Shown piece by piece: positions 1 to 37,487 of a DNA stretch of 37,487 bases. A program made the translations under genes and the position numbers. The stretch's first letter is position 1. Each line of letters begins with the position of its first letter. Below the pieces are notes generated by a model. That model was not told where the DNA came from and did not search any database. It was given only the letters and a program-made list of their open reading frames with translations. Source of the stretch: Candidatus Hydrogenedentota bacterium (GTDB taxonomy: Bacteria > Hydrogenedentota > Hydrogenedentia > Hydrogenedentales > SLHB01); assembly GCA_016215105.1 (NCBI GenBank), contig JACRLJ010000040.1, positions 1 through 37,487 on the forward strand, given 5' to 3'.

Positions 1-58
1 CGCGTGTTCTTCTTGCAGGAACGTCAAGATTTTGATTCAGCGACGAGCAACCGTTGAG

Positions 59-1086
59 TCAGGCCGCACGGCGTTCGTAGCGGTGGTGGAGGCCACCGAC
101 TTGGGGTATCGCGATGACTTTGCCTTGGTCAGACGCCTGAAACGGGCGAGTGACAGGACTGTCCATCTCAAGAGATAAGTGGGTTCGAGTGGCATTGTAA
201 TACGCAACGTAGCTGGCAACAATCCGCCTCAAATGAGTCTCATTAAGCACGATCACGTGGTCCAGACATTCTCGGCGAATGCTGCCATTGAGTCGCTCCG
301 AGTACGGAATTGCCAAGGACTTTGCGGCGCTGTGAGCACTTCTTCGATACCCATGTTCTTAACACGCCGTCGAAACCAATCACCGTAGATCGAATCGCGA
401 TCGCGCAATAGGTACTTCGGTGCAGTGTCCCAAGGAAACGCCTCCACCACTTGTTGCGCCGCCCAAGCGGCGGTGGGGTGTTCCGTAACCGCGAAGTGAG
501 TGATGCGCCGACGATCAACGGATAGGAATAGAAGTACGTACAGGATCTTGAATCGGACCGTTGGTACTACCAGGAAATCGATGGAGACGATATCCTTCGC
601 ATGATTCTTCAAGAATGCGCGCCACGTAGCGGATGGCGGCTTTTGAACGCGCGCCTTGTACTTGTCTGCCGTGGACTTTGCCACCGCGATGCCAAGCTTC
701 GCCAACTCCCCCACGATGCGCGGCGAACCTCAAGTCGGATTCATGGAGGACATCGTTCTGACCAGTTCCTTCACTTCCTCCGCCACAGGCGGCCGGCCCG
801 GTGCGCCGGAGCGAGACAGCCTTCTCCAGTGTTCATTGAATCGCTTGCGTTGCCAGCGGATGACCGTGTCCGGCTTCACAAAGATAAGGGCATCCTTCCA
901 TCTCGTCCAAGTCTTGGCCAGAAGGCTCCACAGGATGCGGTCTGCTGACCGCACCTTCGGCCTCTTCACACTTCGCTGGTACACACACAGCTGATGCCGC
1001 AACGCCAGATTCTCCGTTTGAAGGGCTGCACGCGATTTGAGCAGCGCGACCAAGAAACCGGCACATAGCCTGATGAATTCAATCAT
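59..1086 (-). pseudogene. Decayed DDE (rve-type) transposase, left copy
   Basis: The minus strand encodes a complete but broken integrase-core transposase. The N-terminal part (1086 to about 733) has LRHQLCVYQRS and a helix-turn-helix-like stretch ending NPT. A TGA at 730-732 stands where the sequence continues GSPRI in the same frame, so a Trp codon TGG has most likely become TGA. The catalytic core follows (SIDFLVV with the first Asp, LLRDRDSIYG with the second). Near position 315 one base is missing: SPWQ is in one frame and NPYSERLNGSIRREC resumes in another, ending at 59. The second copy at 33.7 kb keeps the frame at this point, which supports a deletion here. The family is IS3/IS481-like; terminal inverted repeats were not found. 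Both lesions make it inactive. Confidence 0.85.
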
Positions 1087-1672
1087 ATCCGCTCCGATGA
1101 CGTGTCCAACAACGACGTTCTACGAAGCGGGAAGGGTAACAGATGGCGTCGTGACGTGACGAATTCAGAGATAGGCGCAACACTTGTAAGTCCTTGCCTG
1201 GCAACAAGGACGGATATTCGGGAACCACAACTGGGACAAGTGCATCCATTATTGCTTCTACTTCATATCACTCTTACTTCATTGACGCAGACCTGGGCCT
1301 ATGTTAACCTCCCCATGAAGGAGCCAACCGCGATAGCCCGTTGCTCTTCTTCGCTCAGAAGATCTCGGGGCCACTTAGTTTGAGAAGGTCCAGCTTGAGT
1401 TTGTGAAGTGCCTTGCCCTTATCCGAGCGGCTCTGCAATCAGACTTGAAGGTTGTCTACACCCAAGGCGTTGAACTCGGTGTTTAGAGCATATTGGAGTT
1501 CTTTGGATATTAGAGAGGACTGTCCCGTTTTGGCGAACCCGGACGACATCGACAACGTGAAAGGTCCTGGAGGTGGCTTCGAGGGTCCGGTCTTACCTGT
1601 GTGGTACACTCGCGCGTGAGTCGCCGAACAGCCCCTTCCAGCGGACCGGACAGGGCAGAGGGAGGACATCCG
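1087..1672. other. Intergenic region without a convincing gene
   Basis: This stretch separates the transposase relic from the sulfatase-like gene. No open frame in it has a ribosome site or recognisable protein. A weak promoter-like pair, TTGACG at 1282-1287 and TAACCT at 1305-1310 with 17 bp between, lies about 360 bp before the next gene. A short coding-like stretch near 1380-1500 is interrupted by stops and was not identified. Confidence 0.4.
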
Positions 1673-3856
1673 GTGAGAGCGGCCTTCACACATTCCCTTT
1701 GGCTCCTTGCGGTCATCGTTTGCGCATCGTCCTGCCGCCCGGCACACGGACCACGAGATGCGGTCCCCACCGTCGTGGCCAAGCTCGAGGCCGCCGGGAC
1801 GAGGGCTTTCTACCGGTTCGACGATAACCTGTCGAAGGCTTCTACCTTGAAGGTGCGTCGCATCGTGCGCGAACGCGGTGAACCGCTCAGCATGAAAGTG
1901 ACTGACTTTGTCGGCTGGACCACCGGCGCGGCATCCTCCCGCACGGCTGTGGAAAGCGGTCGGCTCGTATTCGAGACTCGGGACGCGGACACGCTTACCA
2001 GCCCCTCCACACTCTCGATTCCGGTAAGGCAGACCGAATCGTTGGTGATTCGGATGGGGGGGGCTGGGACGGACAAGATCTCGGTGGCGTGGCGCGGGGA
2101 TTCGTCGGAGGAGTTCCAAGCCGACGCGGCCATCGATATCGCTTTGACATCGGGCGAGGCTACGCAGGCGTACGAGATTCGCGTCGGCGCCCTACGGGGG
2201 TGGTCCGCCCCAAACACTGCGATCCGGCAGCTTCGATTCTCAGTCCCGTCAAAGGCGAAGATTGCGATCGAGTCGATCCGGGCCGTGAGCCGGTACGAGC
2301 GCTTCATGGCGCACGATGCCGGGATAGTACACTTTGCATTGAACCACGATAGCCGGACGTGTCTTTTTCTGCATGCGCCGGGGGAGGTCCATTACCCAAT
2401 GCGGGTGTTTGATGGGGCGCATTTTGCCGCAGGGTTGGCGACGCTCGACGCGGAGCCGCCGGTGACGTTCAGCCTGAGTGTTCGAACGGGCGCTACGGAA
2501 TCGAGTTTGGTTCAAGACGAGGCCCAGGCGACGATGTGGCGGAACGTGAGTTCGGACCTCTCGGCCTACAGCGGGCAGGATGTCGAGGTTACAATAAAGG
2601 CGGAGTGCGCGGAGCCCGGCAACGTACTGTTGATCAGCAGCCCGCTACTTTACCAGGCTTCAGCGGGCCGTCACGAGAAGCCCATCAACGTCATCTGGTA
2701 CATCATCGATGCGTTGCGGCCGGATCATCTCGATGCGTATGGGTATTCGCGCGAGACCGCGCCGGTCATCGCGCAAATCGCAGAGGAAGGCGTCCGATTT
2801 GAGCGTTGTTTCTCGTCCGCCACGTGGACCAAGCCGTCGGTGACCTCCATGATGACGGGAGTCTCTCCGCTGGTCCACCACGCGGGGATGGGCCAAGAAC
2901 TGCCCCACGATGGACTGGCCCTTCTGCCCCAGGAACTGCGTGGTATTGGATACACAACAATCAGTGTAACGCAGAGCCCGTTTGGGCCGCGAAACGGGTA
3001 TTTGGATAAAGGCTTCGACGTGGTCGCGGGGACCGGCATCGGCCCGATGAGTTCTGGGGCTCAATCGCTCCTGAGCGTGCCGCGGGACAGGCCTTTTTTC
3101 CTTCTCATGCACGTGCTCGACACCCATCCCCTCTATTGGCCCCCTTTGTCGTTCATGCAGTTCCGCGCCGAAGGCGGTCGGCTTGGTCCTATGGACCTCT
3201 ACGACGCTCGGATCGGGTGGGCGGACTCGAACATGAACGTGTTCATCAAGGTGCTGCGGGATATTGGCCTGTACGATCACACGCTACTCATCATCACGGC
3301 GGACCATGGGGAGGGCCTGGAAGGCGACGTTGGGGGCTTGGGGCACGGCGGAAAGCCGTACTTGTCGCGCGCTCGTGTGCCGCTGATCATGCGTTTGCCC
3401 GGTGCGCTGCCTGCGGGGATCGTGGTAAAGGATAACGTCCAACTACTGGACATCGGTCCGACCTTGCTCGACATCATCGGGGCGCCGCCCAACATGCAAT
3501 TTCAGGGTGCCTCGTTGGTGGGCCTGATGCGGGGCGGAACCGCCGCGGCGTTCCAGGCGAGGAGTCTCTACTGCATTGGGCAGCAGCCGGAATGGAAAGG
3601 CATGGCCAAGAGGGACTGGTACCTATTCGACGACGACGGGAAAGTCGGCCTCTTTCACTTCCCCAGCGATCCCGGGCAGAATCATGATGTGGCCGCGCAG
3701 CAGGAGGCGGTGGCAAAGGCGATGGCCGACGAGTTGACTCGGTATGCGGCGGAGCAGGAGGCTGTTCGGAATGCGCTCGGCACCGAACCCGGGTCGGCGG
3801 CGTTGCCTGTGGACCCGCAGACCGCTCAGCAACTCAAAGCATTGGGGTATCTGTAG
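1673..3856 (+). CDS. Sulfatase-like hydrolase, lipoprotein (alkaline phosphatase superfamily)
   Basis: About 727 residues if translation starts at the GTG at 1673, which has GGGAGGA just upstream and gives a lipoprotein signal (LLAVIVCASSC). An upstream ATG at 1601 is in frame but gives a poor N-terminus. Residues 50-330 form an apparently beta-rich region I cannot assign. The hydrolase domain begins at INVIWYIIDALRPDH (Asp346, metal ligand) and includes TADHGEG (Asp544, His545, metal ligands). At the nucleophile position the sequence is WTKPSVTSMMTG, so Thr386 replaces the Cys/Ser of C/S-x-P-x-R and the Arg is Val. Formylglycine is therefore impossible, and a phosphoesterase or other alkaline-phosphatase-fold reaction is as likely as sulfate ester hydrolysis. 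The C-terminus LKALGYL is common in this subfamily. The next gene starts 19 bp downstream, suggesting co-transcription. Confidence 0.85.
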   Translation: MRAAFTHSLWLLAVIVCASSCRPAHGPRDAVPTVVAKLEAAGTRAFYRFDDNLSKASTLKVRRIVRERGEPLSMKVTDFVGWTTGAASSRTAVESGRLVFETRDADTLTSPSTLSIPVRQTESLVIRMGGAGTDKISVAWRGDSSEEFQADAAIDIALTSGEATQAYEIRVGALRGWSAPNTAIRQLRFSVPSKAKIAIESIRAVSRYERFMAHDAGIVHFALNHDSRTCLFLHAPGEVHYPMRVFDGAHFAAGLATLDAEPPVTFSLSVRTGATESSLVQDEAQATMWRNVSSDLSAYSGQDVEVTIKAECAEPGNVLLISSPLLYQASAGRHEKPINVIWYIIDALRPDHLDAYGYSRETAPVIAQIAEEGVRFERCFSSATWTKPSVTSMMTGVSPLVHHAGMGQELPHDGLALLPQELRGIGYTTISVTQSPFGPRNGYLDKGFDVVAGTGIGPMSSGAQSLLSVPRDRPFFLLMHVLDTHPLYWPPLSFMQFRAEGGRLGPMDLYDARIGWADSNMNVFIKVLRDIGLYDHTLLIITADHGEGLEGDVGGLGHGGKPYLSRARVPLIMRLPGALPAGIVVKDNVQLLDIGPTLLDIIGAPPNMQFQGASLVGLMRGGTAAAFQARSLYCIGQQPEWKGMAKRDWYLFDDDGKVGLFHFPSDPGQNHDVAAQQEAVAKAMADELTRYAAEQEAVRNALGTEPGSAALPVDPQTAQQLKALGYL

Positions 3857-3875
3857 ACCTATCGGAGCGACTCGC

Positions 3876-5558
3876 GTGCCACTTCGTGTCACAAAGAAAC
3901 TAGGCGGCCCCTCGAGCACACGTCATATGGCGACCGGGGTCGTGGTCTTCGGCGTGCTGTTGTCGGCTTGGTGCTATGGCGAGGAGGTCCACCAGCAGAG
4001 GGAGGGAAAAAGCATGGTAGACATGCCGCTGGGTGTGGACGATGCAGGATCAAGGACGCCGATCTGGACGGATAAGGCCGCGCAGGACGCCTACCGTGCG
4101 ATGGGCTTCGACTTTCTCTCGTTCCATCTCTATCCCCAGACCTCCCAGGAAAACTTGCGCGCCCTGGACGGGTGGGCCCGGGAGACCGGCACCCAGTACG
4201 TCCTGAACCAGGAGGGCGCCGAACGCCGAGCGGGGGCGCCAGAAATCTTTCCCAGCGCGGGTGCCTTCTATCAGCCGGATCGCAGCGTACTGGCGCCGTG
4301 TCTCGATAGCCCGCGGTGGCTGGGCATGGTGTATGACGAACTCGACCACTGTGTCACCAACGGCGGCTGGCCTACCGTGATGCGTCGCGAGTACGCCCCG
4401 TACTTCTACGACGCGAAAGGCCGAACCCTTGACGAGGCCTACGACGGCAACCTGCGCAATGCGGAAATGCTGATGTCGAGAATGTATCCTGGATTTCGGG
4501 AGAACGGGCGTGGCGACGGTCGCGGTCCCGTTGTCGGCGGGGAAAACGTCTTTCCTATCCTGGACCACCTGTTTGCCCGCGCCGGCATCGTGCCGATACC
4601 CAAGTACCTGAAAGAGACAGTGACGCCGGTGCAGGCGGCGGTGGCCATGGGGGCCGCAAAACAGTACGGAACCCAATACTGGGCCTGTCTCGACCTCTGG
4701 TTCACCGAGTACCCGGGGCACCCGCCCTTCGAACTCACTTCGGCGCTCCATCTTGCCTACTGGACCGGCGCCGACCGAGCATATGTGGAGAACTTCCACT
4801 ATCAGGACAGTCTGTACAAGGAGACGCCGGAGGGCATCCGGTTGACGCAATGGGGTGAGGCAGTGCGCGCGTTCCGTAGAGAGTATCTTCCCGCGCATCG
4901 GCGCACGATTTCGATGCGGGATTTCGCGCCCGAGATTGTCATCGTCCGCTTTCCGGACTCGGATTGGGGCCAGGAGCCGACGGGCACATGGATCACAGGG
5001 TGGCTTTACGGCTCGCCCACGCTCCATCGGGACGAACAGACCAGCGACTGGATCCGCATCTGGAACGTGCTCACCCACGGCAAGTTGGTGCCGATCGCTT
5101 TGAACTACAACAACACGCGATTGCCCAGGCCGTACCGGTTCTTCTATCCGGCCAACAACGTCGCCGTCTACGATCATCTCGCGGCGGACCCGAAGCTTTT
5201 CAGCCGCGCGCGGCTTGTGCTCCTAAGCGGGAAGCGGATCAGCCTTGAGTGCATGGGAACGCTCCGGCGTCTGGTGGCGGAGAAGGGCCTGACCGTTGTG
5301 ACGCCGAGCCATCTGGCGCCGGGGGGGCTGGGAAGGACCGGCGGGATCTATGCGGTACACGCCGAGGGCTCAGGGCGGTGGATCGTGACGGATGCCGTGG
5401 ACGCCCCGGAGGTCGTGAAACAACTCGATCCGTATTTGGGCAAAGCGGACGAATTGCGGTACGTCTTCGGAGAGACGCAGGTGGTTTTCCGCCAGCCGGC
5501 TCCGGACGCGCCGGTGACGGTCGAGGTATCGAAGCTGGCCGCGTCGGCCGTGCCGTGA
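3876..5558 (+). CDS. Secreted TIM-barrel protein, probable glycoside hydrolase of unknown family
   Basis: About 560 residues from the GTG at 3876, chosen for the GGAG about 8 bases upstream and its place 19 bp after the sulfatase-like stop. An ATG at 3927 is an alternative, and the frame is open back to 3744, inside the previous gene. Either start yields a signal peptide (MATGVVVFGVLLSAWCYG). The body looks like a (beta/alpha)8 barrel: FDFLSFHLYP, a QEGAE segment, VYDELDHC, QYWACLDLW and a late YVENFHYQD strand. The last 150 residues (KLVPIALNYN to RQPAPDAP) resemble the GATase-like domain that follows the barrel in GH42-type enzymes. Acidic residues are present at plausible strand ends, but I cannot name the catalytic pair. 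It probably acts outside the cytoplasm with the sulfatase-like protein. Confidence 0.7.
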   Translation: MPLRVTKKLGGPSSTRHMATGVVVFGVLLSAWCYGEEVHQQREGKSMVDMPLGVDDAGSRTPIWTDKAAQDAYRAMGFDFLSFHLYPQTSQENLRALDGWARETGTQYVLNQEGAERRAGAPEIFPSAGAFYQPDRSVLAPCLDSPRWLGMVYDELDHCVTNGGWPTVMRREYAPYFYDAKGRTLDEAYDGNLRNAEMLMSRMYPGFRENGRGDGRGPVVGGENVFPILDHLFARAGIVPIPKYLKETVTPVQAAVAMGAAKQYGTQYWACLDLWFTEYPGHPPFELTSALHLAYWTGADRAYVENFHYQDSLYKETPEGIRLTQWGEAVRAFRREYLPAHRRTISMRDFAPEIVIVRFPDSDWGQEPTGTWITGWLYGSPTLHRDEQTSDWIRIWNVLTHGKLVPIALNYNNTRLPRPYRFFYPANNVAVYDHLAADPKLFSRARLVLLSGKRISLECMGTLRRLVAEKGLTVVTPSHLAPGGLGRTGGIYAVHAEGSGRWIVTDAVDAPEVVKQLDPYLGKADELRYVFGETQVVFRQPAPDAPVTVEVSKLAASAVP

Positions 5559-5614
5559 CGAGACGACGGAGACAGACACGGATGAGCATGGAAAGGACCG
5601 AGACTCAGGCGCTG

Positions 5615-6721
5615 CTACTTTGGGGCGGCGCTCTCCGGGGTTGTGCCCGCGAGCAAATCCTTGAAGTAGTACCAGATGGGACACTTGGCACCGTCGGGGC
5701 GGATGAGCCAGTTTCCCGAAAAATCCTCGTTCTTGGGCTTGCCTTCCACGGGGTGTTTGGGCCCGTCGCAGTACAACTCCCAGAAGAGGATGTACGGGGC
5801 ACCGAAGTCGCGGGCGGCTTTCACGGTGTAGCGGACCATGTCGAGGCGCTGTGCCGGTGAGACGAGGCTCTCGGGCCAGCCGAATTCGCCGATGTAGACG
5901 TTCTTGTCGCCGAAGTACTTGCTGTCAGGCGCCTTCTCCGCGAGGTACTTCAGGGCTTGACGGAAGAGTTCTTCGCTTTTCGCCATCGTGTCGTAGGACG
6001 AGTAGGAGTAGAGGTCGCAGTGCGTGTGGGGGAGTACGCTGTTGGTGACGCAGCCGTGACCCTGCATGGCCTTCTCGACGAGGTTGACCTCGGCGGCATG
6101 GAACACGCGCACTCCTTTCATACCCACCTCGCGGCGGGCCCTGTCCACGCCATCTTGACGGGCGTTGAGCCACTTGATCATGCCTTCGATGGCGGTCTTG
6201 TCGGGCTCGGTGGTGCGGGGAAGCTCGGGCGGGGTGAGGCACCAGTCGCCCTCCCAGTTCTGGAGTACGAAGGTCTTACCGGAGTCCGCGTACGTAGTAA
6301 GCAGGTACTCTGTGAACTCGTAGTAGACGTCGCGTTCGCGGGCCTCGTCTTCGGGCGTGATGGCCTTGGTGAAATAGAGAATGTCCTTACCGGGCGCGAA
6401 CGTCATCAGCACGAAGGTCGAGAATGGTTTGGCGAAGAGTTTCTTGTACGGCGGCAATTCCGCGGCCTGGACGAGGCTCGTGATCTCCGGCCACGTTGTG
6501 TTGAGGCCGTAATACTTCTCGAGGTGGTCGCGGATGATCAGCTTCATGACGCGGCTACCCAGCTCGAGGATCCTGTCCGCGCCCTCGTTGATGAAGTCCT
6601 GGTCGGTGAAGTTGTAGAAGGCATTGAAGTGGTTGACGCCGAGGACATCCGGCAACAGTTTGGGCGGCGCGTCTGGCGCTCCGTGCAGCGCGGTCATTAA
6701 CACGATCACGGCGCCTATCAT
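5615..6721 (-). CDS. Secreted GH-A clan glycosidase-like protein
   Basis: 368 residues with a short hydrophobic N-terminus (MIGAVIVLMTALHGAPDAPP) consistent with export. ATG at 6721 is preceded by GAGGGAG at good spacing. The fold looks like a GH-A TIM barrel: LGVNHFNAFYNF at the start, LQNWEGDW with Glu157 as candidate acid/base, and YIGEFGWPES with Glu279 as candidate nucleophile. The C-terminus ends in a solvent-exposed tail after WYYFKDLL. It is the last gene of the minus-strand operon that starts near 10.8 kb, 60 bp after the sugar porter, and is probably expressed with uptake. A GH5- or GH39-like relation is possible, but the family cannot be fixed by eye. It converges on the preceding + strand gene with a 56-bp gap and no visible terminator. 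Confidence 0.75.
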   Translation of the reverse strand: MIGAVIVLMTALHGAPDAPPKLLPDVLGVNHFNAFYNFTDQDFINEGADRILELGSRVMKLIIRDHLEKYYGLNTTWPEITSLVQAAELPPYKKLFAKPFSTFVLMTFAPGKDILYFTKAITPEDEARERDVYYEFTEYLLTTYADSGKTFVLQNWEGDWCLTPPELPRTTEPDKTAIEGMIKWLNARQDGVDRARREVGMKGVRVFHAAEVNLVEKAMQGHGCVTNSVLPHTHCDLYSYSSYDTMAKSEELFRQALKYLAEKAPDSKYFGDKNVYIGEFGWPESLVSPAQRLDMVRYTVKAARDFGAPYILFWELYCDGPKHPVEGKPKNEDFSGNWLIRPDGAKCPIWYYFKDLLAGTTPESAAPK

Positions 6722-6781
6722 AGGTTCACTCCCTCGCGACGTGTGCGAAATATGTCCATCGTTTCTCGAAAATGGGGACGC

Positions 6782-8197
6782 TTACCGAATGACTTCCGGT
6801 CGGACCGCTTCGACGACGGGAGCGCGCTTGGTCTGCCCCAGCCAAAAGCCGCTAATCTCTTCGAGCGTGAGGTCCTTGGTTTCGGGGATGAAGCGCCAGA
6901 CGAAGGCGACGCAAGCCATGCAAATGCCGGCGAACAGGAGGTAGGCGCCGCCGCGGTTGCCGAAGCTTTGCTGGAAGTAGTCGGTCACGTTGGGGAAGGC
7001 CCACGTGACCACAAAGGATGACGTGAACAGGCAGAAGGTTACAATGCCCATGCACTTGCCACGCACGCGGTTCGGAAAAATCTCGGACACGACCACCCAA
7101 CCCACGGGCGCGAGGCTCAGGGTGAAGGAGCCGGCGGCGACGAGCATAGCGAGCAGGACTATCCACGTCGAGCTATTGGTGAAGAACGAATAGGCCATGA
7201 TCAGATGGCCCAGCGCCATGCCCGTCGTGCCAGCCATCAGGATCAGCCGGCGCGGCGACTTGGCCACGAGCCAGAAGCTTACGATGGTGCAGAAGAAGAT
7301 GAGGAAGTACACGTAGAGGGAATTGAGCAAGGCGTTGGAGACGCTGCCGATGCCGGCTTCGACCAGGATCTTGGAAGCGTAGATCAGGATCATGTTCACG
7401 CCGTTGACCTGCTGGAAGATCATGAGGATGCAGGCCACGAGCAGCGCGTACCGGATGCCCGGCTGCCCGAGGTCGCGGAAAGAGCCCGTTTCCTGCCCCA
7501 GTTCGGCCTTGATCTCGGCCAGTTCCTCGTCCGCCCGCGCCGCGCCGTTGATGCGCGCGAGGACAGCGAGGGCCTCTTTATCCAGGCCCTTGGATGCAAG
7601 CCAACGCGGGCTGCGCGGGACGAAGAGCAAGCCGATAGCGAGGGCCAGGCTGGGTACCGCCGCGGATGCGAACATCCAGCGCCAGTGTCCCCCGTAGGAC
7701 AACAACAGCGCCACCACGATCGACATGACGATGCCGACCACGATAGAGAGCTGGTTCACGACCACCATACGTCCGCGCATCCGGGCGGGCGAAATCTCGG
7801 CGATGTACATAGGCGAGATGCCGGTGGCGAGGCCCACGCCGATGCCGCCGATGGCCCGGGCTACGTCAAACTCGATCGCGGACGTGACAAGGCTGCACCA
7901 GATCGCAGAGACCAGGAAGAGACCGGCTGCGACGTATAGAGAGTTGCGCCTCCCGAACTTGTCGGCCGCCCATACCGAGGCGAAGGAGCCGAGTATGCAC
8001 CCGAAAACGGCGCTGCTGGTCAGAAGGCCCAGGTTGGCTCCGGCGAAGTACTTCTCAAGATAGAGCATGGCGCCGGTAATGATGCTCAGGTCGTACCCGA
8101 ACAGAAAGCCGCCGACCGCGGCGGTGACCGCTACGAAGTACAGGTAGAGGTTGCTGACAGGACCCTTGCCGGCCGTCCCCAAAGTCGTTTTTGCCAT
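6782..8197 (-). CDS. Sugar porter family MFS transporter
   Basis: 471 residues from the ATG at 8197, which has AGGAAGGAG upstream; the frame is open further upstream, but that part belongs to the end of the Gfo/Idh gene. Twelve hydrophobic segments are visible. Sugar-porter signatures are present: FGYDLSIITGAM in TM1, KFGRRNS in loop 2-3, PRSPRWLASKG in the central loop, QQVNGVNMILIY in TM7, SEIFPNRVRGK in loop 10-11 and PETKDLTLEE at the end. The family imports monosaccharides such as xylose, arabinose, galactose or inositol, usually with H+, across the inner membrane. The substrate cannot be read from the sequence. Its place between an oxidoreductase and a glycosidase suggests it imports the sugar they work on. 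Confidence 0.93.
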   Translation of the reverse strand: MAKTTLGTAGKGPVSNLYLYFVAVTAAVGGFLFGYDLSIITGAMLYLEKYFAGANLGLLTSSAVFGCILGSFASVWAADKFGRRNSLYVAAGLFLVSAIWCSLVTSAIEFDVARAIGGIGVGLATGISPMYIAEISPARMRGRMVVVNQLSIVVGIVMSIVVALLLSYGGHWRWMFASAAVPSLALAIGLLFVPRSPRWLASKGLDKEALAVLARINGAARADEELAEIKAELGQETGSFRDLGQPGIRYALLVACILMIFQQVNGVNMILIYASKILVEAGIGSVSNALLNSLYVYFLIFFCTIVSFWLVAKSPRRLILMAGTTGMALGHLIMAYSFFTNSSTWIVLLAMLVAAGSFTLSLAPVGWVVVSEIFPNRVRGKCMGIVTFCLFTSSFVVTWAFPNVTDYFQQSFGNRGGAYLLFAGICMACVAFVWRFIPETKDLTLEEISGFWLGQTKRAPVVEAVRPEVIR

Positions 8198-8244
8198 TGT
8201 TCGCGCTCCTTCCTCTTTCACACTACGGAAACTGAAACCGGGTT

Positions 8245-9408
8245 TTATGCGCAGACCGGATGCAGGCTCTCGGTCCGGACCCATTGACCTGACTCGGCCG
8301 AGCGATACCCCGCCACCATCACCTTCTGCAGCCGAATACCCTCCTCGAGGGTGGGGCTCGGCGTCTTGTCGAGCGCGATGCACTCAAGAAAGTTGTACAG
8401 GCAGTGCATGTGCGCGCGGATCCAGCCGATGCTGAACTTGGGATTGGGGAAACCACCGCCCGGGGGCGGATACTGCTGGACGCACTCGATCTTCTTGAAG
8501 CCGCGCAGGCCGCCTTGCGGGGCGCACGGATCCCGCACGTCGTAGACCTCGAGCCAGTTCGGCTCCATAAGGTTGAACCGCATGGCCCCGAGCTCGCCGT
8601 GGATCTCGAAGCGCAGTTCGTCGCAGATGCCCGTGGCCATCTTCGTGGCTTCGAGTGTGCCGATGGCGCCGTTGGCGTGGCGAAGGAGCATGAGCGCGAC
8701 GTCGTCGGTGTCCACGGCAACCAGGGTTCCGGCATCCTTATTCGGCCGTTCCTTGATGAAGGTTTCGCACAGTACGTTGATGGTGGCGATCTCTCCCACA
8801 AGATGGGTCATCATGTCCAGCGTGTGCGCCCCCATGTCGAACAGCGATCCCCCGCCGCCCTGGCTCTTGTCCGACTTCCAGTGCAGGGGTTTATTCGGAT
8901 TGATGTTGCTGGAGTGGATGTAGCCGCCGCGGTAGTGGAAGATGCGGCCCAGGAATCCTTCGTCCACCAGTTGCTTCGCGCGCATGGTCGCCGGGAAATA
9001 GCGGTATTGCAGCACCGTCTGGCTCTTACCCATGTACCCCGTTGTGCGCATCGCGTCGAGAACATCTTCGGCGTCTTCGAGCGACCCCGCCACCGGCTTA
9101 TCGCAGTAGATGTGCTTGCCCGCGCGGATGGCCGCGATGAGTTGATCCTTATGAAAGCGGTTGGGCGAGCTGACGGTCACCACGTCGATTTCGGGGTCGT
9201 CGATCAGTTCGCGGTAGTCGCTGACGATCTTGCGGTAGTACCCCATGGATTCCGCGGCTTCCCGCCCCGTGGGCGTGCAAATGGAGATATGCTTAATCCG
9301 GAACGGCAGCGGTTGGTAGAACAGGGGCATGTTGATGAGGCCGTACGTATGAGTCTGGCCCATGAAACCGGCCCCGATGATTCCGACACCCATCTCCGGC
9401 ACGCTCAT
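8245..9408 (-). CDS. Gfo/Idh/MocA family NAD(P)-dependent oxidoreductase
   Basis: 387 residues. A Rossmann motif GIIGAGFMGQTH lies at residues 8-19, and the family's EKP motif appears as YCDKPVAGS around residue 95-103, with Asp in place of Glu. The C-terminal alpha/beta domain has GGGSLFDMGAHTLDMM, carrying the conserved Asp and His of the substrate site. Members oxidise or reduce sugars, inositols and sugar acids with NAD(P); the substrate here is unknown. There is no signal peptide, so it is cytoplasmic. The ATG overlaps the aminotransferase TGA by four bases (ATGA), which points to translational coupling, and the porter follows after 47 bp. The pair may interconvert an amino, keto and hydroxy form of one sugar. 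Confidence 0.92.
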   Translation of the reverse strand: MSVPEMGVGIIGAGFMGQTHTYGLINMPLFYQPLPFRIKHISICTPTGREAAESMGYYRKIVSDYRELIDDPEIDVVTVSSPNRFHKDQLIAAIRAGKHIYCDKPVAGSLEDAEDVLDAMRTTGYMGKSQTVLQYRYFPATMRAKQLVDEGFLGRIFHYRGGYIHSSNINPNKPLHWKSDKSQGGGGSLFDMGAHTLDMMTHLVGEIATINVLCETFIKERPNKDAGTLVAVDTDDVALMLLRHANGAIGTLEATKMATGICDELRFEIHGELGAMRFNLMEPNWLEVYDVRDPCAPQGGLRGFKKIECVQQYPPPGGGFPNPKFSIGWIRAHMHCLYNFLECIALDKTPSPTLEEGIRLQKVMVAGYRSAESGQWVRTESLHPVCA

Positions 9409-10781
9409 GCCAAGAGTTCCTTCTCCGTCTCGCCAATGGCTTCGTCGATGATGTCAAGGCCCTTGAGCAGGGTGTCCTCGTCCATCACGATGGGAGGGCT
9501 CATGCGAAGGATGTGGCCCGCCGGGATCCAGGCCAGCCCCTTGGCGAAGGCCTTCTGGTAGACCAGCGTGCCTGCGTTGTCGAAGGGCTGCTTCGTAGCC
9601 TTGTCCATCACCAGTTCGATACCCATCAGGCAACCCCTGGCGCGGACGTCGCCGACGATGCGGTGCTCGTTCAGCATGCGGCCCATGCGCTTGAGGGCCA
9701 CTTCGCCCAAGCGTTGGGCGTGCTCGAGCAGGCCTTCTTCCTCGATCACCTCGGTCGAAGCGAGGGCGGCCGCGCAAGCCATGGGATTGCCGCCGTAGCT
9801 GCTCGACGCGCTGATGGTCTCGAAGCTTTCCTTGTAGGGCTCGCGCACTGCGACGCCGGTTACAGGGAATCCATTTCCAAAGCCCTTGCCGATAGTGACC
9901 ACGTCGGGCACAACACCCCAGTGCTCCGTGCAGAGCCACTTGCCGGTGCGTCCCCAACTCGTTAGGACTTCGTCGGCCATGAGGAGGATGTGACGCTCGT
10001 CGCAGAGCTTGCGCAGTTTAGGAAAGAAGTCGTCCGGCGGCATGATGGTGCCGCCCCAGCCCTGGATGGGTTCGAGGCAGAACCCCGCCACGTCGTGGAC
10101 GGTGCCTTTGTCGAGGTACTCCTCGAAGAAGGTTATGTAGGCGTCGGTGTCGATGGCGCCGTCGGTTTTTTTCCATATGGGGCGGTAAGTGTCGGGCCGC
10201 GGGAGCATATGCATGCCAGGGACTCGCGTGGCGCCGTAGCAAGCGGCGCGAATGTGGCCGAGTGAAACCGCCCCTTGCGTCTTGCCGTGGTAGTCGTAGA
10301 AGCAGCTCAGAATCTCATTGTGCCCAGTCGCGGCCCGCAACACGCGCAGCCCCGCTTCGACAGCTGTTGTCCCCGAGTCGTAAAACTGGAAACCGTTCAA
10401 GTCACCCGGCAGAATCTCCGCCAGTTTTTCGACAAGCTGGGTCTTGATGGGCGTGGTGAAGTCGTGGGCGTTCATAAGGGTGCGGGCGTACTTTGCCACC
10501 GCTTCGCTGACTTTGGGGTGGCAGTGCCCCAGGGTGGTTACGTAGATTCCCGATGAGAAGTCAATGTATTCGTTGCCGTCGACGTCCCGCAGGATGCACC
10601 CTTCGCCCGACTCGAACGCGACCGGGAAGAGCTTGACCTGGCCGCTGAGCCCCCTGAAATAGCGAGTGCAGCGCTCGTGGTAGCCCTTCGACTGGGGCCC
10701 AGGAGGCGGTACTACTATTTTGGGGTAAGCCCCCACGTCTACCTTAGCCCATTCCAGTGTCGAAAACTCGGTAATCTCCAT
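9405..10781 (-). CDS. Class III (PLP-dependent) aminotransferase
   Basis: 458 residues from the ATG at 10781, with AGGAGG six bases upstream; the upstream extension of the frame to 11024 lies in the promoter region and is rejected. Fold-type I class III features: DGNEYIDFSSGIYVTTLGHCHP near residues 68-89, YDSGTTAVEAGLR around 134-146 binding PLP phosphate, Asp270 in LMADEVLTSWGRTG pairing with the pyridine nitrogen, and Lys299 in TIGKGFGNGFP forming the Schiff base. The family includes GABA, ornithine, dialkylglycine and amino-sugar or aminocyclitol transaminases. It is the first gene of a sugar-uptake operon and is coupled to a Gfo/Idh enzyme, so a sugar or polyol amine is a more likely substrate than an amino acid; that is inference. 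Confidence 0.9.
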   Translation of the reverse strand: MEITEFSTLEWAKVDVGAYPKIVVPPPGPQSKGYHERCTRYFRGLSGQVKLFPVAFESGEGCILRDVDGNEYIDFSSGIYVTTLGHCHPKVSEAVAKYARTLMNAHDFTTPIKTQLVEKLAEILPGDLNGFQFYDSGTTAVEAGLRVLRAATGHNEILSCFYDYHGKTQGAVSLGHIRAACYGATRVPGMHMLPRPDTYRPIWKKTDGAIDTDAYITFFEEYLDKGTVHDVAGFCLEPIQGWGGTIMPPDDFFPKLRKLCDERHILLMADEVLTSWGRTGKWLCTEHWGVVPDVVTIGKGFGNGFPVTGVAVREPYKESFETISASSSYGGNPMACAAALASTEVIEEEGLLEHAQRLGEVALKRMGRMLNEHRIVGDVRARGCLMGIELVMDKATKQPFDNAGTLVYQKAFAKGLAWIPAGHILRMSPPIVMDEDTLLKGLDIIDEAIGETEKELLA

Positions 10782-10830
10782 CCTCCACCTCCTATCAAAA
10801 CAGCTCGCTAAGTTTCCGCGCCTGGGTCCC

Positions 10831-10840
10831 GTCATATGAC
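10831..10840. promoter_or_regulatory. Palindrome, candidate operator
   Basis: The perfect 10-bp palindrome GTCATATGAC lies 50 bp upstream of the aminotransferase start and downstream of its predicted promoter. It is a plausible regulator site but could be chance. Confidence 0.3.
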
Positions 10841-10854
10841 CACCATCAAGTGCT

Positions 10855-10878
10855 CTTAAGCTGTCCTTGCCGCTTAAG
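10855..10878. promoter_or_regulatory. Paired CTTAAG sites, candidate operator
   Basis: Two CTTAAG hexamers, 18 bp apart centre to centre, sit within an imperfect inverted repeat (TGCTCTTAAG and CGCTTAAGCA). They fall roughly +13 to +36 relative to the predicted minus-strand start site, a position suited to repression by the adjacent DeoR protein. Confidence 0.35.
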
Positions 10879-10897
10879 CATCCGCGGAAGCGTGGTA

Positions 10898-10925
10898 ATA
10901 TTAGCACAGAATAGCCTGATTTCAA
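10898..10925 (-). promoter_or_regulatory. Predicted sigma-70-type promoter of the aminotransferase operon
   Basis: Reading the minus strand, TTGAAA (10925-10920) and TAATAT (10903-10898) are separated by 16 bp. The start site would be near 10891, giving a leader of about 110 bases before the ATG at 10781. Confidence 0.55.
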
Positions 10926-11213
10926 ACAAGAACTAACATGCTTGCGTCTCGATGTAACGTCCACGCGACGATGTGGCCTGAGGAGACCTCGCGCCTTCCT
11001 CTCCGCCGTTCGCAGGAATCCCAAGTAGATCGCACCCGAATTGCTGTATAACTCACATTTCCATACTCTTGCGACGTCACCCGGCGGCCCCGACGCGAGA
11101 TCTGTATCGCAGAAAGAGCCCTCAGTTCCCTCTTAGGGTGGGGCAAGTTGCGTGACTGCCGCTGAAGCCGGTGACCTCTCGTCTTTTCACAATATAGCTG
11201 ATATCTCATTTAC

Positions 11214-11242
11214 TTGACGGACTTGTTTGAACGTGGTAAACT
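11214..11242 (+). promoter_or_regulatory. Predicted promoter of the DeoR gene, implying a leaderless mRNA
   Basis: TTGACG at 11214-11219 and TAAACT at 11237-11242 have a 17-bp spacer. The expected start site, about seven bases after the -10 box, coincides with the ATG at 11250. No ribosome site precedes that ATG, so the message may be leaderless. Confidence 0.45.
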
Positions 11243-11249
11243 TGGCTTC

Positions 11250-12071
11250 ATGCAAACACACTCAGAAGTCCAAAAAGCCTCCACGGAAGCGTGTGCGGTG
11301 ACGGCGCACGGGCGCCTAACCCGTATCCGGGAGATCCTCAGCGCTGGCAATCCGGTGTCTATCAAGGAATTGGCGGTTGCACTCGGCGTAAGCGATATGA
11401 CTGTCCGGCGGGATTTGGACGAATTGGAGCGCACGGGTTTCGCACAGCGAACCCACGGCGCCGCCATCGCCACGGATCGCCTCTATTTCGAGCTCAATTT
11501 CTATCAGCGGCGGCAGGCGCGGCGGAATCAGAAGCGGGCCATCGCCGAAGTGGCCGCGCGCTTGGTGCAGCCAGGCCACCGCATATTCGTGGATGCAGGC
11601 TCTACCACCCTCGAATTGGTGTTCTGCATCAAAGACGTCCCAAACATCGTCGTCGTCACGACGAGCTTGGCGGTGGCGGCGGCTCTTCAACACTCCGATT
11701 CGGCGGAGACGATCTTATTGGGCGGCACGCTGCAGCCGGGGCGTCCCGACCTCGGCGGTGGACTCACCGAGGACATGCTCGACATGTTCTCGGCCGACCT
11801 TTCGTTTCAGGGCGCCGATGGCATCGATCTGGACGGATGGATCTATAACGAGAATGTTGCCTCGGCGCGGGTGGGAAAAAAGATGCGGGAGAAAACCAAT
11901 CAGCCGTACATCCTGGCGGACAGCACGAAGATCGACCGCACCGCCCTGATGAAGTTCGGCAACATCCGGGAAGGTGGCGGGCTCATTACGGATGACGAAA
12001 TCGATCCCAAGCATTTGCTGCGGTTCACCGATGGCTTGGGCATCGACGTGAAGGTGGCCAAGGGGTCCTGA
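11250..12071 (+). CDS. DeoR-family transcriptional regulator
   Basis: 273 residues from the ATG at 11250. An in-frame TTG at 11214 overlaps the -35 box and is unlikely to be the start; a GTG near 11297 is another option. The N-terminal winged helix carries VSIKELAVALGVSDMTVRRD at residues 36-55, the classic DeoR helix-turn-helix, followed by RTHGAA. The C-terminal DeoRC sensor domain begins near residue 85 and has DAGSTT at 115-120, the phosphate-binding loop related to ribose-5-phosphate isomerase, plus ILLGGTLQPG and a late YILADSTKID strand. Such proteins usually repress sugar genes and respond to a sugar phosphate. It lies divergent from the uptake operon and upstream of the isomerase, and probably controls both. 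Confidence 0.92.
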   Translation: MQTHSEVQKASTEACAVTAHGRLTRIREILSAGNPVSIKELAVALGVSDMTVRRDLDELERTGFAQRTHGAAIATDRLYFELNFYQRRQARRNQKRAIAEVAARLVQPGHRIFVDAGSTTLELVFCIKDVPNIVVVTTSLAVAAALQHSDSAETILLGGTLQPGRPDLGGGLTEDMLDMFSADLSFQGADGIDLDGWIYNENVASARVGKKMREKTNQPYILADSTKIDRTALMKFGNIREGGGLITDDEIDPKHLLRFTDGLGIDVKVAKGS

Positions 12072-12180
12072 AGCAGCGCTCGTATCGGACCTGGACGATC
12101 CCTTGAATGGGTTGCGTTCGGATCGGCGATAGAAGCGTGCTTGGTGCTCGTATCGGTTGGATGATACCTGCCGGACTGGA

Positions 12181-12192
12181 TCGCGTACGCGA
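12181..12192. promoter_or_regulatory. 12-bp palindrome before the isomerase gene
   Basis: The perfect palindrome TCGCGTACGCGA lies about 100 bp before the isomerase start, in the 222-bp gap after the DeoR gene. It may be a regulator site; no matching copy was seen elsewhere in the window. Confidence 0.25.
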
Positions 12193-12293
12193 CCGGAGGA
12201 AAGCGTCGAGCAGGTAGAGGCCTGCGGAAGCAGTGTTCGAGACCAACTAGAACAAGTTTCAACACGGGCGGCGGGCCCGTCGGGAGTCGTTGC

Positions 12294-13685
12294 ATGGCGA
12301 AGCGTGTGCCGTTGATGGGATTCTGCCCCATCGGAAAATTCGTATTCAGTAACGAAGATGCTGTCCGCTACAAGGGAATACTCCAGAAGAAGCTGACTGA
12401 GTGGGGTTATCCTTACGTCGATCTCGAGGGCGTGCTTCCCGACGGGTTAATCAAGGACCAGGGTCACGTCGATGCGGCGGTAAGCCATTTTAGAAAAGCC
12501 GGGGTCGACTGCGTTTTCATGCCGCACTGCAACTTCGGCACCGAAGGCGCCGTAGGCTCGATCGCTCGGAAACTCGAGGCGCCGGTGCTCCTGTGGGGCC
12601 CCCGCGACGAGTCGCCGCTCCCGGACGGGCGCCGGCTGCGCGACACGCTCTGCGGCCTCTTCGCCTCGTCGAAGGTCGTATACAAGCAGGGCGTACCTTT
12701 CACCTACATTGAAAACTGCCGCGTCGACGACCCGCCCTTGCGACGGGGCGTTGACACGTTCCTGCGCGCGGTGAACGTGGCCGACGTCTTCCGCAAGGGC
12801 GTTCGTATAGCGTTGGTCGGCGACCGCATTGACTTTTTCTGGACCACCATCATCAACGAGAGCGAATTGCTCCAGAAGTTCAATATCGAAGTGTTGCCCA
12901 TCGACATGGTCGAGTTTATCCGGTCCGCGAAGAACCGCGCCAAAAAAGGGCGCGCCGGGTATGAAGCGAAGGTGAAGGAGTTGCGGGGCAAGTATCCGGT
13001 CGAAGGCCTGAGCGGCAACGACGAGCTCATCAACGTGCTGGCAGTGGCCGACGAACTGCTCACCATCGGAAAGGATCAGGATCTGGCGGGGTTTGCCTTC
13101 CGCGGATTCATGTCCATCGTCGACGAGATGGGGTCCTACTGCAGCCACGCCGAGAGCATCGTCAGCGAGGACTTCGCTTTCGGTTACGAATGCGACATCC
13201 ACGGCGCGATCAGCGATCTCATCCTGCGGCGGGCGTCCTTTGGCGCCGCGCCCGCCTATCTGGCGGAGTTCACCGTACGCCATCCCACGAACGACAACGC
13301 GGCGCTGCTCTGGCACGAAGGCGCGCCAATATCGATGTGCCACCCGGAGGATACGCCGAAACTCGGCCACCATTGGATCTTGCCCAGCCCGCTGTCGGGA
13401 ATGAACCACTTCCGCCTAAAGGACGGCGCGCTTACCGTGGCCCGCTTCGATGGGGAGTTCGGCGAGTACAAGCTTGCCGTCGGTGAAGGTAAGACCATCG
13501 AGGGGCCCCCCACGCTCAACAATTACTGCTGGATGGAAGTGAACGACTGGCCGCGGTGGGAGCGCACCCTGATGGAGGGGCCGTACATTCACCACATTGC
13601 CATGGCCTACGGTCAATACGGCGACGCGCTGCAGGAAGCCTGCAAGTACGTGCCTGGCCTTGATCCCGTGCGGCTCGGGGCATGA
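12294..13685 (+). CDS. L-fucose/L-arabinose isomerase family protein
   Basis: 463 residues, ATG at 12294 with GGGAG upstream. It is cytoplasmic, with no signal peptide. The N-terminal half has alternating strands and helices as in the fucose/arabinose isomerase fold (VDCVFMPHCNFGTEGAV, APVLLWGPRDES). The C-terminal half contains SEDFAFGYECDIHGAISDLILR, the conserved metal-site region with Glu and Asp, and FDGEFGEYKLAVGEG near the end. Family members interconvert aldoses and ketoses using a divalent metal, but many relatives are uncharacterised. It follows the DeoR gene and precedes a GH51-like gene, consistent with use of a released pentose or deoxyhexose. The partner kinase is probably the FGGY protein at 15.8-17.2 kb. 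The exact sugar is not determinable here. Confidence 0.87.
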   Translation: MAKRVPLMGFCPIGKFVFSNEDAVRYKGILQKKLTEWGYPYVDLEGVLPDGLIKDQGHVDAAVSHFRKAGVDCVFMPHCNFGTEGAVGSIARKLEAPVLLWGPRDESPLPDGRRLRDTLCGLFASSKVVYKQGVPFTYIENCRVDDPPLRRGVDTFLRAVNVADVFRKGVRIALVGDRIDFFWTTIINESELLQKFNIEVLPIDMVEFIRSAKNRAKKGRAGYEAKVKELRGKYPVEGLSGNDELINVLAVADELLTIGKDQDLAGFAFRGFMSIVDEMGSYCSHAESIVSEDFAFGYECDIHGAISDLILRRASFGAAPAYLAEFTVRHPTNDNAALLWHEGAPISMCHPEDTPKLGHHWILPSPLSGMNHFRLKDGALTVARFDGEFGEYKLAVGEGKTIEGPPTLNNYCWMEVNDWPRWERTLMEGPYIHHIAMAYGQYGDALQEACKYVPGLDPVRLGA

Positions 13686-13790
13686 CGGCGTCGCGATCGC
13701 TACGGACCCGGGGAACGCGTCGCTGGAGACCGGCGCGAGCGCAAGCAGAAACCAGTAGGATGTCACGATGAACGAGGAGACGTGTACGCG

Positions 13791-15683
13791 ATGCCGAAGC
13801 GATTGTCGGTGTTTAGCCTGATGGTTTTGTCCGTGGCCTCCGTTCACGCGGCCCCTGAAAAGGGGACCGTCGACGTGGGCGTGCAGCCCATGCATCCGGC
13901 ATCGGCTTTGCTCCTTGGACAGAATCTGGAGACGGCCCTGGATACGGTCCCCGGGATGCTCACGGACCGCCTGGACAATCCGAAGTTCTTGGGGCCGCCG
14001 GACTCCGTAACGGGCATCGCCCCGGGCTGGCGGCACAATAGCGACAACATGAACGAGGTGCGGTGCGAGTTGACGCCCGGGGCCGGCATGTCCGGCAACG
14101 CCGCGCAGTTGATCCAGAACTTCAACGCCAAGTACGCCTTTGGCATCCTTCAGAACAATCGCCAGGTGCGCGCGGGCGAGAAACTCGAAGTCGAGCTGTG
14201 GGCGCGTGCGTGGAATACTCCTGCCACGCTCAAGGTGGGCCTATTGCCGCTTCCGAGCAGCTTGCCGCCGTACTCGGAGGCGACACTCGAGATCAAGACG
14301 TCTTACTACGAGCGCTACACCGCCGTGCTCACCTGCCCCGCCGACGATAACAAGGCCGCCTTCTATTGCACGCTCCAAGGCCTCGGCGCCGTGTGGGTTG
14401 ATCAGATCCATCTGCGCCCGGTGGGGGAGGGCAACGTCAGTCCGGACGTCGTGAAGCGGTTCGCCGAATTGCGGATCCCGGTCCTGCGCTTTCCGGGTGG
14501 CGTCGCGACGACGGTGTACCACTGGCGGCTGGGTACCGGCCCACTGGAGTTGCGGCCCACCCTGCCCGATCCCGCCTTCAAGAATAGGATGTTCTACGAC
14601 TTCGGTACCGACGAGTTCCTGCAGCTCTGCCTGGACCAGAAGATAGTGCCCCACATCACCGTCAACATCGGGTTCGGTACGCCGCAGGAGGCGGCCGATT
14701 GGGCGCGCTACTGCGCCGACTGGTACCGAAAGCACAACGCCGAACCGCCGCCCGCCTACTTCCAGATCGGCAACCACCCGTACCTCGGGGCGGAACTTGC
14801 GCACATGACGCCCGAGATGTATGTGCAAGCGTTGAAGGCGTACGTGCCGGGAGTCCGCGAGGCCTACCCCGGTGCACGGATCCTGGCGGTTTGTGATCCC
14901 TACGACGGGAATTGGCAAAACACTCTGCTGGACCAAGGGGCGGGTCTATTCGACGTCATCGCGCTCCAGGCGTATGCGAGCCAGCCCCCGGAAATGGGGG
15001 GCGCGGCGGATGCCAAGGCCGTCGACCCCAAGGGGGGCGAGGTGCGCATGGCGGCCTTGTCGGAAGGTGCGGAAGGGCTGGGGGCCGTCATCCACAAGAC
15101 GGCCGAAGCGGCTCGCAAGCGTGGATTGCCGGCGAAAGTGTCGTTTGTCGAATGGAACCTCTGGGGCCACGCGTCTCACCGCGACGGAAAGAACTTCTAC
15201 GAGCCGTACGACGTGCAGCATGCTTTGTTCGTTTCCATTATGCTCCACCAATTCATGCGCCTGGCGCCCGAGATGGAGGCGGGCTACTTTTACCACCTCC
15301 TGAACCCGATGGGGATGTACATCCACCGCGGTCCGGAAGTGAGCGAGTCCTGCATGGTGGACGTCTTCAAGCTCTATCGGCCCGCCTTGCCCGGCGACAT
15401 CCTGCCGGTGACCGTAACAGGACCGACTCTGGGCGGTCGGCCGGCCGTGGACGCCGTGGCCGTGCGCAATGCCGAAGGGACGTGGATCTACTGCGTGAAC
15501 CTGCATCCGTCGGCGGCCGCGGAGATGGAGCTTACGGGCCTGAAACCGAATGGTTCCGAAGTCGTCACGATGTCCGGGGCCGCGCCGGACGGGCAGTTCA
15601 CGCGCGCGGTCAAGACGCTGACAGGCGGCCCGTTGAGCCTGCCGCCGCTGTCGCTGGTCCGCGTCCACGTGAAAGCGCCGTAG
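13791..15683 (+). CDS. GH51-like alpha-L-arabinofuranosidase homologue with altered active site
   Basis: 630 residues from the ATG at 13791, with AGGAG 11 bases upstream; an in-frame GTG at 13782 is too close to that site. A signal peptide is clear (LSVFSLMVLSVASVHA, then AP). Residues 30-210 look like a carbohydrate-binding beta-sandwich. The barrel has VLRFPGGVATTVYHWRLGTG, a hallmark of GH51-type arabinofuranosidases, and DEFLQLCLDQK. The usual GNE acid/base motif reads IGNHPY, so His329 occupies the Glu position, while the nucleophile motif EWN is kept (Glu454). A C-terminal beta-sandwich follows. It may be a glycan-binding pseudoenzyme, may use a different proton donor, or the alignment at this loop may be off. 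It lies about 105 bp after the isomerase gene. Confidence 0.82.
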   Translation: MPKRLSVFSLMVLSVASVHAAPEKGTVDVGVQPMHPASALLLGQNLETALDTVPGMLTDRLDNPKFLGPPDSVTGIAPGWRHNSDNMNEVRCELTPGAGMSGNAAQLIQNFNAKYAFGILQNNRQVRAGEKLEVELWARAWNTPATLKVGLLPLPSSLPPYSEATLEIKTSYYERYTAVLTCPADDNKAAFYCTLQGLGAVWVDQIHLRPVGEGNVSPDVVKRFAELRIPVLRFPGGVATTVYHWRLGTGPLELRPTLPDPAFKNRMFYDFGTDEFLQLCLDQKIVPHITVNIGFGTPQEAADWARYCADWYRKHNAEPPPAYFQIGNHPYLGAELAHMTPEMYVQALKAYVPGVREAYPGARILAVCDPYDGNWQNTLLDQGAGLFDVIALQAYASQPPEMGGAADAKAVDPKGGEVRMAALSEGAEGLGAVIHKTAEAARKRGLPAKVSFVEWNLWGHASHRDGKNFYEPYDVQHALFVSIMLHQFMRLAPEMEAGYFYHLLNPMGMYIHRGPEVSESCMVDVFKLYRPALPGDILPVTVTGPTLGGRPAVDAVAVRNAEGTWIYCVNLHPSAAAEMELTGLKPNGSEVVTMSGAAPDGQFTRAVKTLTGGPLSLPPLSLVRVHVKAP

Positions 15684-15793
15684 CCGGTAAGGAAGGAAGT
15701 TCGAGACGCAGTCGTCAGGAAGCGCTACCGCGCGCGAAGGGGAGAACGAGCAGGATCAACGCGCAGAATTACCGGCGGCAACGGCGACCCGGT

Positions 15794-17206
15794 TCAGTCT
15801 TCGCCGTGCAGTGTGGCATACAAGCGCCGGCAGACGGGGTTGGGAGTATAGCGACGCCTGACACGGCGCCAGTCGGCTTCGGCGCTGCTAGGCAGGTTGC
15901 CGAAGGCGCGGGCGGCCATCCACGCCGCTCCCTGGCAGGCCGGCTCCTCGCACGTCACCCGCACCACCTCGAGGCCGAGCCGGTCGGCTTTTAGCTGCAG
16001 CCATATATCGCTACGGGCGCCTCCGCCCGTGGCCAGGATGCGTTCGGGGCGCCGTTCCTTCCCCAAGCGCGCGATCAGGCCATCAAGCGCCGCGGCGTTC
16101 GCTTCGAGGATGGCGCGCACAAAGTGCCCCTGTGTATGGACCTCGCTCGCCCCCTCGAAGGCCGCTTCCTTCGTCAAGCCGGACAGAACGGGCCGAGCAC
16201 GAAGGCCGAGGCACCCCGGTGGCACGGTTCCAGCCAGGGTGATGAGTTCGGGGATAGACGCGTCGGGCGCGAAGTGCGTGCGGTACCAGTCCAGGTTGGA
16301 CGAGCCGGATTCATTGAATGTCAACTCGTAGAATCGGTCCGGCTGGTGCGTGGGACCGATGCAGCGATTCTCGTACGGCTCGAACCGGGCGTTGAGAGCC
16401 ACGGCGGCCAAGACGGTGCCCGTGGATTCGCAAAACTCCGCTAAGGACCCGAGCCCGGCCCCCACTGCGGCCATGTAGTGATCCAGGCCGCCCAAGACAA
16501 GTAGTGTTCCTGGACGCAAGCCGATGCGTTGCGCGCCCTCTCCGGTCAGGGGACCCGCCGGTGTGCCGGGGCGCCGCGGCGCGGACAGTGTGTTGATCGC
16601 GATGCCAAAAGGGTTGAGACCCTCGCTCCACCACGTGTTGCAGCGTTGATCCACAAGCCCGAGAAGCGACGCTGTGGACAGGTCACCCAGCCTATTTCCG
16701 GTCAGACCGTAGACTAAATGATCGGAGATCGTCTGGACCATTCTCACCCGGCGCCAGAGCGAAGGTTGCTCGCGCCGGAACCAGGCCAGCTTGTACGCGG
16801 CGAATTCGGCGCCGCCTACGCCCACTCCGGTGATATGCAGGAAGTCGGCGTGGTGCCACGGGTCGTCGTTCGCGCCCACCAATTCGGACGCACGGCGGTC
16901 CGGCCAGAGGACCAAGGGTGTCAGAGGAGCGCCTGAGGCCTCGAGCAGAAGGAAGCTGTTGGCTTGGGACGAATAGCTGAGGCCAGCAACAGCTTCGGGT
17001 TTTATGGCGGCGGCCGCAAGGGATTCTGCGACGGCCTGCGAGAGCAGGCGCCAAAAGGCGGCTATCGGCAGCTCGCATCGACCGTCCGACTCCTCCTTCT
17101 CGACTGAGACGCGCCCGAGACCCAGCAGCCGCCCTCGGTCATCGAAGAGTCCCGCTTTGAAGAACGTGGTGCCGAGGTCAATGCCCATGAAACTGCGCAT
17201 CCGCAC
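15794..17206 (-). CDS. FGGY-family carbohydrate kinase
   Basis: 470 residues, ATG at 17206 with GGAGGAG eight bases upstream. The N-terminal phosphate-binding motif FMGIDLGTTFFKAGLFD lies at residues 6-22. GGLDHYMAAVGAG carries the conserved catalytic Asp. The C-terminal signature ATGGGARSDIWLQLKADRLG, followed by EEPACQGAAWMAA, closes the ATP site. The family phosphorylates ketoses and polyols such as xylulose, ribulose, fuculose and glycerol with ATP. It is the last gene of a minus-strand operon, 38 bp after the ceramidase-like gene. It probably phosphorylates the product of the isomerase encoded at 12.3 kb, though the two are in different transcription units. The sequence does not fix the substrate. 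Cytoplasmic. Confidence 0.92.
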   Translation of the reverse strand: MRMRSFMGIDLGTTFFKAGLFDDRGRLLGLGRVSVEKEESDGRCELPIAAFWRLLSQAVAESLAAAAIKPEAVAGLSYSSQANSFLLLEASGAPLTPLVLWPDRRASELVGANDDPWHHADFLHITGVGVGGAEFAAYKLAWFRREQPSLWRRVRMVQTISDHLVYGLTGNRLGDLSTASLLGLVDQRCNTWWSEGLNPFGIAINTLSAPRRPGTPAGPLTGEGAQRIGLRPGTLLVLGGLDHYMAAVGAGLGSLAEFCESTGTVLAAVALNARFEPYENRCIGPTHQPDRFYELTFNESGSSNLDWYRTHFAPDASIPELITLAGTVPPGCLGLRARPVLSGLTKEAAFEGASEVHTQGHFVRAILEANAAALDGLIARLGKERRPERILATGGGARSDIWLQLKADRLGLEVVRVTCEEPACQGAAWMAARAFGNLPSSAEADWRRVRRRYTPNPVCRRLYATLHGED

Positions 17207-17244
17207 ATCTCCTCCAGAATCGCCCTGGAAATATCTACCGCTGG

Positions 17245-18606
17245 TCAGCGGACAGGCGAATACGGCGCCTGCGTGGCCTCTCTCTGCGCGCGCAGTTCCC
17301 CGAGCAGTTCATCCGTGCGATTGACCAAAAGCACTCCGTTGCGGTAGTCGAACAGGGCGTTGCCGGCCTCGTAATACCCCTCAAGCACGGCTTGCTCGGT
17401 GGCGATGTATCCCTGCAATTCGCCGTTGGCGAGGGAGATGACGAAGGTGTTCGGATGGCGACGCCTCACCTCGAGGCCGTACTCGACAAAGATTTCGCCG
17501 GGCCATGCCACGAAGGTCCAGGGACCGATACCGATGACTTGGATCTCGGCGGGTTGACATTCGTCGTAGACAGACCCGAGGCGATTGGCGGCGGCTGCCA
17601 CGGCAAGAGCCAGAGTCTCCTCGGCGCCGAACCAGTCGCACTCGGCCGTACGCACTTCCTTGGCAGCAGCGCTCTCGGCCTTCAGGCGCTGGAACCGGGC
17701 CCGGGCCGCTTCCAGCCCCGCAGCGGCTGCTTCCACGCTCGGTAGGCGCCGCGGAATGAGGTCGAGGTTGGCGTGGCAGAAGGCGATGTCGGCTCGTTTC
17801 CGGTATTTGATCGTCGGAAGAACGGCCTCGATACTTCGGCCAATGTCTTCACCCAAGGCCCGCGCCGAGGCGAAGGTGTTGTCGGCGACGACGTGCCGCG
17901 GGCTCTGGTTGCCTGCCGGACCGATGTGGTGCAGCACGGGGCAATCGGGGCCGAGCACGCGTTCCTGCAAGTACCCCCGGACCATGCCGGGAAAATCCGC
18001 CGTGATGAGGGTCGAGTCCTCGTGCAGCACCGTCGGATGGAGGCAATGAACGAGCATGCAGGCCACGTATCGGCCATCGTCGATACTGCGTACGACGAGC
18101 ACGGGAACCTCCGGGTCCGCGGGATCGGCAGGATCGTGGCGGTTGGTTCGAGTGTGGTCGGTGTGTGCGACGGCGAGCCCTAGTTGCGCCGGCACGGCCT
18201 TGCGCTGCGCATTCAGCGCCGACGCGACCATGCGCGTTTCGAGGTAAGCAAGGTATGCCGGATCCGCTTTGGGGATGGTCGGGTCCGAGGCGTTACTCAG
18301 GATGTCGACCGTCGTGGGGCCGGAATGGGTGTGCGTGGCCGAGATCAAGATATGCGATTCCGGAACTCCCGAGATTTCCGCGATCTTGCGGCGTACGCGC
18401 CGACAGAGCGCTTTGGAAACGTAAATGATGTCGTTGGCCAGGATGAGCGCTTCACAGGATCCCTCGCGCAGGTACAGGGATGACGTCAGTAATGGGTCGT
18501 GGATGCCTGTACTGTATCGCTCCCTGTGAGGGTACCCGTAGAGGAACTGCGAGTCCCGAGGTGTAATGTCCGCCACCGCGGCGCCTGCCACGAATTCTAT
18601 TTTCAT
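17245..18606 (-). CDS. Neutral/alkaline non-lysosomal ceramidase-like amidohydrolase
   Basis: 453 residues, ATG at 18606 with AAGGAG five bases upstream. GAAVADITP opens the domain. SATHTHSGP (His92, His94) and HCLHPT (His187, His190) match the zinc site of neutral ceramidases, and GPAGNQSPRH (Ser235) matches the loop with the nucleophilic Ser. It is shorter than classical ceramidases (about 650-750 residues), lacks their C-terminal Ig-like domain, and has no signal peptide, so it is probably cytoplasmic. Known members cleave the amide bond of ceramide; bacterial relatives in glycan loci have mostly unknown substrates. It sits between an orphan glycosidase and a sugar kinase, which suggests N-deacylation of a sugar or of a glycolipid product; that is inference. 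Confidence 0.88.
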   Translation of the reverse strand: MKIEFVAGAAVADITPRDSQFLYGYPHRERYSTGIHDPLLTSSLYLREGSCEALILANDIIYVSKALCRRVRRKIAEISGVPESHILISATHTHSGPTTVDILSNASDPTIPKADPAYLAYLETRMVASALNAQRKAVPAQLGLAVAHTDHTRTNRHDPADPADPEVPVLVVRSIDDGRYVACMLVHCLHPTVLHEDSTLITADFPGMVRGYLQERVLGPDCPVLHHIGPAGNQSPRHVVADNTFASARALGEDIGRSIEAVLPTIKYRKRADIAFCHANLDLIPRRLPSVEAAAAGLEAARARFQRLKAESAAAKEVRTAECDWFGAEETLALAVAAAANRLGSVYDECQPAEIQVIGIGPWTFVAWPGEIFVEYGLEVRRRHPNTFVISLANGELQGYIATEQAVLEGYYEAGNALFDYRNGVLLVNRTDELLGELRAQREATQAPYSPVR

Positions 18607-18665
18607 GTTGTCTCCTTCAGTAATTACTTCACCCGAGGCGCCTTCCTCGGAACCGCCTCACCTCG

Positions 18666-20966
18666 CTACGGCATCGGCGTTGGCATGAAGAGACGCGTCC
18701 AATCCGGCGTAATGCGTTCCAGCGCCTCGGGAATCGGACCATCCCATCCCTGAATGATACCCCGCCAGACACCAGAGGCCCCGCGCCACAAGGCCAAATC
18801 CATGCGGTCATTCAACTCAATGGCCAGATCCGGGCCGCGGAACGATTTCAGTGCTCCCCCCGCCAATGCCTCGACCTCGCCGCGCTTGCTCAGCCGCACG
18901 GCGGCGACGCCCACGGCGTCGAAGGTTACGGATCGCCCCTGAATCATAACGGTCTGCTGAATCGGGTCACCCATGACATCGTGTTCGCCCGAGGCGAGGA
19001 TGACGGTGCCGTCGATGAGTCGACACTTGCCGCTCGCCCTCGGCATCATCGATGCTGGGAAAATATCCGACCCGTGCATCGTACAGGTCGTTTGCGGCTC
19101 GACGCCAGCGCGGCCCAAGCTCTCGACGATTCTCGCCACGCACGTGGGCGGGTCCCAGGCCTCCATCTTCGCTGGCAGGGCGCCGTTTCCATCAAAGGAT
19201 TCCCCGTCAAAGCCAAGTGTCCAGTCGCCGACGCGGTACAAGGCGGTGGCGCCCGATTCGGCGGCCCCGCGCAGGAACTTCGCCAGATTAGGTCGCTCGA
19301 ACTGCGGCTGGTAGAGAATAACGGCCGAATACCGCTGAAGACCGTAGGCCACGCGGCCGTCTTCGGCAAGGCGCAATGCTCCGTTGGCAATCTCGCTGCT
19401 GGGGATGAGATCCGCGTAGTATCCCTGCTCCCACAACCCGTTCGTCAGTTCAAGGCCCGCGTCGCCCAAGCCGCCAGAAGTCCAGTTCAAGGAACGAGGG
19501 TGGCCGAAGACTACCGCCACCGGGCAATCGATGGGCGTCTTGGAGACGTAGTTCAGCAACCGCACGCGGCAATCGGCTTCGAGGAGGCGGCCGGAGAGGA
19601 GTGAGGTGGTGAACTTGTCCCATGGGTGAGGGAAGAGAGGGTGGAAATTCATCCGGCCCCCGCCGAGGACGTGCCGCCACAGGTCTGATTCATAGGCTGC
19701 GACGGTGGGATCATAATATTGATTGTACCAAACGGGGCTGCCCCATTTCTTGGCGAGGGCGGTGCGTACGCAGAAGGGTGTGCTCTCGTCGGTCTGAGCA
19801 AGGTCACGTCTGGCAACCCACCAATCGAGACCGTTCTTGAAAACCTCTTTCGCGCAGATAGCGGGGTACCACGTGGCATGCGTAGCCACAACCGCCTCGG
19901 GGCCGAAAACCTCTTTGACCGAGTCGTAGAAGCACGCCTCGATCTCACCATTCCGTTGCCAGAACATTTCTAAGTAGTGGTTGATGGCGGTCGTGCGCTC
20001 GGCCTCGCGGCCGGCCTCGCCGCGCGACATGAGCAGCAGGTCTCGGGTCAAGTCCCGGTTGGGCAGCCGCTTGGCGTAGGCATCGGCCATGAAGTGAGAG
20101 AACCATAGATCGTCCGTGCGCGCTTCAGGACGGCCGGGGAAGCCCCACTCGTCCTTGCAGCCCCCTGCCAGCGGCACGTCGGCATAGCTGCGCATGATCT
20201 CGCGCTCGAATTCAGCCACATGAGGGCTGAACACATCGGGTGTGAAGAGGCCGAAGGCCGCCAGCACACACGCCATCCGCCGAGAGTCCTGAGCGGCGCA
20301 GGTCACGGCGACCTTGAGGCCCTTCGGCGTGGACTCGACGACGCGGCACCGGCCGGTGATCTCGATAACGGAGTTCGGCTGAACTCCACCAGGACCCAAC
20401 TCGTACGAATACACGGCGAGTAGTCGTTGCGAAATGACGTCGTAGCCGCGCGCGCGAAAGGTGTAGTGATCGCCCAGCGGCAGCGCATCGATGAACAGGA
20501 TCGTCTCGCCCGAATCTTGGAGGGGCGTCTCCCGCAGCCGTACGAGTTCCTGGTGCTCCCCGGGGTAACGGTCCGTAAAGGCTTGGCGGGCAAGCCGGAC
20601 GTCGAAATCCAGGACCAGATACATGCCGCGGGCGCGCGCATACAGCGCGGCTGCCTTGAGCTGGTCGTGGACCTTCGGGTCCGTGATCTCGACGGGATGG
20701 CGGATGCTTGTAGTCAGCAGGCGGTATCCGGAGTGTTTCGAATGGAGATCGACAAAGCGCTTGTACCCATCCGGTTCGAATTCCTCGCCCGTCCAAAACC
20801 AACTCCCAATACCAGGCCAGGGTTTGGTGATCACGCTGCCGGAAGTAGGAATCCAATCGCCCTCGTAGGCCCTTGTTGCGTAGTCGTCGGCCGTTGCGCT
20901 CATCAAGTACCCTCCCGCAAGAAACAGACCGAGCAACCCTAGCGCCACCGTGGTCCTTGAACGCAT
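18666..20966 (-). CDS. Large secreted TIM-barrel protein, probable glycosidase of unknown family
   Basis: 766 residues from the ATG at 20966, with GGAGGG upstream; the frame is open to 21095 but that extension lacks a ribosome site. A signal peptide is visible (VALGLLGLFLAGGYLMSATA). Residues 60-135 start a barrel (YRLLTTSIRH, MYLVLDFDVR). A beta-rich insertion occupies about 140-225. GGCKDEWGFPG at 268-278 offers Glu273 as an acid/base candidate. A later segment, VVATHATWYPA and SPVWYNQYYDP, continues the barrel, and a GATase-like domain with YSAVILYQPQFER precedes a small C-terminal sandwich. The architecture recalls GH42-type beta-galactosidases, but no family signature is certain. It is the first gene of the operon with the ceramidase-like protein and the kinase. 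Confidence 0.7.
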   Translation of the reverse strand: MRSRTTVALGLLGLFLAGGYLMSATADDYATRAYEGDWIPTSGSVITKPWPGIGSWFWTGEEFEPDGYKRFVDLHSKHSGYRLLTTSIRHPVEITDPKVHDQLKAAALYARARGMYLVLDFDVRLARQAFTDRYPGEHQELVRLRETPLQDSGETILFIDALPLGDHYTFRARGYDVISQRLLAVYSYELGPGGVQPNSVIEITGRCRVVESTPKGLKVAVTCAAQDSRRMACVLAAFGLFTPDVFSPHVAEFEREIMRSYADVPLAGGCKDEWGFPGRPEARTDDLWFSHFMADAYAKRLPNRDLTRDLLLMSRGEAGREAERTTAINHYLEMFWQRNGEIEACFYDSVKEVFGPEAVVATHATWYPAICAKEVFKNGLDWWVARRDLAQTDESTPFCVRTALAKKWGSPVWYNQYYDPTVAAYESDLWRHVLGGGRMNFHPLFPHPWDKFTTSLLSGRLLEADCRVRLLNYVSKTPIDCPVAVVFGHPRSLNWTSGGLGDAGLELTNGLWEQGYYADLIPSSEIANGALRLAEDGRVAYGLQRYSAVILYQPQFERPNLAKFLRGAAESGATALYRVGDWTLGFDGESFDGNGALPAKMEAWDPPTCVARIVESLGRAGVEPQTTCTMHGSDIFPASMMPRASGKCRLIDGTVILASGEHDVMGDPIQQTVMIQGRSVTFDAVGVAAVRLSKRGEVEALAGGALKSFRGPDLAIELNDRMDLALWRGASGVWRGIIQGWDGPIPEALERITPDWTRLFMPTPMP

Positions 20967-21087
20967 CCCAGAGCCCTCCAGAAAGGCTGCTAGAGTTTCT
21001 TCTAGGCGGCAGCCGTGCTTCAGCCGCCGTCCAGGCCATTCCGCCGTGCTCCATGAGCAGGCAGACCATTTCGAGAACCCACAAGAG

Positions 21088-21115
21088 ATTATCATGTTAG
21101 AATGTGTTAAGTAAA
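21088..21115 (-). promoter_or_regulatory. Predicted promoter of the 21.0-15.8 kb operon
   Basis: On the minus strand TTTACT (21115-21110) and GATAAT (21093-21088) are separated by 16 bp. The start site would fall near 21081, about 115 bases before the ATG. Confidence 0.4.
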
Positions 21116-21476
21116 GTTAAAAAACGACAGCCTCTGTACCTAATGATACAACGAGCGCGAACGTTGTTAGCTGCAGTTCTCGCACGCCACGCGGCATTGA
21201 GAAGTGCCAAAGGCCTTGACAGAGGTACTGGATGAATGCCGACCCGCTTCCGTCATGAAGAGACTTTTCGAGCGAGATCGGCCAAGAGGTGAATCCTCTT
21301 AACGGTCCTCTTATATCATTATACGTGAATGCTTTATGTCTTGTGTCCGTGTTATCCAATGCCCCAGATTGCTCATGCCGGATGGTTGGCTGGGGCGCTT
21401 TTCATCTCCGGCCCCAGTCTTGAGCTTCGTGGGAGAGGCTGGCGAGAAAGGGGGCGATACGAAACGAGGAAGAGGG

Positions 21477-21505
21477 TTGACAAGAAACAATATCTGTGGT
21501 AGTTT
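21477..21505 (+). promoter_or_regulatory. Predicted promoter of the pseudopilin gene
   Basis: A consensus -35 box TTGACA at 21477-21482 is followed after 17 bp by TAGTTT at 21500-21505, a modest -10 box. Confidence 0.45.
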
Positions 21506-21666
21506 ATGTTCGCAATAAACCGTAATAAACGAATTGAATCAGGTTAGGACGCGAGGGAAGCTGGGGTGTCACAGTGGCAAACTGGGCCGCGTTCCATGCT
21601 ATCGTTCAACCAAGGCTGTCTTGGTTCGTGGGGCTCTCATTCAAGAAAGAACGGAGGATTCGGATC

Positions 21667-22737
21667 ATGAAACGGAAAGGCTTTACGCTGATCGAGTTAT
21701 TGGTCGTTATTGCCATTATCGGCATTCTGGCGGCCATCTTGTTGCCGGCCCTCGCCCGGGCAAGAGAATCGGCCCGTCGCGCGTCCTGCCAGAACAATCT
21801 CAAGCAGTTCGGGATCATCTTCAAGATGTTCGCGAACGAAAACAAAGAGAAGTTTCCGGATTCGATACAATACGTTCCTTGGAGCTTGTACTACCTGATG
21901 GGTTTCAACGGCGCGCAGCTATACCCTGAATACTGGACGGACCCTGCTATTGCGCGTTGTCCGTCGGACGCAGGTGGTGACAGGTACGCGGAAATCTTCG
22001 GCATGGAGCAAGACTTCCCCGCCCAGATCAGCCGCATCAGCAAGTCCACGACCGGCGACCCCGCGATGAAGAAGATCTGCCTCGACTACAAACTCTCCAT
22101 GCCTATCTCGTACTGCTACTACCCCTATTTGGGCCAGACCATGTCGCAGATGTGCGACGTGGTTTACGGGCTGTTCCTTGACGCCCTGCCCGCTTACAGC
22201 CGCGTTGGTACTACGGTCGAGTCCATCACGGGCGCGCAACTGGCGCCGGTGGATGTCTCTTGCGGTGTCGCCCCGGTTGACAACCCGACGGTCGGCGGCG
22301 GGCCTTACTCGGCCCTGAGCCCTGTAAAATCGTGGTACGGCCCGTACGGCTTCAAGGACGACGACGGCGTCACCGTTCTGCCGCTGACCTACCAGCGCCT
22401 CAAGGAAGGCATCGAGCGATTCCTCATCACGGACATCAACAATCCCGCAGGGTCCGCCGCGGCCCAGAGTACGCTGTTCATCATGTGGGACGCTTACTCG
22501 CAGGGCACTACCCTCAACACCGGCGCCTTAGGTGACAACGGCATTCCGCGCTTCAACCACGTCCCCGGCGGATCGAACGTGCTCTACATGGACGGACACG
22601 CTGAGTTCGTGAAGCTCAACGCCAAGAACCCTTGCAAGGTGACAGGCCTGCCGAGCACGTCGCTGGCTGGGTTCCCGAATGCCAGCGTAGGCACGTTCCT
22701 CTTCTGGGAACTCGGATTCTGGGGCGGTCAAGGCTGA
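21667..22737 (+). CDS. DUF1559-type pseudopilin (prepilin cleavage/methylation domain)
   Basis: 356 residues from the ATG at 21667, with GGAGG nine bases upstream; the frame is open back to 21574 but the class III signal fixes the start. The signal is MKRKG, cut before FTLIE, with Glu at +5 of the mature protein and a hydrophobic helix ([19 protein letters not shown]), followed by [19 protein letters not shown] as in DUF1559 proteins. The C-terminal part has [19 protein letters not shown], a one-residue-longer form of the H-x9-DG motif. Such proteins are processed by a prepilin peptidase and are abundant in PVC and related phyla, perhaps in secretion or surface assembly. It is a single-gene unit with its own promoter and terminator. 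A relic of a related gene lies at 33.3 kb. Confidence 0.93.
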
Positions 22738-22772
22738 ACCAAAGGCGAACTGGCACAGCGATGGAAGCATGT

Positions 22773-22811
22773 GGCGCCCGCGGCGATGGTCACGCGTCGT
22801 GGGCGCCTTTT
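22773..22811 (+). terminator. Rho-independent terminator of the pseudopilin gene
   Basis: A 13-bp stem (GGCGCCCGCGGCG with CGTCGTGGGCGCC, two G-T pairs) closes a nine-base loop and is followed by TTTT. It starts 36 bp after the stop codon. Confidence 0.8.
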
Positions 22812-23018
22812 CATGCGGCCTGGCGCAACCCCCTCGCGCGCGGCGCGGCTTGGGTGAGGTCGGGAGCACACGAGGTCTCAGTGGGAAATGGAACCTACAT
22901 GAGACACCACCGAGCCTGCTGAATGGTACTGGAGTTGATCAGCATGAATCTAGGACTCAAGCCAGAAAACCGGTTATTTGGCGCGGCGCGGCCAGAAAGC
23001 GTCTGTAAGACATTTAGC

Positions 23019-23030
23019 GCCAGTACTGGC
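23019..23030. promoter_or_regulatory. 12-bp palindrome, candidate operator
   Basis: GCCAGTACTGGC is a perfect palindrome about 94 bp before the start of the 23.1-kb gene cluster. It may bind a regulator of that cluster. Confidence 0.3.
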
Positions 23031-23123
23031 TCTTGCAGAGTTCTGCTATACGGAGGCGTTCTGACCGCGCCTCCAGGACGGGATTCGGATTGGGTTGACC
23101 GCGCAGGCAACAGGAGGTAGGTC

Positions 23124-25193
23124 ATGAGTAGGTTTCCAGCGTGCCTGGCGATAGCCTGCGTGGTGTTGGCGGCGGTCCATCAGGCCGCGGTAGGAGAGGA
23201 TACCTTGCCCGTCACTCAGCGTGCCGCAATTCTGGTGGTCATCGACGAGGGTTCATCAGAAGTAGAGCGGACGATTGCCGACGCCTTCGCCCGTAGGCTT
23301 CACGCGCGCAGCGCCGCCGTCGCCACGGTCATGGCCGCTGGCGAGGCCGGGCGACTGGACCTATCGGCCGCTGGCGCCAACGGGCTGGTTGTGCGGACTG
23401 GCGTGGTGGGTCGCGGCGGGCAGACCGACCGCTTAATCAAAGAGCTTGGCGTCACGGCGTCGGAGAAGCCGGAGGGCTACACCCTCGACGTACGTCGGGC
23501 CCGGCCTGAAACGTTGCAGAAGTTCCCGATGGCGTCGTGGGAGGCGCTGGTCGCCGGGCACGACGCGCGCGGCATGCTTTACGGGCTTGGTAAGCTGCTG
23601 TGCGTGGCGGACTACGGCCCGGGTGGCGTCACGGTAAAGCCGTCCTCGCTTACGGATGCCCCTGCGATCACCCAGAGGGGCGCCTATTTCGCTTCCCACT
23701 TCAATAACTTCTACGAGCGGGCCCCCGTCGACGAAATCGAAAGCTACGTCGACGACTTGGCCTTTTGGGGCTTCAATCATATCTGGACTTGGTTCGACAT
23801 GAATTGGTACCCGGAGGATTTCGACAAGGCCCCGAACAGCCGCGGGATGCAGTTGCTCGATCGGGTTCGCCGGATTAACCAGCGCGCCACCGGTCTTGGT
23901 CTCACGACCGGCCTCATCGGGATTGCCAACGAAGGTTTCAAGAAGCAGCCGCCCAAAGAACTACTGGCCGACATGTCGGAAAAGCGCGGTGGCTACTACC
24001 CTGACAGCACGATATGCCCCAGCAAGCCGGGGGGTATGGACCTAATTCTGAAGAACCGGCGGAAGGTTCTCGAATTGGTCGGGCCCATCGGCATCTTCAT
24101 CGCCTGGCCCTTCGATCAGGGCAGTTGCGGCTGTTCGCAGTGCAAGCCGTGGGCGGCGAAGTTCCTGGCCATTTGCCCCGAGATCGCGCGGGAGGTCAAG
24201 CGCGCCGATCCGAACGCGCAGTTCTACGTGTCAACGTGGCTGTTCAACGACGAGGAGATGAAGCAGGTCCGGGCGCTGATGGACTCGGGCGCCGACTGGC
24301 TCGGGGGCGTCGTGACCGATACGACCTGGCCGGGCCGGTTTGATCCGCCCGCTCGGTTCGCCCGGTTCGTGTTCCCCGAGATAAGCATGTCCGGCAGCCT
24401 GTTTACGGGCTACGGCGGCTCGGGGGCCAACCCCATGCCGCACAAGTTCGTGGAAGAAGCCCGGCAAGCCGCGAAGCACGGGTACGGCGCGGCCCTATAC
24501 TCCGAAGGCATCTACGAAGACCTCAACAAGGTCACGTGGGCGTGCGCCCTGTGGGACCCCAAGCGTACCGCCGAAGACATCGTGCAGGAGTATGCGAGGT
24601 TCTACTTTGGGCGCGAGCATCTCAAGGATTGGACCGACCTGATCCTGGGCCTCGAGGCGACCTGGCCGCCCGAGAACTTGCCGGCCACCAAGCCCGGCGC
24701 CGTTGACACGCTCTATGCGTCCGCGGAGCGTTTGGAGAAGGTGTTGCCGGCCGATCCGGCGAGTCACGTGCGTTGGCGATACTTGAGAGATCGCGCCGAG
24801 ATGGACTGCAAAATGCTGCGTATCGGATCGGACGCGGAGCTGCTTGGGCAGGCCAAGCACGTTTTGGACGAGACCGGGTACACGCAGGACTTCGATCGGC
24901 TACGGCATGAACTGCGGCAATTCCGCGTGCAGGTTGTGAAACGTGCGGACGCCCTCAAAGACCTGTTCCAGACGCACTGGGCTTACCTCGAGCGGGCGCA
25001 TCTGGAACGCTCGACAGGTCTCGTCATCACACCGCCGGCCTTCATTGGCCAGCGGGACTGGGATGCGTTACCGGGAATGCTGGACCGCGCCTTGGCCGAA
25101 ACCGATAACGAAGCCATGCGCAAGACCCTCCTCAGCGGGTTCAAGGAGTGGTTCTGGCACAACAATATCACGATTGACTTCTTGTTCCTCTGA
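23124..25193 (+). CDS. Secreted glycoside hydrolase-like protein (GH20/GH67-type N-domain plus TIM barrel)
   Basis: 689 residues, ATG at 23124 with AGGAGGT five bases upstream. The signal peptide is FPACLAIACVVLAAVHQAAVG. Residues 30-165 resemble the N-terminal domain of GH20 and GH67 enzymes: EGYTLDV, then AGHDARGMLYGLGKLL. The barrel follows from RGAYFASHFNNFYE, with LAFWGFNHIWTWFDMNW, GIFIAWPFDQGSCGCSQCKPW (three Cys in a short loop, possibly a metal or disulfide site) and FYVSTWLFNDEEM. A helical C-terminal region of about 170 residues completes the protein. The catalytic residues cannot be named. The next gene starts 84 bp downstream with its own ribosome site, so this is probably the first gene of an operon of secreted glycan-active proteins. 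Confidence 0.75.
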   Translation: MSRFPACLAIACVVLAAVHQAAVGEDTLPVTQRAAILVVIDEGSSEVERTIADAFARRLHARSAAVATVMAAGEAGRLDLSAAGANGLVVRTGVVGRGGQTDRLIKELGVTASEKPEGYTLDVRRARPETLQKFPMASWEALVAGHDARGMLYGLGKLLCVADYGPGGVTVKPSSLTDAPAITQRGAYFASHFNNFYERAPVDEIESYVDDLAFWGFNHIWTWFDMNWYPEDFDKAPNSRGMQLLDRVRRINQRATGLGLTTGLIGIANEGFKKQPPKELLADMSEKRGGYYPDSTICPSKPGGMDLILKNRRKVLELVGPIGIFIAWPFDQGSCGCSQCKPWAAKFLAICPEIAREVKRADPNAQFYVSTWLFNDEEMKQVRALMDSGADWLGGVVTDTTWPGRFDPPARFARFVFPEISMSGSLFTGYGGSGANPMPHKFVEEARQAAKHGYGAALYSEGIYEDLNKVTWACALWDPKRTAEDIVQEYARFYFGREHLKDWTDLILGLEATWPPENLPATKPGAVDTLYASAERLEKVLPADPASHVRWRYLRDRAEMDCKMLRIGSDAELLGQAKHVLDETGYTQDFDRLRHELRQFRVQVVKRADALKDLFQTHWAYLERAHLERSTGLVITPPAFIGQRDWDALPGMLDRALAETDNEAMRKTLLSGFKEWFWHNNITIDFLFL

Positions 25194-25277
25194 GAACGCC
25201 ACAATGAAAATGTGAGGTCCGACCGAGGCTGCGGACACGTCGGCTACGCCGATGCGCCTTGCTAACGGAGAGCAAAT

Positions 25278-27683
25278 ATGGGAGTGAGCGCTGAGATGGC
25301 GCATCGCGCATCGAACCGCATAATCGCGGTAACGTTATTGGCCGCGGTCGTTGGGCTCGCGAGCCATGCCGACTCCTTTCGCTTCATTGCGGGTGACCTG
25401 GCTGGCTACCCCGGCGCCACGCCGCTCGCGCAGTCACCCTCCGGCGACTGGTCCGCGCCGTTCTCGCTCGGCGAAGCCGCGCTGGTGCGTATCGACGCGA
25501 AGTTTCGCGTCAGGAGCAGCGAGGGATCCTCTTCCGGCCGATTTGTGGATGCGATACTGACCGTGGACGACCGGCCGGTGGGACGCAACGCCTACGGGTC
25601 GCTCATCCGCGTGCGTCCGAGCGAGATCGGCGGCCAAGGACCTATCGATACGGGCTGGCAGGAGGATGCGCTCGAGGTCCACCTCCTTGCCGGGGCGCAT
25701 ACGTTGCGGCTGGGGCTGCGCACGGAGCAGGGAGCCGCCGCAGCGCCCGGCTGCGAGTTCACCGTCGATCACGTCGAAATCCAAACCGTTGGCACGGTCT
25801 CCTTCTCCGGCGACGGTGGCTTCGTCATACATGCCGGGGGCCGGGACTTCGCGAGCGGGTCCTGGTTTAGTCGGCCCGGCGGCGGCTGGTACGGCTTGGG
25901 CGCGGGGACACTCGCTCCGGGTGAAGCCGTGTCCCTGCGGATGCAGGCCGAGCGCCGGACGGAGAACGAATGGGAAGGGACGCTCGAAGCCGAGCGGTTT
26001 CGTCTGCGCCGGTCACTACGCGTGACCGGTCACCGCGTCGAAGTGCAGGATACCCTTACCAACCTTTCGGACACCGACCTCGGCTGGCAGATTCGACACG
26101 AGCTGGCGGTGCCCGAGACGCCGGCCGCCGTACACCTGGGTGGCGACAGCAGACCCCATCCATCGCCCGTCTATACGACGGTGATCAAAGATGGCGAGCG
26201 CGAAGCAGGTATCGACTGTTGGCGAGCGGCTAACCCCACGGTCTACGTGCCATTCCCGGAGGCCGGAGTGGGCCTTGTCATCGAAGACGACGTGACACGG
26301 GTGCATGGGCTGACCTACAGCCGCCGGAACTTGTCGGGCGCTCTGACAGTCGGGTTCCGAGACGAGCAGTTCGCGCTGCCGCCGGGCGGGCAGTATTCGA
26401 CCCGCTGGGCGGCTTACATCATCCCGGGCCCCAACAAGGACTACTACGATTTTATCAACGAGATCCGCGCGGACTGGGGCGTCAACGACATCACCGTTCC
26501 GGGGCCGACCGTCTTTTCCTACTTCCTGCCCAACATGAAGAAGGCGCCCGACGAGGATTTCGCGGGGCGCCTTCGCGGTGCCGGAGCTTGGGCCATCACA
26601 ACTTCCCTTAACGGTTGGATTGTCCCGCTTCCCAGCGGCGGCAGCCTGTCCCTTGGCGCCAAACACCAGATCGGTTTCGGCCCGGGTGTGCTCGACCCTC
26701 ATTTTGCGCCGCTGCGTGAGGAGTGGGTAGCCGATGTCGAGCGGGTTCACCGGCTGACGCCTGGCGTCAAGGCGCTGCACTACTTCCACGTATTCCTGTA
26801 TGCCCCGGAGCCCGATCCCGAGTCCTTCAAGGATTCGTGGGTCACCCGACCCGACCGCTCGCGCGCAATCACCGATTGGGGCGACCTCAACCTCACGCCC
26901 GCCGGGCAGGTCTTTCCAACGCTCACCAACGCCGTGGGCCAGGGAATGAACCAGGTGCTGGACACGATGCTCGGACCCATGAAAGGGGACGGCGTCTACA
27001 TGGACGAGGTCAACTATCCCACCGGCATCGGCTGGATGGGCGTCCCCCCTTGCACCTACGGCACGTGGGACGGCCATTCCGCCATGCTCGATCCTGCAAC
27101 GTTCGCGGTCGTGCGGAAGACGGGCTATCTGCAATTGCTGTCGGCGGACTACAAGAAGGCGCTGTTCAAGCGTCTCGCTTCGATGGGAGCGGTGATCCTC
27201 GGCAACGGCGAGCCGGAAACGGGTTGGGAAAATGTTCAGAAGTTCCCCCGCCACACGGAATGCCGAACGGATCCCTATCCGCGCGCGTACGAAAGCCACC
27301 TGTATTCGCCAATCGCCCTTGTCGAGGATTCGTCCTTCGCCCACAAGCGCCACATGCTGGAGTACGCCACCATCGATGCCTTTGTACGACTGGACGAGGC
27401 AAGCATCGCACGGGACGAGTTGACCCGGAGGTTTTACCCCCTTACTGTACGGGAGGTCCACGCGGGCTGGATCCAGGGAGAGGAGCGGATCATTACGATG
27501 GTCCCCCGAGTCTATTCATGGCACGAGTCGGCCAAAGTGAAGATCTACGAGTTCGGCGCGGATGGGGTGCTCGCCGCGACACGCGAGGTCGCAAGCGCTG
27601 CCGGAGCCTTTGACATCAAGGTCCCTCAGGAAGGCATGGTCGTCGTGGAACGGGTAATGGATGCGGAGAAGAAATACCCTTAG
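25278..27683 (+). CDS. Large secreted TIM-barrel protein, unknown glycosidase-like family
   Basis: 801 residues, ATG at 25278 with GGAGAG upstream; an ATG at 25296 is also possible. A signal peptide is present (IIAVTLLAAVVGLASHADS). Residues 35-180 look like a carbohydrate-binding sandwich (FVDAILTVDDRPVG, LRLGLRTEQG). Residues 180-390 form a second beta-rich domain of the kind that precedes some GH barrels. The barrel follows: TVFSYFLPNMKKAPDED, ALHYFHVFLYAPEPD, DGVYMDEVNYPTGIGWMG (Asp and Glu at a strand end, good catalytic candidates), and AVILGNGEPET. The end is a small sandwich. No family is recognisable by eye. It lies 84 bp after the 23.1-kb gene. Confidence 0.7.
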   Translation: MGVSAEMAHRASNRIIAVTLLAAVVGLASHADSFRFIAGDLAGYPGATPLAQSPSGDWSAPFSLGEAALVRIDAKFRVRSSEGSSSGRFVDAILTVDDRPVGRNAYGSLIRVRPSEIGGQGPIDTGWQEDALEVHLLAGAHTLRLGLRTEQGAAAAPGCEFTVDHVEIQTVGTVSFSGDGGFVIHAGGRDFASGSWFSRPGGGWYGLGAGTLAPGEAVSLRMQAERRTENEWEGTLEAERFRLRRSLRVTGHRVEVQDTLTNLSDTDLGWQIRHELAVPETPAAVHLGGDSRPHPSPVYTTVIKDGEREAGIDCWRAANPTVYVPFPEAGVGLVIEDDVTRVHGLTYSRRNLSGALTVGFRDEQFALPPGGQYSTRWAAYIIPGPNKDYYDFINEIRADWGVNDITVPGPTVFSYFLPNMKKAPDEDFAGRLRGAGAWAITTSLNGWIVPLPSGGSLSLGAKHQIGFGPGVLDPHFAPLREEWVADVERVHRLTPGVKALHYFHVFLYAPEPDPESFKDSWVTRPDRSRAITDWGDLNLTPAGQVFPTLTNAVGQGMNQVLDTMLGPMKGDGVYMDEVNYPTGIGWMGVPPCTYGTWDGHSAMLDPATFAVVRKTGYLQLLSADYKKALFKRLASMGAVILGNGEPETGWENVQKFPRHTECRTDPYPRAYESHLYSPIALVEDSSFAHKRHMLEYATIDAFVRLDEASIARDELTRRFYPLTVREVHAGWIQGEERIITMVPRVYSWHESAKVKIYEFGADGVLAATREVASAAGAFDIKVPQEGMVVVERVMDAEKKYP

Positions 27684-27734
27684 GACTCCGGCCACAAAGC
27701 CTCTAGAAAGGATTGGAAGTCTACTGGTGTCGTT

Positions 27735-27756
27735 CCGGCGTCTTGCGCGACGCCGG
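27735..27756 (+). terminator. GC-rich hairpin after the 25.3-kb gene, no U-tract
   Basis: CCGGCGTC and GACGCCGG form a perfect 8-bp stem with a six-base loop, 52 bp after the stop. Without a T run it may attenuate or stabilise the transcript rather than terminate it. Confidence 0.3.
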
Positions 27757-27802
27757 TCAGGGATAGCAAGAGAAACTTTGCCAAGCATGGGAGATATGTA
27801 GA

Positions 27803-28009
27803 ATGAAGCGATGGATGAGCGCAAGTGTGGTTTGTATGCTGATGCTCGTGGCCGTGGCGTGCGGAAAGGACCAAGGCGGGCCCAAGACGACCGAAGACGC
27901 CAAGGAGAGAGTCGTAAACGTCCGGGAGCAAATGAAGCAGATGCGACAGGATATGGTAAAAAGCAGGCCGCAACAACCTGCGCCACAGCCGTCCGGCCAA
28001 GGGCAGTAG
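27803..28009 (+). CDS. Small lipoprotein of unknown function
   Basis: 68 residues, ATG at 27803 with GGGAG about nine bases upstream. The N-terminus is a lipoprotein signal, MKRWMSASVVCMLMLVAVACG, with Cys20 as the lipidated residue. The mature part of about 49 residues is hydrophilic: a charged, probably helical segment (TTEDAKERVVNVREQMKQMR) and then a Pro/Gln-rich tail. It would be anchored to the outer membrane or the periplasmic face. It lies between two genes for secreted glycan-active proteins and could be a small accessory or surface protein. I do not recognise a family. The signal, ribosome site and composition argue for a real gene. Confidence 0.65.
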   Translation: MKRWMSASVVCMLMLVAVACGKDQGGPKTTEDAKERVVNVREQMKQMRQDMVKSRPQQPAPQPSGQGQ

Positions 28010-28182
28010 GAACCGGCAGCGCATCGGTTATGCGTGGGGGACCCAAGGCTCCCCCGTAGGCTGGGCGTGCCCCATGCGGCTTCCTTGTCCTTGTGGGTCC
28101 TTGGGTTTCCGGACTGTCGAAGACCCGAAGGAGATGAAGGGCACAAGAGCAACGACGACAGGCCAGAAAGGGAGAAACCGCA
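28010..28182. other. Short gap with GC-rich inverted repeats
   Basis: This 173-bp gap contains GGGGGA and TCCCCC (28036-28041 and 28050-28055) around an eight-base loop and other GC-rich repeats, but no T run. It could form structured RNA between the lipoprotein and the GH39-like gene. Confidence 0.3.
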
Positions 28183-29268
28183 ATGTGTAGCGTCACGTGT
28201 TCCGCATGCTTGGTGGTTAGTCTTCTCGTTTCACGAGTGGCAGTTGGCGCCGAGCCCTCCGCGCCCGCAAGTGCGCTTGAGATGGTGGTGGAAGCGGGTC
28301 AGGTCATCGGCAAGATCAACGCCGGACTTTTGGGCGTGAACCACGGCCCCTTGGCGGTCTACGAGAGCCACGCCATCTTCAACGGCAAGAATGCGGTGGA
28401 CCTGTCTGACCGCTACAAAGAGATCGGCGTCCGTTCCGTGCGCTTGGATGAGTTCGGCGCCATCGACATCCAGTCGTTGTTTCCGGATTTCACCGCCGAC
28501 GCCGATAAGCCGGAGAGCTATCGGTTCTGCCCCGCCGATGCGTACCTGAAGGCCGTCCACGATGTCGGCGCAGAGACTGTGTTTCGGATGGGGTACAGCG
28601 AGAAGCCCAACCGGGTCGATCCGCCCAGCGACTTCGAGCAGTGGACGAAAGTCATGGTGCAGGTCGTGAAGCACTACAACGAAGGATGGGCGAATGGCTA
28701 CCGCTGGGGCATTCGGCATTGGGAGGTGTGGAACGAGCCCAGCGGGCTGGGCTGGACCGGTACCCTGCCGGAATACTGCCGCCTCTATGAGACGGTCGTC
28801 AAGGGGCTCAAGGCGTACGACCCGAACCTGCTTGTAGGCGGACCGACCCTCGGCTCCCCCGACGCGCAGAAGGATAAGGACTGGGGCGAAGGCTTTATTC
28901 GCTACTGCGCCGACCGGAAACTGCCGCTCGACTTCTTCTCGTACCACCTATACTTCACCAAGCCGCAAGAGCAGATCGAGCACGCCACGCGCCACCGCAG
29001 GAACCTGAACGCGGCAGGCTTTCACGACACGAAGATGTTCCTCACGGAGTGGGGTTGGCTGAGCGGCCGCGCGTATCCGCCGCCCGTCGAGGATTTGGCC
29101 TCCGCCAAGGATGCCGCGGCTGACATCGCGGCTATGGCCATCCTGCACGATCGCGTCGAGGGGGCTCACTTCTACGTCGGTGGCGCGATGGCCGATTATC
29201 CCTGGGGCCTCTTCGACTTCGTCCGCGAGTCGGGCAAGGTCTCGGCACGGCCTCGCAAGTCGTTCTAG
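28183..29268 (+). CDS. GH39-like glycosidase, C-terminally truncated
   Basis: 361 residues from the ATG at 28183, with a signal peptide (CSACLVVSLLVSRVAVGA). The barrel has RSVRLDEFGAID, HWEVWNEPSG with Glu185 as acid/base, FFSYHLY, and LTEWGW with Glu289 as nucleophile. These match GH39 beta-xylosidase and iduronidase-type enzymes of clan GH-A. The frame stops at TAG (29266-29268) just before AFKAYRILTE, a stretch that normally continues the last barrel helix, so a Tyr codon probably became TAG. The catalytic barrel is nearly complete, and a shortened enzyme could still fold; loss of the C-terminal sandwich makes this uncertain. See the remnant downstream. Confidence 0.75.
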   Translation: MCSVTCSACLVVSLLVSRVAVGAEPSAPASALEMVVEAGQVIGKINAGLLGVNHGPLAVYESHAIFNGKNAVDLSDRYKEIGVRSVRLDEFGAIDIQSLFPDFTADADKPESYRFCPADAYLKAVHDVGAETVFRMGYSEKPNRVDPPSDFEQWTKVMVQVVKHYNEGWANGYRWGIRHWEVWNEPSGLGWTGTLPEYCRLYETVVKGLKAYDPNLLVGGPTLGSPDAQKDKDWGEGFIRYCADRKLPLDFFSYHLYFTKPQEQIEHATRHRRNLNAAGFHDTKMFLTEWGWLSGRAYPPPVEDLASAKDAAADIAAMAILHDRVEGAHFYVGGAMADYPWGLFDFVRESGKVSARPRKSF

Positions 29269-29543
29269 GCTTTCAAGGCGTACCGCATTCTCACGGAGCA
29301 GGCATAGCCATTCTCCTCAGTAACTACAGCACCAATGTGAGCCGTTACCGCATTCAAGTTGAGTCGCCGCCATGGACCGGACCCATCGCCGCCAAGATCC
29401 TCATGCTCGACGCAACGCGAGACTTGCAGGAAGTCGACATGCAGACGTCCGTCCTGGAAGGTAGCCTCCGTATCGACGTGCCCGTCGAGTTACCTTCCGT
29501 TTGCCTGATTCGTCTGGCGCCGAAACGCCCGGACCGGCGGTGA
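29269..29543 (+). pseudogene. Detached C-terminal domain of the GH39-like gene
   Basis: After the TAG at 29266 the same frame reads AFKAYRILTEQA and stops again at 29305. A different frame then gives AGIAILLSNYSTNVSRYRIQ and a beta-sandwich-like run to the TGA at 29541-29543, ending IRLAPKRPDRR. This is what follows the barrel in GH39 proteins. A frame change near 29300, perhaps with loss of a few codons, separates the two. The in-frame GTG at 29337 has no ribosome site, so independent translation is unlikely. Confidence 0.6.
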
Positions 29544-29565
29544 GGCTATCGGCAAAATCGGCCGC

Positions 29566-30975
29566 TTACTTCCCCTTCTCTGCTGCGTTCAGTCTGCGGA
29601 CGTAGAAGGGCATGTTGGCCGTGGCGGCGGCGGCGTGGCCGTCGAACACGTACAGGAAGAGTCGGTATGGCCCTTCTTTTTGGGGCGCGTGAAACGAAAC
29701 ACGGGGACCATCCACATTTACTGCGACCGGGATCAGAGGCGGAATCGGACCGGTCAGGGCGCGCGATTCCTCGCGAACCTCCCAGGCAAAGCGCAAGCCG
29801 TCACCGTCCGGATCGCGCGCGAATACGAGCCCCGTATGGACTGAGTCCGGCGCCACCTCCTGCAACGCCGCGTCGGTACTCCAATACACAATTTCGGGAG
29901 CGCGGTTCTCGGGGAAATGCCCGGTCCACGATAGGGTGAACGCGTCGATGGCCCCGAGCTTCTCGCCGGAGCCGGGCAGGAACGTTTCGTACCACGTGTG
30001 GGTTTGCACGATTGTGGGCTCGACCCCCCCAAAATAAACGTAGGAACCAAGACACCAATGCCGTTGCGTCTCGACGGCGGCCTGGTAGCGTGTCAAGTAC
30101 GCATAGGCCTTTAGGGTGCTGCTCTCCTCGAGCGGTGCGCCCCACGGCGCCTTCGCCGTCTGCCAAGGACCAATCGGACCCGCTTCGGTGATGATGTAAG
30201 GCTTGTCCCAACCGCACTTCTTCAGCCGCGCCGGAACGGTGGCCATGGCGCCGTAGGAATTGACACCAAGCGCGTCGAGGCTGGGACAGTAACGTTTGAT
30301 GGCATCGATTTTGGCTTGGTTGAACTCGGCGATCACCGTGATGGCCGGATGGTTCGGGTCGAGTGACTTGACCATCGCCACGATGTCCTCGACCGCCTTC
30401 CACACCGACGGATTCGCCCAGCCGTCCTCCATGCCTTCGACGCCCTCCATCTCGTTGCCGACGCCCCAGATGAGCAGCACCGGATGGTCCTTGTAGCGGA
30501 GCACGATTTCACGCGACTTCTCGAACTGCTCGCGGACCTGCTGAGGGTTGTTGTAGTCGAAGCCGTGTTCCTTGTGGCCGAGCCAGATCCCGAAGGTGAC
30601 AGTCAGGCCGAGTAGCTTCGCTTTGTCGAGGTAGTCGCCATCGCGCGCGGCGCCCCAGGTGCGGAAGGAGTTGGCGCCAGCGGCCTTGATCTCATCGAGG
30701 CGCTCCCACTCCCCCGCGCCCTTTACGAAGTAGGGTTCGCCCTCGCGCGTAAGCTGGTAGCCCACATCCGTCTTCACGATATGCACCACCGCCGGTCCGT
30801 CCGCGCGAGCCACCGTTCGCGCCCCCGGAACGGTGGCACACCCTTGCAGCCACACGCTAACAAGGACAGGTACTGTCGTGAACCAGACCAGGGTAGCGAC
30901 AAGTGAAATACTCGGCCTCCGATTGCGCCGTCGGACATGAGATCCACTAATCGGTTCTATCGTTCTCCCTCCCAT
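29566..30975 (-). CDS. GH2/GH5-like glycosidase lipoprotein
   Basis: 469 residues. The N-terminus has Arg-rich residues, a hydrophobic segment and the lipobox LQGC (Cys46), so the mature protein is lipid-anchored. The barrel opens with YQLTREGEPYFVKGAGEW, as in GH2 and related enzymes, then ANSFRTWG, LLIWGVGNEMEG with Glu175 as acid/base, and YIITEAGPIG with Glu264 as nucleophile. The last 130 residues are beta-rich (DPDGDGLRFAWEVREE), like an Ig or cadherin-type module. The ATG at 30975 has only a weak ribosome site, so the start is uncertain. It converges on the GH39-like relic with a 22-bp gap. It is probably a single-gene unit. Confidence 0.8.
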   Translation of the reverse strand: MGGRTIEPISGSHVRRRNRRPSISLVATLVWFTTVPVLVSVWLQGCATVPGARTVARADGPAVVHIVKTDVGYQLTREGEPYFVKGAGEWERLDEIKAAGANSFRTWGAARDGDYLDKAKLLGLTVTFGIWLGHKEHGFDYNNPQQVREQFEKSREIVLRYKDHPVLLIWGVGNEMEGVEGMEDGWANPSVWKAVEDIVAMVKSLDPNHPAITVIAEFNQAKIDAIKRYCPSLDALGVNSYGAMATVPARLKKCGWDKPYIITEAGPIGPWQTAKAPWGAPLEESSTLKAYAYLTRYQAAVETQRHWCLGSYVYFGGVEPTIVQTHTWYETFLPGSGEKLGAIDAFTLSWTGHFPENRAPEIVYWSTDAALQEVAPDSVHTGLVFARDPDGDGLRFAWEVREESRALTGPIPPLIPVAVNVDGPRVSFHAPQKEGPYRLFLYVFDGHAAAATANMPFYVRRLNAAEKGK

Positions 30976-31194
30976 ATCACCCGCCCCAAGGCGCGCGCCC
31001 CCACCGTGGTTAACAGTTTAACAAAAGCCTCGTCGTTCCTGGAAACTCATCTATGTTGGTGGGCCAGGATATGCTGCGGCGGTCTACCTCGATATTCACA
31101 ACAAAGACCCCAAGCCCTTTGTCTGAACCGCAACCGCAGACGAAATCTTCAGGAAAATCGCTCTATTTTGTGAAGGCATTTCTAACTCAGGACA

Positions 31195-31377
31195 CTAGAG
31201 GAAACGGGTGTATGCCCACGCTCCGCATTCTTTCCGACACAGGATGATACTTTTCCTTTTCCTGCTCGCCGAGCAGCAGAACTTGGCCGTGATGGACTTC
31301 ACTCCTTTCGCCGAGAAGAGCGACGCCAGTACTCCCGCCAGTAGCGCGCAGAAAAGAGGAGATACAAGCGCATACAT
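31195..31377 (-). CDS. Possible small membrane protein
   Basis: 60 residues from the ATG at 31377, which has GGAGG five bases upstream (an earlier ATG at 31389 is part of that ribosome site). The first 20 residues are hydrophobic (MYALVSPLFCALLAGVLASL), followed by a basic Cys-containing tail. It starts 46 bp after the esterase stop and could be co-transcribed with it. No family is recognised, and the tail does not look strongly coding, so it may be spurious. Confidence 0.35.
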   Translation of the reverse strand: MYALVSPLFCALLAGVLASLFSAKGVKSITAKFCCSASRKRKSIILCRKECGAWAYTRFL

Positions 31378-31423
31378 GTTGTCCTCCATTAAGCGGGCAT
31401 GTGAGTGTTCATACGTGTCAGTT

Positions 31424-32992
31424 CTACCATCTATCCGTGCGGAAAGGCAGAGCGGGGAGGCTGTCTTTGTTCATGAGGTTTGGCTGAGCGACTCTATCCC
31501 ACGCGAACCGCGCGGCGACGGGCGCGGCGACGCTGTCGCTCCAAACGACGATGTTTTCCTTCTCGATTTCCGCTTGCGCTGGGACAAATTTTCTGTCTTG
31601 GCCCGCGATGGTGAACCACGTCAAAGGCTGGTTGTCTCGTGACATCAGACCGCTACCCACGTAGTCAAATGAAATGCGGACCTTGTTTCCTTTAACGTTC
31701 ATAGCCCTGTAGATGGGGCCGGAACATACGATGTCCTTCTTGCCGTACGTCTTTGCCAATGCCCAGCGCGCAAGGCGTTTGCCAACATCCAGTTTGTTCT
31801 TGGGGTGGATATCATTGAGGTCGGCTATATCCTGCGTACTCGCAAGGCCGGTGTTGGGAATCGCGAGGGCGGCCAATTGCGCATCCCACATAAGCGGGAG
31901 CGTGTTTGTTTCGTAGCCAGGGAGCGGGGCGATCTGGACATAATAGAAAGGAAATTCGCCTTCGTTCCAGGCTGCCCGCCATCCGCCAATGAGGGCCTTC
32001 ATCTTCTCGGCGTAGCGACTTCTATCGGCGACGTTTCCCTCGCCTTGATACCAGATCGCGCCTCGGAGCGCAAAGGGGGCCAGCGGCCGTATCATGCCGT
32101 TGTACAGACTCGTGGTCGTCAGGGGGTTGGGCGTGATCAGTGGGTCCGAATCCAGTGGGTGTTTCGGCCACTGGGGGCGGGGCGGGATCGGCGCGCCGTC
32201 CTGAATGGCTTTTTTGCTGTCTTTGACCCATGCGCCAATCTCATCGAGTTTCGGTTGCAGCGTATTGCGATACGTTCTGTTGGCGTCTTCTATGGAGAGA
32301 GAAATATCGTTCAGTTCAGGCGCTTGGGCAAATCCCGCGGGCGGGGTCCACGGCTCGATGCGGGTTCCTCCCCAGGCCGACTGAATCAATCCAACTGGGG
32401 TCTTCAGCGCGAGATGGATATCGCGTCCAAAGTAATAGGCCGCAGCGGAAAAGACGGGCCAAGCGCCAGAACCCAGCAGTGCTTCAGGAGTACATACCCT
32501 CCACTCGCCCCTGCAATCAGACTGCGGTTCCCCGCTAGCCGCGAGACCCACAACAAACAACCGAATATCGGGATAGTTGGCCTTGGCGATTTCCTCTTGG
32601 GCGCCGTCGCAAGATGCGATGCCCATCTGCATGTTGGACTGACCTGAGCAAAGCCACACTTCCCCGACCAGGACGTTGTCCAGCGTGATACTATTCTTAC
32701 CGGCAACTTCAAGCCTGCGCGGTTCGCCCGCCTTCTGGGCTGGCAACTTCACTATCCATTCTCCTTGCGCATTGGTCGTGGTCTTGACTTGAGAAGTGCC
32801 GAACTTGACCACGACTTGCTCGCCGGGAGAAGCCCATCCCCAGACCGGGACAGATATATCGCACTGCACCACCATGTTGTTGCAGAAAATATGCGGCAGT
32901 CGGACATCGGCCATCGCGCGATGCGTGGTTAGCCCGGCAATGGCTACGCAAACTAGACATGCACAAATCCCAGTATAGGTGTCACGATTCAT
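31424..32992 (-). CDS. Sialate O-acetylesterase-like protein (SASA/SGNH hydrolase)
   Basis: 522 residues from the ATG at 32992; the GTG just before it (32995) is also well placed after AGGAGG. A signal peptide is present (CACLVCVAIAGLTTHRAMA). LPHIFCNNMVVQ and the following sandwich are typical of the N-terminal part. The nucleophile motif is LCSGQSNMQM (Ser at residue 119), SAWGGTRIEPW is the oxyanion region, and AIWYQGEGN and DLNDIHPKNK supply the Asp-x-x-His end of the triad. The family removes acetyl esters from sialic acids, and close relatives in glycan loci act on acetylated xylan or other polysaccharides. No sialic acid catabolic genes are in the window, so a plant- or algal-type acetylated glycan is at least as likely. 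Confidence 0.9.
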   Translation of the reverse strand: MNRDTYTGICACLVCVAIAGLTTHRAMADVRLPHIFCNNMVVQCDISVPVWGWASPGEQVVVKFGTSQVKTTTNAQGEWIVKLPAQKAGEPRRLEVAGKNSITLDNVLVGEVWLCSGQSNMQMGIASCDGAQEEIAKANYPDIRLFVVGLAASGEPQSDCRGEWRVCTPEALLGSGAWPVFSAAAYYFGRDIHLALKTPVGLIQSAWGGTRIEPWTPPAGFAQAPELNDISLSIEDANRTYRNTLQPKLDEIGAWVKDSKKAIQDGAPIPPRPQWPKHPLDSDPLITPNPLTTTSLYNGMIRPLAPFALRGAIWYQGEGNVADRSRYAEKMKALIGGWRAAWNEGEFPFYYVQIAPLPGYETNTLPLMWDAQLAALAIPNTGLASTQDIADLNDIHPKNKLDVGKRLARWALAKTYGKKDIVCSGPIYRAMNVKGNKVRISFDYVGSGLMSRDNQPLTWFTIAGQDRKFVPAQAEIEKENIVVWSDSVAAPVAARFAWDRVAQPNLMNKDSLPALPFRTDRW

Positions 32993-33306
32993 CACGTTGT
33001 TTCCTCCTTTTTTCCAATCTTTACAGAGAATACGACATTACTTGAAGGCGCCACATTATGCGGGATATGGGATGGCGTGTCCATCACACGGCGAGCCTTT
33101 GGGCTTGGGTATTGGCGAGAGTGATCCGTTGTTGTATGGATTTTGCGAGTCCACTATTGGCCCCCGAGTTCGGGTTGCATTGGGAGAACAACACTACCGG
33201 CCGCAATGACAGGACGGCTCGGCGCTTCTGCCAGCTGGGACCTCATCGGCTACGTGGACCGCTCAGTCGCTTCCGTTAACGGCGGCGCTGGCCCCGCGGT
33301 TGCCGT

Positions 33307-33540
33307 TGGGGCATCACAACACTCACTGACGAAGACGGCAGTCAGTTGCCCGCCGCGTACATCCACACCAAGGAAGGTATCGAGCGTCTCTTCATCACCG
33401 GCGCCAAAAGTACCGCAGGGAGCGCGAAGGCCCAAAGCGCCATCGTGGTGGTGTGCGACGCGTGAGCCAATAGTGGCGCGGTGGGCGATGCAGTGAACAC
33501 GGGTGCATTCCGGCGGCAGCGACCTCCTGTCCTTCCTGAA
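33307..33540 (+). pseudogene. Relic of a DUF1559-type pseudopilin gene (C-terminal part)
   Basis: Frame 1 from 33307 reads WGITTLTDEDGSQLP, then KEGIERLFITGAK and AGSAKAQSAIVVVCDA before a TGA at 33463-33465, and goes on ANSGAVGDAVNTGAF. This matches the intact pseudopilin at 21.7 kb ([30 protein letters not shown]) in order and spacing. A little further on, GGSDLLSFLKSH may be the decayed [11 protein letters not shown]. No N-terminal type IV signal remains upstream. The gene is truncated and interrupted, with the transposase fragment starting about 130 bp later. Confidence 0.7.
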
Positions 33541-33668
33541 AAGCCATCCGGCACTGATTGGCGTGCACTGAATGCTCTTTGGGGGAGTGGGGGAGTTGCT
33601 CAAGGCGACGCTTCAAGACTTGGGGTGGGTATTCGACCTGCGTTTTGGAGGATTGATGCTGCACTACG

Positions 33669-33963
33669 TGTCCATCTCAAGAGATAAGTGGGTTCGAGTG
33701 GCATTGTAATACGCAGCGCAGCTGGCAACACTCCGCCTCAAATGAGTCTCACTAAGCACGATCACGTGGTCCAAACATTCCCGGCGAATGCTGCCATTGA
33801 GTCGCTCCGAGTACGGATTCTACCAAGGGCTCTGCGGCGCGGTGAGCACTTCTTCGATACCGATGTTCTTCACACGCCGTCGAAACCAATCACTGTAGAT
33901 CGAATCACAATCGCGCAATAGGTACTTTGGCGCCGTGTCCCACGGAAACGCCTCCACGACCTG
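33669..33963 (-). pseudogene. Transposase fragment, right copy
   Basis: About 290 bp closely match positions 160-452 of the left transposase relic, in the same orientation. The protein part covers VVEAFPWDTAPKYLLRD, DSIYSDWFRRRV, TAPQSPW, a TAG at the Gln codon, then NPYSER and on to the HLSLEMD region. The reading frame around NPYSER is intact here, unlike the left copy. Homology stops abruptly at both ends, so this is an internal fragment without termini. Confidence 0.85.
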
Positions 33964-34023
33964 TGGGCCGCGCGTGCCGCGTTCGCGGACGGGGTGACCT
34001 TTTCTCTTGCACAGGGCCTGATG

Positions 34024-34045
34024 TGTACCGTAGTCTGTACCGTAG
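34024..34045 (+). repeat. Two direct 10-bp repeats TGTACCGTAG
   Basis: TGTACCGTAG occurs at 34024-34033 and 34036-34045, 12 bp apart start to start. They lie 10 bp before the large palindrome and about 120 bp before the tRNA fragment, like arm sites near an attachment core. Confidence 0.5.
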
Positions 34046-34055
34046 AAATTGAAGA

Positions 34056-34079
34056 ACATGTTGCACATGTGCAACATGT
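34056..34079. repeat. 24-bp perfect palindrome
   Basis: The half-site ACATGTTGCACA is followed at once by its reverse complement, giving a 24-bp perfect inverted repeat without spacer. Such length is unlikely by chance and suits a dimeric DNA-binding protein or recombinase. No matching copy was seen in the window. Confidence 0.6.
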
Positions 34080-34162
34080 GGCACAGAGCCCAAAGGCTGA
34101 AAGCGACTGGCTCTCTGTAAGTTACAATGATTTCAATGGGTTACGAGAGTGCTTCCGAGTTC

Positions 34163-34208
<46 letters not shown>

Positions 34209-34219
34209 ACTTACCAGAC

Positions 34220-34252
34220 AAGGACTTACGGAAATTCCGTGAGTCCTTTTTT
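34220..34252 (+). terminator. Strong Rho-independent terminator after the tRNA fragment
   Basis: A 14-bp stem (AAGGACTTACGGAA with TTCCGTGAGTCCTT, one T-G pair, one-base formal loop) is followed by four T residues. It starts 12 bp after the tRNA fragment's CCA and was probably the terminator of the original tRNA gene. Confidence 0.8.
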
Positions 34253-34746
34253 CGTGCCATGTTGCGTTGGGCCGACTAGTCTTTGTCCTAATATTGTTTG
34301 TCCAACCCAGTCTTATTGTTGTAATGCGTTTATCACTCCTTCCTTTTCCAGTTCACTCTATTTGCGGCAGTTTTGGTCGGGTCGTTTCAGTTATACTTCG
34401 TGAAGGCTGGCATTCGCAGGAGGAATCGAACTCAGTCTACATCTAAAGACCGGCGCGACTGTGGCTTCTACTCAGTTTGCGCGTGCACCAGCGCGGAAAA
34501 GGGTATGCGCGTCAATGTCGAAAAGCCAGGACGGGAGTAGACGAACTTGCAGGACGATGCACTGCGCGTAAGGCCTTGGTTACCAAGAGAGGCGAGTTCT
34601 TGGCGAACACCGGGAACGAATCTCAGCGAGGGAATTTTCGCGGCGGGCTGAATTGCGTTCCAATACGTTACAGATGACGGAAATGCAATTGGCACGGATC
34701 CTGTCATGTTCCTTTTGCGTTCATTTACATGCCATGTGAGCTACGT
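34253..34746. other. Gene-poor region right of the attachment-like site
   Basis: Nearly 500 bp with visibly lower GC in the first 150 bp and no convincing gene. Short open frames lack ribosome sites and family features. It separates the island-like block from the group of minus-strand genes at the right. Confidence 0.45.
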
Positions 34747-35571
34747 CTAGCTGACCGGTTTCCTCAATCGGTAACCTCGTCCGGGCACGTTGATGATCAA
34801 CGGCCACAGTTCCGCGCTGCTTATAGCATTCCGAATCCTATCGGGCGTGCGACCAACTCTCCCTGCAATTTGCACACTGGTCATCCAGGGTTGGTCATTG
34901 ACACATTTGAATATCTCCGCCTTTAGTCCCTTCAGCGTAGCCTTCTTATGTGAAGGAACAGGGTGCGCCGCACATATCCGCAAGACGTACCGGAATCTGT
35001 CTCTGGGAACTCTGAGCACTCCTTCTCTATCCCTCTTAAGGACGCCACGTTGGGCGGCTACATTCAGAAAGTAGTGTGGCAATGGTAAGGGCGCTACCGG
35101 ACTCGGACCCGCGGCCCAGCGCCCCAACTCGAACAGGAATACGCGTTCTCCATCTGAACTCTGCACTAGTTCCAGGCGTCCGTGGTCATGAGCTCGCAGC
35201 GCCAGCTCGATTGACCCGTCTAGATTCTGCTTTTCTACACCGAGGGCCTCGAGCGCCGCGGCCAACGGAACCGAATCGTTCTTGTCGAACTCTTGGTGAT
35301 AGGCTTGCCGCAATTCCGTGAGCTTTGCCACGTTCAATCTGAAGAGCAGATCGCCGACGTGCGGCGGAAAACCCTTTGTGGCTTCCCCGTCGCTGTTGAG
35401 CATGTGAATGACGCCAAGGCTGTCATAGCCTAACCACGCCGTGCCGCCTATGGTCGGAAGGTCGGTTCTGTCTCCGCCAGGAGACAGACGGCGGAAAACT
35501 ACTTTCTGATCCGCCGTTAGCGCAACCGGTTCGTTCATCACGATCAACTCGGAGACTGAGAAGGGAACCAT
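34747..35571 (-). CDS. Unknown protein with C-terminal winged helix
   Basis: 274 residues, ATG at 35571 after CGAGGT; an internal ATG at 35538 (MNEPVAL) is possible. I do not recognise the N-terminal 200 residues, which are mixed alpha/beta with LFRLNVAKLTELRQAYHQEF and an IELALRAHDHGRLELV stretch. The last 60 residues look like a winged helix: LKAEIFKCVNDQ, TSVQIAGRVGRTPDRIRNAI as a helix-turn-helix, and a wing ending VPGRGYRL, which resembles the C-terminus of OmpR/PhoB effector domains. No receiver domain is present. It may be a sensor-regulator with an unusual input domain. It lies 23 bp downstream of the stress-type gene and may be co-transcribed with it. Confidence 0.6.
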   Translation of the reverse strand: MVPFSVSELIVMNEPVALTADQKVVFRRLSPGGDRTDLPTIGGTAWLGYDSLGVIHMLNSDGEATKGFPPHVGDLLFRLNVAKLTELRQAYHQEFDKNDSVPLAAALEALGVEKQNLDGSIELALRAHDHGRLELVQSSDGERVFLFELGRWAAGPSPVAPLPLPHYFLNVAAQRGVLKRDREGVLRVPRDRFRYVLRICAAHPVPSHKKATLKGLKAEIFKCVNDQPWMTSVQIAGRVGRTPDRIRNAISSAELWPLIINVPGRGYRLRKPVS

Positions 35572-35594
35572 CTTGTACCTCGATTATGCTCTGC

Positions 35595-36113
35595 TCACGC
35601 TGCCGCATAGTGATCGATACTGGCCGAATTGGTCGCATCGAGAATTGCCCTCGCCCGCGCGACCTCTTGAACGGAGCCGTGAACAACCAATAGGAACTGG
35701 TCTGCCTTCAGCGCGGTCTCATACTGAAGAATGCTGTTCTCAGGAATGCCGATACTGAAGAGGCCGGCCCCAAGTGCGCTCATGCCACCCGTGACGACAG
35801 CGCCTTCAAGTACCGCGACGATTGCCTGCACAAGCGGGCCCGCGACCACAAGGGGGCCAATGCCTGGTATCAGAAAGAACGCCGACCCAAACAACAGACC
35901 CCAAATCCCGCCCCAAAACGCTCCGAGCTTTCCCCAGTACATCATTCTGTCGCCAATGTTGTAGTACCCAACCGCGTTTTCCTCGGTGTGGTAATCTTTG
36001 CCCACAATCGAGAGCGTTTTCAGATCGATGCCCGCCTGGTGCAACTTCTTGATGGCAGCTTCCGCATCCGTGTGGTTGGGGTAAACGGACACGACTGAGC
36101 TTGTGTTCGACAT
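35595..36113 (-). CDS. General-stress-type protein with glycine-rich membrane segment
   Basis: 172 residues, ATG at 36113. The N-terminal domain (SSVVSVYPNHTDAEAAIKKL, then LKTLSIVGKDYHTEENAVGYY) matches the YflT/general stress 17M-like fold. The middle is a glycine-rich hydrophobic hairpin (WGKLGAFWGGIWGLLFGSAFF, then IPGIGPLVVAGPL), which may insert in the membrane. The C-terminal part, NSILQYETALKADQFLLVVHG, repeats the small alpha/beta fold. Relatives are widespread as stress proteins of unknown biochemical role. The upstream region has tandem repeats and palindromes. The gene downstream is a winged-helix protein that could regulate it. Confidence 0.8.
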   Translation of the reverse strand: MSNTSSVVSVYPNHTDAEAAIKKLHQAGIDLKTLSIVGKDYHTEENAVGYYNIGDRMMYWGKLGAFWGGIWGLLFGSAFFLIPGIGPLVVAGPLVQAIVAVLEGAVVTGGMSALGAGLFSIGIPENSILQYETALKADQFLLVVHGSVQEVARARAILDATNSASIDHYAAA

Positions 36114-36130
36114 TACTAGACCCTTTCTTT

Positions 36131-36180
36131 CCGCGATGCCGCGGAACTGGAATTTAACTGGAATTTTAGTGTAGCGCTAC
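36131..36180 (-). promoter_or_regulatory. Repeat-rich control region of the stress-type gene
   Basis: Within 50 bp lie an inverted repeat CCGCG/CGCGG (36131-36144), two abutting copies of AACTGGAATTT (36145-36155, 36156-36166) and the palindrome GTAGCGCTAC (36171-36180). On the minus strand TAAAAT (36168-36163) could be a -10 box; no clear -35 box accompanies it. Confidence 0.4.
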
Positions 36181-36295
36181 CCTCGACGTCGCGGTGACGT
36201 ACGCCGACTGCGGCTGGGTGTGAGATTAACTACCGAATGGAAAGTGTGAGTAACGGATTAGTAAAACTTGAGTAAAGGCTCGGGAGTTTACCTCC

Positions 36296-37487
36296 CTAGC
36301 CCGGGTTAAACTGCGGATAGTTGTCATCAATGATCCAGTAGTGTGGAGGCCCTTTCCTGAGCGGGCGGCCGCTCTCCTTGCCGGGGTCGAGGTAATCTCT
36401 GAGGATGAGGATGACGTCGGAGCTGACGGCGGGACTTTGGTAGAAGTAGTTGTGGCCGGACCAGTCTCCTCGTTTAGTACGCGCATCGATAAGATCGAAC
36501 GACGGGACGGTCTGCAGACGCTCCCGTTGAATGGGCGTCAGGGCGCCAAGGGTGGCTTTTCCCAGGCGCGCAAGGCCGCCGAAAAGCCACGAGCTGATTC
36601 CCATTGCACGGTCCTTTCCGGAAATGTAAATCGTCATGCGGCTGGGCACAGCGAGCAATCCTTCGGGCAGAATACGCTGGTTGGCGACCTCCAGGTCGAG
36701 GTCGGGCGCCGCAAGGATGACGTTGCCCAGTTTGAGGGTCTGGCGCGTCTCGACTCCGGCGCCTTCGTGATAAAGGTGCATCTCGCGAAGCGCCGCCAAC
36801 GTGACATTGCTGCCGCGACTATGGGCGATCACGTGGATGCGCTCGATATCGGGGCACGACGCCAACGAAGTGAGAAAGCGCTTCAAATGCCAAACAGTGA
36901 ATTCCGCCGATTCGAGGTCATTGGTATAGCTAAGTACGCCTTTTCCGCCGGCTGGCCACGAGTACACTATTGGCACGCCGACGCGTCCCAAGAAATGCCA
37001 GAGCTGCGCCATGGTAATAGCCGCTTCTTCGAACGACTCGTTGTATCCGTGGATGAAGACATAGGCGTCGTGCCCCTGCGCATGTTCGAGACGCTGGTGA
37101 ATGAGTGCGTGAAGCTGTTCATTTGCTTCAGCTTCGGACCGCGCCAGTTCCTCTTTGCTTGTACTTCCCTTCTCGTTGGCCTTCGCATACAAGTTCGTGT
37201 CGGGAAACCGGAATAACTCCTGATTCTTGCTCAGTACAGTGTGCAACGGATGATCGCGGCGTCTGACGAGGCTTTGCCTGACAAGTTCCGGCCAGTCTTC
37301 CCCTTCGCCAAAGGTTACCGTACTGACACCGCAGGCCAGGTATCCGGAACGTTGGTACCCATACGTGAGGGCTTCGTTCTCGCCCTCGCTCGAGGGAAGC
37401 CTATCGGTCGCGTAGACGACCTTGGCCTCGTTACTCTTGAACTCGCTGGGCACCTTCTCGAATGGGTTTGTCCGAGAGTCTAGATAG
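36296..37487 (-). CDS. DUF900-type alpha/beta hydrolase, runs off the right edge
   Basis: The frame is open to the window edge; a GTG at 37453 would give 385 residues, but the codons before it (SRTNPFEK) look coding and no ribosome site is evident, so the true start may lie outside. KVVYATDR near the N-terminus and YVFIHGYNESFEEA (oxyanion region, about residue 131) are typical of DUF900 hydrolases. The nucleophile elbow is VIAHSRGSN, with Ser212 in A-x-S-x-G form. A late WSGHNYFY could supply the catalytic His. The substrate is unknown. A helical, Glu-rich insertion lies at residues 95-125. It is 182 bp upstream of the stress-type gene's start-side neighbour region and is not obviously part of the glycan cluster. 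Confidence 0.8.
   Translation of the reverse strand, partial: YLDSRTNPFEKVPSEFKSNEAKVVYATDRLPSSEGENEALTYGYQRSGYLACGVSTVTFGEGEDWPELVRQSLVRRRDHPLHTVLSKNQELFRFPDTNLYAKANEKGSTSKEELARSEAEANEQLHALIHQRLEHAQGHDAYVFIHGYNESFEEAAITMAQLWHFLGRVGVPIVYSWPAGGKGVLSYTNDLESAEFTVWHLKRFLTSLASCPDIERIHVIAHSRGSNVTLAALREMHLYHEGAGVETRQTLKLGNVILAAPDLDLEVANQRILPEGLLAVPSRMTIYISGKDRAMGISSWLFGGLARLGKATLGALTPIQRERLQTVPSFDLIDARTKRGDWSGHNYFYQSPAVSSDVILILRDYLDPGKESGRPLRKGPPHYWIIDDNYPQFNPG

Follow-up and report, generated by a model that had tools for sequence, protein, structure and literature searches.

Why does a relative of neutral ceramidases lie among sugar genes in the window, the whole 37,487-nucleotide stretch of DNA analysed here? 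In bacterial records, proteins of its family (Pfam PF04734) usually carry the label 'neutral/alkaline non-lysosomal ceramidase' and are read as lipid enzymes. We find that in at least eight bacterial phyla, a small cytoplasmic ceramidase relative is tied to amino-sugar breakdown genes, and our results suggest that many bacterial 'ceramidase' annotations conceal an unstudied sugar pathway.

A ceramidase-fold gene in a sugar locus

An earlier note on this DNA had placed a neutral-ceramidase homologue between a glycosidase and an FGGY kinase, and the open reading frames, a PF04734 match and the FGGY domains bear this out. Three minus-strand genes run from 20966 to 15794 and encode a glycosidase-fold protein, the ceramidase-fold protein (CER) and the kinase. 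The gaps are about 60 bp between the first two genes and about 40 bp between CER and the kinase, and Shine-Dalgarno-like sequences precede the starts of the latter two. Judged by position, CER and the kinase are cotranscribed. The source assembly of the window is 6.7 Mb. The features of the locus are:

6782-8197, minus strand: MFS sugar porter (PF00083; TIGR00879 above cut-off)
8245-9408, minus strand: Gfo/Idh/MocA dehydrogenase (profile matches); 4-bp overlap with the aminotransferase gene
9405-10781, minus strand: class III aminotransferase (AT-III; PF00202), a conserved partner
11298-12071, plus strand: DeoR-family regulator (PF00455/PF08220)
12294-13685, plus strand: fucose-isomerase-like protein, a distant SftI match by profile search
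13782-15683, plus strand: GH51-like secreted arabinofuranosidase-type protein (profile matches)
15794-17206, minus strand: FGGY-family sugar kinase, 470 aa (PF00370 and PF02782); alternative ATG start at 17200
17245-18606, minus strand: CER, 453 aa, cytoplasmic, single domain (PF04734, clade identity, AF2 model, Foldseek)
18666-20966, minus strand: secreted glycosidase-fold protein, upstream of CER (Foldseek GH106/GH42/GH164; no Pfam match)
23124-25193, plus strand: putative glycosidase, weak hexosaminidase-like match; homologues in L064 and L186

Like xylulokinase and the AI-2 kinase LsrK, the window kinase carries both FGGY domains at full length (FGGY_N 119.9 bits, FGGY_C 60.9 bits, both above cut-off). 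Unlike these enzymes, it scores under every curated equivalog cut-off, including that of the xylulokinase equivalog TIGR01312 (181.9, cut-off 380.25).

CER keeps the ceramidase catalytic residues but not the secreted architecture

CER scores 42.5 bits against PF04734 (Ceramidase_alk), above the gathering cut-off of 32.1, and 37.8 bits against the NCBIfam neutral ceramidase equivalog NF041649, far below the cut-off of 1200. Its AlphaFold (AF2) model (pLDDT 92.3, pTM 0.92) matched only neutral ceramidases in Foldseek (E 1e-22, TM 0.72-0.74), and the predicted fold is that of the neutral-ceramidase catalytic domain. A profile of 37 clade members likewise matched only two solved relatives, the neutral ceramidases of P. 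aeruginosa (2zws/2zxc) and human (ASAH2, 4wgk), with E ~1e-12, although CER is only about 16% identical to neutral ceramidase.

The motifs THTHSGP, HCLHP, GNQSP, PGE and GYIAT in CER align with both enzymes. In the alignment to 2zws/4wgk, human His194, His196, Arg257 and His303 correspond to CER H92, H94, R156 and H190, and human Glu540, Tyr579 and Tyr591 to E371, Y400 and Y412. In the Pseudomonas enzyme the counterpart of S235 is the AGN-x-SP serine, and through this alignment we equate S235 with human Ser354. The catalytic roles of human His196, Arg257, Tyr579, Tyr591 and Ser354 are summarised in PMC6952831. All eight CER residues are invariant in 86 clade members, and the zinc histidine and serine loop that the earlier note had recognised are kept. 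The zinc ligands, which we take to be a His, His, Glu, Tyr set, would be H92, H190, E371 and Y400, so that by alignment CER has both the zinc ligands and the catalytic residues of neutral ceramidase. Four of the sites are placed as follows:

18316-18336, minus strand: THTHSGP motif with H92 (zinc; human His194) and H94 (human His196), by alignment; invariant
17899-17913, minus strand: GNQSP loop with S235 (human Ser354), in 100% of the clade and 20% of paralogues
17494-17496, minus strand: E371, zinc ligand (human Glu540), by alignment; invariant
17407-17409, minus strand: Y400 (human Tyr579), by alignment; invariant

Because Ser235 is present in just 20% of 35 same-phylum paralogues, the CER clade has a fuller catalytic set than they do. 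The clade, whose members are 44-58% identical to CER, separates from the paralogues with an SH-aLRT of 94, in a tree that grouped one distant second copy from L039 with it.

In contrast to neutral ceramidase, CER has neither the C-terminal domain nor a secretion signal. Its start, MKIEFVAGAAVADITP, shows no hydrophobic leader, and a hydrophobic N-terminus occurs in three of the 87 CER-clade members (the best 80 of 234 relatives included) versus 24 of 35 paralogues, in agreement with what had been noted before. CER further differs from neutral ceramidase in its sugar gene context and in the clade-specific charged residues R30, D108, H195, E196, R237, R319 and E322. The pocket of the human enzyme is narrow and hydrophobic.

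CER is linked to amino-sugar genes across phyla

A single scan of 84,980 species genomes yielded 234 CER relatives, of which the best 80 (48-58% identity) were retained; adding the window and six further loci from its phylum brings the total to 87 CER-clade loci. The comparison set comprised 36 loci of other ceramidase-like paralogues from the window's phylum. The clade spans Planctomycetota, Verrucomicrobiota, Kiritimatiellota, Bacteroidota, Spirochaetota, Chloroflexota, Acidobacteriota, KSB1 and the window's phylum, and its carriers with isolate genomes include Mariniphaga sediminis, Maribellus luteus, Dysgonomonas sp. and Massilibacteroides vaginae. Neighbouring genes were counted in CER loci (87, including the best 80 of 234 relatives) and in paralogue loci:

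FGGY kinase: 71/87 versus 1/36
NagB-like: 62/87 versus 0/36
NagA-like: 58/87 versus 0/36
AT-III: 57/87 versus 3/36
DeoR/GntR regulator: 56/87 versus 0/36
Gfo/Idh of the window's type: 35/87 versus 1/36

The kinase difference has p = 3e-17, ignoring shared ancestry. CER and the kinase gene share one strand in 70 of 71 loci, with a median gap of 10 bp, and lie no more than 250 bp apart in 65. The earlier note had proposed a survey of neighbours as its check, and the linkage to sugar genes is indeed strongly conserved. Of the 80 named loci (the best 80 of 234), 45 had a DeoR homologue. The same gene set recurs in differing orders across phyla, which argues against simple inheritance of synteny.

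The AT-III homologues in these loci (57 of the 87, best 80 of 234 included) are mostly 60-83% identical to the window's aminotransferase. AT-III is missing from eight of ten Bacteroidota loci and is therefore not universal. AT-III and Gfo genes co-occur across CER loci (p = 2e-06, ignoring shared ancestry), and the Gfo/Idh neighbours belong to differing subfamilies with 22-49% identity to that of the window. A glutamate dehydrogenase gene adjoins the aminotransferase in two loci only, L058 and L078, as expected if AT-III passes amino groups to 2-oxoglutarate. Homologues of the MFS sugar porter also occur in L066, L076 and L101. Some CER loci contain genes for a DhnA/LacD-type class I aldolase, PFK, SIS, TIM-family proteins and glycerate kinase, and these subsets point to ordinary sugar-phosphate breakdown. 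L063, L068 and L075 suggested PFK (c24) as a substitute for FGGY; this idea was dropped because both genes occur in L058 and a fragment of FGGY remains in L063. A GH109-like gene, of a family named for alpha-N-acetylgalactosaminidases, lies between CER and FGGY in L071. A pair of small proteins of 142/146 aa had ATC_hydrolase as its sole match, below threshold.

The commonest cluster resembles NagA/NagB GlcNAc catabolism in its NagA-like deacetylase, NagB-like protein, kinase and DeoR or GntR/UTRA regulator. It differs in the addition of CER, AT-III and Gfo/Idh, and its NagB-like protein forms a separate clade. The NagA-like neighbours match the NagA model well, at 191-194 bits, below the cut-off of 225.65, whereas the NagB-like neighbours match the NagB model weakly (51-60 bits, cut-off 236.9) and do not qualify as orthologous NagB. 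Since Thr replaces Asp in the DGH motif of NagB, the NagB-like reaction is uncertain. Apart from the window's own genome, six genomes of the phylum have the CER clade, and the NagB-like clade was found in these six and in no others of the phylum.

The window departs from this pattern. Neither NagA nor NagB was found near CER in the window cluster or in L101, and only distant homologues of the two (29-31% identity) lie elsewhere in the window's genome. Both clusters combine CER, FGGY, the aminotransferase, Gfo/Idh, DeoR, the MFS porter and the fucose-isomerase-like protein, which appears to replace NagB. SftI-like genes were present in five of the 87 CER loci (best 80 of 234 included) and never with a NagB-like gene (p = 0.0014, ignoring shared ancestry). 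The window protein at 12294-13685 is a full-length but distant match to the SftI / L-fucose isomerase family (93 bits against the SftI equivalog NF048012, cut-off 700) and lies in a gene context other than that of SftI.

A proposed route for N-acyl amino sugars

We lean towards the view that CER is a cytoplasmic zinc-dependent amidohydrolase in which the neutral-ceramidase fold has passed from a role in lipids to one in sugar catabolism, where CER would hydrolyse the N-acyl amide of an amino sugar ahead of transamination, reduction and phosphorylation. From residues and gene content we infer the amide chemistry and the substrate, and likewise the order of the steps and which way transamination runs. 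After import of the amino sugar, CER would cut its N-acyl amide and AT-III would transfer the amine so released to glutamate. The Gfo/Idh enzyme would then reduce the ketone left behind, and phosphorylation by the FGGY kinase would prepare the sugar for breakdown by aldolase or glycolysis. A second nitrogen, that of a 2-acetamido group, would be taken off by NagA and NagB-like enzymes in the loci that have them. For the window and L101, we propose that an aldose-ketose isomerase, the fucose-isomerase-like protein, takes the place of NagA/NagB, consistent with a sugar without a 2-amino group.

The commonest gene set thus has two putative deacylases (NagA, CER) and two putative amine-removing enzymes (NagB-like, AT-III). 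Together with the window/L101 variant, this points to an amino sugar with an N-acyl group, perhaps one with two amines, and a diamino sugar is our favoured guess. Tentatively, and with the odds against it, the cluster may encode an as yet undescribed pathway that breaks down diamino (N,N'-diacylated) sugars, for instance the 2,3- or 2,4-diacetamido sugars found in bacterial glycans. The NagA-like and ceramidase-fold deacylases, whose folds are unrelated, would strip both nitrogens together with the NagB-like protein and AT-III, and the window and L101 would be a mono-amino variant with an isomerase for NagA/NagB. The glycosidase, deacylase and kinase route of the earlier note survives in part: the deacylase and kinase are linked in an amino-sugar context, but the glycosidase is not conserved and the route is larger, with an aminotransferase, a dehydrogenase and a regulator. 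Of the substrates it had named, an N-acyl amino sugar fits the NagA-like, NagB-like and aminotransferase neighbours better than a glycolipid does.

CER could instead have esterase or lactonase activity towards an O-acyl sugar or sugar lactone that the same pathway makes, for example after oxidation by Gfo/Idh, with NagA as the N-deacetylase. The Gfo/Idh gene is often beside the aminotransferase, and NagA-like genes are common (58 of the 87 loci, best 80 of 234 included). NagA could do all deacetylation, leaving CER another reaction. We nevertheless regard an esterase or lactonase as unlikely: every mapped amidase residue of ceramidase is kept, the window and L101 retain CER and the aminotransferase with no NagA nearby, and Gfo/Idh of the window's type was detected in just 35 of the 87 loci (again with the best 80 of 234). 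It is rather unlikely, too, that CER splits a sugar conjugate (a glycosylamide, aminoacyl sugar or uronic-acid amide) to free its amino acid or another acyl moiety, with the aminotransferase acting on the freed amino compound and not on the sugar. Among solved structures the aminotransferase is closest to amino-acid racemases and GABA aminotransferases, which would fit, as would the glycerate kinase gene adjoining CER in three loci, but the NagB-like, NagA-like, kinase, PFK and aldolase neighbours indicate that the sugar moiety is catabolised, and no peptidase or amino-acid pathway recurs among the neighbours.

Tight packing with NagA/NagB, and a kinase adjoining CER, would also agree with deacylation of the same 2-N-acyl hexosamine as NagA, either before phosphorylation or with longer acyl groups, as a route running alongside the fructose-6-phosphate branch. 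This would leave unexplained both the aminotransferase and the loci that have CER and the aminotransferase without NagA/NagB, and we consider it improbable. That CER is a genuine ceramidase or an amidase of (glyco)lipids, as the fold and catalytic residues would suggest, is highly improbable given the cytoplasmic protein without C-terminal domain, its score against the neutral ceramidase model, and the lack of any recurrent lipid gene among the identified neighbour clusters. A sialic or nonulosonic acid route, hinted at by BNR (4 ORFs) and DHDPS (~9 loci), was too rare to define the pathway.

The oxidative chitin pathway (ong cluster; PMC9537276) also clusters a cytoplasmic deacetylase, a deaminating enzyme and a sugar kinase. 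Its deacetylase OngB is of the D-aminoacylase type, and PMC9537276 reports neither a ceramidase homologue nor an FGGY kinase or aminotransferase in it. The GlcNAc1A oxidative pathway was set aside, as its deacetylase and deaminase belong to other families. In the literature searched, which did not include most subscription journals, we found no description of the CER cluster and no paper that connects ceramidase to FGGY/aminotransferase or sulfatase clusters to non-lysosomal ceramidase; ceramidase and NagA met in one paper, an unrelated proteomics study. If correct, our proposal would mean that a lipid-amidase fold has been reused for sugars, would correct many annotations and would bring to light a nitrogen-sugar pathway, widespread among polysaccharide degraders, that has gone unstudied.

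The glycosidase and the wider region

The protein encoded at 18666-20966 has a signal-peptide-like start and no match in a Pfam search, and its model matches GH106, GH42 and GH164 glycosidases in Foldseek, so the earlier description of it as an orphan glycosidase holds at the level of fold. It was rejected as a member of the conserved unit, since among the 87 CER loci (best 80 of 234 included) the gene occurs in the window only, and its homologues are found in 13 of 68 genomes of the phylum, none of which has the CER clade apart from the window's own. The GH51-like gene at 13782-15683 showed no linkage in the other CER loci surveyed. Homologues of 23124-25193 lie in the CER cluster of L064 and beside AT-III/Gfo in L186. 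In this latter locus, from genome G067, they accompany a homologue of the glycosidase, the aminotransferase (83%), Gfo/Idh (80%), a homologue of 3927-5558 and a GH39 gene. The wider window region is thus a partly conserved glycan-use locus with which CER and FGGY appear to have been combined.

Relatives of the window region in another genus

Comparing window positions 1775-31000 with L186, a locus of genome G067 from another genus, revealed homologues of five window segments grouped within ~10 kb of contig G067:C87, a group from which both CER and FGGY were absent. These segments were:

3927-5558, no Pfam match
8245-10781, Gfo/Idh dehydrogenase and class III aminotransferase
18666-20966, secreted glycosidase-fold protein
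23124-25193, putative glycosidase
28183-29268

On G067:C54, a single locus (L162) carries CER (30%), FGGY (31%) and class III aminotransferase (42%) homologues. This trio is a distant variant of the CER-FGGY-class III aminotransferase set.

Ceramidase-like paralogues

Most ceramidase-like paralogues of the window's phylum (loci L046-L056, L137-L141 and L144-L163) kept the His and Tyr residues and lacked the serine equivalent of human Ser354, and roughly two thirds possessed a leader. The window's own genome contains a second operon, where the ceramidase fold is again paired with aminotransferases:

L054:3100-8298 (G000:C74), DegT-type aminotransferase, ceramidase-like, class III aminotransferase, ceramidase-like

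Other proteins of the CER clusters

The NagB-like proteins (~310 aa; L059:8690-9619 and relatives) form a clade with 55-67% identity across phyla. Their motif GPGWTGHLAF represents an Asp to Thr change in the NagB DGH motif (alignment A4).

Two neighbouring proteins of ~142 and ~146 aa, without an assigned family, recur near CER clusters in several phyla (L042:9150-10015, L122:3020-3954, L132, L069 and others); one showed a sub-threshold match to ATC_hydrolase. The Mariniphaga cluster contains one 770-aa ORF (L112:4129-6441) whose N-terminal part is Amidohydro_2-like and whose C-terminal part is a class III aminotransferase.
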